Source: an uncultured Sphingomonas sp. (GTDB lineage Bacteria; Pseudomonadota; Alphaproteobacteria; Sphingomonadales; Sphingomonadaceae). Taken from it: a stretch of DNA of 60,666 nucleotides. The notes under the pieces were generated by a model that saw only the letters and a list, made by a program, of their open reading frames with translations, was not told the origin of the DNA and did not search any database. The position numbers and the translations under genes are program-made. Positions within the stretch are counted from its first letter, which is position 1, and the number at the start of each line of letters is the position of its first letter. Positions 1 through 60,666 of the stretch are shown in pieces. The stretch lies in assembly GCA_946886645.1 (NCBI GenBank), contig CAMPIY010000001.1, positions 1 through 60,666 on the forward strand, written 5' to 3'.

Positions 1-49
1 TGTGTTCACACCGCAGGGGTCGCAAGTTCAATCCTTGCCGCGCCCACCA
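1..49 (+). tRNA. 3' part of tRNA-Val (CAC)
   Basis: The bases fold as the 3' half of a tRNA: anticodon loop TTCACAC with anticodon CAC at 7-9, variable loop, T arm GCAAG-TTCAATC-CTTGC at 22-38, acceptor strand CGCGCCC at 39-45, discriminator A46 and an encoded CCA at 47-49. The 5' half would lie outside the window on the left, so this copy is probably the end of the working host gene, kept intact because the phage brings an identical 3' end. Confidence 0.85.
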
Positions 50-54
50 CGCCT
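1..54 (+). other. attL, left attachment core (perfect copy of attR)
   Basis: The first 54 bases recur without mismatch as the last 54 bases of the window. The repeat starts in the anticodon stem of a tRNA and runs five bases past its CCA end, the usual core of an integrase that inserts into a tRNA gene. The integrase stop codon lies 12 bases further in. The identity is seen; that strand exchange occurs within it is inferred. Confidence 0.95.
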
Positions 55-66
55 TCCTCTTGATAT

Positions 67-1314
67 TCATGCCTTTTTCCCTCTCGCGATCGAGGCGACG
101 TTGCCGCCCTGTGCGGTAAGATCGCGGTAAAACGCTCCTGGAACGATGGCCTCGATCTCGTCGATCAGGGCCTCGGTGACCGCCAATGCGCGGCCGAGAT
201 TGGCCGGATCTACAAGTGCGTACAGGTCGCTGACGGTGACCGGGACGTGCCCGGCCATCATCCGGCCCTGCACCCAATGTTCCTCGCCGAGTCGTTTCCG
301 AGCCAGCGTCATCACCGACCGGCGAATCAGTTTCGTGCCGGCCTCGCCTCGACCGGGCAGGCCGAGATCCTCCGCCATCGACTCCCATGCCGACTTGATC
401 GTGCCGACGGGGATGTAGGAGCCCGTCACCTCGTCGAGGTGCGGCGCGAACTGACGGGCGATGGGAACGGTGGCCCGGCGCTTGCGGGTCTGCCGCCGGC
501 CGACCGGATTGAGAGCCAGGACCCGGGGCTTCGGGTGCCATTGGCCGCGTTCCGGCTTGGTACTGATGTCGAGCACGGCGTCTGGACGGGCCCAGGTGGC
601 GACGCTGGCCCTGAGGAAGCGGAGCAAATTCTCACGCTCCCGCCGGCGCCGGACCAATTCCTTCTCGCTCCATGGTCCTTCCGGATGGAGGCAGTAGCGG
701 AACATTGCGGCCAACTCGGCGACGTCGCTGCGATGCTGAGGGGTCCGATTGACCTCCCGTGGCGGAATCGGGCGGAATTTCGGCTGCTCTCCGACCAGAC
801 GAATCGCCGATGCCAGCTGGAGCACGCTGTTTTCCACCGTCGAGGCGGCGCGTGCGCGTTCCTTGCCCTTTGACGAGACGATCGGCTGTTCCATCGCCCA
901 TAACCGGAATTTCTGGATCCAGCGCTCGTCGACGTCGTGGCAGAACACCGCGGCGGAGCTGAGCGTCTCAATATAGTCGACGACGTGATCGAGCCGGGAA
1001 TTGATCGCCGTCTCGCTCTGCTTGCCTTCGGCCTCGACGCGGGCGAGCTCGATCGCTTCGGTCACTAGCCGCCCACTGTCCGCAACGAAGGGCCGGTTGC
1101 ATGTGGGGCAGGATCTGACCCCCCGCGTGATTTCGACGAATTTGCGGTCGAGCGCGGCGATCGCGGCTTCGATCTCTGTCGAGCCCGCCGAAGCTGCTCG
1201 TTCGCGTCCGGCCTCGACGTCGTACCAGACGATTTCGTGGTTTCGCCCTGGCCGCGGGTAGAGCCGGAATCCTCCGCGCTGGTAGAGCGGTTCATCGCGC
1301 TTCGTCTTAGGCAT
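67..1314 (-). CDS. int: phage integrase, tyrosine recombinase
   Basis: This 415-residue protein catalyses site-specific integration and excision at the tRNA-Val att site next to it. The C-terminal half carries the tyrosine recombinase residues: Arg243 in SVATWARPDAVLDI, a box II region TKLIRRSVMTLARK (Arg331, with Lys in the usual His place), GH at 355-356 and the nucleophile Tyr365 in SDLYALV. The N-terminal part (about 1-190) should hold the arm-binding and core-binding domains; a CPTC motif at 69-72 is unusual. The ATG at 1314 has an AGAGG ribosome binding site. It is the last gene of the PL operon, beside attL. Confidence 0.93.
   Translation of the reverse strand: MPKTKRDEPLYQRGGFRLYPRPGRNHEIVWYDVEAGRERAASAGSTEIEAAIAALDRKFVEITRGVRSCPTCNRPFVADSGRLVTEAIELARVEAEGKQSETAINSRLDHVVDYIETLSSAAVFCHDVDERWIQKFRLWAMEQPIVSSKGKERARAASTVENSVLQLASAIRLVGEQPKFRPIPPREVNRTPQHRSDVAELAAMFRYCLHPEGPWSEKELVRRRRERENLLRFLRASVATWARPDAVLDISTKPERGQWHPKPRVLALNPVGRRQTRKRRATVPIARQFAPHLDEVTGSYIPVGTIKSAWESMAEDLGLPGRGEAGTKLIRRSVMTLARKRLGEEHWVQGRMMAGHVPVTVSDLYALVDPANLGRALAVTEALIDEIEAIVPGAFYRDLTAQGGNVASIARGKKA
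112..132 (+). repeat. candidate arm-type integrase sites, left (P') arm
   Basis: Two tandem copies, TGCGGTAAGA and CGCGGTAAAA, start 11 bp apart (112 and 123) inside the 3' end of the integrase gene, about 60 bp from the att core. The same 11-bp-spaced doublet occurs on the other side of the core at 60503-60523. Paired repeats on both arms are typical of lambda-type integrase arm sites. Integrase binding is inferred. Confidence 0.6.
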
Positions 1315-1469
1315 TGGGACCTCTGGAGTTCTGCAGCCTTCGTCTGGATCAGCTCGCCGACGCCGATCGCGTTGAGCATGTCGAGCATGTCGGCCTCGAG
1401 CCTGATACCCTTACCCTTCTCGGTCTGGCGAGACCAATGGCGAGCGATTTCGGGGAGCTCAGCGCCCAT
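1065..1469 (-). CDS. small protein of unknown function overlapping int
   Basis: The ATG at 1469 has a strong GGAGGA ribosome binding site 5 bases upstream and overlaps the end of the preceding gene, so translation very likely starts here. The first 60 residues (starting MGAELPEIARHW) look like normal protein. The frame then runs 250 bases into the integrase gene in another frame, giving 134 residues with a low-complexity basic tail. I do not recognise it. Its place before int would suit an excision factor, but no helix-turn-helix is evident. Confidence 0.5.
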   Translation of the reverse strand: MGAELPEIARHWSRQTEKGKGIRLEADMLDMLNAIGVGELIQTKAAELQRSQCLRRSAMNRSTSAEDSGSTRGQGETTKSSGTTSRPDANEQLRRARQRSKPRSPRSTANSSKSRGGSDPAPHATGPSLRTVGG

Positions 1470-1803
1470 CTTGTCCTCCGATGGATGGATCGATCGCCTT
1501 TCGGATGCGCTCGATGCCGCCCTCGAGCGTGCGGATCGCGGTCGCCTTCGTCGCTCCGGTCTCCAGGTCGATCTTGGCATTGATCATGTAGCCGAGCGCC
1601 GCCTTCAGCTCCTCAACCGACTCTTCGCTCGTCCCCATCCTAGCGGCGAGGGCGGCATCGGCACGTCGGGCCGCTTCCCGAGTAAGTTCAGAGCAGCGCT
1701 TCGCGTCGAGCTTATTGATCGTAGCGAACCTTCCCGCGGCTTCGTGCAGGTCCAATGCGGCTTGTTTCAGCACCTCACGTAGACGGTCAAAGGATGCGGT
1801 CAT
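1459..1803 (-). CDS. hypothetical protein, largely helical
   Basis: A 114-residue acidic and alanine-rich protein with heptad-like helices in its first half (FDRLREVLKQAALDLHEA). It overlaps the stop of the upstream gene by an ATGA and overlaps the next start by 11 bases, so it is translationally coupled within the PL operon. No family recognised. Confidence 0.7.
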   Translation of the reverse strand: MTASFDRLREVLKQAALDLHEAAGRFATINKLDAKRCSELTREAARRADAALAARMGTSEESVEELKAALGYMINAKIDLETGATKATAIRTLEGGIERIRKAIDPSIGGQDGR

Positions 1804-2330
1804 GATCGGATATCCGTCGTCGCATAGGACGGCCGCGCCGGACGGATCGCCTCGGCACAGGTTCGGAGCGACGCCGCCGCCATCTCAATTTCCACCGCCT
1901 GGTCGAAGAAGCCGTGATCGCGGATCCGCCGGGCCACTTCGAGCGACTCGGCGATGGCGTTGTCGATCGCCCGGGCGCCGCCGGCCAGCGCGTCGTGCCG
2001 CTCCTTCGCCGCCAGCTCCGCGGCGCCGAGAGCGTTGCCGGAATATGAGGTGGATACCTTCGGGGCTTCGTCGCCGCGCCGGCCCTTCCGGAAATCGTCC
2101 ATCGACCAGGCGATTTCCTCGGCCTCCGCGGACTGCATCAGCTCGAGCTTGCGCTTCTCCGGCGTCCAGTCGGTCGACGCGAACACGCGCTGGCGGTTCT
2201 TCTGGGCCCATTCGCGCACCAGGTCCGGTGCCAGCGGATCACGGCCCCAGAGCGTGAATTTCGGCTCTTCCGGCGCGGCTTTGGTCTCGGCCAGGACGTC
2301 GAAGGCGCCCGGTTGCTGCTTTGTGTTCAT
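1800..2330 (-). CDS. hypothetical phage protein
   Basis: A 176-residue protein with a short acidic N-terminus, a central region with several tryptophans (residues about 27-80) and an alanine-rich helical C-terminal half. Both ends overlap neighbouring genes by four bases, the coupling pattern used throughout this operon. I recognise no domain and assign no function. Confidence 0.75.
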   Translation of the reverse strand: MNTKQQPGAFDVLAETKAAPEEPKFTLWGRDPLAPDLVREWAQKNRQRVFASTDWTPEKRKLELMQSAEAEEIAWSMDDFRKGRRGDEAPKVSTSYSGNALGAAELAAKERHDALAGGARAIDNAIAESLEVARRIRDHGFFDQAVEIEMAAASLRTCAEAIRPARPSYATTDIRS

Positions 2331-2817
2331 TGTTCGGTCCCCTTTGACGGTGCCGGGAGCATCGGAAGCATCGCTGGCATCTTTCCGGTCAGATACGCCT
2401 CAGCGATCTGTGGCCGCATCCAGTCGCCGACCGTCCCGCCGGTTGGGAGCATGATGTTGGCCATGAACTCGTCCTCGAAGACGCTGATGCCGCTCTCGAC
2501 GGCCTCGAGCTTCGCCTTGATGACGAGCGCCAGGGCGCGCCACTTCTGCTTCACGGCCTGCTCGTACTGCTTCGCCGCCTCGGTCTCCGATCGGCGATAT
2601 TCGGTGTAGCCCCGCTTGTACGTCGTGAAGCGCTTCTCATCGCGCGCCGGCAGCGGAAGCAGGAAGCGGATCATCCGGCCTTCCATCCGAAAGCCGACGA
2701 CGGCCCCGCCTTCCTGCCAGCCGTACATGAACTGGTCGGCACCGTAGCGGGTCAGAGTCCGCTCGATCTCCGAACGGCTCTTGTCGCTGCTGACGTCGGT
2801 GTTGGCGGCGTACAGAG

Positions 2818-2821
<4 letters not shown>
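2327..2821 (-). CDS. conserved phage protein of unknown function
   Basis: 164 residues beginning MTLYAANTDVSSDKSRSEIE. Proteins with this start (short segment, then SEIERTL-RYGA and a section of the type FRMEGRMIRFLLPLP) are common in phages and prophages and have no known function. The ATG at 2821 overlaps the stop of the Gp37/Gp68-family gene, which makes it preferable to the longer open frame upstream. The C-terminal half is helical and ends with a proline-rich tail. Confidence 0.8.
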
Positions 2822-3794
<973 letters not shown>

Positions 3795-3795
<1 letters not shown>

Positions 3796-4037
3796 TAGAC
3801 GAGCACCCGAGCGATGTGGTTGCAATAGACGGCGACGCACTTCCAGTAGAGGGCCATCGGCGCCTTGTGGTTCCGCCAGCATTCTTGGGCCCGATGGCGA
3901 GCATCGTCTCGGATGGCCACGATGACGCGTCGCAGCCGAGACCTTTCATCCGGGGTGAGTTCGACCATTGCGAGCTTGGCCGCCGGCAAGCCGAGAACGG
4001 GATTGCGAACCTCGCGGCGGGAGGATCGATCAGCCAT
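3795..4037 (-). CDS. small hypothetical protein
   Basis: 80 residues with a helical, basic core (PDERSRLRRVIVAIRDDARH) and a C-terminal part with clustered aromatic residues and cysteines (LYWKCVAVYCNHIARVLV) that may be an amphipathic or membrane-near helix. The ATG at 4037 overlaps the end of the upstream gene. The longer frame upstream of this start is an arginine-rich shadow of the neighbouring gene. Function unknown. Confidence 0.65.
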
Positions 4038-4392
4038 CAATATAATCCTCGGGATGATCATCGTCCGGATCGAACGACGGCTCAGGATCCGGCGCCGGAA
4101 GCAGCTCAGGCGGGAGCACCGCCGCGACCGAGGCCGGCAGCTGGTACGCTTTCTTCGGCTGCCGCTTCTGGGCGATCGCCGCCGAGCAGGGCGTGAACTG
4201 GTAGATCGACCCGCCACCGATCAGCACCGCCTCGAGCAGCCGGTCGTTAAACAGCGGTTCGATCGAGAGGAGCTTCGTACCGAAGCGTTCCACCTCTTCG
4301 ACGCGGCCGACCAGCGTGCGGTGGCCCAGCACTTCAACGATAGCGTAATCGCCGTCGGGCATCTCGAGCGGGATCTGGTCGACGTCAGCCAC
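4030..4392 (-). CDS. conserved phage hypothetical protein
   Basis: 120 residues. The first 75 form a compact predicted beta-rich domain (DYAIVEVLGHRTLVGRVEEV, then EAVLIGGGSIYQFTPCS); the rest is a proline- and acid-rich tail ending in DDDHPEDYIDG. Similar proteins occur beside recombination genes in other alphaproteobacterial prophages, as far as I recall, without known function. It overlaps both neighbours by about eight bases. Confidence 0.75.
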   Translation of the reverse strand: MADVDQIPLEMPDGDYAIVEVLGHRTLVGRVEEVERFGTKLLSIEPLFNDRLLEAVLIGGGSIYQFTPCSAAIAQKRQPKKAYQLPASVAAVLPPELLPAPDPEPSFDPDDDHPEDYIDG

Positions 4393-4603
4393 GGCGGTGT
4401 CTCCTCAATCTGATGACGCCGCCACAGAGCGAAGTGGCGGGCATGGGCAAGGCAGTGCCGCAGAACGCGCATTCCGCCGTCACCCGGCCGACGTACCAGT
4501 GCGAGCGGCCGCAGCCGGGGCACCAGTTGGTGTCGTTCTCCCGATAGGTGACGTGATAGCCGCGAACCTTTGCAGGGATCAGGGTGCCCGCCGCGCCGGT
4601 CAT
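4385..4603 (-). CDS. small zinc-ribbon protein
   Basis: 72 residues with two cysteine knuckles, CPGCGRSHWY and CAFCG, 15 residues apart, the pattern of a single zinc ribbon. The flanks are short and basic. Its start overlaps the recT stop by four bases. It may bind nucleic acid or a partner protein, but only the zinc motif can be seen. Confidence 0.75.
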   Translation of the reverse strand: MTGAAGTLIPAKVRGYHVTYRENDTNWCPGCGRSHWYVGRVTAECAFCGTALPMPATSLCGGVIRLRRHRRG

Positions 4604-5598
4604 GGCTTCGCCTTGAGCCGCTTCTCGGCATTCTCATAAGCCTGGTCGACGGTCGCCCGGATATCATCGGGCATGGCCTCGACGTGCTTGCGGTTGTCAG
4701 AGCGAAGGCTGTTGAGGTCCGGCATGTTTTCGACCTTGCCGGCGCGCGCGATGATCTCGTTCGCCACGGCCTGGGCTGGGTGTTCGCTATCATCGGACTC
4801 GTCCGCGGGGGGCTTGTCCTTCGGCGGCAGTTCGCCGGTCTCCTTATCGTGGGGCTCTTCCTTCCGGATATTGGTCGGCGGTGCGGTTCGGGTGGGCGCC
4901 GGCTCCTGTGTGGTCGAGCTCGCACCGGCCTGACGAAGCGGCGGGATCGGAGCCGCTTCGTTCTCGAGGCTGCCGCCGTCGAGCATCCCGACGTCGCTCT
5001 CGTCGTAGATTCCGGCGAAACCGAAGGCGTAGCGAGCGCACTGGATCGTCGACTTGTGGCGGAGCATGCGCGCCGGCATCTTGTTCCAGGGATCGGTGCC
5101 CTGCTTACATTCCGAGAGATATTCGATGATCCGGACCGGGATTGAGCGATCCTTGCGATGGATCGTGGTCGCGATGGCGTAGAGATTGCCTTCGGCGTCA
5201 GGCATGTCCTCCCACTCGATGCCCTCGAGCTGCGGATGCTCGTTGATGATGCGGATCCAGCCGTCGATCGAGACCACCGGCACGATTCCGCCGCCCTTCT
5301 TCGGGAAGGCGTAGATCTCCTTGGTCAGCGGGTTCAGCCCATAGGCTTCGGAGACCACGAGCAGCGACGCGAATTCCTCGTTGCTGGCGCCCTGGAACAC
5401 CGTCGCCATCAGGACCCGCTGAAGGTCCATCGGATCCATCGAGAGGCGGCTGGCCATCTTGTCGAGGATGGAGACCTTGCCTTCGCGCGCCTTCAGAGCC
5501 GGCTCAGCCGGATTGATGGCGGTGCGGGCGACCTGGCGATTGCCCTGAGCTGGCGGGCGAGTGGTGCCCTGGCGATTGTACGAGCGGTTCTGGGTCAT
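4600..5598 (-). CDS. recT: RecT-family single-strand annealing protein
   Basis: 332 residues. RecT proteins bind single-stranded DNA and anneal complementary strands during phage recombination. The RecT core spans about residues 25-210, with the family motifs EFASLLVVSEAYGLNPLTKE, IYAFPKKGG, VVSIDGWIRIIN and KMPARMLRHKSTIQCARYAF. The C-terminal 110 residues are a proline- and acid-rich linker plus a short helical end. The ATG at 5598 follows an AAGGGGAAG ribosome binding site; a TTG 18 bases upstream is less likely. The ExoX-like nuclease two genes upstream is its probable partner. Confidence 0.92.
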   Translation of the reverse strand: MTQNRSYNRQGTTRPPAQGNRQVARTAINPAEPALKAREGKVSILDKMASRLSMDPMDLQRVLMATVFQGASNEEFASLLVVSEAYGLNPLTKEIYAFPKKGGGIVPVVSIDGWIRIINEHPQLEGIEWEDMPDAEGNLYAIATTIHRKDRSIPVRIIEYLSECKQGTDPWNKMPARMLRHKSTIQCARYAFGFAGIYDESDVGMLDGGSLENEAAPIPPLRQAGASSTTQEPAPTRTAPPTNIRKEEPHDKETGELPPKDKPPADESDDSEHPAQAVANEIIARAGKVENMPDLNSLRSDNRKHVEAMPDDIRATVDQAYENAEKRLKAKP

Positions 5599-5612
5599 TT
5601 GTCGCTTCCCCT

Positions 5613-5984
5613 TCAAAATGGAACTTCAGGATTGGTCGCAGAGGCCTCTTCGTGGCGGTACTCCTCGATCACCCGGCGTACCGTGGAGACGGCGCGCTCC
5701 TTCTCGGCCTCACCAGAATTCAGATGGCCGACGAAATCGTAGATCGCCTCGAATTCAGGATAGGTGAGCACGATCGAGCCGGTGGCATCGTCGCCGAGAC
5801 GGCGGACCTTTCCCTTGGTGACACGCGCCAACCACAGACGAATTTCGCGCAGTCCGTTTTCCAGCGCCTGGTGCTCGCCGCAGCCTTCATCGATTGCAGG
5901 CGGCCGAGCTGCGGCAAAGCCCTTGAACCACCAGATGCCATCGGCCAGGACGCCAAGCGCGTGCTCGACTGATTTGATCATCAT
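5613..5984 (-). CDS. hypothetical protein between exonuclease and recT
   Basis: 123 residues starting at an ATG that overlaps the exonuclease stop (ATGA). The sequence has the look of a folded alpha/beta protein (SVEHALGVLADGIWWFKGFA at the start, then IRLWLARVTKGKVRRLGDD) with a short charged tail. Position between two recombination genes suggests a role with them. No family recognised. Confidence 0.7.
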   Translation of the reverse strand: MMIKSVEHALGVLADGIWWFKGFAAARPPAIDEGCGEHQALENGLREIRLWLARVTKGKVRRLGDDATGSIVLTYPEFEAIYDFVGHLNSGEAEKERAVSTVRRVIEEYRHEEASATNPEVPF

Positions 5985-6691
5985 CGGCCCGCTCCGAACC
6001 GGCGGTCCAATTCGCGCTGAGCGTTCCATTTCAGATCCTCTTCCATGGTGACCTGGCGGACCATCCAGTCGAGGAAGCCGGTCTCGACCTCTTCCCATGG
6101 GCGATCGCGGAACTTGCCGATCGTGCAGCGCGGCAACAGGCGCGGCTCGCGGGTCCAGCCGACCATCAGCTTGCCCGTCGCGCCGGCGTCGAACAGGGCG
6201 CAGAGGATATGGGCGGTGACATAGGTGTCAGGCGCCGCCCGATGCGGCGGCATGCTCAGCTCCGGGTCCGGAGCGATGAGCCCCTGATCCTCGAGCCAGT
6301 AGCGAAGCGTCTGGTTCTGATGGTTGGGTGCCTCCGGCCAGATCCGGAGCGCCGCCTTCAGGGTGCAGATCAGCCAAAGCTCGAGATGCTTGGCGATCCA
6401 CTGGAATTCGAACTCGACGTTGTGCGCGGCGATCGCGTCGACACCCGCTGCCTTCGCATCCGCTATCAGCCCGGCCGGGTTGAACGGCGGCAGGCCGGCA
6501 ACCTCCTTGGCGGTGATATGGTGGATGGCGCGGGTCTCAGGCGGACTGGAGCCAACGCCGCAGAGCCAGGAAACCGGCTCAAAGACCTGGCGGGCCTCGA
6601 GATCGACGTCGGTATAGCCGACCTCGATCACCTCCCCCTCGGGCGGAGCGAGACCCGTCGTCTCGAAATCGATGACACGGAGCAACGTCAC
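5981..6691 (-). CDS. DEDDh 3'-5' exonuclease, exonuclease X-like
   Basis: 236 residues with the three DnaQ-type motifs: ExoI VIDFETTG (Asp8, Glu10), ExoII AAHNVEFEFQW and ExoIII HRAAPDTYVTAHIL. The C-terminal segment IGKFRDRPWEEVETGFLDWM matches the small module found at the end of exonuclease X homologues. The enzyme would degrade one DNA strand from a 3' end and provide single strands for the RecT protein encoded two genes downstream. It overlaps both neighbours by four bases. Confidence 0.88.
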   Translation of the reverse strand: MTLLRVIDFETTGLAPPEGEVIEVGYTDVDLEARQVFEPVSWLCGVGSSPPETRAIHHITAKEVAGLPPFNPAGLIADAKAAGVDAIAAHNVEFEFQWIAKHLELWLICTLKAALRIWPEAPNHQNQTLRYWLEDQGLIAPDPELSMPPHRAAPDTYVTAHILCALFDAGATGKLMVGWTREPRLLPRCTIGKFRDRPWEEVETGFLDWMVRQVTMEEDLKWNAQRELDRRFGAGR

Positions 6692-7473
6692 CGGACGCGC
6701 ACCCCGACATCCTCATAGATCCGGACGCCCTTGATCTCGCGGGTGCCGGAGCGAATGAGGGCGTTCACCGCCTTCTGGACTGCATCGCGGACGTTTTCGT
6801 TTGACGAGACCGCCTTGAAGGCCTTGTTCCAGTCCTCGATCTCGCCCTTCCACACTTTCTGAACCGAGGCGACGGACCCATAGTCGCCGCGGACGCTCAG
6901 CGTCGGCTCGGGCGGAGGCGGCGCCGGGGCGACCGGTTCAGGATCCGGAACGGGCTCACCCGCCGCACGGGCCTTCTCGGCTTCCTCCTGAGCGATGCGC
7001 TTGCGTTCGCGCTGAGCTTCGATCTCGCGTTGGCGCTGCTGTTCCTGCTCGCGTAGCTTCTGGCGGGCATAGGTCTCGATCTTGCCTCGCACCGACTGCA
7101 GTGCACCGTTGAGCCTGACGCTGTGGCGCTTGGCGGCCTCGTCGACCGCCCGGCCGGCCTCGAGATAGGGTCGCTTGACCATCTCGCGCTCGCCGTCGAC
7201 CACCTTCGCGGCGGCCGAGATCTGACGCTGCAGATCGGCGCAGCGCCCGGCGGTCTCGTCATCGTTGGCGATCGCTCGTTCGGAAGCCGCAATCAGGGCG
7301 TCGATCCGATCGATGAATCCTTCACGCTGACGCAGAGCATCGTCGAAGGCGGCGACCGCATCGATCGCCGGCGTCGGCCGGTTGTCAGAGCGAGTCACCA
7401 CGCCATCGGAAGCGGGAATGTCGGCGACGGGCGCGAAGAGCGGATCGGCCTTCCTGGATGCAATCTTGGTCAT
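6688..7473 (-). CDS. coiled-coil protein of the recombination cluster
   Basis: 261 residues. Residues about 50-170 form a long charged coiled coil (RQKLREQEQQRQREIEAQRE), followed by a proline-rich hinge and a C-terminal globular section that ends TREIKGVRIYEDVGVRVR. Coiled-coil proteins of this layout often lie upstream of recT-type genes. The ATG at 7473 with GGGGAA directly upstream is preferred over longer frames. A nuclease-inhibitor or scaffold role is possible but unproved. Confidence 0.75.
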   Translation of the reverse strand: MTKIASRKADPLFAPVADIPASDGVVTRSDNRPTPAIDAVAAFDDALRQREGFIDRIDALIAASERAIANDDETAGRCADLQRQISAAAKVVDGEREMVKRPYLEAGRAVDEAAKRHSVRLNGALQSVRGKIETYARQKLREQEQQRQREIEAQRERKRIAQEEAEKARAAGEPVPDPEPVAPAPPPPEPTLSVRGDYGSVASVQKVWKGEIEDWNKAFKAVSSNENVRDAVQKAVNALIRSGTREIKGVRIYEDVGVRVR

Positions 7474-7492
7474 TTCCCCATGGACTCCTTGT

Positions 7493-7873
7493 TCAGAACG
7501 GAAGCGGTGCGGACAGAAGGTCGATCGGTCGGTTCGGATTGGCTTGCGGGCTGTGCGGAGCATTCTCCCGGCCCCAGCGCTCGAGACTGACGAGATGATC
7601 GTGCTCGGCCTCACTGATCCGTTCGCAGGCGCACGCCGGCCAGACGCGGTAGAGATCGATTGGCCGGCCGTTGACCTCGGCCTGCCAGTTCCAGCGCTCG
7701 AGCAGCTCGCCGGTGTCGGGATCGCGGACCTGGCCCCAGAAGATGCGAAGGCCGACCGGATGGCCGCCGCGCGCCAGTTTCCACCGATAGAAGCCGGCGG
7801 TCGGGACGTCCGGATCCACGCTGCCCGGAAGTAGCGGACGGCGCTCCGAATAGTTGAGCGCGGCGCGGGCCAT
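7493..7873 (-). CDS. hypothetical phage protein
   Basis: 126 residues with a section FYRWKLARGGHPVGLRIFWG that reads like a beta-rich domain (a frequent phage protein pattern: substrate-independent, W- and G-rich), and a CAC cysteine pair. It overlaps the ACP-like gene by one base. Function unknown. Confidence 0.72.
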   Translation of the reverse strand: MARAALNYSERRPLLPGSVDPDVPTAGFYRWKLARGGHPVGLRIFWGQVRDPDTGELLERWNWQAEVNGRPIDLYRVWPACACERISEAEHDHLVSLERWGRENAPHSPQANPNRPIDLLSAPLPF

Positions 7874-8115
7874 CAGCCGCGGCCCAGCTTGCGATTGACG
7901 AGCGCGATGACGTGGCCGACGTTCTCGAGGCTGGCGCCTTCGTCGTCGGTGATCTTGATCTTGAACTTGTCCTCGAGCTTCACCAGCAACTCGATCGGAT
8001 CGAGGCTGTCGCCGTTGAGATCCTCGAACGTCGACACATAGGTGAAGCGCCTGGTGCCGAACTGTTCGGCGATGACGTCGCAGACCTCGGGGGCGGCGGA
8101 TTCGATATCGGCCAT
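7873..8115 (-). CDS. acyl carrier protein homologue
   Basis: 80 residues that align along their whole length with bacterial acyl carrier proteins. The phosphopantetheine attachment motif is intact: DLNGDSLDPIELLVKLEDKF, with Ser37 in DSL. Helix II and the acidic helix III region (ITDDEGASLENVGHVIALV) follow as in ACP. ACPs carry acyl chains as thioesters after modification by a host transferase. No other lipid or polyketide gene is present in the phage, so it would have to work with host enzymes or act as a binding decoy. It sits among early genes. Confidence 0.85.
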   Translation of the reverse strand: MADIESAAPEVCDVIAEQFGTRRFTYVSTFEDLNGDSLDPIELLVKLEDKFKIKITDDEGASLENVGHVIALVNRKLGRG

Positions 8116-8285
8116 CAGAAAAGCACTCCAGTCCAGGTAGCGACGATCGTCGCCAGACCGGCCGCCCAGGCGACAGCGATGATTGCCCAGCTCGGCTCAG
8201 CGAAATCGTGGCAAAGCGCGGATTGCTCAGGCTCCAGGCAGCGCTGGCATGGCGCCGGCTCGCGGCAGGCGGGGCAGAAGCTCAT
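8115..8285 (-). CDS. tiny membrane protein with zinc knuckle
   Basis: 56 residues: an N-terminal cysteine cluster (CPACREPAPCQRC) and one hydrophobic segment of about 20 residues at the C-terminus (WAIIAVAWAAGLATIVATW). The ATG at 8285 overlaps the upstream stop by four bases. A membrane-attached zinc knuckle; role unknown. Confidence 0.65.
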   Translation of the reverse strand: MSFCPACREPAPCQRCLEPEQSALCHDFAEPSWAIIAVAWAAGLATIVATWTGVLF

Positions 8286-8470
8286 GCTCGCCACCTCCGC
8301 TCGAGGGCGGCATCCCAGCCTTCCTCGAACCCGATGCGCATGGCGCCGGCATTGGAGGATCCGAGAGCGCGGCCGGCGTAGGAGCTGGCGGAAAAGCGCC
8401 GAAATGCCTCGGCGCGCTCCTGGTCCTCGTCCTCGACGGCGGCCTGATGATGGCAAGGGCGCAGGCTCAT
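8282..8470 (-). CDS. small hypothetical protein
   Basis: 62 residues, charged, ending GFEEGWDAALERRWRA, a helix pattern frequent in small phage proteins. Start ATG at 8470 overlaps the stop of the upstream gene by four bases; it also overlaps the next gene by four. No family recognised. Confidence 0.6.
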   Translation of the reverse strand: MSLRPCHHQAAVEDEDQERAEAFRRFSASSYAGRALGSSNAGAMRIGFEEGWDAALERRWRA

Positions 8471-8811
8471 CGGCTGCGCCTTTTCGGGCGGCCGCCTTGG
8501 CAGCTGTTGCACATGACCGTCTCGTCCTTCTTGGCGAGACGGTGATTGGCATGAAGGTCGATGAAGCGGCCGCAGAGGTATCGCTCCGCAGTGCCAGGAG
8601 CGTGGGAAACATATGCCCGAGCTCGATGCTTCTCGGGCCGTCCGCGGCGTGGGAGCCGACTACGCCACTTGCTGACGCGCGACCCCAGCCTGGGTCGCGG
8701 CTCGCTTTCGACGATCCTGGAGGGAATAGAGGCGAAACGGACGCCGGCGAGAAGCCCAGCGACCGCAGCGGCCATCATTCGTGAACGATTGAACATCAGG
8801 CGCGCCTCCAT
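8467..8811 (-). CDS. small basic protein with C-terminal cysteine/histidine cluster
   Basis: 114 residues. The start (MEARLMFNRSRMMAAAVAGL) has a short hydrophobic stretch; the middle is very basic; the end, AERYLCGRFIDLHANHRLAK, leads into CNSCQGGRPKRR. The C, H, H, C, C spacing could bind zinc, as in the zinc part of HNH-type proteins, but the nuclease motif itself is not visible. It overlaps the next gene upstream by 16 bases. Confidence 0.6.
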   Translation of the reverse strand: MEARLMFNRSRMMAAAVAGLLAGVRFASIPSRIVESEPRPRLGSRVSKWRSRLPRRGRPEKHRARAYVSHAPGTAERYLCGRFIDLHANHRLAKKDETVMCNSCQGGRPKRRSR

Positions 8812-9887
8812 GCTGCCCAGAGGTCCCGGAGCAGGCGTTTCTCGATAAACCGCTTGGCGCGGGCGTGGATGATGCAGTCGCGCTCGACGCCAGCGGCGAT
8901 TTCGTGGGCGCGACGGTCGATGTAGAGCTGCCCGTACGGGCCGACGGCGTGGCGTTCGCCGTCCTTCGGATTACGGATCTGCTGTTTCAGGATGGACTCG
9001 CCGATGTTCCACATCAGGGAGCGGCGGCGAGGGACGTAGCCCTGAAGGATCGCGGCATCGCCTGCGACGCGACGCTGGCGCTCGCCATCGAACACCGCCA
9101 ATCCCATGCGCTTCCAGAGCGCAGAGACGGTCTTGAATTCGCCTGGGCCGATGAGGCGATCCGCATCGTCAAGCGCTCGAGCTGCGCATTCGCCGACGAT
9201 CATAGCCAAGAAGCGCGTTGAAAGACCGGGCACGCCTGCGGCCCATCCAGCGACGGGCAACTGCCCGCCGAGCATGGCGAGCTTCTTCTCTTCGATCGCG
9301 ATCGCCTGGACCAACGGCTCCATCGCGGCGTGATACGGCGCCAGCCAGGCCATCACTTCCGGGGTGGGCGCGCGGTACAGCTTCGCGCCGGCCTCCTTGT
9401 CGCCGCCGCTGACGCGACGGCACACGGACATCGCCTGAAGCAGGACCCGCTGATGCGCTTGACGCAGATCGTCGTAACGTCGCTTGGTTTCGCTGATTTC
9501 GCCGATGAGAGCGGAATATATTTGGGCAGCGCCGAGAATATGGCCCTCATCGGCTCCGCCAGTGGCGGAAGGGGTGGTCGCAGGCATGGGGGACCTGGCT
9601 TTCGACCGCTTAGAGGCCTGCGACCTCGCGCCGGAGCGCGAATTAGGTGCCCGAGGCGCGGTCCCACCGGGTGCCGGAGTCATTGAGGCCTCGGGCTGCA
9701 CAGCCTTGCGGCTGCGCGATTTCTGGCGGGGCGCTCCAGGACTGGTTTTCGCTGCTGACCCGGCCCCGCCCACGGCCGAAGCCGCGATCTCCTGAACTTG
9801 GTCGAAGCTACGGTCGAAATGCTGCCGCACCCGCTCCGTCGACACCGCGGCCGCTTTTTCGAATTCGCCGAAATTCTCAATGAGCAT
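8796..9887 (-). CDS. early protein with IS110-type transposase C-terminal domain
   Basis: 363 residues in three parts. Residues 1-45 hold a motif (FGEFEKAAA, VRQHFDRS, VQEIAASA) that also occurs in the tape measure protein. Residues 45-130 are a disordered Ser/Pro/Arg linker. The C-terminal part contains GVPGLSTRFLAMIVGE and ALWKRMGLAV, which resemble the helix-hairpin-helix of the Transposase_20 domain of IS110 elements. The DEDD catalytic domain of IS110 transposases is absent, so it is unlikely to transpose anything; DNA or RNA junction binding is more likely. The ATG at 9887 has a GGAGGA site. Confidence 0.65.
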   Translation of the reverse strand: MLIENFGEFEKAAAVSTERVRQHFDRSFDQVQEIAASAVGGAGSAAKTSPGAPRQKSRSRKAVQPEASMTPAPGGTAPRAPNSRSGARSQASKRSKARSPMPATTPSATGGADEGHILGAAQIYSALIGEISETKRRYDDLRQAHQRVLLQAMSVCRRVSGGDKEAGAKLYRAPTPEVMAWLAPYHAAMEPLVQAIAIEEKKLAMLGGQLPVAGWAAGVPGLSTRFLAMIVGECAARALDDADRLIGPGEFKTVSALWKRMGLAVFDGERQRRVAGDAAILQGYVPRRRSLMWNIGESILKQQIRNPKDGERHAVGPYGQLYIDRRAHEIAAGVERDCIIHARAKRFIEKRLLRDLWAAWRRA

Positions 9888-10449
9888 TGGCTTCCTCCCA
9901 CAGCTTGGCGAGAGTGGCCTCGCTAAGGGTGCTGCCAATCGGAGCGTCAACCGGCCCGTTCTTTTCGGCCGCGGCGGCGACAGCTTCCTGCCAGCGTGAC
10001 TGGAGAGCCATCGAACGAGAAGCGATCTTGTAACTTGAAGCACTCTCCCGGACCTCTGCGGGAGTGGCGTTGCGGATCGGCTTTCCGCCGTAGATCGGCA
10101 TGTCCATGAAACGGCGGAGCTCGTTGCTCATCGCCTCCGCCAGACCGGGACTCGATCGCGCGACCGAAGCAGATTTGATGATGGACTCGCGGCGCGCTCG
10201 AAGAACCGCGCGCACCTGGTCTCGGCACCATTGCTCGACCACGGTCGCGAGATGCTCTCGCATCAGATCGGGAGATGCGAGCAGCTTGCGACTCAGCGCG
10301 GCAGCTGCGGCGTCGATGTCGTCGTTGGTATCTTCCAGCGCAGCGGCGGCGAGCTCTCGCGCCGTGTCCAGCGGCGCGGCGGCACGCTTCTGGGCTTCAG
10401 GCGATGTTTGGCCGCGCCGGCTGGACTCCAAAACTTGTGTTGCTGACAA
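9877..10449 (-). CDS. first gene of the PL operon, unknown function
   Basis: 190 residues read from a TTG at 10449 with an AGGGGAG ribosome binding site. The protein is helical and alanine-rich, with DLMREHLATVVEQWCRDQVR in the middle. It lies directly behind PL, so it should be made first when repression is lifted. No family recognised. It overlaps the next gene by 11 bases. Confidence 0.72.
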   Translation of the reverse strand: MSATQVLESSRRGQTSPEAQKRAAAPLDTARELAAAALEDTNDDIDAAAAALSRKLLASPDLMREHLATVVEQWCRDQVRAVLRARRESIIKSASVARSSPGLAEAMSNELRRFMDMPIYGGKPIRNATPAEVRESASSYKIASRSMALQSRWQEAVAAAAEKNGPVDAPIGSTLSEATLAKLWEEANAH

Positions 10450-10476
10450 TTCGCATCTCCCCTTGATCGGGGGAGA

Positions 10477-10517
10477 CTGCTACAAAGGTTTTGTTACAGG
10501 GTCAACAAGATTTTTGT
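10477..10517 (-). promoter_or_regulatory. PL promoter with two repressor operators
   Basis: On the minus strand TTGACC (10505-10500) and TAGCAG (10482-10477) are separated by 17 bases, a plausible sigma-70 promoter for the leftward operon. Two 13-bp palindromes with the form ACAA-N5-TTGT lie at 10482-10494 and 10505-10517, covering the -10 and -35 regions. The same palindrome occurs twice between cI and cro. The local base composition is much richer in A+T than the surroundings. Confidence 0.75.
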
Positions 10518-10523
10518 TAAGCG

Positions 10524-10985
10524 CTAAAGCCCAATGCTGGCACAGCCGGTTTCGAAGATATCTATTGCTCGGTCGGAGCCGGTCAGATCAAAGGTGAGAT
10601 CGACGTTCGCGCCCCGATAATCGGTTGCTCTCACAGCCATGGTGCGCGACCGCGCGATGGCTTCTATGAGCGGACCGGCATCGTTCAGAAGAACAACAAA
10701 GCGACCAGTATGGCCCCAATTCGCCGCGATCGATGGTTGCTGATCGAATCGAACAAGCACCTCGCGAAGGATAGGCCTTCCCCCCAGATGACGTCCCATG
10801 TCGACGGTGATCTGACGCCTGCCACTTCGGCTGCCTGAATCGCACACGATAAGCATCGCGCCCGGCGGGTTGTTCAACGTGACGGAGACCTTTCTGGCGT
10901 CCGTCATTGGGTCTGAGTCGTGAGCTATGTGCCACCGATCGGCAGGGGCGGCCGAGGACATTGCTAAAAGTGCTGCAATAATCAT
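10524..10985 (-). CDS. exported protein co-transcribed with the repressor
   Basis: 153 residues with a Sec-type signal peptide (MIIAALLAMSSAAPADRW, probable cut after AAP or SAA). The mature part is about 130 residues of beta-rich sequence with two cysteines and the segment VRATDYRGANVDLTFDLTGS, similar in style to small periplasmic proteins that end in a conserved cysteine. It overlaps the cI stop by four bases, so it should be expressed in the lysogen. That is typical of lysogenic conversion or superinfection exclusion genes; the role is inferred only from position. Confidence 0.75.
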   Translation of the reverse strand: MIIAALLAMSSAAPADRWHIAHDSDPMTDARKVSVTLNNPPGAMLIVCDSGSRSGRRQITVDMGRHLGGRPILREVLVRFDQQPSIAANWGHTGRFVVLLNDAGPLIEAIARSRTMAVRATDYRGANVDLTFDLTGSDRAIDIFETGCASIGL

Positions 10986-11656
10986 CTGTAACGCCTTCCA
11001 AACCAAACGACGCGGCCCTTGATGTCGATTTCCTCGAGGAGACGTTCTTCGGGATCGTATCGAGGGTTCTCGCTCATCACCTTCACTTTTACCGGATCCG
11101 AGCCGTATATACGCTGAAGGTATTTGACGACATAGCCATCACCTTCCCACAGGCAAAACGGTCCAGGCTGAGCCAGGCTGCGCTTCCTCGTATCGATCAG
11201 CAGCTGGTCCCCGTCCTGAAAGACCGGCTGCATTGAGTCTCCGTCGATCTCGATGAGCAACAAATCCGCGGGCGGTACATTGAGCTCTCGCACAAGGCTG
11301 CCAGAGAAGGCGCGCTTCTGAAGATCGCCTTCGCCGCTGCCTGGCCCGCCAGCGCCGGCATAAGTCGGCAGCATATCAACCATCACCAGATCATCGCCGG
11401 TGTTGATTGTCAGGATCGGGTCGTGGTGCGTCTCTTCGTCCGCTGCCTCGATCGCCTTCCTCACATAACGCATCCATTGGGGCACGCGCTTCGCGTGCGG
11501 CTGCTCGAAATTCGAGACAGACTGTTGCTTCAGCTTTATCTCGACGCCTTCCTCGAATGCGAAAGCCCGCGCTCGATTGGCAACGTCAGCAGTCGACCAC
11601 CCTAAGCGGTCTCGCTCCTCGCGGAGCCAGCGTTTTACCTCCTCAACGTTCTCCAT
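10982..11656 (-). CDS. CI-like phage repressor, LexA/S24 type
   Basis: 224 residues. The N-terminal 75 hold a helix-turn-helix (WSTADVANRARAFAFEEG, with KLKQQSVSNFE as recognition part). Residues 95-224 are an S24 peptidase domain: Ala100-Gly101 is a suitable self-cleavage site in PTYAGAGG, Ser141 lies in GDSMQPVFQDGD and Lys178 in GYVVKYLQRI. Such repressors hold the lysogenic state and cut themselves when RecA is activated. The likely operators are the ACAA-N5-TTGT palindromes on both sides. The ATG at 11656 was chosen because the longer frame runs through the operators. Confidence 0.93.
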   Translation of the reverse strand: MENVEEVKRWLREERDRLGWSTADVANRARAFAFEEGVEIKLKQQSVSNFEQPHAKRVPQWMRYVRKAIEAADEETHHDPILTINTGDDLVMVDMLPTYAGAGGPGSGEGDLQKRAFSGSLVRELNVPPADLLLIEIDGDSMQPVFQDGDQLLIDTRKRSLAQPGPFCLWEGDGYVVKYLQRIYGSDPVKVKVMSENPRYDPEERLLEEIDIKGRVVWFGRRYR

Positions 11657-11669
11657 GCCGCTTTGAGGT

Positions 11670-11733
11670 ACAAAAGATTTGGGGAGGCCGCTCCTACAAA
11701 ACTCTTGTTGCCTGCACAAAACTATTGTAGCTG
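11670..11733. promoter_or_regulatory. PR/PRM control region with operators
   Basis: Two palindromes ACAAAACTCTTGT (11696-11708) and ACAAAACTATTGT (11716-11728) lie exactly 20 bp apart; a third, weaker copy (ACAAAAGATTTGG) is at 11670-11682. For PR on the plus strand TTGTTG (11705-11710) and TAGCTG (11728-11733) are 17 bases apart. For the repressor on the minus strand TTGTGC and TAGGAG are also 17 apart. Each promoter element overlaps an operator, as expected for a lambda-type switch. The elements are weak matches to the consensus. Confidence 0.75.
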
Positions 11734-11741
11734 AGCCGGTC

Positions 11742-11969
11742 ATGAGCCATGAAGCCCTGAAGCGTGCGCTCGCCAAGGCAGACGACAATCAGTCGAAATT
11801 TGCCGAAGCGATTGGCACCTCTCAACAGCGCATCTCGTATCTGCTGAAGAACGAGAAGCCGCTCCCTGCCGAGCTGGTCCTACGGACGGAAGAAGTGTTC
11901 GGGATTCCCCGTCACGAGCTGCGTCCCGACATCTATCCAGCGCCTGAAGCCGTGAAGTCGGCAGCATGA
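11742..11969 (+). CDS. Cro-like helix-turn-helix regulator
   Basis: 75 residues with a single helix-turn-helix: ALKRALAKADDNQSKFAEAI followed by GTSQQRISYLLKNEKPLPAE. The domain is of the YdaS/Cro type. Transcribed divergently from cI across the operators, it should shut off the repressor promoter during lytic growth. The ATG at 11742 is only nine bases after the PR -10 element and has no ribosome binding site, so the message may be leaderless. Confidence 0.9.
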   Translation: MSHEALKRALAKADDNQSKFAEAIGTSQQRISYLLKNEKPLPAELVLRTEEVFGIPRHELRPDIYPAPEAVKSAA

Positions 11970-12157
11970 AGCAGGGGTCTGTCTCCATCGCCGAAGCGAT
12001 TCGCAGCTCCGTCGAGACCGGCATCCTGGCTGGCCTGACCGAGGCGACGAAGGCCGTCTTGTGCGGCGATTCCGAAATCCCTCCGCCCGCGGCACCCCTT
12101 TCCCGCGAGCGAGCCGATGGGGGAGTGGGCCAGCGCTCCCCCAGAGGTTCCGCCTGA
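11966..12157 (+). CDS. small early protein, unknown
   Basis: 63 residues whose start overlaps the cro stop by four bases (ATGA). The first half reads as a helix (SIAEAIRSSVETGILAGLTE), the second half is proline-rich and basic. It may be a CII-like or accessory regulator by position, but no DNA-binding motif is visible. Confidence 0.55.
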   Translation: MKQGSVSIAEAIRSSVETGILAGLTEATKAVLCGDSEIPPPAAPLSRERADGGVGQRSPRGSA

Positions 12158-12311
12158 TGGCGGTCTGTCGATCCCTTACGCAGGGAAGGTCTGCGTGGCG
12201 TCGGGGTGCTTCGGCTCCCGGCGCCACGGCTTTTCGCTGTGGGTCCTTTCATGGTGTGGGGAGGCATCTAACCGATGGTGCCTGACCCGTCAGTGTCGAA
12301 TCCTCGGCTGA
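12117..12311 (+). CDS. possible small gene, weak
   Basis: Between the previous and next genes about 120 bases have no clear gene. The best frame gives 64 residues (from MGEWASAPPEVPPDGG) with fair codon use but overlaps both neighbours and lacks a clear ribosome binding site. A second frame from an ATG at 12157 gives 42 residues with poorer codon use. I treat this as uncertain. Confidence 0.25.
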   Translation: MGEWASAPPEVPPDGGLSIPYAGKVCVASGCFGSRRHGFSLWVLSWCGEASNRWCLTRQCRILG

Positions 12312-12757
12312 TTTCCACGGATGCCTTCAGAGAGGCGGTCTATCACGCGATCAGGCTTTTCGTCGGTCGCGGCCGTGCCTGGTCTGTCGAGGACGTTGCG
12401 GTCGCGCTCAACGCCGCCGACCACAAGATCACGGCTAGAGCTGTCCAGAGCTGGATCGCATCGGACCCTATCGAGCGTCGGACGCCGGACACCCCGATGT
12501 TGGGCGCGCTCTGCCAGCTGCTCGGTCCGTCATTCACGGCCAAGTGGCTCGGACCGCTGGGGCAGGGGGCCCATAGCCTTTCCGCCGTTACCGGTTCGCC
12601 GGCCCAGATCATCGCCGCGCTGATGGACGGATCGGCACAGTTCGCCGTCCGCGGGATCGACGGGGTGTTCTGCAATATCGACCGCGGCGACCTCGAGACG
12701 GTGGCCGACAAGATGATCGAGATCCTGACGCCCTTCTCGTCCAAGCAGGGAGCTTGA
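12275..12757 (+). CDS. early regulatory-type protein, helix-turn-helix candidate
   Basis: 160 residues. The N-terminal 90 include AWSVEDVAVALNAADHKITA and RAVQSWIASDPIERRTPD, which fit a helix-turn-helix that selects a target through the second helix. The rest is a compact helical section. The gene is second or third behind PR, where phages often keep CII-type regulators. Family not recognised. The stop overlaps the start region of the next gene. Confidence 0.7.
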   Translation: MVPDPSVSNPRLISTDAFREAVYHAIRLFVGRGRAWSVEDVAVALNAADHKITARAVQSWIASDPIERRTPDTPMLGALCQLLGPSFTAKWLGPLGQGAHSLSAVTGSPAQIIAALMDGSAQFAVRGIDGVFCNIDRGDLETVADKMIEILTPFSSKQGA

Positions 12758-12759
12758 CC

Positions 12760-15342
12760 ATGGCGAGGGGAGGGGAGCCCCTGGTTGTGGAGACCAAGGT
12801 CGCCGAGGATCCATACCGGGCCTTTCTCGAGGCGAAGATCGCGACGCCCCCAAGTCTCGGTCTGCCGTGTGAGCTGGACGAGGTACGATCCCACCTGATC
12901 GACGGCCGGCCGATGAAGGATCATGTCCGCCACATCGTGCGCTGGGCGGTCCAGGGCGGGCGCCGCGGTATCTTCGCCAATTTCGGCCTGCACAAAACGA
13001 TGATGCAGCTGGAGATCGGCAGGATCATCACCACAAAGACCGGCGAACTCGGCCTGATTTGCCTGCCGCTCGGCGTCCGGCGTGAATTCATGATCGATGC
13101 CAGTCTGCTCGGGACGCCAGTGGCGTTCGCTCAGAGCGATCGCGAAATCGATGCTCTGAAGCTGGACGATCAGATCGAGCCGCCGCTCGTGCTGACCAAC
13201 TATGAATCAGTGCGCGAGGGCAAGATCGACCTGTCTCGCTTCGGCTGGGCTTCGCTCGATGAGGCCAGCGTGCTCCGCTCCTATGGCTCGAAAACCTACC
13301 AGGAATTCCTGCCGCTGTTCGAGGGCGTGAAATACCGTCACGTCGCGACCGCCACTCCAAGCCCGAACCGCTACAAGGAGCTGATCCACTATGCCGGCTT
13401 TCTCGGCGTCATGGACACCGGGCAAGCGCTGACACGCTTCTTTCAGCGCAACAGCGAACGCGCGAACGACCTTACGCTCTATCCGCACAAGGAAGCTGAA
13501 TTCTGGCTCTGGCTGAACAGCTGGGGCGTCTTTCTCCAGCGGCCGTCGGACCTCGGCTTCTCCGACGAAGGATATGATCTCCCGCCGATCACCGTCCGCT
13601 ATCACCAGGTCGCCAGCGACATCTCTGACGCCGGTACCGAGAGTGATGGGCAAGGCCGGCTGATACGTGATGCGGCGATCGGCGTCGTCGATGCCGCCCG
13701 CGAGAAGCGCGCGACGCTGTCGGCGAGGATCGCGAAAGCGAAGGAAATCGTCGGCGCCAGTCCGGACGAGCACTTCCTCATTTGGCACGACCTTGAGGAC
13801 GAGCGCCGAGCAATCTGCGCCGAGATTTCCGGCGCGAAGGCCGTCTATGGCTCGCAGGAACTGGACGTACGCGAAGAGATCATCGGAGACTTCGCGGAGG
13901 GCCGGCTACCGATCCTCGCTGCCAAACCGGTGATGCTCGGTAGCGGCACGAACCTTCAACGCCACTGCCACCGCGCGATCTTCGCCGGCATCGGCTTCAA
14001 GTTCAACGACCTGATTCAAGCAATTCACCGACTGCACCGCTTCCAGCAGGCCAAGCCGGTCGAGATCGACATCATCCACGCCGAGACCGAGACCGAGGTG
14101 CTGCGCACGCTGCAAAACAAGTGGCAGCGGCATGAAGAGCTCACCGGCCGAATGAGCGAGATCATCCGGGAGTTCGGCCTCAACCACGATGCCGCTGCCG
14201 AGACCCTGAAGCGGTCGATCGGATGCGAACGCTCGATGGAGGAAGGCGCCTTCTGGTCGATGGTCAACAATGACTGTGTCGACGAGGTTCGGCGTATGCC
14301 GGACGACAGCGTCGACCTGGTGGTCACGTCAATCCCCTTCGGCAATCACTACGAATATTCGGCCAGCTACAACGACTTCGGCCACACCGACGATCACGAT
14401 CACTTCTTCGCCCAGATGGATTTCCTGACGCCGCAGCTGCTCCGGATCCTGAAACCGGGCCGTATTGCGGCGGTGCACGTCAAGGACCGCATCAAGTTCG
14501 CCAGCGTCACCGGGATGACCCGGCCGACGGTCGAGCCGTTCCACGCGGACACTATCGCCCATTTTCGGCGCCATGGCTTCGGCTACATGGGCCTGCGCTT
14601 CATCGCCACCGACGTGGTGCGCGAGAACAATCAAACCTACCGCCTCACCTATAAGGAGCTGCGGAAAGACAGCACGAAAATGGGATCCGGCTCACCGGAA
14701 TTCCTGCTTCTATTCTTCAAGCTGCCAACGGACCGGAGCAATGGCTACGCCGACGTGCCGGTTACGAAGGACGCGGACGAATACAGCCTCGCCCGCTGGC
14801 AAATCGATGCCGATGCGCTTTGGAGGTCGAGCGGCAATCGACCTCTGACGACGGCGGAAATGGCATTGATGCCGCCCGACACGCTGGCGCGAGTGTTCCC
14901 CGCCTGGTCGATCCAGCAAGTCTATGATCACGAGGCGCATGTCGCGATCGGCGAAGGGCTTGCGGCGCGGAAGGCACTGCCAAAGACCTTCTCGGTACTG
15001 AAGCCCGGATCACTGCGCGATGACGTCTGGACCGACGTCTCAAGGATGCGAACGCTCAATAGCGAACAGGTACGTCGCCGGGTCGAGCAGCATATCTGTC
15101 CTCTCCAGTTCGACATCGTGGACCGTGCGATCAGGCTTTACTCCAATCCTGGCGAGACTGTGTTCGATCCGTTTGCCAGACTCGGCACCGTACCGATGCG
15201 GGCCGTGAAGCTCGGTCGGCGCGGCGCCGGCGTCGAACTGGATCCCAAATCCTTTCGGGATGCCGTCCATTATTGCCGAGAGGCTGAAGCCAACCGAGCA
15301 ACGCCCAGCCTCTTTGATCTGATCGACGCGGAGGCCGCATGA
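12760..15342 (+). CDS. SF2/SNF2-like helicase fused to DNA methyltransferase
   Basis: 860 residues. The N-terminal half is a helicase: a Walker A variant GIFANFGLHKTMMQL (Lys79), a DEAS box (about 167-170), and motifs V/VI in GSGTNLQRHCHRAIF and LIQAIHRLHRFQQAKP. The C-terminal half is an amino-methyltransferase of the N4/N6 type with TSIPFGNHYEYS in place of the usual (D/N/S)PP(Y/F), and the SAM site VFDPFARLGTVPMRAVKLG near the end. Such fusions occur in phages and are thought to modify phage DNA. The ATG at 12760 has GGGAG upstream; a TTG two codons earlier is less likely. Confidence 0.88.
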   Translation: MARGGEPLVVETKVAEDPYRAFLEAKIATPPSLGLPCELDEVRSHLIDGRPMKDHVRHIVRWAVQGGRRGIFANFGLHKTMMQLEIGRIITTKTGELGLICLPLGVRREFMIDASLLGTPVAFAQSDREIDALKLDDQIEPPLVLTNYESVREGKIDLSRFGWASLDEASVLRSYGSKTYQEFLPLFEGVKYRHVATATPSPNRYKELIHYAGFLGVMDTGQALTRFFQRNSERANDLTLYPHKEAEFWLWLNSWGVFLQRPSDLGFSDEGYDLPPITVRYHQVASDISDAGTESDGQGRLIRDAAIGVVDAAREKRATLSARIAKAKEIVGASPDEHFLIWHDLEDERRAICAEISGAKAVYGSQELDVREEIIGDFAEGRLPILAAKPVMLGSGTNLQRHCHRAIFAGIGFKFNDLIQAIHRLHRFQQAKPVEIDIIHAETETEVLRTLQNKWQRHEELTGRMSEIIREFGLNHDAAAETLKRSIGCERSMEEGAFWSMVNNDCVDEVRRMPDDSVDLVVTSIPFGNHYEYSASYNDFGHTDDHDHFFAQMDFLTPQLLRILKPGRIAAVHVKDRIKFASVTGMTRPTVEPFHADTIAHFRRHGFGYMGLRFIATDVVRENNQTYRLTYKELRKDSTKMGSGSPEFLLLFFKLPTDRSNGYADVPVTKDADEYSLARWQIDADALWRSSGNRPLTTAEMALMPPDTLARVFPAWSIQQVYDHEAHVAIGEGLAARKALPKTFSVLKPGSLRDDVWTDVSRMRTLNSEQVRRRVEQHICPLQFDIVDRAIRLYSNPGETVFDPFARLGTVPMRAVKLGRRGAGVELDPKSFRDAVHYCREAEANRATPSLFDLIDAEAA

Positions 15343-15605
15343 ACGTCGCCGATCCAGTCGACCTTGCCGTAAGCCGCGCCTGGGAGCGAGGACAGGACAA
15401 GCCGAAGCCTTCCGCCAGCGCCAAGATGCTCGAGCAGGCCATGTCCCGCGAGGTGGGCGTCGACCCGATGCGGGAGGACGTCGCCGAGATCATCTACAGC
15501 TTCGACCAGGAGGCGATTGAGCAGCCCTGGCGGCGTCTCGGGTCGACCCGGCGCCAGACCTATTACGACATCGCTGACGCGGTGATTGCGCGGGTGCGGA
15601 AATGA
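15339..15605 (+). CDS. small hypothetical protein
   Basis: 88 residues, charged and helical, with the segment EIIYSFDQEAIEQPWRRLGS followed by TRRQTYYDIADAVIARVRK. Both ends overlap neighbours by four bases. No family recognised. Confidence 0.72.
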   Translation: MNVADPVDLAVSRAWERGQDKPKPSASAKMLEQAMSREVGVDPMREDVAEIIYSFDQEAIEQPWRRLGSTRRQTYYDIADAVIARVRK

Positions 15606-15964
15606 TCGCTGAGCTCGCCCTCCTCCTGTTTCTACTGCTGGCCGCTCACGCCCTCTGCGATTTCGCGCTCCAGCCCGCCCATGTTTCCACCGCCAAGAGG
15701 CCGGGCGGTAACGCGTCGGTGCCGTGGTTGCTGGCGATCGGCGGCCATTCGCTGATCCACGGCGGCGCCGTCGCCTTGCTCGTTCTGCCCTACGTCGGTG
15801 CGGCCGACGCCCTTGCTCTCGGCATCGCTGAGACGAGCCTCCATGCCGCGATCGACATCTCCCGGTGCCACCGGATTATCGGCACGAAAACCGACCAGGC
15901 CGCCCATGTCGCATGCAAGCTTCTCTGGGTCTGGATCATCGCCGGATCGGGGGCGCTTCCATGA
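15602..15964 (+). CDS. DUF3307 family membrane protein
   Basis: 120 residues with three to four hydrophobic segments. The family signature is at the start: LLAAHALCDFALQPAHVSTA with K after it, then HSLIHGGAVALL and ETSLHAAIDISRC, which carry conserved histidines and aspartates inside the membrane. DUF3307 proteins are found in bacteria and many phages; their function is unknown. It overlaps both neighbours by four bases. Confidence 0.82.
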   Translation: MIAELALLLFLLLAAHALCDFALQPAHVSTAKRPGGNASVPWLLAIGGHSLIHGGAVALLVLPYVGAADALALGIAETSLHAAIDISRCHRIIGTKTDQAAHVACKLLWVWIIAGSGALP

Positions 15965-16566
15965 GCAGCCGCCAGCTCCAGCAATATCTCGAGGCTCGCG
16001 CGGCGGGCGCGACCGTCGAGGTCGCCGCGGCGGCATCCAGGATCAGCCTGGGCGAGGCCAAGCTCACCGAGGCCGCCATCGCCCGGCACGAAATCGATCT
16101 GCCGTCACCGGAAATTACCACCGAAGGAGAGAGTGAAATGCCCAGAGGAAAGCCAGCCGAAGCGCTCGAAAACGCGAGCGAGCATCTCGGCGCCGCCAAT
16201 GATCAGGTCGAACAGGTTATGACGCCGGATTTCGAGCGTGGTCTCAACATCCTGCGTTCTGATCTTAATCCGCTCACCGAGGAAAGCGCCAAGATCCGCG
16301 GCGACCAATCGGCGGCGTGGAAGATGATCGAGAAGGACTGCCACCTCAACAAGAAGGGCGCGAAATTCGTCCACTCGCTGATGCGGATGGATCCTGAAAT
16401 TCGCGATGACGTGCTGCGTACCGTCTATGGCCTGATGAAGGCGGCGAAGATCGGCATCAGTCGCGATCTCGTCGACCAGATGGGCAAGGGCGACGCGCCC
16501 GACATGCCGACGAGCGACGAGAAGGCAACCGAGCCTGGCAATCTCGCTTCCATCGCCGCCGAATAG
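15961..16566 (+). CDS. early phage protein, possibly two products from one frame
   Basis: 201 residues from the ATG at 15961. The first 55 residues resemble a small helical domain (SRQLQQYLEARAAGATVEVA). An internal ATG at 16138 has a strong GAAGGAGAG ribosome binding site and would give a 142-residue protein that covers the conserved part (GDQSAAWKMIEKDCHLNKKG, then GISRDLVDQMG). The second part looks like a small DNA-metabolism accessory protein seen in related prophages; function unknown. Both products may be made. Confidence 0.7.
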   Translation: MSSRQLQQYLEARAAGATVEVAAAASRISLGEAKLTEAAIARHEIDLPSPEITTEGESEMPRGKPAEALENASEHLGAANDQVEQVMTPDFERGLNILRSDLNPLTEESAKIRGDQSAAWKMIEKDCHLNKKGAKFVHSLMRMDPEIRDDVLRTVYGLMKAAKIGISRDLVDQMGKGDAPDMPTSDEKATEPGNLASIAAE

Positions 16567-16580
16567 TTCGGCGCGGCATC

Positions 16581-17129
16581 ATGTTCGTAGCGTTGGATCT
16601 CTCGATCCGGAGCACCGGCTTCGCTTGCTGGTCGGAAGGCCAGGAGCAGCCGGTGTCCGGGTTGTGGCACCTCGCCAGCGGTCTGGAATGGGCGCCGCGC
16701 GCCTTTGTCCGCCTCCAGCGCAACCTGATGGACCTTCATCGGGTCACGAAGATCGCTTCCATCATCTACGAGGATTCGCTTCCGCCCGGGAAGCTGCACG
16801 GACAGACCAATCTGGCCACGCTCAGGGCGGCCGTCAGCCTCACCAGCCACGTCGAGAGCTTCGGCGAGGCGATCGGCGCCAAGGTACGCGCCACCAATCA
16901 GTCGACCTGGCGCCGGCATTTCCTCGGCGCGATGAAGAGAGGCACCAAGACCGCCGACCTCAAGCACATGGCGAACATGCGCTGTCGCGAGCTGGGGTTC
17001 CGGCCGCAGCGCCATGACGAGGCCGAGGCCCTGGGGATGCTCGATTTCGAGCTGCATCTCGCCGGCCTGACGCCGCCGTGGCGGCAACAGCATGTCCTTC
17101 AGACGCAAATGGTCGGAGGGCCGCGGTGA
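16581..17129 (+). CDS. RuvC-like Holliday junction resolvase
   Basis: 182 residues with the RNase H fold residues of RuvC: Asp6 in MFVALDLSIRSTG, Glu64 in ASIIYEDSLPPG and the C-terminal acidic pair in RHDEAEALGMLDFE (Asp146, Asp155). The family cuts four-way junctions; in phages it resolves branched replication DNA before packaging. Fourteen bases separate it from the previous gene, and its stop overlaps the next start (GTGA). Confidence 0.85.
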   Translation: MFVALDLSIRSTGFACWSEGQEQPVSGLWHLASGLEWAPRAFVRLQRNLMDLHRVTKIASIIYEDSLPPGKLHGQTNLATLRAAVSLTSHVESFGEAIGAKVRATNQSTWRRHFLGAMKRGTKTADLKHMANMRCRELGFRPQRHDEAEALGMLDFELHLAGLTPPWRQQHVLQTQMVGGPR

Positions 17130-17857
17130 TCGAGTCATTCCGCCACCACAGCTCACTCCAGCGCGGCGTCATGCTCGATTGGCTCCGTCATTGCGACGAG
17201 ACTGGAGAACCGCATCCGACCGATGCTGCGATCGCCGACCGCTTCTGTTTCAGCGGCATCGAGGCGGCGCGGACGCTCCTCGCCGATCTGGCCGACCGCG
17301 GCGAGATCTGCATCAGCTACAACGGCCACGGCCGGGAGATCGTTGTCGCACCCGCGAAGGCGCATCGGCAGATCGGCTCAGAGCGGCCTCTTGCCAGGAG
17401 CGTGAAGAAGCCGAAGCGCCCTCGTCCCGATGTCGACGCGACAGTGGCGAAGATCATGAAGATCGTCCGCCGTGACCCGACTGCGCCCCGTCCTGAGCCT
17501 GAGGTCCAGAAGGCTCGGCCGCCCGTCATTCCCGCGAAGCCGAAGGAGCCCGTCATGGGGAACCGGATCCAGTTGAACATCTGTCCATCACCAGAGCTGT
17601 TCGAACGCATCCGTGCGCTGGCGCAGGCCGACGGGCTGATGCCTGGGCAAAAGGCGCGGGACATGCTGGAGCGTGCGATCAATCAGCCGGCCGTGATTCC
17701 GGAACCGATGGTCGAGCTCACCGGCAAGCCCAAGGTTAGAGCCGAAGTGGCGCGCGCCGCGACGGAGGCCAGGATGGAACTCCACGATTTCTGCAGCAAG
17801 TTGCTCGACCTCGGTCTCGAGGTCTGGGTCCGCCGGCGGATCGAGGGCGAGATATGA
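17126..17857 (+). CDS. winged-helix protein of the replication cluster
   Basis: 243 residues from a GTG at 17126 that overlaps the resolvase stop. Residues about 10-70 form a winged helix ([20 protein letters not shown], then [18 protein letters not shown]). A basic, proline-rich linker follows, then a C-terminal part (residues 150-243) with [20 protein letters not shown] that resembles small ribbon or helical DNA-binding modules. It lies directly before the DnaA-like gene, so an origin or replisome role is probable. Confidence 0.75.
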
Positions 17858-18204
17858 TCGACAGTCCCATGCCCATCGCGACGATCCAGGAGCACGTCGC
17901 CCGATCATACCAGGTACCGGCGCGCGAGATCCGCAGCGCCCGCCGTTCCCGTGCGATCATCGAGCCGCGTCACGTCGCGATGTACCTGTCAAAGGAGCTG
18001 ACGCCGAGCTCGCTGCCTCATATCGGCCGCTTCTTTGGCGGCCGCGATCACACCACGGTTCTCCACGCGGTCCGGAAGATCGAGGATCTGCGCCGCCGGA
18101 CGCCGGAGCTGGACGGACGGATCCGGGCGCTGATGGCCAAACTCAATCCGCCGGAGCCTGGCGCCGAGGTTCAGGACGATCTTTTCATCGAGGGGGACCG
18201 GTGA
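17854..18204 (+). CDS. stand-alone DnaA domain IV protein
   Basis: 116 residues that correspond only to the C-terminal DNA-binding domain of DnaA. The diagnostic sequence is present: [20 protein letters not shown], then [20 protein letters not shown]. The AAA+ and oligomerisation domains of DnaA are missing. It should bind DnaA-box-like sites without ATP control. Position between a winged-helix gene and dnaB points to a role in replication start or in competing with host DnaA. Confidence 0.92.
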
Positions 18205-19577
18205 GCCTGGCAGATCCTCCTGAAACGAGCCTTCAGAACGTCGCTGCCGAGATGGCGCTGATCGGCGCCATGCTGTGCGATCCGAAGATCATCGATCGAA
18301 CGGCTGATGTCCTTTCCGTCGATTCATTCTTTGACCAGTTTCTGGGCTTCATCTTCGGCACGCTGGTCCGGGAGCACAGTCTCGGCCGCTCGCTCAATCC
18401 AATCACATTGGAGCCATTTCTCAAGAGCGATCCGGCGTACGAAGAATTGGGCGGCAGGAAATGGCTGTTCGATCTGACGTCCTCGTTCGCGATTACGATC
18501 GGGGCGAGCAACTTTGCGCGCGACATCGCCGAGATGGCCCAGCGTCGTCGACTGGTCGAAGGGCTCCGCACCGCGATCGAGACGGCCAAAGATCTGGAAG
18601 TGCCGATCGACCGGCTGATCGAGCAGGCCGACGGTGCGGTAACGGCCGCACGGCCCGTCGACGAAGAGGATTTCGAGCTTAGCGGCGCCGACTGCGTCAA
18701 GACCGTCATCGACAGTTTCGACCAGCCCGTTCGGGGGGTCGAGTGCCACGTCATTCCTTCGATCGATCATCTGCTGGGCCCGATGAGACCGTCGCAGCTC
18801 ATCGTCGGCGCCGGCCGGCCGGGAATGGGCAAGACCGCGACCGCCATTTCCTACGCGCTGGGTGCCGCCTCCCGTGGTCATGGCACGCTCTTCATCAGCC
18901 TGGAGATGAGCCGCGACCAGATGGGCGAACGGATGGCAGCCGACCTCTGCGTCAGCCATCGCATCCCCTACGAGTCCATTCGCGATCGAACCCTCACCCG
19001 CGAGCAACAGCGCGAGATCTGCCGCGCCCATGAGCGGCTGAAGGAGATGCCGCTCGAGGTGATCGACCGGAGCGGACTCACCATCGGCCGGCTCCGCATG
19101 ATGGTAAGGCGCTGGGTCAGGCGCTTCGCCGCCCGCGGTCAGAAGCTCGAGCTGGTCATTGTCGACTATCTCCAGCTGCTCAGGGCCGACGGCAAGATGG
19201 ATCGGTTCGAAGCCGTCGGCGAGATCAGCCGATCGCTCAAGGAGATCGCCAAGGAGCATGGTATCGCCGTGTTCGCCCTGTCCCAGCTCAGCCGGAAGGT
19301 CGAGGAGCGGGCGGACAAGCGGCCACAGCTCGCCGATCTCAGGGAAAGCGGACAGATCGAGCAGGACGCCGACGCCGTGCTCTTCTTCCTCCGCCTCGAA
19401 TATTATCTCCGCAAGGAGCCGGAGCCCGATCTAGCCGATGAGAAGCGCGCCGAATGGGAGCGCCGCCTCGCCGCCTGCCAGGGCCGTATCGAATTCATCT
19501 GTGCCAAGCGGCGCAACGGCACCGAGGGCAGCCGCTTCGGCGATTTCCTCGGCGCCTACCAGGCGGTGCGCGGATGA
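18201..19577 (+). CDS. dnaB: replicative DNA helicase, DnaB family
   Basis: 458 residues from a GTG at 18201. The N-terminal collar domain ([20 protein letters not shown]) is followed by the RecA-like core: Walker A GRPGMGKT at about 205-212, Walker [11 protein letters not shown], and the DnaB motif [20 protein letters not shown] with [16 protein letters not shown]. The protein is a hexameric 5'-3' helicase that would drive phage forks. It shares four-base overlaps with both neighbours. Confidence 0.95.
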
Positions 19578-20356
19578 CGGCAGAACCCTGGAGCAAATGG
19601 TTCTGGACCGATTACGAGGCCGATCCTGGCCTTCGTATGAGCAGCCTCGCCGCGCAGGGGCTGTGGATGAGAATGCTGTGCCTGATGGCGAAAGCCTCTC
19701 CCAAAGGGGAACTCAGGGTTGGTAGCGAGCCGTGCACCATGGCGGACCTGGCAGTTTATGTCGGGCAGCCTGAAGAGACGGTAGCGGCCCTCGTTGAGGA
19801 ACTGGAACGGAGAGCGGTCTTTTCGCGCACCAGGGCAGGCGTGATCTACAACCGTAGATTGCGAAAAGACGCCGAACTTTCGAAAAAAAGAGCGAAAGCA
19901 GGCGCAAAAGGAGCAGAGACTACAAATCTGAAATTCCACAATAATTCAGATTTGTCGCGGCAAAACGCCGGCAAAGGCAACGGCAAAAGTCCGGCCCCAG
20001 AAGCCAGAAGCCAGAAGCCAGATAAGAGTGAGGATAAACCTCACTCTAATGGTGCGGGCGATCTTCCCGATTGGGTTCCACGGGAGGAGTGGGCCGGGTT
20101 CAAGGCGATGAGGGTGAGGATCAAGAAACCCCTCACCCAGCGAGCCGAGAAGATGGCGCTCGACGATCTGGCCAGGCTTCGAGCGGAGGGACAGGACCCG
20201 GTAGCAGTCCTTCGGCAGTCCGAATTCCACTGCTGGATGGGTCTGTTTCCGGTCAGGGGCGACGATCGCAACGGAGCGGCGCGCGCCGACGACAATTCGC
20301 TCTATTCGGCCATCGATCGTGATTATGGCCGGCGAGCCGCGGCGGCGCCGAAATGA
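19574..20356 (+). CDS. phage replisome organizer / replication protein
   Basis: 260 residues. The N-terminal 110 are a winged-helix domain of the kind found in phage replication proteins ([20 protein letters not shown], then RMSSLAAQGLWMRMLCLM). A basic low-complexity linker (about 110-155) is encoded by repeats and palindromes that look like an origin. The C-terminal part (PREEWAGFKAMRVRIKKPLT) resembles the DnaB-loading ends of phage replication proteins. It follows dnaB immediately, as in many temperate phages. Confidence 0.82.
   Translation: MTAEPWSKWFWTDYEADPGLRMSSLAAQGLWMRMLCLMAKASPKGELRVGSEPCTMADLAVYVGQPEETVAALVEELERRAVFSRTRAGVIYNRRLRKDAELSKKRAKAGAKGAETTNLKFHNNSDLSRQNAGKGNGKSPAPEARSQKPDKSEDKPHSNGAGDLPDWVPREEWAGFKAMRVRIKKPLTQRAEKMALDDLARLRAEGQDPVAVLRQSEFHCWMGLFPVRGDDRNGAARADDNSLYSAIDRDYGRRAAAAPK
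19922..20138 (+). other. candidate replication origin inside the replisome organizer gene
   Basis: Within about 220 bases there are: a perfect 11-bp inverted repeat ACAAATCTGAA / TTCAGATTTGT (19922-19932, 19945-19955) around an A+T-rich spacer; three CGGCAAA(A/G) copies at 19958, 19969 and 19981; three tandem CCAGAAG units at 19997-20017; a perfect 9-bp inverted repeat AGAGTGAGG / CCTCACTCT (20025-20047); and a related 8-bp one (20112-20138). Iterons inside the initiator gene recall the lambda O gene. Origin activity is inferred. Confidence 0.6.
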
Positions 20357-20562
20357 GCCGGCTCAGCTCTCCGTTGGGGTCCTGGGCGGCTCGGTCCGAC
20401 TCGCCTGACCCAGCCGCGGCCAGGCGAATTGCCCAATCGGCTTACCAGCGGACCGGATTCGTCGCGATCGATCCAACCTGGCTCGAGCTGCCTGACGATC
20501 GGGAGCGACTGAGGGATCTGGCGGACAAGGTTCATGGCGCGAGGAGTGAGCGAGGTGCGTAA
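20353..20562 (+). CDS. small hypothetical protein
   Basis: 69 residues, overlapping the previous stop by four bases and the next gene by up to 29. The C-terminal half reads PTWLELPDDRERLRDLADKV, a helical pattern. No family recognised. Confidence 0.6.
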   Translation: MSRLSSPLGSWAARSDSPDPAAARRIAQSAYQRTGFVAIDPTWLELPDDRERLRDLADKVHGARSERGA

Positions 20563-21178
20563 TGGGGAGGGGATCGGCGCCGAGGCGGCCGGTCAGGGAT
20601 GGATAGTGCTCCGGACAACGGCGAGCTCGACGCTTCGTCTGGCGCAATCGCTCGCCGAGGACGGCTACAAGGTCTGGACGCCGGTCCGGAGGTTCCGGGT
20701 GAGGGTGCCGAGGGCGAACGCCAAGCGCAACGTCGAACTGCCGCTGATCCCCCAATATATATTCGCCCGGGAACGACATCTGCTGAATCTGCTCGAGCTG
20801 GCGGCGATGCCGGAGAAGCCGCGGCGCGGCGCCGGCGGCCGACTCCCTGCGCATCGTGACTTCTCGGTGTTCCGTCACGCCGGTCGGATACCCGTCATCC
20901 TGGATGACGATCTGAAGCCGCTTCGGGAGGCTGAAGATTTGGCTAAGCCTCGCCGCTGGACGAGCGCATTTGCCGATGGATCGCGGGTGCGCATCACCGG
21001 GGGCAGCTTCGAAGGGCTCGTCGGTACCGTCGAAAGTTGCGACGGCCGCAAGGCCGCATTGTGGGTCTCGCTGTTCGGCCGGCACCGCCGCGTGAAAATT
21101 TCGACTTTCATTCTGCAGCCTGTTGAAGGTATAGGATCCGGCGAAGCCCGATCGGGCACCGCCGCCAAAGCGGCTTAG
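20534..21178 (+). CDS. NusG-like transcription elongation protein
   Basis: 214 residues. The N-terminal part fits the NGN domain of NusG/RfaH (GWIVLRTTASSTLRLAQSLA, then VWTPVRRFRVRVPRANAKR and PLIPQYIFAR). The C-terminal KOW domain is clear: FADGSRVRITGGSFEGLVGT. NusG-type specialised factors ride on RNA polymerase and suppress termination. The gene lies at the border between early genes and the terminase genes, so late-operon antitermination is a good hypothesis. The ATG at 20534 and a GTG at 20555 are both possible starts. Confidence 0.85.
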   Translation: MARGVSEVRNGEGIGAEAAGQGWIVLRTTASSTLRLAQSLAEDGYKVWTPVRRFRVRVPRANAKRNVELPLIPQYIFARERHLLNLLELAAMPEKPRRGAGGRLPAHRDFSVFRHAGRIPVILDDDLKPLREAEDLAKPRRWTSAFADGSRVRITGGSFEGLVGTVESCDGRKAALWVSLFGRHRRVKISTFILQPVEGIGSGEARSGTAAKAA

Positions 21179-21332
21179 GCGAGATGGTTTGGCCCGCTAC
21201 AGGGATATCAGACCTCGCCACTGAAGATCCGAGGCACCCCGCTTTCGGTGAAGTCGTAAGACATGGAACAAACGGTGGTCGCGCGCAGGGATGCGCGGGT
21301 CGGCTGCCTCAACAGTTAGCAAGGGGCCATTG
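21179..21332 (+). other. early/late intergenic region, possible cos
   Basis: This 154-base gap precedes the terminase genes, where lambda-type phages keep cos. It holds a GC-rich two-fold symmetric element CGCGCA-GGGA-TGCGCG at 21282-21297, which could be the nicking site, and further short repeats. No promoter matches a consensus well. The cos proposal rests on position and symmetry only. Confidence 0.35.
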
Positions 21333-22001
21333 ATGCGCCTCCCGAGCGACCCCGGCGCCCGGCTTGAGCTCTTGCTCGCCGCCCGGAAGCAGATCGGGCG
21401 CAAGAAGATCCTGCTCAACGCCGAGGAAATGGCCGGCGCCGCCGGCATGAGCTGGCGAAACCTGAAAACGATCATCGATCGGGATCCCGAGTTCCCGGTC
21501 AAGCGGCGAGGCTCCGAAGGGGTCCCGTGGGAATTCGAGGCCGCGAAGGCGCTCGACAGGATGATTGCAACGGCTCGGGCGGTGATAGCCGACCGCGAGC
21601 GGCGGAAGGCGCGAGCGGCGTCTCTTGCCGGAATTCGATCGTCCGGTTCGGCCAGTTTCCCCGCCGGCTCGGCGAACCCCCCGGGTTCCGGCTCCGCTGC
21701 CCGCGAGATGCTCGAGGATGCTCGGGCGATCAACGCCCTGGTCGACGCCCAGACCAAGATGAGAATCGAGCGGCAGAAGCAGCGCGAGCTGCTCGAGCGC
21801 TCGGAAGTCGAAAGCCTGGCCTGGGACATGATGACGACAATGCAGGCGGAGACGATGGCGATTTCGTCGAAGCTCGATCCGGCCGGCCGCTGGGACCCGT
21901 CATTCCGCCGAGAGGTCGAGGACGAGCTGGGCAACGTCCTGGTCACGGTCCGTAGCCGGCTGGAACGGCGCATCGAGAAATGGAATGCTGCCAAGCATTG
22001 A
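21333..22001 (+). CDS. terS: terminase small subunit, Nu1-like
   Basis: 222 residues. The N-terminal region holds a winged helix-turn-helix (KKILLNAEEMAGAAGMSWRN, LKTIIDRDPEFPVKRRG) as in Nu1/DUF1441 proteins that recognise the packaging site. The C-terminal half is a helical oligomerisation segment. The ATG at 21333 has an AAGGGG site; an ATG at 21291 would lengthen the protein by 14 residues. It overlaps the large subunit gene by 17 bases. Confidence 0.85.
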   Translation: MRLPSDPGARLELLLAARKQIGRKKILLNAEEMAGAAGMSWRNLKTIIDRDPEFPVKRRGSEGVPWEFEAAKALDRMIATARAVIADRERRKARAASLAGIRSSGSASFPAGSANPPGSGSAAREMLEDARAINALVDAQTKMRIERQKQRELLERSEVESLAWDMMTTMQAETMAISSKLDPAGRWDPSFRREVEDELGNVLVTVRSRLERRIEKWNAAKH

Positions 22002-24105
22002 GGCCCTGGAGGCCGAGCTCGAGCAGCTGGCATCGGGCGAATTTCTCTGCCGTGTCGGACCGATCGTCGCCGATGCGGTGCAGTTGCTTACGCCGCCGGA
22101 ACGCATCTCGACGACGGAATGCGCCGCCAAATATCGACTGATCCCGCATAAGGTCGGTCGCGGGGCGTCGCTCTGGGATCCGGAGCTGACGCCGTTCATC
22201 AATGGAATTCAGGACGCGCTCGACGATCCCGAAGTCGGGCTGGTGATCGTTCCAAAGCCCGGCCGCGTCGGCGGCACGATCGCGGCGGAAAACCACCTGT
22301 TCAAGCTGATGAAGTTCGGGCCGTTGCCAGACGTGCTCTGGTATCTGCCCAGCGACAGCGAGCGGGACAGCTATGTCGATCGCCACGTCGCCAAGATGTT
22401 CGAGCTTCACGCCGACGTCCGGGCCAAGATCGGTTCCGGCAAATCGGACAACAAGCTGGCGCGCAAGAAGCTCGCTGGGCGGCTGATCGAGTGGCTGCAG
22501 CTCAATTCCCGGACGGTGACCGGGCGCGACGCCGGGTTCATCGTCGGCGACGAGATCGATGCCGCCAACAAGAAGCTGGTGCCGTCATTCGTCGACCAGG
22601 TGAAAACCCGCGGCACGACGGCCGGCACGCGCTTCAAGGGCTATCTCTGCAGCCACATGGATCGCGGCTGGACGAGCGGCGTCGCCGCGGCCTGGAAGGA
22701 ATCGAGCCGGGGCATCTGGTACATGCCGTGCCCTCATTGCAGGGGCTGGGCCAGCCCATGCCCGACGGCAGCCGACGGGCATCGCTGGATGCTCGATTAT
22801 GAGAGGCTCCGCAATGTGAGCGACGACGAGATGCTAGATCACGTCGAAGCCAGCGCCGGGCTGAAATGCCCGCACTGCGGTAAGAAGGCCGCCGACGTCC
22901 ACAAGCCGGCGATGCTGCTCAGCGGCAAGTGGGTGCACGAGGGACAGTCGATCGACCGCAAGGGCCGAGTCATCGGCGAGCCGCGATCGAAGCGAGTGAT
23001 GGGTTTCTGGATCCACGGCTCGATGTCGCCCTGGGTGCCATGGAGCGATCTCGCGCGTCGCTACGTCAGCGCGGTGCTCGTGTTCGAGCGGACGAAGAAA
23101 TCGGAACGGCTCCGCGAGGTCACCGCCAAGGTGCTCGGCGAGGTCTATGAAGGCGCAGGCGAGGGCGCGAAGGCCATCGATCCGGTCCGGCTGAGACAGC
23201 GGGCGGAAGCAGCGACGCAGATCGAGCGGTTTGTCGCAGGCACCGTGCCTTCCGACGTCTGGTTCGTCACCGCGGCGGTCGACGTCGGCCACCGGAAGTT
23301 CGACGTCATGATCCTCGGCTGGGATCTCGAGGGCCGATCCTGGGTGATCGAGCGCTTCACCATCACGACGCGGCGCGTCGGAAGCCGGGACATCGACATC
23401 CGGCCGGCAGAGCGGATCGAGGACTGGTCCGTGCTCGAGGACCAGGTGCTGAAGCGGGAGCTGGTTGTTCTCGACGATCCGACGATGTTGATGCCGATCG
23501 CCGGCGTCGCCATCGACACCGGCGACGGCCATGTCACCTGGAAGGCCCGCGAGTTCGCTCGCCGGATGGCGCGAAAGGGTCATTTCTGGGGGAAGGCTTC
23601 GCAGCCCTGGCACAAGGTCCGGCTGATCAAGGGTGCGAAATCGCCGACGGCCCCGGAGCTTCCGCCGAAGGGCCGCGACGTCAATGTCGACGAGGAAGGC
23701 CGGAAGGTGACGCCAGTCCTGCTCGAATGGGACGTCGGCGTTCACAAGCTGAAGTCGCTCACGGTCGAGCGTCTCGCCGAGACCGAGGGAGGACCAGGCC
23801 AGGTGACCTTCGCCGAGGGTCTGCCCGCCTCGACGTTCGAAGAATTTGCCGGAGAGGTGCTGATCGACGGCGCCTGGGAGCGGCGGGGCCCGAACGAGAG
23901 CCTCGATCTCCACGGCTATAACGAAATCGTCCGGCTCCAGTTGAGGCCGGACCGCAGGGAGATCGATTGGGAGAACCGTCCACCGATCTGGGCGAGGCCG
24001 GTGCCTGCCGAGGTTGAGACGATCCCTGAATTAGAGACATCCGAACCGGTAGCTTCGACGAAGCGATCGGCACTGGAGAGAATGGCGGCGCTGAACCGCC
24101 GCTGA
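21985..24105 (+). CDS. terL: terminase large subunit, gpA family
   Basis: 706 residues, the usual length of lambda gpA relatives. The ATPase half has the P-loop variant IVPKPGRVGGTIAAENHL and the acidic motif GFIVGDEIDAA. Two zinc knuckles follow (CPHCRG and CPHCGKK). The nuclease half includes VTAAVDVGHRKFDVMILGWD and the late GYNEIVRL region. The enzyme cuts concatemers at cos and drives DNA into the prohead through the portal encoded downstream. Confidence 0.95.
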   Translation: MLPSIEALEAELEQLASGEFLCRVGPIVADAVQLLTPPERISTTECAAKYRLIPHKVGRGASLWDPELTPFINGIQDALDDPEVGLVIVPKPGRVGGTIAAENHLFKLMKFGPLPDVLWYLPSDSERDSYVDRHVAKMFELHADVRAKIGSGKSDNKLARKKLAGRLIEWLQLNSRTVTGRDAGFIVGDEIDAANKKLVPSFVDQVKTRGTTAGTRFKGYLCSHMDRGWTSGVAAAWKESSRGIWYMPCPHCRGWASPCPTAADGHRWMLDYERLRNVSDDEMLDHVEASAGLKCPHCGKKAADVHKPAMLLSGKWVHEGQSIDRKGRVIGEPRSKRVMGFWIHGSMSPWVPWSDLARRYVSAVLVFERTKKSERLREVTAKVLGEVYEGAGEGAKAIDPVRLRQRAEAATQIERFVAGTVPSDVWFVTAAVDVGHRKFDVMILGWDLEGRSWVIERFTITTRRVGSRDIDIRPAERIEDWSVLEDQVLKRELVVLDDPTMLMPIAGVAIDTGDGHVTWKAREFARRMARKGHFWGKASQPWHKVRLIKGAKSPTAPELPPKGRDVNVDEEGRKVTPVLLEWDVGVHKLKSLTVERLAETEGGPGQVTFAEGLPASTFEEFAGEVLIDGAWERRGPNESLDLHGYNEIVRLQLRPDRREIDWENRPPIWARPVPAEVETIPELETSEPVASTKRSALERMAALNRR

Positions 24106-24175
24106 GGGCCGCCTGCGTTCTAAGGCGGGGTGGGGAGGCCGAGTAGCTGGCCGTTTCTTCTCAAGGAGAGAAATC

Positions 24176-24637
24176 GTGGCCAATATCGTTTTCAATATCG
24201 CCAAGGGGCGGGCAGCGGAACTCTACAACAGGGTCGAGAATAGCGATCCTGCCAATTCGGCAATCGTTATCATCCCGATCGAGGCGGCCGGCCTCGAGGC
24301 CGACGCAGTCCTGATCGACAAAGACACGCTCGCCGACGTGCTTTCCGGTACGACAAACGAGCAGTCGACGATGGGCCGGAAGGTTCTTACCGATGCCGAT
24401 CTGGCTGCGATTCCTGCTCCGGACGATACCAACGACCGAAGCGAACGCTCGCTTCCGACGGTCACATGGACCGCGGCCAGCGGCAACGCGATCGCCAAGC
24501 TTCTCATCTGCTACGATCCCGATACGACGGCTGGGACCGATGCAGACATCGTTCCTCTCACGATGTTCGATTTCGCCCAGACACCGAGCGGCGCGGACAT
24601 CCAGATGACGACTGGGGCATTCTTCCGCGCCACCTGA
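24176..24637 (+). CDS. phage structural-type protein, unknown
   Basis: 153 residues from a GTG at 24176 with an AAGGAGAG site. The sequence (NIVFNIAKGRAAELYNRVEN) is a frequent phage protein placed between terminase and portal genes; it is beta-rich with no cysteines in the first part. A minor head protein is likely from position. The 70 bases before it contain a GGCC-stemmed hairpin and a T-rich tract at about 24140-24165, a weak terminator at best. Confidence 0.72.
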   Translation: MANIVFNIAKGRAAELYNRVENSDPANSAIVIIPIEAAGLEADAVLIDKDTLADVLSGTTNEQSTMGRKVLTDADLAAIPAPDDTNDRSERSLPTVTWTAASGNAIAKLLICYDPDTTAGTDADIVPLTMFDFAQTPSGADIQMTTGAFFRAT

Positions 24638-24651
24638 TCGGGGGCGCGTAG

Positions 24652-26322
24652 ATGGCGCAGATCCTTTTACCGACCTCTGATCACGCCGCTGGTTCCTGGA
24701 CCAGCGCGCCACTTTGGTCGAAGGTCGACGACAACAGCTCAGTCAATCCGACCGGTGACGGCTCCGTCATTCTGTCGAATGGGGTGGGCAACAATACCAA
24801 CACGAGCAATTGCGATCTGAAGCTCGCTGGCGGTTCGTCGCCGGCTGCCGGTTCACAGACGCTCAGGGTGAGATGGCGCCACAACGTCGCCGGGCGCAGC
24901 CTTCAGGCCCATTGCGAGCTATGGGAGGGTGGCCCCGACGCCGGCGGGACGATGCGCGGGGAGATTGTCTCCGCCGTTGACGTCGGATCGACCGAGGTCG
25001 AAGCAACGACGACGGCAATCGGTGCAATCTCCGATTACGCTAGCCTTTATGTCCGGCTCTGGGGGCGTGGCACCGGCGGCGGCTCGGCACGCAGCCTGGA
25101 AGTCGAGCTCGTCGAATTTGTCATTCCGGATGCTCCGGCGGGATTGCCCGTCAGTCGAGCCGACGAGGCAAGCTCTGCAACCGGTCTTGGGTCGGCTCGT
25201 CCTCCTGGATCGGGCTCGAGCGCAGATCAGGCTCTGGCGCTTGGGGTTGCCGTTCCGGCGGCGGTTTCTTCGGAGTCGAGCGGCGCCCTGGCGCTTCTCG
25301 GTGCGTCCGGCGGAACCGTCGGGACCGCTACCGACCTTGAAGATGCGCTTTCCACCGGGTCAGCGCGGCCGACTGGCCCGGCGGAAAGTTCGGATACGGC
25401 CTTAGGATTGCCGGCCACTATCATTGCCGTTGTCGGCAGTGCGTCCGAAGCCGACCAGCCACTCGGCCTCACCGCGGTCCAGCTCGACGGCGCCGGCGCA
25501 GCGGTGGAAGCCGATCAGGTGCTCAGCCTGGGCAGTGCTCGAGTCGTCGGCGCCGCCGATGAAGAGGATTGGGCGATCGCCTCGAGCGCGGGGCTCGGCG
25601 TCCGTACCTCGGTTGAGGCCAGCGCCGCCATCAGCTTGGGCAGCGCCAGACCGGTCGGGCAGGGTAGCGAGGGATCTGAAGGAGCAGCGCTCCCCGGCCT
25701 GGCAGCTATCGAGACGGGGCCGGCGCTGGAAACTGGTGCAGCTGTGCCGCTTGGCTCGGCTCGCCCGACAGGCCCGGCAAGCGAGACCTCGGTCGCTCTG
25801 CAGATCGAGACCGGCACGTCGGTCGGCGTTGCAAGCGAGACGGAGCTGTCAGTGTCATTGGCGGCGGCCAGGCCACCGGCTCCCGTCGCCGATACGGCGG
25901 TTGCCCTGGCGCTGGCGGCGATCGCCATATCCAGCGCCGGTACAGCCAGCGAAGTCGACACGTCGCTCAATCTGGTGGCGGGTATCGCTGCCGAGGCCGC
26001 AAACGAGAATGATTTGGCGGCTGAGCTCTATCTGGTGGCGGTCCGGCCGGTGATGGCGCTCAGTGATGCCAGCATTGCGATGGGCCTGGGTGTTGCCCTG
26101 CTCGTGGGGCGAGCCGACGAGGAATCGATTTCACTCGAGCTGACGTCATTCGTTGCCGGAAACCCTCCGGCCAGCCGCCTTTCCTGGTCTCGAGGATTGC
26201 GGCGGGTGAGCACCGCCGGCGAAGGCCACCGCGTTTCCGCCGCCGACGAGGCTGACCGAGTCCAGGACGCGCTGAACAGCGAAAGAATTTCAACGGCAAC
26301 CGGTGCTCGCCGGTTTGCATAG
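24652..26322 (+). CDS. repeat protein of the head/fibre region
   Basis: 556 residues. Residues 1-165 form a beta-sandwich-like N-terminal domain. Residues about 168-510 consist of some 18 imperfect repeats of 16-20 residues with the pattern G-x-A-x-E-x-D-x-A-L-x-L-G-x-A-R-P. The C-terminal 45 residues are a different small domain with a charged end. Comparable A/E/D repeat proteins are found between terminase and portal genes in other phages and are thought to be minor or decorating structural proteins. Confidence 0.75.
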   Translation: MAQILLPTSDHAAGSWTSAPLWSKVDDNSSVNPTGDGSVILSNGVGNNTNTSNCDLKLAGGSSPAAGSQTLRVRWRHNVAGRSLQAHCELWEGGPDAGGTMRGEIVSAVDVGSTEVEATTTAIGAISDYASLYVRLWGRGTGGGSARSLEVELVEFVIPDAPAGLPVSRADEASSATGLGSARPPGSGSSADQALALGVAVPAAVSSESSGALALLGASGGTVGTATDLEDALSTGSARPTGPAESSDTALGLPATIIAVVGSASEADQPLGLTAVQLDGAGAAVEADQVLSLGSARVVGAADEEDWAIASSAGLGVRTSVEASAAISLGSARPVGQGSEGSEGAALPGLAAIETGPALETGAAVPLGSARPTGPASETSVALQIETGTSVGVASETELSVSLAAARPPAPVADTAVALALAAIAISSAGTASEVDTSLNLVAGIAAEAANENDLAAELYLVAVRPVMALSDASIAMGLGVALLVGRADEESISLELTSFVAGNPPASRLSWSRGLRRVSTAGEGHRVSAADEADRVQDALNSERISTATGARRFA

Positions 26323-26331
26323 GAGAGCGAG

Positions 26332-26868
26332 TTGGCAATAGCCTGGGAACGCCCGAAGGATCCGACCGAAGTCGTGGACTATGGCCACGATTGGGCAACG
26401 GACCTCGGCGACGACACCATCTCAACCTCGACCTGGACGGCAATCGATGCAGCCGGCACGGCGAAGGTATCGGACTCGTTCGCTGGCAGTGTCACCCGGA
26501 TATTCCTTTCCGGCGGAACGGATGGCGGGACCGCCTTGTGGCTGAACCGAGTCGTCACGGCCGGCGGACGAGAATTCGAAGAGGCGTTCCAGCTTTCCAT
26601 CGCCGACAAGGCGACGATCGACGAGACCGCCTCCGATATCGATCAGCTCCGCGCCGATCGCGCCGCGGTCGCCGCTGCCCGGATGAAGTTCCTCAGCGGC
26701 GAAGCGGTCAAGGAAGTCACGCGTGGCGGCCGCAAGCTCGTCATGCATGCGGTCAGCCTCGCCAATTTCGATGAAGCCCTGGCGGCGATCGATCGCGAAA
26801 TCGCGGCCCTCGTGTCGGTGACGAGCGGCACGCGCCGGCGTCGGGCCATGTCGGTGAGTTTCGGATGA
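26332..26868 (+). CDS. beta-sandwich adaptor fused to gpW-like head-tail joining domain
   Basis: 178 residues read from a TTG at 26332 with an AGGAGAG site. The first 95 residues resemble a fibre/tail adaptor beta-sandwich (TDLGDDTISTSTWTAIDAAG, then EFEEAFQLSIAD). The C-terminal 75 match the two-helix gpW module of lambda (AAVAAARMKFLSGEAVKEVT, then RGGRKLVMHAVSLANFDEAL). gpW joins the filled head to the tail, and the place just before the portal gene agrees. Confidence 0.78.
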   Translation: MAIAWERPKDPTEVVDYGHDWATDLGDDTISTSTWTAIDAAGTAKVSDSFAGSVTRIFLSGGTDGGTALWLNRVVTAGGREFEEAFQLSIADKATIDETASDIDQLRADRAAVAAARMKFLSGEAVKEVTRGGRKLVMHAVSLANFDEALAAIDREIAALVSVTSGTRRRRAMSVSFG

Positions 26869-28544
26869 TGGATCTGGTCTCAGGCGGCCTTCCGGCCGGC
26901 ACCATCGCGTCCAGCGTGGGCGCCGCACCGAAGGCTCAGGCTTCGACGGGAATCATGTCGCTCGGGGCATCGCCCTATCACGCCTCCTCCTACGGCACTC
27001 AGGACCTGGCGGGGTGGCATCCGTCCAACCGGGCACCGGATGCCGAAGTGCTCCAGAGCCGGGATAAGGTTGTCGCCCGGGCCCGGGACCTCGATCGCAA
27101 CAATGGCTGGGCGCAGGGCGGTGTCACCCGGCGCGTCGATGCCGTTGTCGGCGCCGACATCAGGCTGCGCGCGACTCCCGACTTTGCCGCGATGGGCATG
27201 TCAGCCGAATGGGCCGATGAATGGTCTCGTCAGGTGGAATCGCTGTGGCGATGCTGGGCCCGGGATCCTCGGATGCTTTGCGACGTCGAGCGCCATTTGC
27301 AATTCGGCGGCCTGGTTCGGCTCGCCTATCAGCATTATTGCATCGACGGCGAGGCGGCGGCGCCGATCTATTTCATCGATGACCGCGGCGGCATGATGTC
27401 GACGGCGGTTCTGGTCCTGGATCCCGACCGGCTTTCCAACCCGGACGGTCGCCCCGACGGGCGCCAGCTCGACGGCACCGACTTGAGGGGAGGCGTCGAA
27501 CTCGACCGCTATGGCGCCGCCCGTGCCTATTGGGTGCGCAATGGTCACCCCAGCGACGTCGGCGCGACATGGGACAATCATCGCTGGACCCGGATTCCTC
27601 GCGAAGGACCGAGCGGCCGGCCGCTGTTCGTCCATGCGATCAACAAGCGGCGGGCCCATCAACACCGCTCCATGGGGCTCCTGACGGCCGTCATGGGCCG
27701 GATGAAGATGCTGGACCGCTACGACCAGACCGAGCTTCAGGCCGCGATCACGAACGCCATCTTCGGGCTCTACGTCACGAGCCCGTTCGACAGCGATTTC
27801 GTCCGTCAAGCTCTCGCACCCGACAGCGACGAGACCGGCTTCGACCTCGACAATTACCAGTCGATGCGGATGGCCTATCACGAGCAAGCGGATGTGCGGC
27901 TCAATGGCGTTCGCCTCGCCCATCTTTTCCCGAACGAGAAGATCGAGGCGGTCAGCGCCAACCGGCCGGCGACTAATTTCGCGGGTTTCGAGAATGCGGT
28001 TCTCGGCTCGATCGCTTCTGCCCTCGGCATCAGCCGGGAGCAGCTTTCCCAGGACTGGACCGGGATCAATTATTCCTCGGCCCGGACCCTGCTCAACGAG
28101 ATCTGGCGCGGCCTGACAGCCGATCGCCATCTCTTCACGCAGGCCTTTTGCACGCCGATCTACTCGTCTTGGCTCGAGGAAGCGGTTGCACGGGACCTGA
28201 TCGAGGTGCCCGGCGGCAAGGTGAATTTCTATCTCTATCGAGCCGCGCTCTGCCAGGCCAAGTGGCTGGGTCCCGGCAAGGGCTGGGTCGATCCGAAGAA
28301 GGAGGCCGAGGCCGCCGAGATCCGGATGCGGCTTGGTCTTTCCAGCCAGGATGGCGAGTGTGCCGAACAGGGCCAGGACGCCGACGAGGTGCGCTGGCAG
28401 CGCAAGCGCGACCAGGAAGAGGAACGGAAATACGGCCTCGGTCAAACCGAGCCGCTGGGCAATGCCGGCGGCGGTGATGACGACGCCGAGGATCCCGACC
28501 AGGCTGATCGTGAAGAACAGAGGCAGGCGGGAGGCCGGGAATGA
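26865..28544 (+). CDS. portal protein, lambda gpB family
   Basis: 559 residues. Family features are RARDLDRNNGWAQGGVTRRV near the N-terminus, VLVLDPDRLSNPDG, HAINKRRAHQHRSMGLLTAV, and LGISREQLSQDWTGINYSSA. The protein forms the dodecameric ring at the head vertex through which DNA passes. It has an acid-rich C-terminal tail (GGDDDAEDPDQADREEQ). The start overlaps the gpW-like gene and the stop overlaps the protease gene by four bases. Confidence 0.95.
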   Translation: MMDLVSGGLPAGTIASSVGAAPKAQASTGIMSLGASPYHASSYGTQDLAGWHPSNRAPDAEVLQSRDKVVARARDLDRNNGWAQGGVTRRVDAVVGADIRLRATPDFAAMGMSAEWADEWSRQVESLWRCWARDPRMLCDVERHLQFGGLVRLAYQHYCIDGEAAAPIYFIDDRGGMMSTAVLVLDPDRLSNPDGRPDGRQLDGTDLRGGVELDRYGAARAYWVRNGHPSDVGATWDNHRWTRIPREGPSGRPLFVHAINKRRAHQHRSMGLLTAVMGRMKMLDRYDQTELQAAITNAIFGLYVTSPFDSDFVRQALAPDSDETGFDLDNYQSMRMAYHEQADVRLNGVRLAHLFPNEKIEAVSANRPATNFAGFENAVLGSIASALGISREQLSQDWTGINYSSARTLLNEIWRGLTADRHLFTQAFCTPIYSSWLEEAVARDLIEVPGGKVNFYLYRAALCQAKWLGPGKGWVDPKKEAEAAEIRMRLGLSSQDGECAEQGQDADEVRWQRKRDQEEERKYGLGQTEPLGNAGGGDDDAEDPDQADREEQRQAGGRE

Positions 28545-29428
28545 GGCGTTTCTCCAATCTGGCGCAGCGCCTTTTCAACGTCCCGCTGATGCTCCGGCCG
28601 GAGAAGGCGGAAATCCTTGTCGCCGCTCTGCTCGATCACCTGGGCGTGGCGAAGCTCGATAGGATCGATGGCACCACGCTGGGCGCCGCGGAGCTGCGGC
28701 GCATGGCTTACGATGAGGTCGACGGCGACCGCCCGACCCGACGGCTCTACAGCCTGAAGGATGGCATCGCGACGATCCCGGTCGACGGCACGCTGGTCCA
28801 CAAGCTCGGGGGCGTCGACCCCTGGTCCGGCATGGTCGGCTACGACCAGCTCGACAAGAAGCTCACGGCGGCCCGCGAAGATCGCGACGTCAGGGCGATC
28901 CTGTTCGATGGCGACACTCCGGGAGGCGAGTCGTCCGGATGCTTCGAGTTCGCCAAGAAAATCTATGCGGGCTCCGCCAGGTTCGGCGGCAAGCCGACTT
29001 ATTGGCTGGTCAACGAAATGACGTGCAGCGCCGGCTATGCCCTGGCCTCATGCTGCGATCGTATCGGCGGACCGGAAACGATGGTCACCGGGTCGATCGG
29101 CGTCTGGACGATGCTGGCCGATTTCACGAAGCGCCTTTCCAACGATGGCATCAAGGTGACGCTGCGGCGTGCCGGCGATCGCAAGGCCCGAGGCCATCCG
29201 ATGGAAGGCTGGGATGACGAGCTTCTCGAGAAGATCGATGCATGGATCGAGGAGTCGCGGCAGATGTTCGCGACCCTCGTCTCCATGGGTCGCAATATCC
29301 CGGTCGAGGATATTCTCGCCACTGAAGGCGACTGGTTTTCCGGTCCCGACGCGCTCGAGCTCGGCCTGATCGATGCAATCGCCTCACCCGACGCGATGTT
29401 CGAGGTGATCCGCGACGAGACCCGCTGA
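28541..29428 (+). CDS. prohead maturation protease, S49 (SppA/gpC) family
   Basis: 295 residues. The catalytic serine is Ser163 in NEMTCSAGYALAS and the general-base lysine is probably Lys215 in AGDRKARGHP, as in S49 peptidases such as lambda gpC. DGDTPGGE is the usual oxyanion loop. It would cleave the scaffold and itself during head assembly. The scaffold gene follows separately rather than as the C-terminus of the same gene. Confidence 0.92.
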   Translation: MRRFSNLAQRLFNVPLMLRPEKAEILVAALLDHLGVAKLDRIDGTTLGAAELRRMAYDEVDGDRPTRRLYSLKDGIATIPVDGTLVHKLGGVDPWSGMVGYDQLDKKLTAAREDRDVRAILFDGDTPGGESSGCFEFAKKIYAGSARFGGKPTYWLVNEMTCSAGYALASCCDRIGGPETMVTGSIGVWTMLADFTKRLSNDGIKVTLRRAGDRKARGHPMEGWDDELLEKIDAWIEESRQMFATLVSMGRNIPVEDILATEGDWFSGPDALELGLIDAIASPDAMFEVIRDETR

Positions 29429-29472
29429 GGCGGGCCGCGGGCGCGGCGTTTTGATTCAACCAGGAGGTACGA

Positions 29473-30051
29473 ATGAACAAGCTCCTTGACGGGCTGCGCC
29501 TCGGCGCATCCAGCAAGACGGTGGCGCTCAGCGAACTGAGTGCGGACCAGATCATCACCAATCTCTCGGACGAGCAGAAGGCGGAACTCGCCGGGAAGCT
29601 CGCACCGAAGGCGGAGGAGCCGGTCGCCGATTCCGAGCCGGCCCCGGAGAAGCCGAAGGCCGAGAGCGAGGAAGCTCCGGCCGACGAAGAGCCCGAGCCC
29701 GAGGCCGATGCCGCCGATCCCGAGAGCCCGCAATTCAAGGCCGGCTTCGCTGCGGCCGTCGATCGCAACAGCGCCGTTTTCGCTTCCGAGCATTTTGTCG
29801 GTCGCGAGAAGGCCGCCGCTTCCCTGCTCGGCAACCAGAAGCTGAGCGCCGACGAAATCATCTCGGCGCTGGCCGCGCTGCCCAAGGGGAGCAGCGGCAA
29901 CAACATGCTCGACGGGCTCAAGGGCTCGGCAAACCCGGACCTCCAGCCCGGGTCGGAAGCGACGGGCACCAACACTCAACAGGAATCCCGCTCCAGCTGG
30001 GACCGCACCTTCGCGAAGCTCGGCTGGGCCACGGAGAAGAAGCCGGCCTGA
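29473..30051 (+). CDS. head assembly scaffold-like protein
   Basis: 192 residues from an ATG with AGGAGG upstream. Residues 45-85 are an acidic Glu/Pro/Ala linker; the flanks are helical. Size, composition and location between protease and decoration genes fit a capsid scaffold of the Nu3 type. The 44 bases before it contain a GC-rich hairpin-forming stretch followed by TTTTGATT, which may slow polymerase or protect the message. Confidence 0.72.
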   Translation: MNKLLDGLRLGASSKTVALSELSADQIITNLSDEQKAELAGKLAPKAEEPVADSEPAPEKPKAESEEAPADEEPEPEADAADPESPQFKAGFAAAVDRNSAVFASEHFVGREKAAASLLGNQKLSADEIISALAALPKGSSGNNMLDGLKGSANPDLQPGSEATGTNTQQESRSSWDRTFAKLGWATEKKPA

Positions 30052-30075
30052 TCGCCGGCAATTGGGAGAAAGAAG

Positions 30076-30465
30076 ATGGCAGTTATCACCGAAACCACCA
30101 AGCGGTCGGGCGCCTACCTGGGCGAGAGCGCCGCTCACAATATCATCAACGAGGAGATCATCATCGCTTCCGGCGCTGGTGAGCTCGCGGCCGGCACTGT
30201 GCTCGGGCGGATCACCGCAAGCGGCAAATATGTCCCTCACGACGTCGCGCTTGTGAATGGCGCCCAGGCGGCCGCGGCGATCCTGTTCCACGGCGTCGAC
30301 GCTACCGCCGCTGACGTCACCACCGTGGCGACCGTTCGCGGTCCCGCAACCATCTTCGAGCCGTACCTCACGCTCAAAGCGGGCATCGCCGACGCCGACA
30401 AGGCTGCGGCTTATGCGGCTCTGCGCGCCAAGGGCATGGCCGTCCTCCCGCAGCACGCCGCCTGA
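30076..30465 (+). CDS. head decoration protein, gpD-like
   Basis: 129 residues with the head decoration family sequence: INEEIIIASGAGELAAGTVL, then GRITASGKYV and AAAILFHGVDATAADV. gpD trimers clamp the expanded capsid from outside. Gene order protease-scaffold-decoration-capsid is that of lambda. Confidence 0.9.
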   Translation: MAVITETTKRSGAYLGESAAHNIINEEIIIASGAGELAAGTVLGRITASGKYVPHDVALVNGAQAAAAILFHGVDATAADVTTVATVRGPATIFEPYLTLKAGIADADKAAAYAALRAKGMAVLPQHAA

Positions 30466-30495
30466 TCACGGCGCCTTTCGAAAAGGAATCCTCCG

Positions 30496-31518
30496 ATGCC
30501 GATCACTCTCGACATCTTCAACAACGACGCATTCGGCGTCACCACCATGCTGGAACCGGTCAACAAGATGCCGTTCCAGCCGAGCTTCCTCGAGCAGTAT
30601 TTCGATGCCGATCCGGTTTCTACCGATACGGTCGGCGTCGGGCTGAAGCAGGGCCAGCTGGCCCTGATCCGCACCACGCTTCGCGGTGCGCCGATCGAGG
30701 TCGCCGAACCGGACGTGAAGAACGTTCGCCCGTTCATCATCCCGCGCGTCGCCAAGGGTGACAAGCTTCGGGCGCACGAGATTTCGAACGTCGTTCCGAA
30801 CGCCGGCAGCACCGAGCTGGAGACGGTCCAGCAGATCATCGCCCGGAAACAGCAGCGGCTGGTCCAGGACGCCGAATATACGTTCGAGCACATGCGGCTC
30901 GGCGCGGTGCAGGGCAAGGTCGTGGACGCAGACGGCACCACGGTCCTCACCAATTACTGGACCGAATGGGGCATCGCGGAACCCGCTGCGATCGACCTCA
31001 ATTTGGATGCCGCGAGCCCCGTCATGGGCGCTCTGGGCACCCAGATCCGATCCCAGGCTGTCCGGCCGCTCATCCGGGCCGCCGGCGCCAGCCCAGCCAC
31101 CCGCCTCATCGGCCTCGCCGGTGACGCGTTCTGGGATGCGCTGATCAGCCATGCCGAGGTCCGCACCACGTTCTACAACTGGCAGGCGGCGTCGGATCTG
31201 CGCAATCAGAGTCCGTTCGAAACCTTCCGGTACGGCGGCGTCGACTGGATCAACTATCGCGGCTCCGACGACAATTCGGAGATCGCGATCCCGACCGACC
31301 AGGCGGTGATCTTCCCCACCAACGTGCCGGGCATGTTCCGCCACGTCATGGGGCCGTTCTCCGAACAGCTCAGCATGGCGGGGCAGCTCGGGCGCCGGTT
31401 CTACCCGCTCATCGTCCGCGACAAGGATCGCGATATGTGGGTCCAGCCGGAGATCTACTCCTATCCGCTCATGCTGAACACGCGCCCGGACCTGATCCTG
31501 CGCGTCGCCCGCACCTGA
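30496..31518 (+). CDS. major capsid protein, gpE family
   Basis: 340 residues, typical for the lambda-gpE family (HK97 fold). Recognisable parts are FNNDAFGVTTMLEPVNKMPF at the start, PFIIPRVAKGDKLRAHEISN, and the C-terminal WVQPEIYSYPLMLNTRPDLI. It is preceded by an AAAAGGA ribosome binding site, as expected for a highly expressed gene. Confidence 0.95.
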   Translation: MPITLDIFNNDAFGVTTMLEPVNKMPFQPSFLEQYFDADPVSTDTVGVGLKQGQLALIRTTLRGAPIEVAEPDVKNVRPFIIPRVAKGDKLRAHEISNVVPNAGSTELETVQQIIARKQQRLVQDAEYTFEHMRLGAVQGKVVDADGTTVLTNYWTEWGIAEPAAIDLNLDAASPVMGALGTQIRSQAVRPLIRAAGASPATRLIGLAGDAFWDALISHAEVRTTFYNWQAASDLRNQSPFETFRYGGVDWINYRGSDDNSEIAIPTDQAVIFPTNVPGMFRHVMGPFSEQLSMAGQLGRRFYPLIVRDKDRDMWVQPEIYSYPLMLNTRPDLILRVART

Positions 31519-31543
31519 GCCGATCGTTAGAAGGAGAAAGACG

Positions 31544-31960
31544 ATGGCTTTCAAGGCCAAGGCCCTCAGGGGCTACACTCTGCACACGCCCGGCGGCTTC
31601 GTGATCTTCAACGAAGGGAAGGAAACCGCCAACATCCCCGACGAGTATCGTGCTCGCCTGGAGCGGAACGGCGTGATTCCGAAAAGCGGCGGATCTACTT
31701 CGACGCGCACCAGCGCGCCGAGACGGACCGCCACCCGGACGCCTGCGGCGCGTACCCGCACCGCGACCGCGGCGCCGGCCGGCGACTTCAACGCCGGCCG
31801 GTTCACGGTCACCAAGGCCGAAGGCATCGGCCAGTACCAGATCACCGGCCCGGGGCTCGACGCTCCGGTGACGGTGAAGGGCAAGGCCAAGACGCAGGCG
31901 CGTCTTGACACCCTCAATGCTGATCTGGGCGGCGCCGGCGGCGGCGCTCCGACCGAGTAG
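31544..31960 (+). CDS. head-associated hypothetical protein
   Basis: 138 residues in three parts: a short N-terminal beta motif (KALRGYTLHTPGGFVIFNEG), a Thr/Arg/Ala/Pro-rich linker (about 50-82) and a C-terminal segment with FTVTKAEGIGQYQITGPG. Position after the capsid gene suggests a head completion or minor head part. No family recognised. Confidence 0.7.
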   Translation: MAFKAKALRGYTLHTPGGFVIFNEGKETANIPDEYRARLERNGVIPKSGGSTSTRTSAPRRTATRTPAARTRTATAAPAGDFNAGRFTVTKAEGIGQYQITGPGLDAPVTVKGKAKTQARLDTLNADLGGAGGGAPTE

Positions 31961-31974
31961 GCTGAGGGCAGGGG

Positions 31975-32310
31975 ATGGCTGTCGACCTGGAAGCGCTCGA
32001 CGAGACGCTCAACGGCACCACGTTGACGCTTCTGGGCGACACCATCACCTTCACTCCGTCTGGCGGCAGCGCCAGGCAATTCAAGGCGATCGTCGACTAT
32101 GGCGACGAGGCGGAACTGATCAGCGGCTCACGGGTGGTCAAGGGCGATTGCGCCGTGGAGATCCCGCTGACTGAAGCGACCAGGACCGAGGCGGCCGGCG
32201 CGACCTATGAGCTGCCGAGGCGGCCCGGTGAAGCGTTCCTGGCGAAGAACGTGAGGCTCGACGACAGCGGCAAGAACTGGCTCGTCGTGCTTAAGCGGAA
32301 ACCGGTCTGA
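31975..32310 (+). CDS. head-tail joining protein, FII-like
   Basis: 111 residues, mostly beta strands (TTLTLLGDTITFTPSGGSAR; ISGSRVVKGDCAVEIPLTEA). Length, composition and order match the small head-tail joining proteins of lambda-type phages (gpFII or its Gifsy-2 relatives). The stop shares one base with the next start. Confidence 0.7.
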   Translation: MAVDLEALDETLNGTTLTLLGDTITFTPSGGSARQFKAIVDYGDEAELISGSRVVKGDCAVEIPLTEATRTEAAGATYELPRRPGEAFLAKNVRLDDSGKNWLVVLKRKPV

Positions 32311-32768
32311 TGGCCGGCGAGCCCGCCCTCGACAAGATATTGACCGCCCTGAAGGCGAGCATCGTAGCCACGGCGACGACTGTGGATATCGATCGGCCGG
32401 AGGATGAGGAGTATGGCAACGCCGAGCTCGACGCGATCAACATCCTTCACAACCGCACGTCCTACGAGCCCCACAGCCACGGCGAGACCCTTCACCGGGC
32501 CAGCGTCGACCTCGACATGATCGTCAGCGTCGAAGCGTCCGCGGCGAACGGCGCCAGGCTTCGCATATTCGAGGCGGACGTCGTCGCCGCCCTCTTTGTC
32601 GATCGCACCCTGGGCGGAGTCGCTCAGGACGTGATCCTGATTTCCAGCGGTGGAGACGAGGATGTCCGCGCCGACCATGGCGCCAGGGCCCTTTCCATCG
32701 AGATTCTCTATTTGACCCCTCTCGGCGATCACCGGACCATCATCGGTGCCGCCGGGCTCATTCCCTGA
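32310..32768 (+). CDS. tail terminator-like protein
   Basis: 152 residues starting LDKILTALKASIVATATTVD, followed by beta strands with ASVDLDMIVSVEASAANG. Proteins with this layout at this position are tail terminators or minor tail proteins (gpU/gpZ-like). The assignment relies on position and fold pattern. Confidence 0.65.
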   Translation: MAGEPALDKILTALKASIVATATTVDIDRPEDEEYGNAELDAINILHNRTSYEPHSHGETLHRASVDLDMIVSVEASAANGARLRIFEADVVAALFVDRTLGGVAQDVILISSGGDEDVRADHGARALSIEILYLTPLGDHRTIIGAAGLIP

Positions 32769-32790
32769 TCAGCAACCCAGGAGACCTTAG

Positions 32791-33168
32791 ATGGCCGACC
32801 AGAACACGGCTGCCGTGCAGCTGCCGCCCGCCGGTGTCGATTTCAACGCCCTTCATGACGCGCTCGCCGACGGCGCCACGCCCGAAGAGGCACGCAACGC
32901 CGGTGTCATCGCCGAGACGGTCGCGATCTCAGCCGACGAAGCCGCTGCTCGCGCCGCTCAGTCGATCGCCGAGGCGCCGACTCTTGGAAAGCTCGACAAG
33001 GCCGCGCTGATCGACCTCGCCGGCGAGGAGGGCGTCACCCATGCCCGCAATGCCGAGGGCGTCGTGATCCCGTTCGCCGACGCGACCAACGCCCAGATGC
33101 GCGAGGCCATCGAGGCCAGCCGCGCCGGCACGCCCATTCTGCCCGACGCCGAAACCGACGTCGCGTGA
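32791..33168 (+). CDS. hypothetical protein before the major tail gene
   Basis: 125 residues, alanine-rich and acidic. The C-terminal half (LGKLDKAALIDLAGEEGVTH) looks like a small helical module of the SAP/HeH type often fused to phage structural proteins. A structural or assembly role is inferred from position. Confidence 0.65.
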   Translation: MADQNTAAVQLPPAGVDFNALHDALADGATPEEARNAGVIAETVAISADEAAARAAQSIAEAPTLGKLDKAALIDLAGEEGVTHARNAEGVVIPFADATNAQMREAIEASRAGTPILPDAETDVA

Positions 33169-33194
33169 CCTCAGACGAATAGGAGATTTTCGCC

Positions 33195-34391
33195 ATGGTC
33201 GACCTCACCGCCAATTCCTCGCTGGCGATCAAGGCGCAGAGCGCGCCCGCCACTTACGCCGCGCCGACCAGCGCGGACGCGATCCCCGTCGCGAACCTGT
33301 CCTGGCGGCCGACGCCGATCCAGAGCGACAATCCGGAATATCGCGGCTCGATCCACCGGCCGGGGCCGATCGTTCTCGGTGCCAGCTACGACGTCACCTT
33401 CGATATCCTCTTGCGCGGACCGGGCGGCGCCTCGCCCCCGGCGGCCGATGCCTTCATTCCAGGCCGGGTCCTTCGCGCTCTTGGCTTCACCGAGAACGTC
33501 GTCTCCGCGGCGATTCCGGCGGCGGCCGAGGCGCTCACCGCGGGCGGCACCACCACCACGGCCAATCTCGGCGTCAGCGCCGTCGCGACCGACGATCTCT
33601 ATACCGGCCTCGCGATCCAGCTCGCCTCGCTGGGGACGATCGGCCAGCCCGCTTCGCTGGCGATGATCCGGGATTACATCGGTACCGGTAAGGTCGCCCA
33701 CATTGCCCAGACCGCCGGCGGCGCCTATTCGGGCAATTACCAAATCCCGAAGCAGCTCGCCTACACGCTGGCCGCCACCGGCACCCCGCCGGTGCTCAGC
33801 TTCTCGTTGTGGCAGGGCAACCGGCGCTACAACTTCCTCGACATGGCGCCCTCGAGCGCCCGCCTGATCTTCCCGACCGCATCGCGCGGCGGCGGATCCG
33901 ATTATCCGCGGCTGAGCTGCACTTTCAGCGGCGACGCCCAGAGCGATCTCGACGAGGCGGCGCCAGTGGTGACGTCCTCGGTGGCCATCCCTCCGTTCAA
34001 GGGCGGTAAGCAGCATGTCAGCGGACTCGCCATGGGCGGATCATCGATCTCGCTGGATCTCGGTACCCGGGTCGGCTTCCCGCCCAACCCGAACAAGACC
34101 AGCGGCTCCGATCCGGCGCAGCTCACCGAGACGCGGCGGACGCTGACCCTGGACCTCAACCAGGTGTCGAAGAGCTTCCTCGATCTCCAGGCTCTTGCGG
34201 CTGCTCAGGCCGAGCACGCCATCCAGCTGCTCTATGGCCTGGCAAGCGGCAATTATGTCGGGTTCGTCGCCACCCACGCCCGCCTCAACTATCCGGAAGC
34301 GCAGGCCGGCGGCGACTTCTTCACCACGCGCGGCGACGCCTATGTCGACGGCGCCGAGAAAACGATCGGGCTGACGTTCCCGTACTATTGA
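33195..34391 (+). CDS. major tail tube protein
   Basis: 398 residues, predicted mostly beta with many Ser/Thr/Gly loops. It is the only large gene between the terminator-like gene and the G/GT pair, the place of the tail tube gene in lambda-type phages. Typical portions are SLAIKAQSAPATYAAPTSAD and RPGPIVLGASYDVTFDILLR. A strong GGAGAT site precedes the start. Confidence 0.85.
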   Translation: MVDLTANSSLAIKAQSAPATYAAPTSADAIPVANLSWRPTPIQSDNPEYRGSIHRPGPIVLGASYDVTFDILLRGPGGASPPAADAFIPGRVLRALGFTENVVSAAIPAAAEALTAGGTTTTANLGVSAVATDDLYTGLAIQLASLGTIGQPASLAMIRDYIGTGKVAHIAQTAGGAYSGNYQIPKQLAYTLAATGTPPVLSFSLWQGNRRYNFLDMAPSSARLIFPTASRGGGSDYPRLSCTFSGDAQSDLDEAAPVVTSSVAIPPFKGGKQHVSGLAMGGSSISLDLGTRVGFPPNPNKTSGSDPAQLTETRRTLTLDLNQVSKSFLDLQALAAAQAEHAIQLLYGLASGNYVGFVATHARLNYPEAQAGGDFFTTRGDAYVDGAEKTIGLTFPYY

Positions 34392-34415
34392 TCGTCAACA
34401 TAAGGGGAAACAGAC

Positions 34416-35165
34416 ATGGCGTCCGCGCCTGCATCCTGCGACGAGCTGGAGCGCTTCACTCCGGCCGTTCTTGCCAACGTACCCGCTCCGCCGGTTTTCC
34501 TGCTCAGGCCGGCGAGCGGGCGCGAGCTCAGGCAGTTCGAATATCGGTTGATGGCCGAAGGCTTAGAGACCCACGGCGCGGACCAATTCCGTGCCGAAAT
34601 GCTCAAGGCCCTCCAGGCACTTTGGTCGCCAGCCGATTTCGAGCCCAATGCCGCCCGGCTTCGATCCTATTGGGAACTGCTCGACCAGGGCGGCAATCCG
34701 GATCCTGCGGAATCGGAGCATGTCAGCGAACTCACCGGTCGGCTGATCCGCGCCCACCGGCCGCTCAGCAAGATGGCGGCCGACAACAAGAGGTTCGCCG
34801 ACGAGTCCGGCCGGATCGCGATCAGCATGTTCACGGTGGGCTGGGAAGGTCTCGATGTCTCCTACACTCGCGAGAGCGGCGCCGTCCCGCTCGAGAGGAT
34901 CGATGAGGTCGAGCTAGCCCTGGCCGGCATCGAGAAAAAGGCGAAGGAGAACCGGGTCGAAGGTGTCGGCGAGGTCGGCACCGCGTTCATGCAGCTCTGC
35001 ACCGCGGCCTATCTCCGCCTGATGCTTACCAAGGATCAGGAAAAAAACTCACCATCGCCGCCGCTTTCAGCAGCCGCCCCGAATGGTTCGACGAAGAGAC
35101 GGTCGAAGCCAACGGGGGCTGCACGATCGAAGGCGCCGGCGAGTTCCGGGTCCGCGACGGCCTGA
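34416..35165 (+). CDS. tail assembly chaperone G (unshifted product)
   Basis: 249 residues read in the zero frame. The helical core (residues 15-205) is followed by a Ser/Pro/Lys-rich tail of 40 residues encoded beyond the slip site. Place between tail tube and tape measure genes is that of lambda gpG. The tail beyond KDQEKN reads like an unstructured end, consistent with being an overlap for frameshifting. Confidence 0.85.
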   Translation: MASAPASCDELERFTPAVLANVPAPPVFLLRPASGRELRQFEYRLMAEGLETHGADQFRAEMLKALQALWSPADFEPNAARLRSYWELLDQGGNPDPAESEHVSELTGRLIRAHRPLSKMAADNKRFADESGRIAISMFTVGWEGLDVSYTRESGAVPLERIDEVELALAGIEKKAKENRVEGVGEVGTAFMQLCTAAYLRLMLTKDQEKNSPSPPLSAAAPNGSTKRRSKPTGAARSKAPASSGSATA

Positions 35166-35407
35166 TCTGGCGCGTCGTCATCGACGGGGCCGGCGTCGAA
35201 CATCTCGTCTCGACCGGCAAGCGGACCTTCGCCGAACTGGCTGGTCCGCATGATTGTCATCTCGTCAGGCTTTACCGCAACTGCAGCGGCGGCCTGAGCG
35301 GCATCCAGTGGCCCGATGGGCGGCCTTATCTCGACCAGCCCGTGAAGCTGGAACGGGCCTTCGCGATCATCGGCCGCGTCCTCGAAAGGTACAAGAAAGG
35401 CGGCTGA
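34416..35407 (+). CDS. tail assembly chaperone GT (-1 frameshift product)
   Basis: A -1 slip on A AAA AAC at 35042-35048 would join the G protein to a second frame ending at 35407 (TGA), giving about 330 residues. The second frame has good coding character (PEWFDEETVEANGGCTIEGA; RVLERYKKGG) and no start codon of its own, which strongly supports the fusion. In lambda the GT fusion recruits the tail tube protein to the tape measure complex. Confidence 0.85.
35042..35048 (+). promoter_or_regulatory. A AAA AAC programmed -1 frameshift site
   Basis: In the zero frame the codons are GAA AAA AAC, so the heptamer is the classical X XXY YYZ slippery form A AAA AAC. It sits at the end of the conserved helical part of the G gene. 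A slip by -1 opens the T frame. A hairpin at about 35079-35105 lies too far downstream to be a certain stimulator. Confidence 0.88.
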
Positions 35408-35408
35408 G

Positions 35409-36128
35409 GTGGCGCGTGGACCGACGATCGGCAGGCCGGGCCAGTTCGCGACTTTCCGCCGGCACTGCATTCAGCGCCTGGAACGGGCATCCCTGATTTC
35501 TACCGATCGGGCGGCGCGTCAGGCTCACCAGCAGATCCGGGCGGCGATGAGCGGGGCTGGCCTCGGCCGGCTCGGCAACGCCATCGGCTACGGTTCCGAT
35601 CTAAAGTCGGGGCATGGGGTGAAGCGCAGAGGCGCCGAGGGCTTCAGCTCGAGCGGCTATGTTTTCATCAAGGGCCGCAACGAGCGGACCGTTGGAGCCA
35701 TCGAGTCGTATACCGAAGGGGCCGAGATCCGGCCGGTGAGGAGCGCCTGGCTGTGGATCTCGACGGATGAAATCAAGCGCAAAGCTGGCCGCTATCGAAT
35801 GACCCCGGCCCGCTATCGCAGCAGCGGACTTGAACAGAGAATCGGGCCCTTGGTCCAGATCCCGGGCCGCCACCGCGGCGAGGCGCTGCTCATCGTCCGC
35901 AACGTCACTGTCGATCGTTTCGGCCGGCCGGGCAGGGCTCGCCAGCTTCCCAGACGCGGCGCCATCGGCGGCAGCCGCGAACGCAAGGATTTCATTGTCG
36001 CCTTCGTCGGGATCCGGAGCACCAGCCGGGTGGCGCGGGTCGACGTCGACCAGATCGTCTCGCTCGAACAGGCGAGGCTCCCGGAATACCGGCGAGCCGC
36101 CATGCAGAACGACGGTTTTGAAAGGTAG
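35409..36128 (+). CDS. tail-associated phage protein (DUF6441-like)
   Basis: 239 residues from a GTG at 35409, one base after the T stop. The protein is basic and starts with a Gly/Arg-rich segment; its core contains GYVFIKGRNERTVGAIESYT and WISTDEIKRKAGRYRMTPAR. Proteins of this type lie between the G/T genes and the tape measure gene in many phages of alphaproteobacteria. Function unknown; the family name is from memory. Confidence 0.65.
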   Translation: MARGPTIGRPGQFATFRRHCIQRLERASLISTDRAARQAHQQIRAAMSGAGLGRLGNAIGYGSDLKSGHGVKRRGAEGFSSSGYVFIKGRNERTVGAIESYTEGAEIRPVRSAWLWISTDEIKRKAGRYRMTPARYRSSGLEQRIGPLVQIPGRHRGEALLIVRNVTVDRFGRPGRARQLPRRGAIGGSRERKDFIVAFVGIRSTSRVARVDVDQIVSLEQARLPEYRRAAMQNDGFER

Positions 36129-36130
36129 CC

Positions 36131-39100
36131 ATGCCCGCTCAGTCGTCGGTTTTCCCGGCATTCATCAGAGATGAGTACCAACCGGGCGGCGGCTTCGCGG
36201 CTTTCGAGCAGGCGTCTCTCGCCACCGCCGATCAGGTGCGCCGACACTTCGAAAGCTCAATGTCAGAGGTTCAGCGCATCGCCCAGCGGGCGCTGGCGAT
36301 GCCCCGCAACCAGCTCGGCTCGCTGGATCTCGGTGTCGGCAATTATCGCGCCGCCGCCGCCGCTGCCGAGGCGCATGCGATCGCGCTGCGCGAGGTTGCC
36401 ACGGCGGCTGAGCGGGCGGCGCTGGCGAGCGGCGACACGACGGAGGCGACGCGTCTCTACGTCCAGGCTGCGCGCGCCGCCGCGATCGAGGCGGAAGAAG
36501 CCGCTCGCGGCGCCAATCAGCAAGTCGTCGCTATGGAGCGGCTTCAGACCGAACTGAACCAGACCCGTTCCGGAACGCAGCAAGTCATCCAGGCCAATCG
36601 CGGGTTGGTCCAGTCACAGGACCAGGTGGCCGCTTCCAGCCGTGCAGCCCGGTTCGCCTCGGTACAGCTCGGCCAGCAGTTCGCCGACGTGGCCATCCAG
36701 GCGCAGATGGGCGTGCCCGTTGGACAGATCCTGATCCAGCAGGGCACTCAGGCCGCCTTCGCAATGGGCCAGATGAACGGGGCTCTCGGCCGGGTCGGCG
36801 CATTTCTCTCCGGTCCGTGGGGCACGGCACTCTTCATCGCCGTCGCGGGTCTGACGACTTTCCTCGGCAAGACCGAAGAGACTGCGAACCGTCTCGACGA
36901 GCTCGTTGAAAAGGCGGGGGCATTCGAGAATGCGTCCGGTCGCCTCGGCCAGGTGATCGATCTCTCGACTGGCAAGTTCCTTGATCACAACGTGGCCCTG
37001 CGCGAGACGTTGTGGCTCCAGGCCCAGCTCGCGCTCACGACCGCCGAGGCGGCGGCCCGTCAGGCTGAGCGAGATCTTCAGCGAAATTATCCGATTGCGA
37101 TGGGCCCTGACAGGCTTCCCTTTGCCGGCATTCTCGAGGGTATCTCCAGCGAGCGTTTCGGAGGGAATGAGCGTCTCCAGTCCATGCGTGATCGGCTGCT
37201 GACCGATCCATCGCAGATCCAGTCCGTCCGCCGAGAACTGCAGGGAATGGTCCAGGCGGGCGAGCTGGCGCGAACCACGATGCTCGAGACCCTCGAGCTG
37301 TTCCTCGAATTCTCAAATGCTCAGGAAGAAATCGCCGCCCGGACCGCGGAGATCGCGGCCCTGGAAGGGCGCGGGCTTGATCCTCGCCTGCGACGGGAAG
37401 ATCGCAACCGCCCTCGCGAGGACAATCGCCCTCAGCTCGCGGCACAGCGTCTCGAGGAGATCCAGCGGCTCAACGAGCAATGGAACGAGCAGCCGAGGCT
37501 GGTCGACCAGGCCGTGCAGGCGGTTCGCCGGCTCGATGCAATCCTGGCCGAGGCCCAGCGACGCAAGCTGCCTCGCTTCGACGAGATGCAGCGTGAGGCG
37601 GAGGCCGCCGGCGCCGCGATCCGCGAAGGATTGATCCGCCAGATCACCGAGGATTTCGCCGAGGCTCCTCGGCTGGTCCAGCAGGCGGCGGACGCGATGC
37701 GTGAGCTGACCGCCGCCGGCGAGCAGTTCCCGGAGCTTGCGCCACAGATCGCCGAGGCCGCCCGCCTGGTCGAGGCCGGGCTGATGCGGCCGTATCGCGA
37801 ATTTCTCGAGGATCAGATCCGGTCCTACGAAATCGGCCAACTCATGGTTCAGGGCCGCGAGGATGAGGCTCAGGCGCTTTCCGTCATCCACCAGCTCGAG
37901 GAGCGGCTCGGGCCCCTCGGCGAGGAGCGGCGCCAGACGATCGTCGACAGCGTGGCCGCCCTGCGCGAGCAGTCGCGGCAGCTCGAGATCATCCGTGACC
38001 AGCAGCAAGCCTATCTGAACGCGGCCGATGACCTCCGCGGCATTCTCGAGGACACGCTGGCCAATCCGCCGCAGGGTCTAAGCGATCTGCGCGACATCGG
38101 CCGCGATATCGGCGAGACGTTCCGCCGGCTCAACTCTCGTGTCATCGTTGAACGTCTCTTCGGGGACACTTTTCGACAGCTCGAGGATTTCGTCACAGGT
38201 CGGGATCAGGTCCGCAGGGCGAATGAGGAATATGCGACATCGATCGGTGATCTCCGCGCCGAGTTGAACACGCTGAGCGGCGCCCATCGCGATCAGGCCG
38301 AATCGATTGACACGGTGATCGCTGCAGCAACTCGATTCACCAATGCTCTCGATCAGGCCGCCACCCGCCTTTCCACCGTCGGCGTGGCCGCGGCGAACGA
38401 CAATCCGATTTTGGGGCCAACCGGTCGCCTTCCGCTTCAAGGGGCCATCACCAAGGGCTTTGCCGCCCACGTCCGAGACGGATCACCAGGGCTCGATATC
38501 GACGGACGGATTGGCGACGCGATCGAGGCGCCAGCGTCTGGCACCGTGCTCGTCGTCGGTGAGAACGCCAGATCAGGTCGTTATCTCGTCATCGACCATG
38601 GCGGCGGAGTGACGAGCTCCTATTCTCACCTATCCAGCGCGCGCGTCACTCAAGGCTCCTTCGTCAGCGCCGGCGATATCATCGCCGCTGTTGGCAACAC
38701 TGGCCGAGTGCAGGCGCGCGGTGGCGGCGATGGCTCCCATCTCCATTATCGGGTCAAGGTCGGCGGACAGGACGTAAACCCGCTCAGCTTCCGCTTTCCC
38801 GAACAGGCGGCTCAGGCCGGCAATGCTGTCGAGCAGTTGGCCGATGCGGCGACGACAGCTGCTTCCGCCACGACGAACATGGGCAACAGCGCCACAGCGG
38901 TGCTCAACGAGATGTTCGGCTTTACCTCGGCCTTGCGCGACGGCGAGCAAACGATCGACATCATCGCCAAGGGCGGCAAGTTCGCCGGGCCAAATGATCA
39001 TCTCGACCCGAGAAACTTCATGGCGCGAGCCTTTACCGGGATCCTCCAGGAGGTGCTGGGGCCGCGTCTCGCCAAAGACGTCAGCGCCGGCCTCAGTAAG

Positions 39101-40381
39101 GCGATGGAGGGTGCCGCGATCGGCCAGATGGTCGGTGGCATCGCTCAGACGATTGGCATCCGGCAGTCCAACACCGGAAACCAGATCGGCGGCGCCCTGG
39201 GCAATTTCATTCCCGGCCTGCCGCCTGGCGTAGGGGCGGCGATCGGTTCGATCATCGGCGGCACGATCGGTGGCCTGATCAAGGGCACGCCTCGAGCATC
39301 GTCGACCATCGGCTTCGGTGCCGATGGGCAACTCATCGTCGCCTCGAGCTCCGGCACCAAGAACCTCAGGGGCCAGACCAATACGGCGGCTGATTCCGTG
39401 ATTTCCACGGTGAACCGTATCGCGGAGCTGTTCGGCGGCAGCGTGCTCAGCGGCATCGGCGGCGTCTCGATCGGCATGCGGGATGGAAATTACCGCGTCG
39501 ACCCGACCGGGCGCGGCGTCACCAAGACCAAGAAGGGCGCCATCGACTTCGGCGAGGATGCCGAGGCGGCGGTACGCGCCGCGGTTCTGGACCTGATCAA
39601 GGATGGGGTGATTGCCGGCCTGAGGCAGGGCACCCAGCGCCTGCTCCAGGTGGCCAAAGATATCGACAGCGGCATCGAGAAGGCCCTCAAGTTCGAGAGC
39701 GTGTTCACGCGCCTGAAGGAGCATCTGGACCCGGTGGGTGCCGCGCTCGAGACGCTGCAGAAGGAATTCGACTCGCTCCGCCGCATCTTCCAGGAAGCCG
39801 GCGCCACCACCGAAGAATTCGCCCAGCTGGAACAGCTCTATCAACTCGAGCGCGAGCAGGCGATCAAGCAAGCCGGCGAGCGGATGACGTCGGCCCTTCG
39901 CTCACTGCTCGACGATCTCACCGTCAACAACGACGCCCTGTCGCTGCGCGAGCGGCTGACCATGGCGCGGGCCAAATACGATCCTCTCGCCGCCGACCTC
40001 GCGGCCGGTAAGAAGGTCGATTACGAGTCCTTCGCCGACGCGGCTCGCCTGGTGAACGAGATCACCCGGGAGATCTATGGTTCGACGACGCCATACTTCC
40101 AGGTGCTCGAGGAGATCACCAAGCTGACCCAGAAGGCCTTGTCCGATCAGGAGAACCTGATCAGCATCGCCAGCGGGCAGACCGGCACCGGAGGGGGTGG
40201 CGCCGCCAACGACAACGCCACTCCCGTGGTCGGTGCCATCGACCATCTCGGCGGCTTCCTTGTCGGTGAGCTCGGCGGCCGGCTCGACACCCTCAACGCC
40301 AATATGGGCGCTCTGCTTCTGCACGCGGCCGGAGGCGGCCGGTCGCGCGATCTGTTCTTCGACCCCTTCGATAATTTCTGA
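36131..40381 (+). CDS. tail tape measure protein with M23-like domain
   Basis: 1416 residues. Residues 20-60 carry a motif (FAAFEQAS, VRRHFESS, VQRIAQRA) also found in the early protein at 8796-9887. Long coiled-coil regions follow, with hydrophobic stretches near 220-240 and in the glycine-rich part at 1000-1060. Residues about 775-890 are an M23/LytM peptidase-like domain (GLDIDGRIGDAIEAPASGTV; GSHLHYRVKVGG). The length predicts a tail of roughly 200 nm by the usual scaling. The M23 domain may open the cell wall during DNA entry, but its first zinc histidine seems to be serine. Confidence 0.92.
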   Translation: MPAQSSVFPAFIRDEYQPGGGFAAFEQASLATADQVRRHFESSMSEVQRIAQRALAMPRNQLGSLDLGVGNYRAAAAAAEAHAIALREVATAAERAALASGDTTEATRLYVQAARAAAIEAEEAARGANQQVVAMERLQTELNQTRSGTQQVIQANRGLVQSQDQVAASSRAARFASVQLGQQFADVAIQAQMGVPVGQILIQQGTQAAFAMGQMNGALGRVGAFLSGPWGTALFIAVAGLTTFLGKTEETANRLDELVEKAGAFENASGRLGQVIDLSTGKFLDHNVALRETLWLQAQLALTTAEAAARQAERDLQRNYPIAMGPDRLPFAGILEGISSERFGGNERLQSMRDRLLTDPSQIQSVRRELQGMVQAGELARTTMLETLELFLEFSNAQEEIAARTAEIAALEGRGLDPRLRREDRNRPREDNRPQLAAQRLEEIQRLNEQWNEQPRLVDQAVQAVRRLDAILAEAQRRKLPRFDEMQREAEAAGAAIREGLIRQITEDFAEAPRLVQQAADAMRELTAAGEQFPELAPQIAEAARLVEAGLMRPYREFLEDQIRSYEIGQLMVQGREDEAQALSVIHQLEERLGPLGEERRQTIVDSVAALREQSRQLEIIRDQQQAYLNAADDLRGILEDTLANPPQGLSDLRDIGRDIGETFRRLNSRVIVERLFGDTFRQLEDFVTGRDQVRRANEEYATSIGDLRAELNTLSGAHRDQAESIDTVIAAATRFTNALDQAATRLSTVGVAAANDNPILGPTGRLPLQGAITKGFAAHVRDGSPGLDIDGRIGDAIEAPASGTVLVVGENARSGRYLVIDHGGGVTSSYSHLSSARVTQGSFVSAGDIIAAVGNTGRVQARGGGDGSHLHYRVKVGGQDVNPLSFRFPEQAAQAGNAVEQLADAATTAASATTNMGNSATAVLNEMFGFTSALRDGEQTIDIIAKGGKFAGPNDHLDPRNFMARAFTGILQEVLGPRLAKDVSAGLSKAMEGAAIGQMVGGIAQTIGIRQSNTGNQIGGALGNFIPGLPPGVGAAIGSIIGGTIGGLIKGTPRASSTIGFGADGQLIVASSSGTKNLRGQTNTAADSVISTVNRIAELFGGSVLSGIGGVSIGMRDGNYRVDPTGRGVTKTKKGAIDFGEDAEAAVRAAVLDLIKDGVIAGLRQGTQRLLQVAKDIDSGIEKALKFESVFTRLKEHLDPVGAALETLQKEFDSLRRIFQEAGATTEEFAQLEQLYQLEREQAIKQAGERMTSALRSLLDDLTVNNDALSLRERLTMARAKYDPLAADLAAGKKVDYESFADAARLVNEITREIYGSTTPYFQVLEEITKLTQKALSDQENLISIASGQTGTGGGGAANDNATPVVGAIDHLGGFLVGELGGRLDTLNANMGALLLHAAGGGRSRDLFFDPFDNF

Positions 40382-40389
40382 CCGCGACG

Positions 40390-42546
40390 ATGCTTGTCCT
40401 CGCCGAGCTGACCCCGCTGAACAAGTCGACCGGGCTTCGGCCTACGGTCCGCGTCGCCTCTTCGCACGATCGCAACATCACGGGCCTGAACAGCCAGAAA
40501 TGGTGGCCGGCGCTACACCAGCCGCCGGCGCTGGGCATCAGGTTGTTCGATGGCGACTTCTCATCGGACATCACGCCCGGCGAGGCATCGTTCACTCTGC
40601 TCTTCGACGGCATGGAGAAGGCGGACCCGAATGTCCGCGGCTACGCCTGGGCGGGTGCGGGGGTCACCTTCTATGGCGGCTCCAGCGGCACTGCCTGGCC
40701 TTGGACCATCCTGTTCGTCGGCAAGGTCGACCGGTTCCAGGCCGAGGGAAACCGGCTGACGCTGACCGCCAAGGTCAACACCGAGCCTTTTGAGGCGGAC
40801 GTCCTCACCGCCCGCTATGCCGGTACCGGCGGCGCCGAGGGTGGCGCCGACATCAAGAACCAGCCCAAGCCCTGGGTGTTCGGCCGGGCCGCGAACGTCG
40901 AGCCGATCCTGATCGATGCGACGAACAACGTCTATCAGTTCAGCGGCTACGGCCCGATCGAGGCGGTTACTACGCTTTACGAGCGCGGATCCGACTTCGG
41001 GGCGAAGGTCGCCGACCATGCCAGCTATGCCGCCCTGATCGCGGCGACGATCCCCAACGGCCGCTGGGCGACATGCCTGGCGCAGGGACTGGTCCGGCTC
41101 GGGGCACCGGCCTTCGGAGTCATCACCGGCGATGTCGACGGCGACAAGCCCGGCGGGGTGTGGATCCGCAAGACCGGCGCGATCATCAGCCGGATTGCCA
41201 CCAATGCCGGAATCGCGTCCGGATCGATCGACAGCGCATCGCTGACGGCGCTGGATGCGGCAGTGCCGTACAACATCAACCTGGTGCTGAAGGAACAGAC
41301 CACGGTGCTTGAGCTGGCGCAGCGGCTGGCGCGGCCGTGCAATGCCCAGGCCGGTATTTCGCTGCTCGGCAAGCTGTTCGTCACCCGGCCGGTGATCGGC
41401 GCCACCGCGATGACACTGGACGCGCAGGGCCGCCGTCTCCCCGCCGTGATTTCCTCGGTGGAGATGGAGGTCCGGCCGCCATATTGGCGCGTCGAGATGG
41501 GCGCGCAGCGGTCCTGGCGGGTCCACAGCTTCGACGAGATCGCGACGTTCGCGCCCTACGTCGAGCGCGGGGTCTACTCGGCATCTGACTGGTATCGGGA
41601 AAATAATATCGTCGAGAACCAGTCGGTGCGCTGGGTCTATATCAACACGACGCCTGGCAGCGGGACGGCTCCGCCGACGCTGCCGACGACATCGAACTCG
41701 CACTGGAAGATCTGGGACGCCAAGCTCGGCGGCGTCGAGGACAATGCCGACGTCACTCGCAACATCGGCTTCGGCCCTGCCGAGGCGACAGTCCGCTACG
41801 ACTATCTCGGCGCCGCAGAAAGCGGAGAATTGCCGAGAACGCTGGTCTATAAGCTGTTCAAGAACGGGGTTGCCCAGACCAGCGGCATCGTCTGGTCCTA
41901 TACCGTCCTCACGGGCACGGTGAACGGCTTCACCAGCGCTTCCGGCGTGCAGAGCATTTCTGGCGCCGGCTCGTGCAATTTCACCTTGAGTAGCCTCGGC
42001 TCGAACGAGGCGACGATCGAGCTCAAGGCGGTGCAGGGGACACTGACGACGCGTCACCCGGTCAAGCTGACGAAATCGATCGCGCCGGCCCCGGCGGCTG
42101 GTGGAGACGGCGGCGGCGGCGGAACGTCGACGATCGCTCAGAAAACGAGCGGTTTCACCGGCTTCAGCACAACGACGTTCACTGACATCACCGGCTCGCT
42201 GGCCGGCACGATGCCGACGGGCAAGACGACGGCGAACGTCGTCGCGACGCTCACGGTCAATCCCCAGGTGGCGAGCCCGAACGGCTCCTGGAACGTCGAG
42301 GTGAAGGTGCAGCGCGACGTCGCCGGCGTCTGGACCGACGTCGGCAGCCTGGTCAATTCCGATCCGGATCCGGCCATCGATGTCGAGAGCGGCATCTACA
42401 GTCTCAACAATACGGGCCAAATATCACTGAATGTCGCCGATACGGGACGGACGGCCGGCACCGCCTATAGCTGGCGGCTGGTCGCTCGGCTCACCAGCGG
42501 ACCCAAGACGATGAGCGTCACCGGAACAGTGAGCATCACGGCATGA
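40390..42546 (+). CDS. tail tip / baseplate hub protein
   Basis: 718 residues. Residues 1-340 are beta-rich (FDGDFSSDITPGEASFTLLF; NQPKPWVFGRAANVEPILID), similar in style to hub proteins of siphovirus tails. The middle contains GGVEDNADVTRNIGFGPAEA, a motif seen in host-specificity proteins. The C-terminal 250 residues look like fibronectin-type or other beta-sandwich modules with a glycine hinge (AAGGDGGGGGTS). A receptor-contact or hub role follows from position after the tape measure gene. Confidence 0.8.
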   Translation: MLVLAELTPLNKSTGLRPTVRVASSHDRNITGLNSQKWWPALHQPPALGIRLFDGDFSSDITPGEASFTLLFDGMEKADPNVRGYAWAGAGVTFYGGSSGTAWPWTILFVGKVDRFQAEGNRLTLTAKVNTEPFEADVLTARYAGTGGAEGGADIKNQPKPWVFGRAANVEPILIDATNNVYQFSGYGPIEAVTTLYERGSDFGAKVADHASYAALIAATIPNGRWATCLAQGLVRLGAPAFGVITGDVDGDKPGGVWIRKTGAIISRIATNAGIASGSIDSASLTALDAAVPYNINLVLKEQTTVLELAQRLARPCNAQAGISLLGKLFVTRPVIGATAMTLDAQGRRLPAVISSVEMEVRPPYWRVEMGAQRSWRVHSFDEIATFAPYVERGVYSASDWYRENNIVENQSVRWVYINTTPGSGTAPPTLPTTSNSHWKIWDAKLGGVEDNADVTRNIGFGPAEATVRYDYLGAAESGELPRTLVYKLFKNGVAQTSGIVWSYTVLTGTVNGFTSASGVQSISGAGSCNFTLSSLGSNEATIELKAVQGTLTTRHPVKLTKSIAPAPAAGGDGGGGGTSTIAQKTSGFTGFSTTTFTDITGSLAGTMPTGKTTANVVATLTVNPQVASPNGSWNVEVKVQRDVAGVWTDVGSLVNSDPDPAIDVESGIYSLNNTGQISLNVADTGRTAGTAYSWRLVARLTSGPKTMSVTGTVSITA

Positions 42547-43088
42547 TCTACCGCATCGAGAAAGACGGTCAGATCCAGCACGTCGCCGGTGAGATGATCG
42601 ACGGAGAGGTGGCCGGCTACCCGGGCTGGATCGTCGCCGCGGAGCTGCCGCGCGTGCCCGACGACGAAATCGAGCGCGTCGTCGATGGCGCGATCGTCGA
42701 GGACGTCGCTGCGGCTGAAGCAGTTGCGCTTCGGCGGCTAGACGAGGCCCAGGACGATGCCGAGCGAGGGCTGTTCCGCCTGTCGCGGCTCATCTCGACA
42801 CTGCTCAAATGGTACGAGCTGCAGGATCTGAAGTCGGTGCCGACGGCGACGGTCCAGGCGATGGCCGCCGCTGATCGCCAGGCGCGCTGGCCTTTTCTGA
42901 CCATGCTGGCCGTGGAAGCCGGCGCGTCGCTCGCTCAGACCGCCACCATTGTCGAGGAGCATTTGGGCCCGAGGGTCCGGAAGATCGCCATCTATGAAGC
43001 CCGAGCGGAGATGGCGCGGCGAGCGATCAGGTCTGGAAAGACGGGCGCCGAGAAGTTGGCGGCGGCCGAAAATGTAGGGTGGGAGTAA
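42543..43088 (+). CDS. tail-tip accessory protein, unknown
   Basis: 181 residues, acidic in the first half (VPDDEIERVVDGAIVEDVAA) and helical in the second (LVEAGA-type repeats, LLKWYELQDLKSVPTATVQA). It overlaps the hub gene by four bases. The layout resembles small tail fibre assembly or tip proteins, but no family is recognised. Confidence 0.65.
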   Translation: MIYRIEKDGQIQHVAGEMIDGEVAGYPGWIVAAELPRVPDDEIERVVDGAIVEDVAAAEAVALRRLDEAQDDAERGLFRLSRLISTLLKWYELQDLKSVPTATVQAMAAADRQARWPFLTMLAVEAGASLAQTATIVEEHLGPRVRKIAIYEARAEMARRAIRSGKTGAEKLAAAENVGWE

Positions 43089-43090
43089 AG

Positions 43091-43468
43091 ATGCCGCAGG
43101 ACGAGGCCAGCCAGCTGATGATGCCGCACACGCCGGCGGACGCGGCTCAGCTGATTATGATCGAGGCCCTTCGGGGGCTCACCGACAGCGTCAAACAGCT
43201 CCAGACCTCGAATGGCGAGCTTCTTCGCCAGGTCAGCGACATCCACACCCGCGTGGTGAGGATCGAAGCAAACCGCCTCGATCGCGAAGTCCAACAGGTG
43301 AAGCAGGATCTCGTCGAGGCGAAGGCCGAGATCGATGAGTTGAAGGCCGACAAGAACCGCCGCGATGGTGCCGTCGGCCTTCTCGAATGGCTGGGTAGAT
43401 TTGGGCCGTGGCTGCTCGCGCTCGCGCTCGGGATCCTGGCCTTCATGGGGTTCTCCCGCGCCAGCTGA
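43091..43468 (+). CDS. coiled-coil membrane protein of the lysis region
   Basis: 125 residues from an ATG with GGGAGT upstream. A long coiled coil (about residues 40-95; QVSDIHTRVVRIEANRLDRE) is followed by one C-terminal membrane helix (FGPWLLALALGILAFMGF). This matches a group of phage lysis-associated membrane proteins. It precedes the endolysin gene and may be a holin, an antiholin or an anchor. Confidence 0.7.
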   Translation: MPQDEASQLMMPHTPADAAQLIMIEALRGLTDSVKQLQTSNGELLRQVSDIHTRVVRIEANRLDREVQQVKQDLVEAKAEIDELKADKNRRDGAVGLLEWLGRFGPWLLALALGILAFMGFSRAS

Positions 43469-43500
43469 GGCTGGCCGCACGGATCTGAAAAGGAAGTCCG

Positions 43501-44349
43501 ATGAACGTCGCAGAGGTGCGGCGGCTGCAGACGCGCCTTGGCGTCGCGGCCGACGGAGTCATGGGCCCGATCACATGGGCCGCGCTATGGAAGGCGATTG
43601 GCGAGGCGAGGCCGGTGCCGGCCCCTCAGCCGATCCAGCCGAAGCCGCCAGAAGCCATCACCGGATCGCTGTCGCCGGCTCAGGCGATGATCGACTCCGC
43701 GCTGCTCAAGATCGCATTCCCTCAGAACAGTCTCGCCGAACTGGTTCAATGGGTCGAGCCGACCCGGGCCGCCTGCGTCCGCTGGGGGATCGATACCTTT
43801 CGGGAGGTGGCAAGCTTTCTCGCCAACATCAGTGTCGAGAGCGCCGGCCTTACCAGACTGACGGAGAGCCTGAATTATTCCACCGAGGCCCTGATCTCCA
43901 AGTTCGGCCGTCATCGCATCAGCGTCGGTGATGCACATAGGTTCGGCCGCAATGCCCAGCACCCGGCCAATCAGGAGGCGCTGGCCAATATTCTCTATGG
44001 CGGCGAGTGGGGCCGGAAGAACCTCGGTAACACCGAGCCTGGCGATGGCTGGCGGTTCAGGGGCTATGGACCGAAGCAGATCACCGGCCGGGCCAATCAG
44101 AGCGCCTTCGCCAAGGCGATGGGCATCAGCGTCGACGAGGTGCCTGCCTACGTTCGCACCCGCGAGGGCGGCATGATGTCCGCGGGATGGTTCTGGAAAA
44201 GCCATGGCCTTGATGCCCAGGCCGCGACGCCCGGCGTCGCCGACGATCGTCGCGCCATTAACGGCGGCACCTTTGGCCTCGCCGAGGTCGAAGAGAGGTT
44301 CGACGCCCTGATCGAGGAGATGCTTCGTCGGGAAAGGGCGGGACGATGA
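43501..44349 (+). CDS. endolysin, PG-binding plus GH19 chitinase-like domain
   Basis: 282 residues. Residues 3-35 form a peptidoglycan-binding repeat (VRRLQTRLGVAADGVMGPIT). A proline-rich hinge leads to a GH19 lysozyme/chitinase domain (about 80-282) with catalytic Glu113 in LANISVESAGLTRLTESLNYS-type context, and GWRFRGYGPKQITGRANQ downstream. It would cut glycan strands at lysis. There is no signal peptide, so release needs a holin. Confidence 0.92.
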   Translation: MNVAEVRRLQTRLGVAADGVMGPITWAALWKAIGEARPVPAPQPIQPKPPEAITGSLSPAQAMIDSALLKIAFPQNSLAELVQWVEPTRAACVRWGIDTFREVASFLANISVESAGLTRLTESLNYSTEALISKFGRHRISVGDAHRFGRNAQHPANQEALANILYGGEWGRKNLGNTEPGDGWRFRGYGPKQITGRANQSAFAKAMGISVDEVPAYVRTREGGMMSAGWFWKSHGLDAQAATPGVADDRRAINGGTFGLAEVEERFDALIEEMLRRERAGR

Positions 44350-44684
44350 ACGGCAATCCGAACGCCTGGCGCGATCGTGAAGGCGATCGCCGGGTCCTGA
44401 TGCTGATCGGCGGCGGGATCGTCGTCATCATCCTCGCCATCATCGGTACCATCGCCTTCGGCCGGAACATGCCCGAATGGGCGGAGTCGGTCTTTTCCGC
44501 CATTGTCGGCGGCGCGATCGTCAAGCTCGCCGACGTCCTGTCCGCGCTCGTGGCGCTCTCGAGCAGCCGCCAGATGGAGCGGGTCACCGACCAGCTCTCG
44601 GCCTCAAGCCCGAGCGACAAGCCCCAGACGGTGACGATCGAGCAGCCGCCGGGTGAGCCCGTGCCTGTCGAGACCATGGAATGA
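44346..44684 (+). CDS. holin candidate with two membrane segments
   Basis: 112 residues with two hydrophobic segments (VLMLIGGGIVVIILAIIGTI and a second, weaker one around FSAIVGGAIVKLADVLSALV) and a charged C-terminal tail. It overlaps the endolysin stop by four bases. A small membrane protein directly after the endolysin gene is a good holin candidate. Confidence 0.72.
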   Translation: MNGNPNAWRDREGDRRVLMLIGGGIVVIILAIIGTIAFGRNMPEWAESVFSAIVGGAIVKLADVLSALVALSSSRQMERVTDQLSASSPSDKPQTVTIEQPPGEPVPVETME

Positions 44685-45073
44685 GCGACAAGCATCTCAA
44701 TCCGACGCTTCGGGCGGCGACGGCGGCTTTCATTGGAGTGATGTTGCCGGCTCTCCTGGATCCCATCCGGATGGTTGCACGGCACCACGGTTATGCGATC
44801 GCCGTTCACGGTAGCCTCGCCCGCGATATCGATCTTGTCGCCATTCCGTGGACCGATCATGCCGATGATGCGGACATTCTCGCCCGGTCTATTCGTGGTG
44901 CGGTCGCCGGAGTGCTCGGTTCCGCCCATCTTCACGCCGACAAGGATGGTTCGCTCAACTGGACTGAGAAACCGCACGGGCGAAAGGCGCTGACTCTGAT
45001 CCACGCCGGCTTTGTCGGCGAGATCGACCTCAGCGTCATGCCCAGGATCATTCCGCCCGAGGATCCTAAGTGA
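44681..45073 (+). CDS. nucleotidyltransferase-like phage protein
   Basis: 130 residues. The segment YAIAVHGSLARDIDLVAIPW resembles the GS...R..D(I/L)D metal-binding loop of minimal nucleotidyltransferases. Related proteins occur in many phages of Gram-negative bacteria with no known role. It lies inside the lysis block, overlapping the holin candidate by four bases. Confidence 0.7.
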   Translation: MSDKHLNPTLRAATAAFIGVMLPALLDPIRMVARHHGYAIAVHGSLARDIDLVAIPWTDHADDADILARSIRGAVAGVLGSAHLHADKDGSLNWTEKPHGRKALTLIHAGFVGEIDLSVMPRIIPPEDPK

Positions 45074-45216
45074 AACGGCGCTTACGCCGCCTCGCGCGCG
45101 AGCTCGCCGGTTACCTCTTCGGGCTGCTCTGCCTCATCGGCTTCGGCTGTCTCACCATCGCCTATTTCATCGACAAATGGAGGAGGTCCCCATGGACTGG
45201 TGGCAAATCGCACTGA
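45070..45216 (+). CDS. 48-residue single-span membrane protein
   Basis: A GTG at 45070 overlaps the previous stop (GTGA). It gives 48 residues: a very basic start (KRRLRRLARELAGYL), one membrane helix (FGLLCLIGFGCLTIAYFI) and a basic end. The next gene starts inside it. The cationic N-terminus and single span resemble small pinholin-type or lysis-modulating proteins. Confidence 0.55.
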   Translation: MKRRLRRLARELAGYLFGLLCLIGFGCLTIAYFIDKWRRSPWTGGKSH

Positions 45217-45461
45217 TCGTTTACGGCCTCGGCATCATTGCCATCTGGCTGCTCATCGCCCGCGAGATGACGAAGCCGGGAGCCCAATCTCAACATGGCG
45301 GCGAACTGGTCGGCTGCGGCGCCGCGTTGGCTTGGCCTGCTCTCCTGATCGGCTATCTAGTCATCAGCTTCCGCACCAAGTGCAGTCGTGACAACTGCCG
45401 GGCCTGGCAACCTTTCCGAACCGGGAAGAACTGCACCAAATGCGGGAGGTTGGTCATATGA
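45192..45461 (+). CDS. membrane protein with C-terminal zinc ribbon
   Basis: 89 residues from an ATG with a strong GGAGG site. Two hydrophobic segments (WQIALIVYGLGIIAIWLLIA and AALAWPALLIGYLVISF) precede a cysteine cluster CSRDNCRAW and CTKCGRLVI. A second holin-like or membrane accessory protein; the zinc knuckle would be in the cytoplasm if both ends are inside. Confidence 0.65.
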   Translation: MDWWQIALIVYGLGIIAIWLLIAREMTKPGAQSQHGGELVGCGAALAWPALLIGYLVISFRTKCSRDNCRAWQPFRTGKNCTKCGRLVI

Positions 45462-45829
45462 CCTTCACGCCCCGCATAATCGCCGCGCTGGTCGCGATTG
45501 GACTGATCGTCCTGCTGATCGCCGTCGGGCCCTCGGCCTGCACCAGCTTCTTCACCGTGAAGCAGGAAGCCCGGACCGCCAAGGGCCAGGCTGAAGCGTC
45601 GATCGAGTCCGGTGCCGAAGCGATGAACACCGTTTCCAACGTCAGCACCTCCGACGCGGAGACTGACGCCACCGTGAAGGAGGGTATCGATGAAATTCGC
45701 AATGCTTCTGAAGCTGATCGCGGTCTCGCTACTCAGCGTGCCGCTTGCCGCCTGCGTATCAACCGCAATGACCAACGATGTGCCGCGTTGCGAGGCGCTG
45801 ATCCCGGCGATGCTGCTCCAGGCCGTTGA
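45458..45829 (+). CDS. i-spanin (Rz-like) candidate
   Basis: 123 residues starting at an ATG that overlaps the previous stop. One N-terminal membrane anchor (IIAALVAIGLIVLLIAVG) is followed by a helical periplasmic part (VKQEARTAKGQAEASIESGA). The lipoprotein gene starts inside it in the +1 frame, the embedded architecture of Rz/Rz1 spanins. Together they would fuse the inner and outer membranes at lysis. Confidence 0.78.
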   Translation: MTFTPRIIAALVAIGLIVLLIAVGPSACTSFFTVKQEARTAKGQAEASIESGAEAMNTVSNVSTSDAETDATVKEGIDEIRNASEADRGLATQRAACRLRINRNDQRCAALRGADPGDAAPGR

Positions 45830-46043
45830 AGGAGTGCCGGTGCCGGAAGCGCGCCAGCACGCCGACGGGCACCAGGACGCCCAGCCGTGGATGGAGGGCT
45901 ATGTCGGCCAGTCCGGCCAGCTCGAGAAGGCGAACGAGCGCCCGGGCGCCGTCGACCACATCTATCGAGCCTGCCTTGAGAACCATCGCACGGCGCTGAG
46001 ACGATCCCAGCGTGGTTTCTTCGGCCGGCTGTTCGGCGGCTGA
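45690..46043 (+). CDS. o-spanin (Rz1-like) lipoprotein candidate
   Basis: 117 residues with a lipoprotein signal: MKFAMLLKLIAVSLLSVPLAAC, of which LAAC is the lipobox (only the end of the signal is quoted here as the motif). The mature part starts CVSTAMTNDVPRCEALIP and ends with a basic helix. It overlaps the i-spanin gene by 140 bases in another frame. Longer than lambda Rz1, but of the size seen in other o-spanins. Confidence 0.78.
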   Translation: MKFAMLLKLIAVSLLSVPLAACVSTAMTNDVPRCEALIPAMLLQAVEGVPVPEARQHADGHQDAQPWMEGYVGQSGQLEKANERPGAVDHIYRACLENHRTALRRSQRGFFGRLFGG

Positions 46044-46046
46044 TCC

Positions 46047-46424
46047 ATGGTCGCCACTTCGGCGCGCGTCGCCTTCATCACCCAGCAATGGCGGACGGTG
46101 AAGGCGGAGAACAGCGCGACCAAGACGAGATATGGCGAGAAGGCACGGGACAGCGGTCCGGAGCCGGTCGAGACGTTTTTCGACAACATAGCCGACGCTC
46201 AGGTCATGGCCGATGCCCGACTGGCTCTGCTCGGCGCCGATCGTCGTCGCTTCCGCCAGGACGTCAATCAGGCGCTGAGCCTCACCGGCACGCTCGATTA
46301 CAGCCAGACCACTCCGGCCGTCGCCGTGATCGATGACGAAAGATCGGCGGCACATAGCGCCGCGGCGGTCGAGTTCGGGATCCGCCCTGGCGAGGACCGG
46401 TCCACCATCATCAGTTGGGGTTGA
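46047..46424 (+). CDS. small structural-type protein, unknown
   Basis: 125 residues, starting MVATSARVAFITQQWRTVKA. The middle is helical and acidic (FFDNIADAQVMADARLALLG), the end beta-like. It directly precedes the tail protein gene at 46431, seven bases away. A minor tail protein is likely; no family recognised. Confidence 0.68.
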   Translation: MVATSARVAFITQQWRTVKAENSATKTRYGEKARDSGPEPVETFFDNIADAQVMADARLALLGADRRRFRQDVNQALSLTGTLDYSQTTPAVAVIDDERSAAHSAAAVEFGIRPGEDRSTIISWG

Positions 46425-46430
46425 GCTTAG

Positions 46431-47726
46431 ATGCCGACGCTTCCTTTCGCCGTCATTCCCACGCCATTGGGCACGATCGCCACCGGCAACGAGCGGGCGG
46501 AGAAGCCTGCATCGCACCTGGGCGAGTTCAAGGCGCCCGGGATGACGTGGAAATCGAACGGGAACAGCAATCTCTGGATCAGGGGCGATTTCGGGACCGC
46601 GAAGCCAATCGATTTCGTCTCCATGCTGGCTGCGAACGCCTTGCCCGGCACAACCTTCCGGATCAATCTGGCGAGCACTCAGACGGATGTCGACGGCCCC
46701 GGCTTTCGCGCCATCAGCGACAATGGCAACACCACCACGGTCAATCTCAGCGGTCCATATTCGGTGGAAAAGACCAGCGGTGCCGACGGCGCCTATAATG
46801 CCAGCGCCGTCTCGCTCGCCAGCATCAGCGGCGATTTCGTGCTCAGGATCAAGCCGGTCACGACGAACAAGGATATGTTCTTCGGGGTCAACACCGACCC
46901 GCTGACGGACAACACCAACAGCAGCATCGATCGTGCGATCTATTTTCCCGGCAATCCAGCGCTGGGCGCCCGCGTCTGGGAAAACGGCGTGCAGCTGTTT
47001 ACCGGCCCCGCTTATTCCACGTCGCAATATTGGTTCATCCGCCGGATCGGCTCGACGATCACCTATCTCGTCGGGACCTCTACCGATGTCGACGAGGCCA
47101 CCCTGGTCTATACTGGCGCGTCCAGCTCGGCGGCGATGCATTTCGACAGCGCGATTTCGGGGCTCAACGGGAAGGCCGAAGTCTATTTCACCCATGGCGG
47201 TTACGACAGCGGCGAGGTTCCGTTTATCAATCCCTCGATCACGCGCGAGGACGGCCTCTATCACAGCCATATCGAGCTGCCGAAGAAGGTGAGCCAGCGC
47301 TGGTGGCGGATCGACATCAGCGGCCATACCGGCGATTTCGAGGCGGCCATGCTGGTCATGGGCGAGAAGCTGACCCCGGCCAACTGGTACTCTCCTGGCT
47401 GGCAGCGCGGGGTCGAGGATCTCGGCGACATCTCGATCAATCGCTATGGCATCGCTGACGAGCAGGCCGGCCAGATCTGGCGCACCTTGATGATGCGCTT
47501 CGGCTGGATGAGTGAGGCCGATTACGAGACCAAGTTCGGGCCCCTGGTCGAACGGCTGGGAAAGCGCGGCGTCGCCCTGTGGTGCTTCGATCCGACCTCG
47601 AGCATCTACCGCCAGCGCAAGACCTATTACGGCTATCTGCGCAATTCCCCGATCGCGACGCATTCCCGCGATACTCCGGCGGGCATTCGCTACGACAAGG
47701 AATTCCAGATTTTGAGCATGTTCTAG
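46431..47726 (+). CDS. tail protein with inserted lectin-like domain
   Basis: 431 residues. The outer parts (residues 1-90 and 265-431) form one domain type found in phage tails: LWIRGDFGTAKPIDFVSMLA at the start, and PSITREDGLYHSHIELPKKV, FEAAMLVMGEKLTPANWYSP and WCFDPTSSIYRQRKTYYGYL later. Between them lies a separate beta-rich unit of about 165 residues (FVLRIKPVTTNKDMFFGVNT; YWFIRRIGSTITYLVG) resembling SPRY or concanavalin-like folds. The insert may bind a surface sugar and set host range. Confidence 0.75.
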   Translation: MPTLPFAVIPTPLGTIATGNERAEKPASHLGEFKAPGMTWKSNGNSNLWIRGDFGTAKPIDFVSMLAANALPGTTFRINLASTQTDVDGPGFRAISDNGNTTTVNLSGPYSVEKTSGADGAYNASAVSLASISGDFVLRIKPVTTNKDMFFGVNTDPLTDNTNSSIDRAIYFPGNPALGARVWENGVQLFTGPAYSTSQYWFIRRIGSTITYLVGTSTDVDEATLVYTGASSSAAMHFDSAISGLNGKAEVYFTHGGYDSGEVPFINPSITREDGLYHSHIELPKKVSQRWWRIDISGHTGDFEAAMLVMGEKLTPANWYSPGWQRGVEDLGDISINRYGIADEQAGQIWRTLMMRFGWMSEADYETKFGPLVERLGKRGVALWCFDPTSSIYRQRKTYYGYLRNSPIATHSRDTPAGIRYDKEFQILSMF

Positions 47727-47796
47727 CCGACTGCTCTCACGACGGTTCCGGTTCCGGTTCGACTTTCCATCGCCCCTCCACGAAAGGAATTGAGCC

Positions 47797-48540
47797 ATGG
47801 GCGACCTTGGCGTGCTTTTGCTCTTCGCTCTCCCGATCGCGGCCGCCATCGGATTCATCCTGATCCGGAAGCGAGTGCGCCGAGCTGAACGGACGGCCTC
47901 GACGTGCGGCAAGACGCCCAGCCCAGGCGGCACTGTGGATACGCGCCGGATCTATATTGGCCCAGAACTGTGGGACGGTGACAGATCGCCAGGCGTGCCG
48001 ACGCACCCTCAAGCACATCCCGGCGGAGGCTTTGCCTTCGACGTACCGACTGGCGATGGCGAGAAGGTCGATTACGTCACCTTCAACCACGGCTCCCTAG
48101 CCGGCCATGACCGGATCCGCGTCAAGGGTCGGATCGAGATGGCAGAGGGCACCGAGCTGCTGGCGGTTCCAGAAAGGGATCTGGCCGGCCGCTATCCCGC
48201 CCAGATCACAATGTATTTCCAGCGAGAGGGCGACAACTGGAGCGCCAAAGGCGATTACGAGGATGATCGGTGGTATGCGACGTTCGTCCGCCAGCGGCTG
48301 CAGGCGGGGGATTTCGAGATGATCGCGCCGCTCGACGGCCCCTGGACGGCAACCCAGCGATCGAGCAACGATCCGAACGCTGAATTGCCCCTGGTCTATA
48401 ATCCGGCCGGCTTTCGCGATGCGATTACCCATGCGTGCTGCGTCGGCTTCGTCTTTGGTGGCAACGACATCGGATTCGGCCACGGCATGAAGGCGACCGG
48501 GCCCGCGCGGTTCATCGTGACTGAACTGGCGGTCGAATAG
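47797..48540 (+). CDS. membrane-anchored protein at the end of the late block
   Basis: 247 residues. An N-terminal membrane helix (LLLFALPIAAAIGFILIRK) is followed by a basic stretch and a globular part with PAQITMYFQREGDNWSAKGD and GFVFGGNDIGFGHGMKATGP. The last gene of the rightward block; its end overlaps the convergent minus-strand gene by 29 bases. Function unknown; a late-expressed membrane protein or a minor virion protein. Confidence 0.7.
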   Translation: MGDLGVLLLFALPIAAAIGFILIRKRVRRAERTASTCGKTPSPGGTVDTRRIYIGPELWDGDRSPGVPTHPQAHPGGGFAFDVPTGDGEKVDYVTFNHGSLAGHDRIRVKGRIEMAEGTELLAVPERDLAGRYPAQITMYFQREGDNWSAKGDYEDDRWYATFVRQRLQAGDFEMIAPLDGPWTATQRSSNDPNAELPLVYNPAGFRDAITHACCVGFVFGGNDIGFGHGMKATGPARFIVTELAVE

Positions 48541-48742
48541 CCCCTTCGTTTCCATCGATCGGGGGTGATTCCTCCGGCTCGATCTCGGTGAGCGCGTCTA
48601 GATAGATCTGGCCGTTCTCGTCCTCCCGGGCGACGCCGCAATCCACAGCGTCCCGCCGAGCTGCCAGATGGTCCGGAAACCAGTCGCCGACCCGTGCCGG
48701 CGGCTGGCCCGGCGCGCTCACTTTCCATCGATACCGGGTCAC
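48512..48742 (-). CDS. small hypothetical protein, convergent with late genes
   Basis: 76 residues from a GTG that overlaps the upstream stop (GTGA); an ATG at 48763 would add seven residues. The sequence (TRYRWKVSAPGQPPARVGDW, then DAVDCGVAREDENGQIYLDA) reads as a small folded protein. Last gene of the leftward right-arm block. Confidence 0.6.
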   Translation of the reverse strand: MTRYRWKVSAPGQPPARVGDWFPDHLAARRDAVDCGVAREDENGQIYLDALTEIEPEESPPIDGNEGAIRPPVQSR

Positions 48743-48948
48743 CGCGGCAACGCCTGGCCGCAAGAATGACAGCGCGGCACGAATTGGCGGAGCTTTGCCA
48801 CGGGCGCCCGCGGAGGCTCACAAAGCTGTCTCAGGCGCTCGACGGACAGCCCAAGCTGCCCGGCAGCCCTAATCTCGCCATCGATTGCCCGCTGAGCCTG
48901 CTCCGCCGGCGAAAGCTCATGCCATTCGGCAAAATCTGCCGCACTCAT
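48739..48948 (-). CDS. small hypothetical protein with CxxC
   Basis: 69 residues: a helical N-terminal part (ADFAEWHELSPAEQAQRAID) and a C-terminal CHSCGQALPR. Its start overlaps the previous stop by four bases. Unknown function. Confidence 0.62.
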   Translation of the reverse strand: MSAADFAEWHELSPAEQAQRAIDGEIRAAGQLGLSVERLRQLCEPPRAPVAKLRQFVPRCHSCGQALPR

Positions 48949-49097
48949 TGGTCATCGCCTCTAAGCCGAACCCGTCGGCCGCCTAGCCATGGTCGCGCTT
49001 CCTGCTCAGCCCTGATGCGGTAGAGGCGCCGGCCTTCGGTTTCGTCCGGATCCTCCCAGCGGAATCGCGATGGATCATCCTGCCTTGGGCGGCCCAT
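48945..49097 (-). CDS. 50-residue hypothetical protein
   Basis: A short charged protein (MGRPRQDDPSRFRWEDPDET at the start, basic end) whose ATG at 49097 overlaps the stop of the upstream gene by one base and whose stop overlaps the next start. Coupling on both sides supports it; the sequence itself is uninformative. Confidence 0.5.
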   Translation of the reverse strand: MGRPRQDDPSRFRWEDPDETEGRRLYRIRAEQEARPWLGGRRVRLRGDDQ

Positions 49098-49447
49098 CAA
49101 TCCACCCTCTGGATGATGTCCCAGCCGAGCTCGCGGGCGAAGGCCTTGGCCGCGGTTGTCCACTGCCAGATCTGCATGGCTTCGCGGACGGCCTCGCCAT
49201 AGGTCTCTCCGGCTGCCGCTTCGACGACGCCGGCGGCGCGGATCTCTCCTTCCCTTTCCCGCGAAGAACAGCCGACACTCTCGGCTATCCAGTTGCCGGC
49301 CGGCGTCTCCCAGAGCCGAAGCTCAGTCCAGCGATCCTTCGTGCCGGCCCGGTTCTGGGTCGTATATTCGCCGAGCAGCTTTCCATCGAAGTGCAGATCG
49401 GGGCCATGGCTGACTGCCAGGCGGACCTTTTGATATTCATTCGCCAT
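49097..49447 (-). CDS. hypothetical protein
   Basis: 116 residues starting at an ATG with GGAGGG upstream. It contains KDRWTELRLWETPAGNWIAE and a final WDIIQRVD, the look of a small DNA-associated or inhibitor-type phage protein. It overlaps the upstream gene by 11 bases. Family not recognised. Confidence 0.65.
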   Translation of the reverse strand: MANEYQKVRLAVSHGPDLHFDGKLLGEYTTQNRAGTKDRWTELRLWETPAGNWIAESVGCSSREREGEIRAAGVVEAAAGETYGEAVREAMQIWQWTTAAKAFARELGWDIIQRVD

Positions 49448-49766
49448 CAGGGACACCCTCCGCGTCGTGCGGTCGGGGCAAGGCGTCGACGGGCATCAAA
49501 ATACGTCCTTGCGGGTCGACGGGAACGCGCGTGGCCCACCAACCGTGCGCAGCCTGCTCGTCGCTTTGGCTATAGACGGCGCCCATCCACGCCCCTTCCG
49601 AGTCTGGGCTTACCCATCGCCGTCGAAGCGGCTCGATGTGAAACTCATAACACGGAGGCCCGCCACCGATGATCGTGGTGCGCACCAGTCGTACAAAGGA
49701 CCGGCCGTTGCGAGGAGCCGTTGCCATTGGTTGCCACACCGGGTTTGTCGGTTGATGTTCACTCAT
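49437..49766 (-). CDS. hypothetical protein (DUF551-like pattern)
   Basis: 109 residues. The start NPVWQPMATAPRNGRSFVRL resembles the W-x-P-(I/M)-x-x-A-P-x-x-G motif of small phage proteins such as those in DUF551. The rest has several tryptophans (WVSPDSEGAWMGAVY). The leader before it carries the ATTGAAAGGA ribosome binding site common to this block. Confidence 0.62.
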   Translation of the reverse strand: MSEHQPTNPVWQPMATAPRNGRSFVRLVRTTIIGGGPPCYEFHIEPLRRRWVSPDSEGAWMGAVYSQSDEQAAHGWWATRVPVDPQGRILMPVDALPRPHDAEGVPDGE

Positions 49767-49791
49767 TCGTTTCCCTTCCTTTCAATGCCAA

Positions 49792-50661
49792 TCAGCGGCC
49801 CTTGTCCGCCCTCATTCTCACGAACCGGGGCGACCTTAGCGCGCCCGCCTCGGTGATTTCCATCGCCTCGATTTCCGCAATGGCCCCGCGCATCTCGCCG
49901 CGATCGCGCCAGAATGCCATCCGCTGAGCGTCGCTGAACCCGGCCCGCACCCGGATTTCGCGGCCGCCGCGATCGAGCACCATCACACCCAGCAGATAGG
50001 GCTTGGCCCGATCGGGCTCGAGGCGGAGGATCGGCAAATCCACCGTCAATGCCCGTTTGATCCGCTGCCAGAGCCCGCACCGGTTCCGCTGATAGGTGGC
50101 CGTCGCCTGCTTCACCACGACGCCCTCGCCGCCCGCGGCGATATATTCCCGTGCCCGGGCTTCGATGTCGGCGACGTCGGTCATGAAGGCCCAGGGCATC
50201 AGGCGGACGGCGCCATCCTCCTTGCCCTTGACCAGCCGATCCAGCTTGTCGCGGCGGAGCTCCAGGCTGTCGCAGGCATCTTCGCCCCGCCAGACCCGCA
50301 TAGGCATGGCGTCGAAGAGTTGGAGCGTGCCGGCGCTGCCATTTCCACCGAAGGCCCTGAAATGGGCCAGCGTCCGGCCGAAAGAGCCGTCGACCTGATA
50401 TTCGCCGTCGAAGAACATGGGCATGCAGGCTTCGTGCTCGAGCTGGCGAAGGCGTGCCGCGATATGATCGGCGCCGGCGAGCGGAGTCCCTTCGCGGGTG
50501 ACCAGCTCTCCATCGATCCACAGCGCCCGGAAGCCGTCGACCTTGGGCTCGACAATGGCGCCGCCGATCGGAACGGCGCCTTTCCAGTTGTCGACCAGCT
50601 GGCATAGCTCCCGGCCGCCCGCGCGGCGCGCCAGAGCGGGATGAGGGGCGAGTGCGGTCAT
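49792..50661 (-). CDS. ATP-dependent DNA ligase
   Basis: 289 residues. The nucleotidyltransferase motifs are present: motif I EPKVDGF with Lys40 as the adenylated residue, motif III in FFDGEYQVDG (Glu87), motif IV in AAGGEGVVVK (Glu179, Lys184), and motif V in WQRIK (Lys202). A small C-terminal OB-fold-like part follows. The enzyme would seal nicks in phage DNA. Its start overlaps the clamp stop by four bases, so ligase and clamp are coupled. Confidence 0.9.
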   Translation of the reverse strand: MTALAPHPALARRAGGRELCQLVDNWKGAVPIGGAIVEPKVDGFRALWIDGELVTREGTPLAGADHIAARLRQLEHEACMPMFFDGEYQVDGSFGRTLAHFRAFGGNGSAGTLQLFDAMPMRVWRGEDACDSLELRRDKLDRLVKGKEDGAVRLMPWAFMTDVADIEARAREYIAAGGEGVVVKQATATYQRNRCGLWQRIKRALTVDLPILRLEPDRAKPYLLGVMVLDRGGREIRVRAGFSDAQRMAFWRDRGEMRGAIAEIEAMEITEAGALRSPRFVRMRADKGR

Positions 50662-53054
50662 TGGCTCGCTCCCTCAGCCTGGACGGACTGAGCGTCGCCC
50701 TGGTACGTCAAGGCGAGCGCCGGCGTCCGATAGAGCTGCAGCGCCTGTTCGGCCCGGATCGCGCGGCCGGCGAGCCTTTCCATCTCTTCCCCCATTCTCG
50801 CATTGGCGCGCTCGAGCTGGGCGATGCGTTCGGCATCGCTTCCCGCCCGCCTTTCCGCCGAGTCCCGTTCCTGGTGCAATCTGGCGACCAGCGCCGGCGC
50901 GGGGCCGTTGAGATGCGTCGGCTTCGCCATTTCGACCCGCATGGCGTCGCGCTCCGCATCGGCCTGGCGGACATATTCGCCGGCCGCCTCGAGCGCGGCG
51001 CGATCGATCTGGCGCTGGCGGCGCATCGTCAGATAGCGCCGGACCAGCCGTTCCCGTGCCGGCGATCGAGGGGTGCGATTCGAAACCGGCGTTTCGACCG
51101 TCGGAGCTCCTTCGGAACGGCTGATTTCTGCGGTTTCCGACACCGATTCGGCGGTGATTCCGCTCCCCACCGAAACGGGCACCATTTCCATCGCTTGGGG
51201 CGCCCGCTCAGCCTCGAGCGCTTCGACCCGCTGGACCAGCCCGGCAATGACAGCGCCCAGCGGCCCGGCGAACGTGATCGCCTCGGCCTTTTCCTCGGCG
51301 GCCTGTCGCTCTTCAATGACCCGGCGCCGTTCCGCCTCACCGGCGAAGTCGACACGGATCACGCGCGCCGGCGGCAACGCCTCGGTAAGCATGGCGAGCG
51401 CCTGGATGGCCGCGCCGACATCACAGTCAGCCGGGCGGGCGCGAAGCTGAGCCATGAAGCCGGCCGGATCGGCGCAATAGGCGTCGAGCTGCTCCCGGTC
51501 CGTCATTCGCCGGCTTCGCTTCCCATCGATGGTCCATCGCGGCCCGGGAATATGCATGCCGCGGACAATTTCGCCATGAAGGAACTGGAGCGCCGGAATC
51601 TCGACGCGGCCGGCCTGGTCGACGTCGCCGCAAAGCGTCCGGACCGCTTCCTTGCTCAACTCGAGCGCGCCGGCCTTGTTGGTGCGGAGATGGTGGAACT
51701 CCGCCTTTCCATCATCGCCGACGATTTCCACCGCGACCAACGATTGATGAGTGCGAGGCATCGGCACCGAATAGGCGCCATCCTCATATTCCCAATGGCC
51801 TTCCGGCTGGACCGTCCGCACCCCATCGGGGGCGCCGATGCGGTTCCAATCGATCACTTCGACGGCCGGCGGCTGGATCCACTCCGCCTTTCCGAACGTC
51901 ATGCCATGGACCAGGCCATCGGCGGTAAGCCGAAGCGTGACGTCCGCGAACTTGGGAAGCCCGCGGCGCTCGGCAAGGTCGAGCAGATATCCGGAAGCAT
52001 GCCGGCTGGAATGCTCATATTCGCTGAAGCCGTAGCCCTTGGGCGCGGCGTCCGGACGGAGCAGCATGCTCATGCCCAGCCATTCCGGATAGTCGCGGGC
52101 GCTGAGCAGCGCCGCCTTTTCGCCCGTTTCCACCGAAAGGGCTGATCCGACGCCTTTGGCAAGAGCGGCGATCTGGCCGGCATTGAGGCGCGGCTCCAGC
52201 TCGACCAGCGCCACCGACTGCAGCTCGACGTCACCGAACGGGCTCGCCTCGCCGCCTGGCATGACTGATTGCCAATCGATAAAGCTCCCATCGATCAGCT
52301 TGGCGACGACGCGCCAGCCGGGACCGTCGACCGCGATGCGGCTTCCGTCCGTTTCCATCGAAAGGGTGGCGGGCTCGGCGCCCTTCAGGAGCTGGCAGAT
52401 GCTCGCAACCGTCTTTCGGTGAATGATGATATCCGGCAAGGCCTCGCTTCCGGCCGGCGCTTCCCTTTCGATCCTGGCCAGTTGGTGGCCATCGGTTGCG
52501 ATCCAGAACAGCCGGCCCGCCCGCGCCTGAACGGCGACGCCCTGGAGATAGTAGCGAGCCTCTTCCTTCGACATGGCCGGCGCCACGGCCGCCAGATCGC
52601 GCGCCAGCTGATCGCCTGGCAGATCGATGCGAATAGAGGCCTCGCCGGGCCCGTGGAGCGAAGGAAAGATCTCCAGGGCCATCAGCGGCAAGCAATAGCG
52701 ATTCCGCCCGCTGGCGACGTTCAGCCGGCCGGCCTCGCTTTCCACCGAAAGGCTCAACAGGGACCTAGCCTTTTTGACGATATCGCGAAGCGCCGCGGCG
52801 TCGACCGCAAAGCTGCCTGGCACCGTGCCGGCGCATGGAACGGAAACGTCCGCCATAATGTCCAGATCGGTCGCCGTCATGATCATGGCCCCATCGCCGA
52901 TGGTGATGGCCACAGCGCTGAGGATCGGGAACGTATTGCGGCGCTCGACGATACGGTTGAGGAAGGCGAGCGCGTCGACCAGCGGCTTGCGCTCGACGTC
53001 GCAACAGGGATTGGCCAGCTCGGCGCCGGCGGTCTCGATGGTCTCATTTTTCAT
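50658..53054 (-). CDS. DnaN-like sliding clamp with long C-terminal extension
   Basis: 798 residues. Residues about 17-335 follow the bacterial beta clamp: FLNRIVERRNTFPILSAVAI, GSFAVDAAALRDIVKKARSL, RYYLQGVAVQARAGRLFWIA, ATDGHQLARIEREAP, KLIDGSFIDWQSVMPG, and an end LGMSMLLRPD like the usual MPMR end. The remaining 460 residues have no recognised domain but include WTIDGKRSRRMTD and a coiled coil near 690-770. Normal clamps have about 370 residues. The leader before it is a hammerhead ribozyme, and a five-codon upstream frame overlaps the start. Confidence 0.85.
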   Translation of the reverse strand: MKNETIETAGAELANPCCDVERKPLVDALAFLNRIVERRNTFPILSAVAITIGDGAMIMTATDLDIMADVSVPCAGTVPGSFAVDAAALRDIVKKARSLLSLSVESEAGRLNVASGRNRYCLPLMALEIFPSLHGPGEASIRIDLPGDQLARDLAAVAPAMSKEEARYYLQGVAVQARAGRLFWIATDGHQLARIEREAPAGSEALPDIIIHRKTVASICQLLKGAEPATLSMETDGSRIAVDGPGWRVVAKLIDGSFIDWQSVMPGGEASPFGDVELQSVALVELEPRLNAGQIAALAKGVGSALSVETGEKAALLSARDYPEWLGMSMLLRPDAAPKGYGFSEYEHSSRHASGYLLDLAERRGLPKFADVTLRLTADGLVHGMTFGKAEWIQPPAVEVIDWNRIGAPDGVRTVQPEGHWEYEDGAYSVPMPRTHQSLVAVEIVGDDGKAEFHHLRTNKAGALELSKEAVRTLCGDVDQAGRVEIPALQFLHGEIVRGMHIPGPRWTIDGKRSRRMTDREQLDAYCADPAGFMAQLRARPADCDVGAAIQALAMLTEALPPARVIRVDFAGEAERRRVIEERQAAEEKAEAITFAGPLGAVIAGLVQRVEALEAERAPQAMEMVPVSVGSGITAESVSETAEISRSEGAPTVETPVSNRTPRSPARERLVRRYLTMRRQRQIDRAALEAAGEYVRQADAERDAMRVEMAKPTHLNGPAPALVARLHQERDSAERRAGSDAERIAQLERANARMGEEMERLAGRAIRAEQALQLYRTPALALTYQGDAQSVQAEGASQ

Positions 53055-53072
53055 CGGTCATTGTCCTTTCAA

Positions 53073-53156
53073 TGGGCTGGCTCATCAGCGCTCCCATGCC
53101 CAAGGGAGCGGACGCGCGGCCGATATCGGAAATCCGACATCGGCCGGCGTTTCGCC
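53073..53156 (-). ncRNA. type II hammerhead ribozyme HH-3 (before the clamp gene)
   Basis: Read on the coding strand: stem II GGC (53156-53154), GAAA (53153-53150), long stem III including CGGCCGAU/AUCGGCCG (53149-53113), UC with cleavage after C53111, stem I CGCUCCC/GGGAGCG (53110-53104, 53095-53089) with loop UUGGGCAU, CUGAUGA (53088-53082), stem II GCC (53081-53079). Loop bases UGGGC can pair with GCCCA at 53077-53073. All conserved core bases are in place. It starts at the TGA stop of the upstream gene and ends before the GAAAGGA site of the clamp gene. Confidence 0.92.
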
Positions 53157-53888
53157 TCAGTTTCCGTCGGTCATGGCCTTTTCTCGAGCCTTGGCGTGGC
53201 GCTCGGCGAGCACGCGCCGCGCGACGTCCTGCCAGTGGCGATCGCCGTAGCCTTCCCATTGGCCGTTAGTCTGGATGCGGATGTCGTCGCCGAAGCGCTC
53301 GACCAGCTCGCCATCATAGAAAACCGACGCCTCGCCCTGGGTTGTGCTGAACCGGTGGCGCTCGACCGTGACCAGGCGCGGATTGAATGGGGGCGGCTGA
53401 TCGAGATAGTCGGCGCGGAGCTGATTGGCGCGGATTGCGGCGGTCAGTCGCTCGATGACGTCCGCTTCATTGCTGACGAGATAGAAGCCGAACGAATAGG
53501 TGAAGAAATTGCCCGAAAAGGCGATTCCCTCGACCAGCCCGCCGATTGGCGTCCCGTCGACCGCCTCGGCCTCATAGGCGAAATTCCCGTAATTCTCCCA
53601 TGTCCGGTCCAGCGGATGGGTGGCGAGCATTTCCACCAACGCCTCGATGCCGCCGCCCCTTCGGCCGATATGGCTGATCAAGGTGGCCTTGGCGCCGGTT
53701 TCGGCCCGGTATCTGTTCGCCCGTTCACGGAGCGAAAGCGCGAAATTGTCGGTCAGCTGCATGCCCTGATCCGGCATCAGCTCCTTGGCCAGGATCCGCG
53801 CCTGATCGAGCGTGAAAATCGTCCGCAACCGTTCCTGTGGAACGTTGTCGGCGCATTCGTCGGTTTCGCTGTAGCTCAGAACGTTCAT
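53157..53888 (-). CDS. hypothetical protein between two ribozymes
   Basis: 243 residues from an ATG with GAAGGGAAAA upstream. The sequence is that of a globular alpha/beta protein (SETDECADNVPQERLRTIFT at the start, then GGLVEGIAFSGNFFTYSFGF and GEASVFYDGELVERFGDDIR). No family recognised. It stands between HH-2 and HH-3, directly upstream of the clamp gene. Confidence 0.75.
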   Translation of the reverse strand: MNVLSYSETDECADNVPQERLRTIFTLDQARILAKELMPDQGMQLTDNFALSLRERANRYRAETGAKATLISHIGRRGGGIEALVEMLATHPLDRTWENYGNFAYEAEAVDGTPIGGLVEGIAFSGNFFTYSFGFYLVSNEADVIERLTAAIRANQLRADYLDQPPPFNPRLVTVERHRFSTTQGEASVFYDGELVERFGDDIRIQTNGQWEGYGDRHWQDVARRVLAERHAKAREKAMTDGN

Positions 53889-53906
53889 TGCTCTTTTCCC
53901 TTCAAT

Positions 53907-53983
53907 GCCCTGCCTCATCAGGAAAGGGGCGGGCGCTCCCTTCCGACGCGTCGACCAGCTCGAGCCGGCCGGCGCGTTTCGGC
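53907..53983 (-). ncRNA. type II hammerhead ribozyme HH-2
   Basis: Stem II GCC (53983-53981), GAAA (53980-53977), stem III with CGCG/CGCG and CGGCCGGC/GCUGGUCG-type pairs, UC with cleavage after C53945, stem I GGAAGGG/CCCUUUC (53944-53938, 53928-53922, one G-U), CUGAUGA (53921-53915), stem II GGC (53914-53912). Loop I GCCC (53934-53931) can pair with GGGC at 53910-53907. The first base of stem II is the last base of the upstream TAG stop codon. Confidence 0.9.
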
Positions 53984-54297
53984 TATTCTGTCTCTTCGCT
54001 CTTAGCGCGCTTTGCGGCCTCAATTTCGGCGCGCGCCTGATCAAGCCAGCGCCGGCCCTTGCGTTGCCAATCGGCGCCATGGCGCCGAAGCGCCCACGAT
54101 TGGCTAGAGCCGCCGGTGTCGACCATTTGCGCGGCTTCATAGCCGCTCCGCGCGTTGAATGCGGCTGTTTCGGCATCGTCGGCGAGCTGCGCGGCATTGG
54201 CGAGTCCGAGCGTTTCGGCTTCGCGCTTGGCGGCCGCGGCGATGGCGCGGAGCGTATCAGCGCGCATTAGGCCTGGCGAAAGGCGCCGGCGCGTCAT
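53983..54297 (-). CDS. small basic helical protein
   Basis: 104 residues from an ATG that overlaps the upstream stop by four bases; another ATG ten codons later is possible. Helical throughout, with TLRAIAAAAKREAETLGLAN, then LRRHGADWQRKGRRWLDQAR. The stop codon abuts HH-2. Function unknown. Confidence 0.68.
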   Translation of the reverse strand: MTRRRLSPGLMRADTLRAIAAAAKREAETLGLANAAQLADDAETAAFNARSGYEAAQMVDTGGSSQSWALRRHGADWQRKGRRWLDQARAEIEAAKRAKSEETE

Positions 54298-54581
54298 TCT
54301 GCCGACTCCGCGGCGCTTTCCATCGCCTGGGGCTTCGTTTCCATCGCCGGGGCTTCCGGCCCGTCCCATGCCTCAAAGGCTTTGAGCACGGCCGGGCCGT
54401 CGGCGATGGCATCGCCGCCGTTGACGAAGGCCGGAACGCCATCGACCGCGCGAGTCTCGGCTTTGGGGGCGCCTTCCGTATCATAGTCGACGATAACGAA
54501 TCGGACCGGAACGCCGGCGGTATAGACGCCGGCAACGACTCCGCCGTCTATCTCAATCATGATCATAACGGGCTCAGCCAT
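54294..54581 (-). CDS. small acidic protein, unknown
   Basis: 95 residues. The N-terminal half is beta-like (MIMIEIDGGVVAGVYTAGVP, then VRFVIVDYDTEG), the pattern of a small phage protein that displays a hydrophobic sheet; the C-terminal half is an Ala/Glu/Pro-rich tail. It overlaps the next gene by four bases. No function assigned. Confidence 0.68.
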   Translation of the reverse strand: MAEPVMIMIEIDGGVVAGVYTAGVPVRFVIVDYDTEGAPKAETRAVDGVPAFVNGGDAIADGPAVLKAFEAWDGPEAPAMETKPQAMESAAESAE

Positions 54582-54584
54582 GGC

Positions 54585-54800
54585 TCAGGCTCCTACGTCG
54601 AGCCGGACGCGGCGCGGCCGGTTGATGAAAGCGGAAGCGATGACGCGTCGAGCCTTGGCGCAATCTTCGGCGCTCCAAGCCGTGGCGCGCTCGCCGAAGC
54701 GCGCGGCGAGGATCAGGCCGGCCGCGTCGGCACGGCTGCACCCCTTGCGCCTCAGCGCCTCGACCAGGTGCGGGAAGGTGGCGGCGATAATATCCAGCAT
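54585..54800 (-). CDS. 71-residue helical protein
   Basis: From an ATG with AACGAAGGGAAT upstream, directly behind HH-1. The sequence MLDIIAATFPHLVEALRRKG, then SRADAAGLILAARFGERATA, suggests two helices able to pair. Not recognised. The longer frame upstream would run through the ribozyme and is not used. Confidence 0.68.
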   Translation of the reverse strand: MLDIIAATFPHLVEALRRKGCSRADAAGLILAARFGERATAWSAEDCAKARRVIASAFINRPRRVRLDVGA

Positions 54801-54817
54801 TGTCTTATTCCCTTCGT

Positions 54818-54896
54818 TGGCCAGCTCATCAGGGTAGGGCGGCCAGCTCCTACCGACGCAACCGCCCGCCATGGTGACGGGCGGCGCGTTTCGCCG
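54818..54896 (-). ncRNA. type II hammerhead ribozyme HH-1
   Basis: Stem II CGGC (54896-54893), GAAA (54892-54889), stem III CGC...GCG with CCGCCCG/CGGGCGG inside, UC with cleavage after C54855, stem I GGUAGG/CCUACC (54854-54849, 54838-54833), CUGAUGA (54832-54826), stem II GCUG (54825-54822). Loop I UGGC (54845-54842) can pair with GCCA (54821-54818). It begins one base after the TAA stop of the upstream gene and ends at the ribosome binding site of the next. Confidence 0.92.
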
Positions 54897-55136
54897 TTAT
54901 CGGGCGCCCCGGCCCCAGCAGATGCCTTTGACGAACGCCTCGGCCTCGGCACGGCTGAGAAAATCCTCAATGAGATCGGGGCCAGCGCCGCCGACGCCTT
55001 CCCGGACGTCAAAGACCGCCCATTGGGTAGCTTCGGCTTCGTCGCAGTGCTCGTACCATGTCGAGCCGTCGGCGCCTTCCGGCGTGCCATAGAACGTGTC
55101 GCGCTGGGGCTCGATGGCATAGTCGCTCGGCTGCAT
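54897..55136 (-). CDS. small hypothetical protein
   Basis: 79 residues, acidic and aromatic (GTPEGADGSTWYEHCDEAEA, then WAVFDVREGVGGAGPDLIED). It may be a mimic-type or inhibitor-type phage protein by composition, but nothing specific is visible. Its TAA stop directly precedes HH-1. Confidence 0.68.
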   Translation of the reverse strand: MQPSDYAIEPQRDTFYGTPEGADGSTWYEHCDEAEATQWAVFDVREGVGGAGPDLIEDFLSRAEAEAFVKGICWGRGAR

Positions 55137-55137
55137 G

Positions 55138-55449
55138 TCAATTACTCCCCTGAGTAGAGATGACGAAAAGGCGCAAAGCGCTGAGCGTCTCAGCCTTCCC
55201 GACGCGCTCTGCTCTATTCGTTGCGGTTTCGCTCAGGAGCTGGCCATCATTGCGATGACGCCGGGCGCCAATCCAATGGCGCTCGAATGCCATTAGCGCT
55301 GCATAGTCGGGATAAGCGCCACTGACCGGCTTAGGATAGGCGCCCGGCCCGAACGTGGCATAGGCAAAGGCAGCGCGCAGGCTCGAGGCAGCCCAATGAC
55401 CGGCTTGGATCAGATCGGCGGCACGCTCGGCGATAGTGGCAGGCGCCAT
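55138..55449 (-). CDS. hypothetical protein
   Basis: 103 residues from an ATG one base after the stop of the upstream gene. Sequence APATIAERAADLIQAGHWAA, then MAFERHWIGARRHRNDGQLL; helical with a basic middle. No family recognised. Confidence 0.65.
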   Translation of the reverse strand: MAPATIAERAADLIQAGHWAASSLRAAFAYATFGPGAYPKPVSGAYPDYAALMAFERHWIGARRHRNDGQLLSETATNRAERVGKAETLSALRLFVISTQGSN

Positions 55450-55450
55450 C

Positions 55451-55729
55451 TCAGCGACTCCCTGCATTGGCGATGAGGCCAGCGGCGACACCGAAGGAGC
55501 CGTAGGACAGCAGCCCGGCGCCGATCAGGAACAAGAGCGCGACACCATGGGCGAGGCCAAGCGGATCGCTGTGAGTAGGAATGTCCGAAGCGGCGATTAC
55601 CGCAACCGCGGCGATGGCGAGGCCGATCACGGCGAGCAGGGCGCCCCAACATACCGCCTCACAGTTGCGACGGTATTGGCTGCGGGAGACATAGCGGCGA
55701 GGCCGGCGGGTTCTGGTCTTATGCATCAT
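55451..55729 (-). CDS. membrane protein with two spans
   Basis: 92 residues. A basic N-terminus (HKTRTRRPRRYVSRSQYRRN) is followed by two hydrophobic segments (GALLAVIGLAIAAVAVIAAS and GVALLFLIGAGLLSYGSFGV). The ATG at 55729 has GAAAGGA eight bases upstream; a start at 55777 in the same frame is possible. First gene behind the promoter candidate at 55826-55853. Confidence 0.68.
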   Translation of the reverse strand: MMHKTRTRRPRRYVSRSQYRRNCEAVCWGALLAVIGLAIAAVAVIAASDIPTHSDPLGLAHGVALLFLIGAGLLSYGSFGVAAGLIANAGSR

Positions 55730-55958
55730 GGTCCAATCCTTTCGTTGCCGGCCATCTGAGCTGGCCGGCGGGCTCATTCCTTTCGATGCCTGGCGGGGCG
55801 ACTCGTCGCTCGCCGGGCAAGGCTGAAAATAGAGACGCAAAGGTTGATTGCAAGTAAATAATGCAATGTTTGCGGGTCCTTACTGGCGATTGACTGCGGG
55901 TGAAGCGGTGGACAACCGCAAAAATAAAACGCGTCTGCCTAGTTTTACTTTCGGATTG
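55730..55958 (-). promoter_or_regulatory. A+T-rich control region of the right-arm operon
   Basis: This 229-base gap is the longest without a gene. On the minus strand TTGCAA (55853-55848) and TATTTT (55831-55826) are 16 bases apart, a usable promoter. TTGCA/TGCAA inverted halves at 55864-55848 overlap its -35 and could be an operator. Further down, GCCGGCCA/TGGCCGGC forms an 8-bp hairpin at 55769-55747 just before the ribosome binding site. I see no gene in it on either strand. Confidence 0.55.
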
Positions 55959-56126
55959 TTACCTCTTCGACTTTTGACTTGTGTAATGCTGGTTCAGCGC
56001 CTGTTTTCTTGCGGCTGTCGTGGACGGCTCCCAGCCTCGGAAATCTCCGAAGAGTGCGAGCTGCTGGCCCTCGTCTGGGAACATGCAATCGAGCGCTGTG
56101 CAGACCCAGCACCGACAGAGGTTCAC
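55959..56126 (-). CDS. 55-residue protein with cysteine motif
   Basis: A GTG at 56126 overlaps the stop of the upstream gene (GTGA). The product starts NLCRCWVCTALDCMFPDEGQ and ends with a basic tail. The CRCWVC...C cluster could bind zinc. The coupling and the normal sequence support a real gene, though its start is not an ATG. Confidence 0.5.
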   Translation of the reverse strand: MNLCRCWVCTALDCMFPDEGQQLALFGDFRGWEPSTTAARKQALNQHYTSQKSKR

Positions 56127-56329
56127 CAACTCGCCTTCCGCACGGAATAGCGGCTCACGATGTGTCGCACGCCATCCTCGAATTCGATCTGGATGCTGTT
56201 CATCTTGCCCCGAGCGACCACTCGGCACCGCTGCCCATGGCGATCGGGAAGCCGAACGCGCAGGCGCCAGTAATGGTCGAACGTGGGCCCGTTCCCATCG
56301 CGGAACGTCACGACCGGCTTGCCTTCCAT
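56123..56329 (-). CDS. small beta-rich hypothetical protein
   Basis: 68 residues: GPTFDHYWRLRVRLPDRHGQ, then MNSIQIEFEDGVRHIVSRYS. The alternating pattern and basic strands suggest an OB-like or SH3-like barrel that could bind nucleic acid. It overlaps the upstream gene by 22 bases. Confidence 0.65.
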   Translation of the reverse strand: MEGKPVVTFRDGNGPTFDHYWRLRVRLPDRHGQRCRVVARGKMNSIQIEFEDGVRHIVSRYSVRKASW

Positions 56330-56553
56330 TCCTCAAATACGATCGCATGGACCTGGCACAGATCCTTGCCGGGAGCCGGCGAGACAGTGCAGCGGTCGCA
56401 GATCGGCGCGTCGCAAGTTCCGCTCCGCTTGGTCGGCACCTTCCAGTCGCAAAGCAGCCGGGCGGGACGGCCGCACTTGCATTTCGGTCGCCGTCGCGAG
56501 CCACAGACGATGGCTGTTGCTCCGCCCGGGAGGGTGACGCGCTCGCACGTCAT
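56308..56553 (-). CDS. cysteine-rich zinc-binding protein
   Basis: 81 residues with nine cysteines: CKCGRPARLLCDW, then CDAPICDRCTVSPAPGKDLC and H. The spacing matches two zinc-binding knuckles of a small cross-brace type. Its ATG overlaps the upstream stop by four bases. Role unknown; small zinc proteins are frequent among phage early genes. Confidence 0.7.
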   Translation of the reverse strand: MTCERVTLPGGATAIVCGSRRRPKCKCGRPARLLCDWKVPTKRSGTCDAPICDRCTVSPAPGKDLCQVHAIVFEEWKASRS

Positions 56554-56930
56554 CCGAACATCCTCTCGATCTCGCCGACGTCGATGTGCCCCTCGTCGAA
56601 CACCGCGACGATCCGTTTCCAGTTCTCCTCGAGCAGGCGCTCGGCCTGAACCGCCTTAAGGCGAGCCGGTGATCCCGGCGGCAGATGCCAATAGCAGCGG
56701 GTCGGGCAGATCTTGTGCCAGCGGCGATAGAGGAACGTGCGGCGGCGTTTGAGACGCTTCGGCACCTGGCGCCAGTGAGGGCCGCAGATCCATGTCGGAT
56801 GAGGCAGGCACGTTTCGACCCCGATCGTGCCATCCGGCCAGGGCTCAATCCGCGTCGTTCCTCGCCGGCACCCTTCGACCATGCACGCGACGCGCGGAAA
56901 GCCGGATTTCTGTCGTTGACGGACAATCAC
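56550..56930 (-). CDS. cysteine- and tryptophan-rich hypothetical protein
   Basis: 126 residues from a GTG that overlaps the thyX stop. It has CMVEGCRRG, then CLPHPTWICGPHWRQVPKRL, a likely zinc site, followed by a basic helix and KRIVAVFDEGHIDVGEIERM at the end. It may bind DNA. Family not recognised. Confidence 0.68.
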   Translation of the reverse strand: MIVRQRQKSGFPRVACMVEGCRRGTTRIEPWPDGTIGVETCLPHPTWICGPHWRQVPKRLKRRRTFLYRRWHKICPTRCYWHLPPGSPARLKAVQAERLLEENWKRIVAVFDEGHIDVGEIERMFG

Positions 56931-57631
56931 ACGTCCCTGCCGCGTTCCCATGCCTCGATGCACGCCGGAGCGACCGCCCGGGCCAATTCTTTCATCGCCT
57001 CGGCATAGACCCGGATCTCGTACTGCGCGTGATCGTGATCGCGCAGCGTCAGAAACTTGAGCAGGTTGAGCAGATCAACCGTCGCGAACATGTGGCTATA
57101 GGTGCTGACCGGCAGGACCGATCGCGCCAGCTCGCGGGGCCAACCGCCCCCGATCAGGCGCCTGTACATGTTGAACGCGTCCTCACAGGTGCCGCGTAGG
57201 AGATCGACCTCGACGCTGCGTCGCTCGAGCAAAAGCTCTTCGTGCAAGACTGCGCCGGTCCCGATGACCCGGGCCTGCTTATTGTCCTTCGACTGCTCGC
57301 CGATCAGCGCAGGATCCGGAACATAGAACTCCTCGGGCAGCTCGCGGTAGCGGGCGCTCAGCTCGTTGAAGGACCAGGTCCGATGGCGGTGCCACTGGCG
57401 AAAGACAAAGATCGGCGCCTTGACCTCAAACGTCATCGTCACAGCCTCGAACGGCGACGTGTGAGCATTCCGCCAGAGATAGCCGATCAGTCGCTTGTCC
57501 GACCCCTCGTTGTCGCCAGCGCGCCAAGCCGCATCATACGAGACGCGAGCTGCACGAACGACGCTGAGGTCGCTACCCATGGAATCGACCAGACGCACAA
57601 AGCCGTGGTCGAGCACGTCGACCTTATCCAT
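56927..57631 (-). CDS. thyX: flavin-dependent thymidylate synthase
   Basis: 234 residues, the normal ThyX size. The ThyX signature RHRxxSxNExSxRY is complete: QWHRHRTWSFNELSARY (residues 79-95). Further motifs are FRQWH before it, ARSVLPVSTYSHMFATVDLL and LRDHDHAQYEIRVYA. It makes dTMP from dUMP with FAD and methylene-folate, raising thymidine for phage synthesis. The ATG at 57631 overlaps the DUF3310 gene end. Confidence 0.95.
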   Translation of the reverse strand: MDKVDVLDHGFVRLVDSMGSDLSVVRAARVSYDAAWRAGDNEGSDKRLIGYLWRNAHTSPFEAVTMTFEVKAPIFVFRQWHRHRTWSFNELSARYRELPEEFYVPDPALIGEQSKDNKQARVIGTGAVLHEELLLERRSVEVDLLRGTCEDAFNMYRRLIGGGWPRELARSVLPVSTYSHMFATVDLLNLLKFLTLRDHDHAQYEIRVYAEAMKELARAVAPACIEAWERGRDV

Positions 57632-57842
57632 CCTGTTGCCTCCTGTTTTCGATTTCTCGGTCGAGATACCAACGGGCTTTCTCGAGATCCTGTACGGCTG
57701 CACCTTTGTGCTCAGCGCGGGCGATATATTTGACGGCATTGCCGAGGCTGAAGCCGAGACCCCAAGCCTCGATCACCTTGATCGCCTCATATGGATTGTC
57801 CGCGCCGCCGTAGTGCGCGGGATGGTTGACCGCCTCGGCCAT
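57624..57842 (-). CDS. DUF3310 family protein
   Basis: 72 residues with the family motif NHPAHYGGADNPYEAIKVIE, then GFSLGNAVKYIARAEHKGAA and DLEKARWYLDREI. DUF3310 proteins are common in phages, often next to nucleotide metabolism genes, as here beside thyX. Their role is not established. The ATG at 57842 follows AAAGGAG; a longer frame upstream is not used. Confidence 0.88.
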   Translation of the reverse strand: MAEAVNHPAHYGGADNPYEAIKVIEAWGLGFSLGNAVKYIARAEHKGAAVQDLEKARWYLDREIENRRQQDG

Positions 57843-57843
57843 C

Positions 57844-57999
57844 TCAAGTTCTCCTTTCGGTGAGATCAGGGCTGCAACATTCCCGGCCGAGCGACCGAAT
57901 GGGTGCATGGCACCTCGGGCAATAGGGGTCGCGAACCGGACCCGTGTAGAGATGGGGCCTGGACGGCTGGGTCGGCAGCTTGGACGTCCGCTCGGTCAC
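57844..57999 (-). CDS. 51-residue zinc-knuckle protein
   Basis: A GTG at 57999 overlaps the methyltransferase stop (GTGA), and the stop lies one base before the DUF3310 start. The product has YCPRCHAPIRSLGRECCSPD, a plausible single zinc site, behind a proline-rich N-terminus. The perfect fit between two genes supports it. Confidence 0.6.
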   Translation of the reverse strand: MTERTSKLPTQPSRPHLYTGPVRDPYCPRCHAPIRSLGRECCSPDLTERRT

Positions 58000-60491
58000 G
58001 CCAGCCCCGCGTCCATGTCATAGGCCGGTTGATGGGCGTCGACTGTCAAGGCCAGCGCCCCGGGCTTCACCCAGATTTCGCGGGTCGAGAGGGTGAAGGT
58101 CTCGCCCATCTCGGCCAGGAGGATCGTCTCGCCGATCGTCTCGGCGATTCCTCGAGCCGACTTCGACGGCACGGCGTTGCCGATCCATTCCCGCTTCGTC
58201 GCATCGCTCGAGCTCTCGAGGTCGAAGGCGTACCGTGCCCGCCAAGTCTGTCGGGCCTCGTCGAAAAAGAACACCTCTTCCGGATCGACGATCGACTGCA
58301 GCGCAGCCAGCTCGAGCGTGCTGAATGGGCGATGCCAGGTCTCATCGGTACTGATGATGCGGCAGACCAGCCGGTCCTCTGGCTTCGGCAGCGCGATCAG
58401 CGGCTCCTGGATCTCAGCCGGCCGAGGATCCGCGACATTCCCGGGCCCGTTGTCGTGGCCGAGGGTGGCCGACACCGTACCGGCCGAGTTGTCCCAGCCG
58501 ACGACGCCATAGTGCCCGCATGTCTGGTAATGCTCGCGGCGGACGTCGGCGACACAGGGCTGCCCACCGGTTACGCTGTGCCCGCCGCTGGTGATCGCTC
58601 CGGCCGCGTCCTGGTCGGGAGTGACCCTGAGCACGTTCTCATGCCTATTGCCCCAGCTGCAGCGGACGTCGGCGACGGCGAAAGCGCCGTTATCACGGCC
58701 GCCGATGACTGATCGAGCCGCCGCGCCAATCCACATCTCGACGCGGTACTTGCCGTGAAGGGCGCCGGCGTCAGGGCCGCCTCGAGGATCGGCGAGGGCG
58801 AATGCCCCGTCGCCGGTCGTGCTGGCACCAATCACCGCGCGTGTCGCGCCGGCCCATGGCGTGATCTTGTATTTCGTCGTCTCGTAATCCCGCTCGCCCA
58901 TGCGAGGATCGGCGACACAGGCGCCACCGGCTGGTCCACCCGGGCCAGCAACAGCATTGGCCTCGCGGTCGATCGGCACGATGCGGAAGGTATTGTTGAA
59001 GCGCGGCCGGCCCATCATCCGGACGTCGGCGATCGCATAGGGCCCGGTACCGACCGAACAATCGCCCTTCACCGCCGCCGCGGCTTTGCCGGCCCATGGC
59101 CTGACGCCCAGCATGACGCTCTTCGGATGGCCGTCGACGCGAGGATCCGCGATCGAGTTCGCTCCGCATGTCGGCTTCGGGCTGGACCCGAGCACGCCGG
59201 CAAATTCGCTCCAGTCCAGGACGCCGAGGACGTAGCGATGTGTCGACGGACCATAATCGGGCCGTGGATCGGCGATGCTGTAGGCGCCATTGGTGGCGCC
59301 GCCGCGCGATGAGATGGCCCCGACCGACATGCTCCAGGTGTTCACGCCGAGATATTCGTGGCCGAGGCTCAGCGATCGATCGGGGCGAGGATCGGCGATC
59401 GCAAAGCGGCCGTTCGTCGGATAGCTCTCGCCCTGGATCGTGCCGATATGGCCGTCCCAGGTGCCGACGCCGAGGGTGGAAGAGCGGTCACGGCCATCAT
59501 AACGGACATCGGCCACGGAAAACCGGCCCTGATAAGGCGAGCGCTGCCCGGTCAGCAGCGGTGCGCTGTCCTCCCATCGGCAGACGCCAAGGCCGTTGTC
59601 GCGCAGGCCTTCCGGCAGGATCCCGTAATCACGAAGCACCCCGTCGACCACGGCGAGCTCGTTCAGTGCCCGCCAATCGCGGCCGGCCGGCACCAGGGCG
59701 AGGCGAAGCCAAGTTTTCCATTGAAGGGCAGGGACCCGGTGCATCGCGCCGGCGATAGGATCACCCGGCAGCGGCAGCTTGCCGATGACCTCCCCAACGC
59801 CGCGGAGCCGGTGCTTTTCCGGGGTATAGATGAAGTTCGGGATGATCTCGCGCTGGCGGGCGATCAGCAAAAAGCGCTTCCGGCTTTGGGCCAGGCCGCC
59901 CAGCTCGCCGCAGTCGTGGACGGTCTCGGCGACATTGTAGCCGTAGGAGCGGAGGATCGCGCAGATCTGGTCGAGAAGGTAGCGCCCGCGGTTGGCGATG
60001 CGCGGGACATTCTCGAACAGGATGATCGGCACCGGATCATCCTTATAGGCTTCGCAGAGCAGCCAGACGCCGCGAAGGGTCAGGGCGTTGAGCGCCTGGT
60101 ACTTGTCGGTGAGCGACTGTTTCGAGCTGAGCAGGCCGGAGAAGCCTTTGCAGGGCGCCGAGAGGAAGGCGACGTCGACCCTGGGCCCGAACGTGGCCAT
60201 GATGTCGGCCGGCCCTGCCTCGCGCCATCCGGCCGGCGGCTCCTTGCCGTGGAAGGCGAGATATTGCTCCCTCGAGAAGAGGTCCATGACGGTGCCCTCG
60301 GCACCGGTCAGCCGCTTGAAGTTCCGGATCGCGCCGGCGTCGACATCGATGCCGCCCCGACATTCGAATTTGGCGACGACATTGCCGACGCGGGGGTTCG
60401 CCTGGTTGAAGCCCCGAGCTCCGGCGCCGACGCCGCAGAAGAGATGGGCGTGGCTGATGACCCGCTCGAGGACGCGGTTGTGGAAGTTCAT
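57996..60491 (-). CDS. cytosine-C5 DNA methyltransferase with ten tandem repeats
   Basis: 831 residues, about twice the family norm. C5 motifs: I HLFCGVGAGARGF (16-28), IV SAPCKGFSG with nucleophile Cys114, VI LFENVPR (158-164), VIII QSRKRFLL (202-209), IX RPFSTLELAALQSIVDP (721-737) and X GNAVPSKSARGIAETI (771-786). Between VIII and IX, residues about 301-690 are ten repeats of some 39 residues ending in (V/I)AD(P/V)R, with a W-x-x-x-x-G-(T/A)-(I/V) part before. This is the target-recognition position. It would methylate phage DNA against host restriction. It is next to attR. Confidence 0.92.
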   Translation of the reverse strand: MNFHNRVLERVISHAHLFCGVGAGARGFNQANPRVGNVVAKFECRGGIDVDAGAIRNFKRLTGAEGTVMDLFSREQYLAFHGKEPPAGWREAGPADIMATFGPRVDVAFLSAPCKGFSGLLSSKQSLTDKYQALNALTLRGVWLLCEAYKDDPVPIILFENVPRIANRGRYLLDQICAILRSYGYNVAETVHDCGELGGLAQSRKRFLLIARQREIIPNFIYTPEKHRLRGVGEVIGKLPLPGDPIAGAMHRVPALQWKTWLRLALVPAGRDWRALNELAVVDGVLRDYGILPEGLRDNGLGVCRWEDSAPLLTGQRSPYQGRFSVADVRYDGRDRSSTLGVGTWDGHIGTIQGESYPTNGRFAIADPRPDRSLSLGHEYLGVNTWSMSVGAISSRGGATNGAYSIADPRPDYGPSTHRYVLGVLDWSEFAGVLGSSPKPTCGANSIADPRVDGHPKSVMLGVRPWAGKAAAAVKGDCSVGTGPYAIADVRMMGRPRFNNTFRIVPIDREANAVAGPGGPAGGACVADPRMGERDYETTKYKITPWAGATRAVIGASTTGDGAFALADPRGGPDAGALHGKYRVEMWIGAAARSVIGGRDNGAFAVADVRCSWGNRHENVLRVTPDQDAAGAITSGGHSVTGGQPCVADVRREHYQTCGHYGVVGWDNSAGTVSATLGHDNGPGNVADPRPAEIQEPLIALPKPEDRLVCRIISTDETWHRPFSTLELAALQSIVDPEEVFFFDEARQTWRARYAFDLESSSDATKREWIGNAVPSKSARGIAETIGETILLAEMGETFTLSTREIWVKPGALALTVDAHQPAYDMDAGLA
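58422..59591 (-). repeat. ten-unit tandem repeat inside the methyltransferase gene
   Basis: About 117-base units, imperfect at the DNA level, each encoding the consensus Y-x-V-x-x-W-x-x-x-x-G-x-I-x-G...N-G-x-F-A-(I/V)-A-D-P-R. The last unit runs into motif IX, and it resembles the segment that precedes motif IX in ordinary C5 enzymes, so the array looks like repeated duplication of that segment. Confidence 0.85.
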
Positions 60492-60612
60492 GCCGCGGCG
60501 CCTGCGGTAAAAGTGCGGTAAAATCGGCGCCGATTCCCGATCCGTTCACGGCTCGTCCCGCGACATCGGAACGAAAAAATGGCGGATTTCTGCGGGTTCG
60601 CGGAATAGTCTC
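60492..60612. other. right-arm end between methyltransferase gene and attR
   Basis: No gene is visible in these 121 bases. They contain the arm-type repeats (60503-60523) and an A-rich run at about 60573-60580. As part of attP in the free phage, the stretch is probably recombination DNA and leader of the methyltransferase gene. Confidence 0.6.
60503..60523 (+). repeat. candidate arm-type integrase sites, right (P) arm
   Basis: Two exact copies of TGCGGTAAAA start at 60503 and 60514, 11 bp apart, 90 bp from the att core. The left arm has the same doublet with the same spacing and orientation at 112-132. Confidence 0.65.
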
Positions 60613-60666
60613 TGTGTTCACACCGCAGGGGTCGCAAGTTCAATCCTTGCCGCGCCCACCACGCCT
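60613..60666 (+). other. attR, right attachment core
   Basis: Exact copy of bases 1-54. It carries the 3' part of tRNA-Val (anticodon CAC at 60619-60621, CCA end at 60659-60661) without a 5' half: the bases before it are phage DNA. It is therefore the displaced tRNA fragment that marks the far end of the prophage. Confidence 0.95.

Follow-up and report, generated by a model that had tools for sequence, protein, structure and literature searches.

An array of three type II hammerhead motifs in a phage gene run, with two positions that recur in distant relatives

The gene run and its three hammerhead motifs

The window analysed here, a stretch of 60,666 nt from a contig of an uncultured Sphingomonas sp. 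(CAMPIY010000001.1), contains genes for ThyX (56927-57739) and a C5 methyltransferase (57996-60491) as well as for helicases, a portal protein, a protein of the tail or lysis type and a gpA-type terminase, and is therefore considered to be phage DNA. A near-identity DNA search against named phages yielded two weak matches, both within the methyltransferase gene, and no relatives came up when the clamp or the G5 protein (see below) was used as a single-sequence query against viral contigs.

The part of interest is a leftward run of genes on the minus strand in the order G1, HHR1, G2-G3-G4, HHR2, G5, HHR3, clamp and ligase, where HHR1 to HHR3 denote the hammerheads. Neither G1 (54897..55136, 79 aa) nor G3 (54294..54581, 95 aa) nor G4 (53983..54297, 104 aa when counted from a chosen ATG that overlaps the G3 stop codon) has a Pfam or PHROG match. 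The first gene past HHR1 is G2 (54585..54800, 71 aa), and the sole gene between HHR2 and HHR3 is G5 (53157..53888, 243 aa), which matches phrog_23189, a family of unknown function. In agreement with the sliding-clamp neighbourhood claimed in a previous reading of the DNA made from the sequence alone (the sequence-only reading), the first gene past HHR3 (50658..53054, 798 aa) codes for a protein with the beta sliding-clamp domains PF00712 and PF02767 and a long additional C-terminal part, and its end is overlapped by the start of a gene for an ATP-dependent DNA ligase (49792..50661). The gaps that are free of ribozymes are short or absent, with 3 nt between G2 and G3 and overlaps at the G3-G4 and clamp-ligase junctions.

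Three gaps of this run hold one type II hammerhead motif each, all three lying on the minus strand and within 1.83 kb at the places where the sequence-only reading had put them, and the coordinates given below for cores, stop codons, cut sites and pseudoknots were verified. HHR1 (54816..54896) adjoins the UAA stop codon of G1 (54899-54897) and has its GAAA from 54892, stem I from 54854 and CUGAUGA at 54832-54826, with a predicted pseudoknot between loop 54845-54841 and tail 54822-54818. HHR2 (53904..53984), which is overlapped by the UAG stop codon of G4 (53985-53983), has its GAAA from 53980 and CUGAUGA at 53921-53915, the predicted pseudoknot being formed by loop 53934-53931 and tail 53910-53907. 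HHR3 (53071..53157) lies immediately 5' of the clamp gene and adjoins the UGA stop codon of G5 (53159-53157); its GAAA starts at 53153, CUGAUGA is at 53088-53082, and loop 53102-53098 is predicted to pair with tail 53077-53073. The stop codons of the upstream genes end 4, 2 and 3 nt ahead of the GAAA of HHR1, HHR2 and HHR3, respectively, and each of the three elements is preceded by a stop codon and followed by the next ribosome binding site, as had been stated.

When both strands of the window were scanned with a strict motif (GAAA, stem III of at least 4 pairs, U-H, stem I of at least 4 pairs, CUGANGA, and stem II of at least 3 pairs), exactly three matches were obtained, which are HHR1, HHR2 and HHR3 and for which the scan predicts cleavage after C54855, C53945 and C53111, respectively, at the very positions proposed before. 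In 3/3 elements the order GAAA - stem III - UH - stem I - CUGANGA - stem II, with stem II open, is exact, and the conserved core bases (GAAA, CUGAUGA and UC) are intact with an H at the cleavage site, so that both the type II permutation and the intact catalytic cores read from the sequence stand. Type I or type III permutations were not found in the window by the motif scan.

The expectation of three significant minus-strand matches in Rfam held at a relaxed threshold, where RF02276 (Hammerhead_II) took the top three rows with 34.5, 32.5 and 29.9 bits (E-values of 0.0031, 0.0099 and 0.048), but not at the gathering threshold, at which the window gives 0 matches, all three elements being below the gathering score of 37, which is a library cut-off and not a structural feature. 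While the elements share with RF02276 the core, the permutation, a two-pair helix II and the tail, they differ from it by longer stem III hairpins and by these scores under the cut-off. Of the hammerheads found next to related genes (see below), those of L081 and L101 are below 37 as well (34.6 and 34.2), and that of L082 passes with 38.9.

A second covariance model, R1, was built from 72 phage hammerheads with the sequences of the window and of the clamp relatives left out (198 distinct elements were reduced by a length and a per-locus filter to 136 candidates, of which 72 were used). The 72-row alignment contains 369 two-sided cells, a count that leans towards structure because the rows came from a scan requiring minimal stems. 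On the window, R1 scores the three elements at 49.6, 47.3 and 46.5 bits (E = 9.6e-12 to 7e-11), and the next of the 26 matches listed reaches 11.7 bits (E = 0.49); further good hammerhead copies in the window are thus ruled out. The lack of any covariance-model match, which had been named as evidence against the ribozymes, was not observed, since each element is recognised at an E of about 1e-11. Together with a mean of 0.0 strict-motif matches in each of 100 first-order and 100 second-order Markov surrogates of the window, this rules out a chance motif.

A pseudoknot between loop I and the tail, as predicted for most type II elements (PMC3088659), could form with 5, 4 and 5 Watson-Crick pairs in HHR1, HHR2 and HHR3, respectively. 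Singly, the shuffle probabilities are weak (P = 0.05, 0.14 and 0.06), while the joint probability of at least 4 pairs for all three in shuffled loops and tails is 0.008. By a stricter count, and among the matches listed, such a pseudoknot of at least 4 pairs is possible in 75 of the 198 phage elements, compared to about 21 expected from shuffles. In minimum-energy folds of HHR1-3, computed by a method that cannot hold pseudoknots, stems I and III form whereas the native helix II is seen in 0/3, and in all three of these pseudoknot-blind folds the 5' strand of helix II pairs with the tail needed by the pseudoknot.

Recurrence in relatives and arrays in viral contigs

The array is real, and two of its three positions recur in distant relatives, the latter being new here. 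Among 83 viral loci retrieved by clamp or G5 queries, 80 of them clamp loci, five have a match above 18 bits, which is strong in L081, L082, L101 and L102 and a variant in L127. L081 and L082, which come from divergent phages, are the viral loci with the strongest clamp match, and in both of them the hammerhead ends just before the clamp start, with genes 5' of it that are similar neither to G5 nor to each other (BLASTP). When stem I is compared between HHR3, L081 and L082, 5 of the 7 pairs differ in both partners, with pairing kept in all 21 cells; together with the R1 scores, this supports the three helices by covariation. In L101, L102 and L127 the element lies about 0.9 kb or more 5' of the clamp and not directly before it. 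No good hammerhead match was found in L083 and L084, though their clamp is 42% identical over residues 20-269 (only part being covered). On the question of whether relatives that keep the genes have lost the core, which had been put forward as a possible objection, the outcome is divided, with an intact core before the clamp in L081 and L082 but no match above 18 bits in 75 of the 80 viral clamp loci.

Linkage of the hammerhead to G5 instead of the clamp is ruled out, since none of the six G5-homologue loci without a clamp match (L161-L163 and L305-L307) exceeds 17.6 bits. Among the 80 loci retrieved from genome_contigs by the clamp query, which are apparently chromosomal, R1 found no match at an E of 1 or better.

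In a survey of 397 genomes from the family of Hephaestia mangrovi (Sphingomonadaceae), in which 12 candidates per genome were scored, a hammerhead match was obtained in four (L315-L318). In the sphingomonad genome L315, four hammerheads are found along a row of genes that is partly syntenic with the window. One of them lies 5' of a G2 homologue (45% over 38 aa, E = 6e-9), which directly follows its hammerhead as G2 follows HHR1, and another lies 5' of a gene in the position of the clamp gene (27% over 228 aa, E = 2e-4), these E-values referring to a set of 18 window proteins. As the latter gene aligns to clamp residues 464-686, its similarity lies outside the clamp domains; it is followed by a ligase gene (33%) and a homologue of g49097 (46%). 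L316 and L318 have one hammerhead each, about 0.5 and 0.6 kb 5' of a match to the window ligase, and no window gene lies close to the single hammerhead of L317.

A pattern scan of viral contigs covered at least 120 stretches, which are not a random sample; at least 93 of the loci have a structural match, and 27 of the 120 listed have none. Among the 88 pattern-scan loci listed, 44 hold at least two hammerheads and 20 at least three, and mixed strands occur in none of these 44. The largest array is that of L180, with ten hammerheads in 2.8 kb, followed by L234, L171 and L196 with eight or nine each (all among the matches listed). With at least 20 of the 88 listed loci holding three or more and up to ten, three hammerheads in a row are thus nothing unusual for such arrays. 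Like the window, these viral-contig arrays have several type II elements on one strand, and L180 plainly shows the succession from stop codon to ribozyme to ribosome binding site to start; those of L180, L234, L171 and L196 are, however, longer than the three of the window. The 198 distinct elements used in the counts below come from 92 sources among the matches listed, with identical copies removed and the window, L081, L082 and L101 included, and some of the loci behind these counts depend on each other, L186 and L221, for instance, belonging to one contig.

Probable cleavage of a likely shared message, and competing readings

The three hammerheads quite probably cleave themselves co-transcriptionally within a phage message that is likely to be shared by the whole run, and thereby split its gene blocks from each other. 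What the sequence itself shows are the cores with their possible stems and pseudoknots, the order in which the elements stand, and the stop codons and ribosome binding sites on either side. The reading is favoured further by the R1 scores, by the counterparts of HHR3 before the clamp in L081 and L082, by the recurring positions in L315, by the lack of R1 matches in the 80 genome_contigs loci, and by the single strand in all 44 loci with at least two hammerheads (among the matches listed). In addition, a ribosome binding site with a start codon follows 10-45 nt downstream in 146 of 190 phage hammerheads among the matches listed (8 of the 198 are near contig ends and were left out), compared to 369 of 3628 random positions. 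Against it speak the scores below the Rfam gathering cut-off, the pseudoknot-blind folds and the small share of related loci and genomes with a match. The leftward genes would be co-transcribed as one message; a promoter scan found no sigma-70-like promoter in 47000-60666, and internal promoters of another type are neither supported nor excluded by it. Active ribozymes would cut at the three predicted sites while the message is being made, which should result in four pieces, one with the upstream genes down to G1, one of 910 nt with G2-G3-G4, one of 834 nt with G5 alone, and one from the clamp and ligase genes onward. Cleavage by hammerheads leaves a 2',3'-cyclic phosphate and a 5'-hydroxyl. 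Each 5' piece would have the stem III hairpin as its end, shortly past a stop codon, and carry the cyclic phosphate there, and each 3' piece would start with the 5'-hydroxyl at the first base of stem I, 54, 56 and 56 nt ahead of the next start codon. The likely effect would be a separate stability and translation rate for each gene block from one transcript. As to activity in comparable elements, the triple array of A. tumefaciens underwent cleavage both in vitro and in E. coli; of 18 consensus hammerheads, 14 were active and 4 inactive in vitro (PMC3088659).

The ribozymes might alternatively be gated by ribosomes, which is conceivable but rather unlikely. In this view, the upstream stop codon lies in or beside helix II, so that a ribosome terminating there would sit on helix II and the GAAA strand and prevent cleavage, which would be left to messages that are untranslated or free of ribosomes. 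The position of the stop codons suggests that a terminating ribosome could hold cleavage back. Among the matches listed, a frame of at least 30 codons stops 0-12 nt before the GAAA in 164 of the 198 distinct phage hammerheads, compared to 129 of 983 GAAAC sites found elsewhere on these strands, and a frame of at least 60 codons stops in this zone in 149/198 and only inside the ribozyme in 12/198. However, a stop codon beside the ribozyme could follow from the compactness of phage genomes alone, and that the ribosome would reach over the core is deduced from known footprint sizes.

The choice of the stop codon also bears on gating. Among the matches listed, UAG is over-used at the ribozyme-side stops (66/164 versus 185/950 other stops of the same loci, p = 3e-8). 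In the 80 of the 198 elements whose stop falls at the two testable offsets, so that its last base comes to lie at helix II pair 3 or 4, UAG pairs in 44/44 and other stops in 9/36 (p = 6e-14, among the matches listed), and with one element per locus the figures are still 25/25 for UAG versus 7/26 for UAA or UGA (p = 2e-8, median of 200 draws). Yet UAG is possibly used because helix II wants a G at this place, a longer helix II is favoured by the scan, which retains for each core the reading with the best score, and at offset -4 UAG occurs at no stop and the stop base can pair in only 1/28 (among the matches listed). Within the window the stop base is paired in HHR2 alone, whose upstream UAG has a G that can take part in helix II, the stop of HHR3 being unpaired. 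The general proposition that phage type II hammerheads are translation-gated switches, whose stop codon is often part of helix II (UAG covarying with its partner) and whose catalytic strand is masked by the ribosome, is more doubtful still and we regard it as unlikely. If it were true, self-cleavage would report the translation of the upstream gene, and an operon with an array would be cut only where ribosomes are absent. A full-text literature search, with subscription papers mostly outside its reach, returned no account of a stop codon pairing into helix II, and the term 'stop codon' is absent from the accessible parts of PMC3088659 and PMC10085705.

That the elements are relics or neutral passengers handed on between phages, with no role in expression, appears improbable. 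It would fit their patchy distribution in 4/397 Sphingomonadaceae genomes (12 candidates scored in each) and 5/83 viral clamp or G5 loci, but is opposed by the intact cores with two-sided stem changes across HHR3, L081 and L082, by the recurring positions in L315, and by the single strand in all 44 loci with at least two hammerheads (among the matches listed). Excision of G5 as an 834-nt RNA by the two adjacent type II hammerheads that flank it (HHR2 and HHR3), followed by circularisation of this RNA through an RtcB-type ligase acting on its 5'-hydroxyl and 2',3'-cyclic phosphate ends, is most improbable, given that no RNA ligase family was met among the window proteins searched and that, in the accessible text of Perreault et al. 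(PMC3088659), spliced or circular products went undetected.

Relation to known ribozyme clusters

The supposition of the sequence-only reading that such a row of ribozymes had not been described has to be given up, since multiple prophage hammerheads flanking genes or short blocks, including an active triple array, have been in print since 2011 (PMC3088659). In that work, Perreault et al. reported clustered prophage hammerheads, namely the triple array around ardA in Agrobacterium tumefaciens and further clusters in Azorhizobium caulinodans and Clostridium scindens. As in the window, several hammerheads flank single genes or short blocks in prophages there, type II elements with a pseudoknot between loop I and the tail were described, and a role in the processing of long phage transcripts was proposed. 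With three hammerheads close together on one strand among phage replication genes, the window belongs with these clustered prophage hammerheads. It differs from them in its genes, which code for a sliding clamp, a DNA ligase and small unknown proteins, and the recurring positions and the stop-codon geometry were not met in the accessible text of the 2011 paper.

The role of prokaryotic and phage hammerheads has been an open question since 2011 (PMC3088659, PMC6155905). In this respect, the window provides a compact case with a recurring member ahead of a DNA replication gene, and the rule emerging from the survey, with the stop codon at helix II and the ribosome binding site right after the tail, makes a hypothesis of translation coupling testable with reporters.

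Similar associations have been noted elsewhere. Hammerheads close together around small ORFs, with a tie to phages and a role left open, were described in PMC6155905, and bacterial hammerhead and twister ribozymes were found to be enriched near each other and near Mu-like phage genes (PMC10085705). The theta ribozymes of gut phages (Kienbeck et al. 2024, PMC10879173) are likewise small, self-cleaving and phage-borne, and a role in RNA processing has been proposed for them; in contrast to the window elements, however, they are HDV-like, and their cut site is often found beside tRNAs and not between protein genes.

Folding of the hammerheads and the leader of the clamp gene

In all three predicted type II hammerheads of the leftward phage gene run (HHR1, HHR2 and HHR3; window 53071-54896, minus strand), the 5' strand of helix II is able to pair with the pseudoknot tail, i.e., the segment following stem II that pairs with loop I in the pseudoknot, and it is indeed paired with this tail in the minimum-energy fold of each of them. 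This pairing could represent an inactive alternative shape of the three ribozymes.

The 3' product predicted for HHR3, the last hammerhead before the clamp gene, contains a small hairpin (CAUUG-AAAGGA-CAAUG) carrying the ribosome binding site within its loop. Directly 3' of this site begins a five-codon frame (MTDEK; window 53061-53044), which overlaps the clamp start.

Hammerheads at other loci

Two hammerhead variants, one in the partly syntenic sphingomonad locus L315 (8307-8392) and the other in the viral contig locus L127 (1739-1819), have one additional U separating CUGANGA from helix II, and both retain the preceding stop codon as well as the downstream ribosome binding site. In a further viral contig locus, L180, ten type II hammerheads interspersed with small genes extend across 2.8 kb (3913-6747), the order being stop codon, ribozyme, purine-rich site (frequently GAGGT) and ATG.

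The clamp protein and its recurrence

With respect to the clamp protein (P0001; window 50658-53054, minus strand), Pfam detects no beta-clamp domain beyond the first two, and a long C-terminal part follows these. At the corresponding gene position L315 codes for a protein of 351 aa, whose match is limited to clamp residues 464-686. Records of the clamp protein come from 221 contigs of up to 76,463 bases in length, so that the phage recurs in public data.

The window ends and the adjacent methyltransferase

A 54-bp direct repeat is present in one copy at each window end (1-54 and 60613-60666). Its sequence resembles the 3' portion of a tRNA gene, as in prophage attachment sites, with an anticodon CAC when read by eye; ARAGORN listed no tRNA. 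Among 20 alphaproteobacterial genomes, a 45-base portion of the repeat was matched with three mismatches in three, by their titles Hephaestia mangrovi and two Sphingomonas, and had no match in two Novosphingobium and one Sandarakinorhabdus. Towards the right-hand end (57996-60491) lies the gene for a C5 methyltransferase of 831 aa, in the middle of which ADPR or ADVR occurs ten times in a distributed fashion (counted by eye), and which has a relative with 54% identity in L307, a locus that also harbours a homologue of the 243-aa gene G5 located between HHR2 and HHR3.
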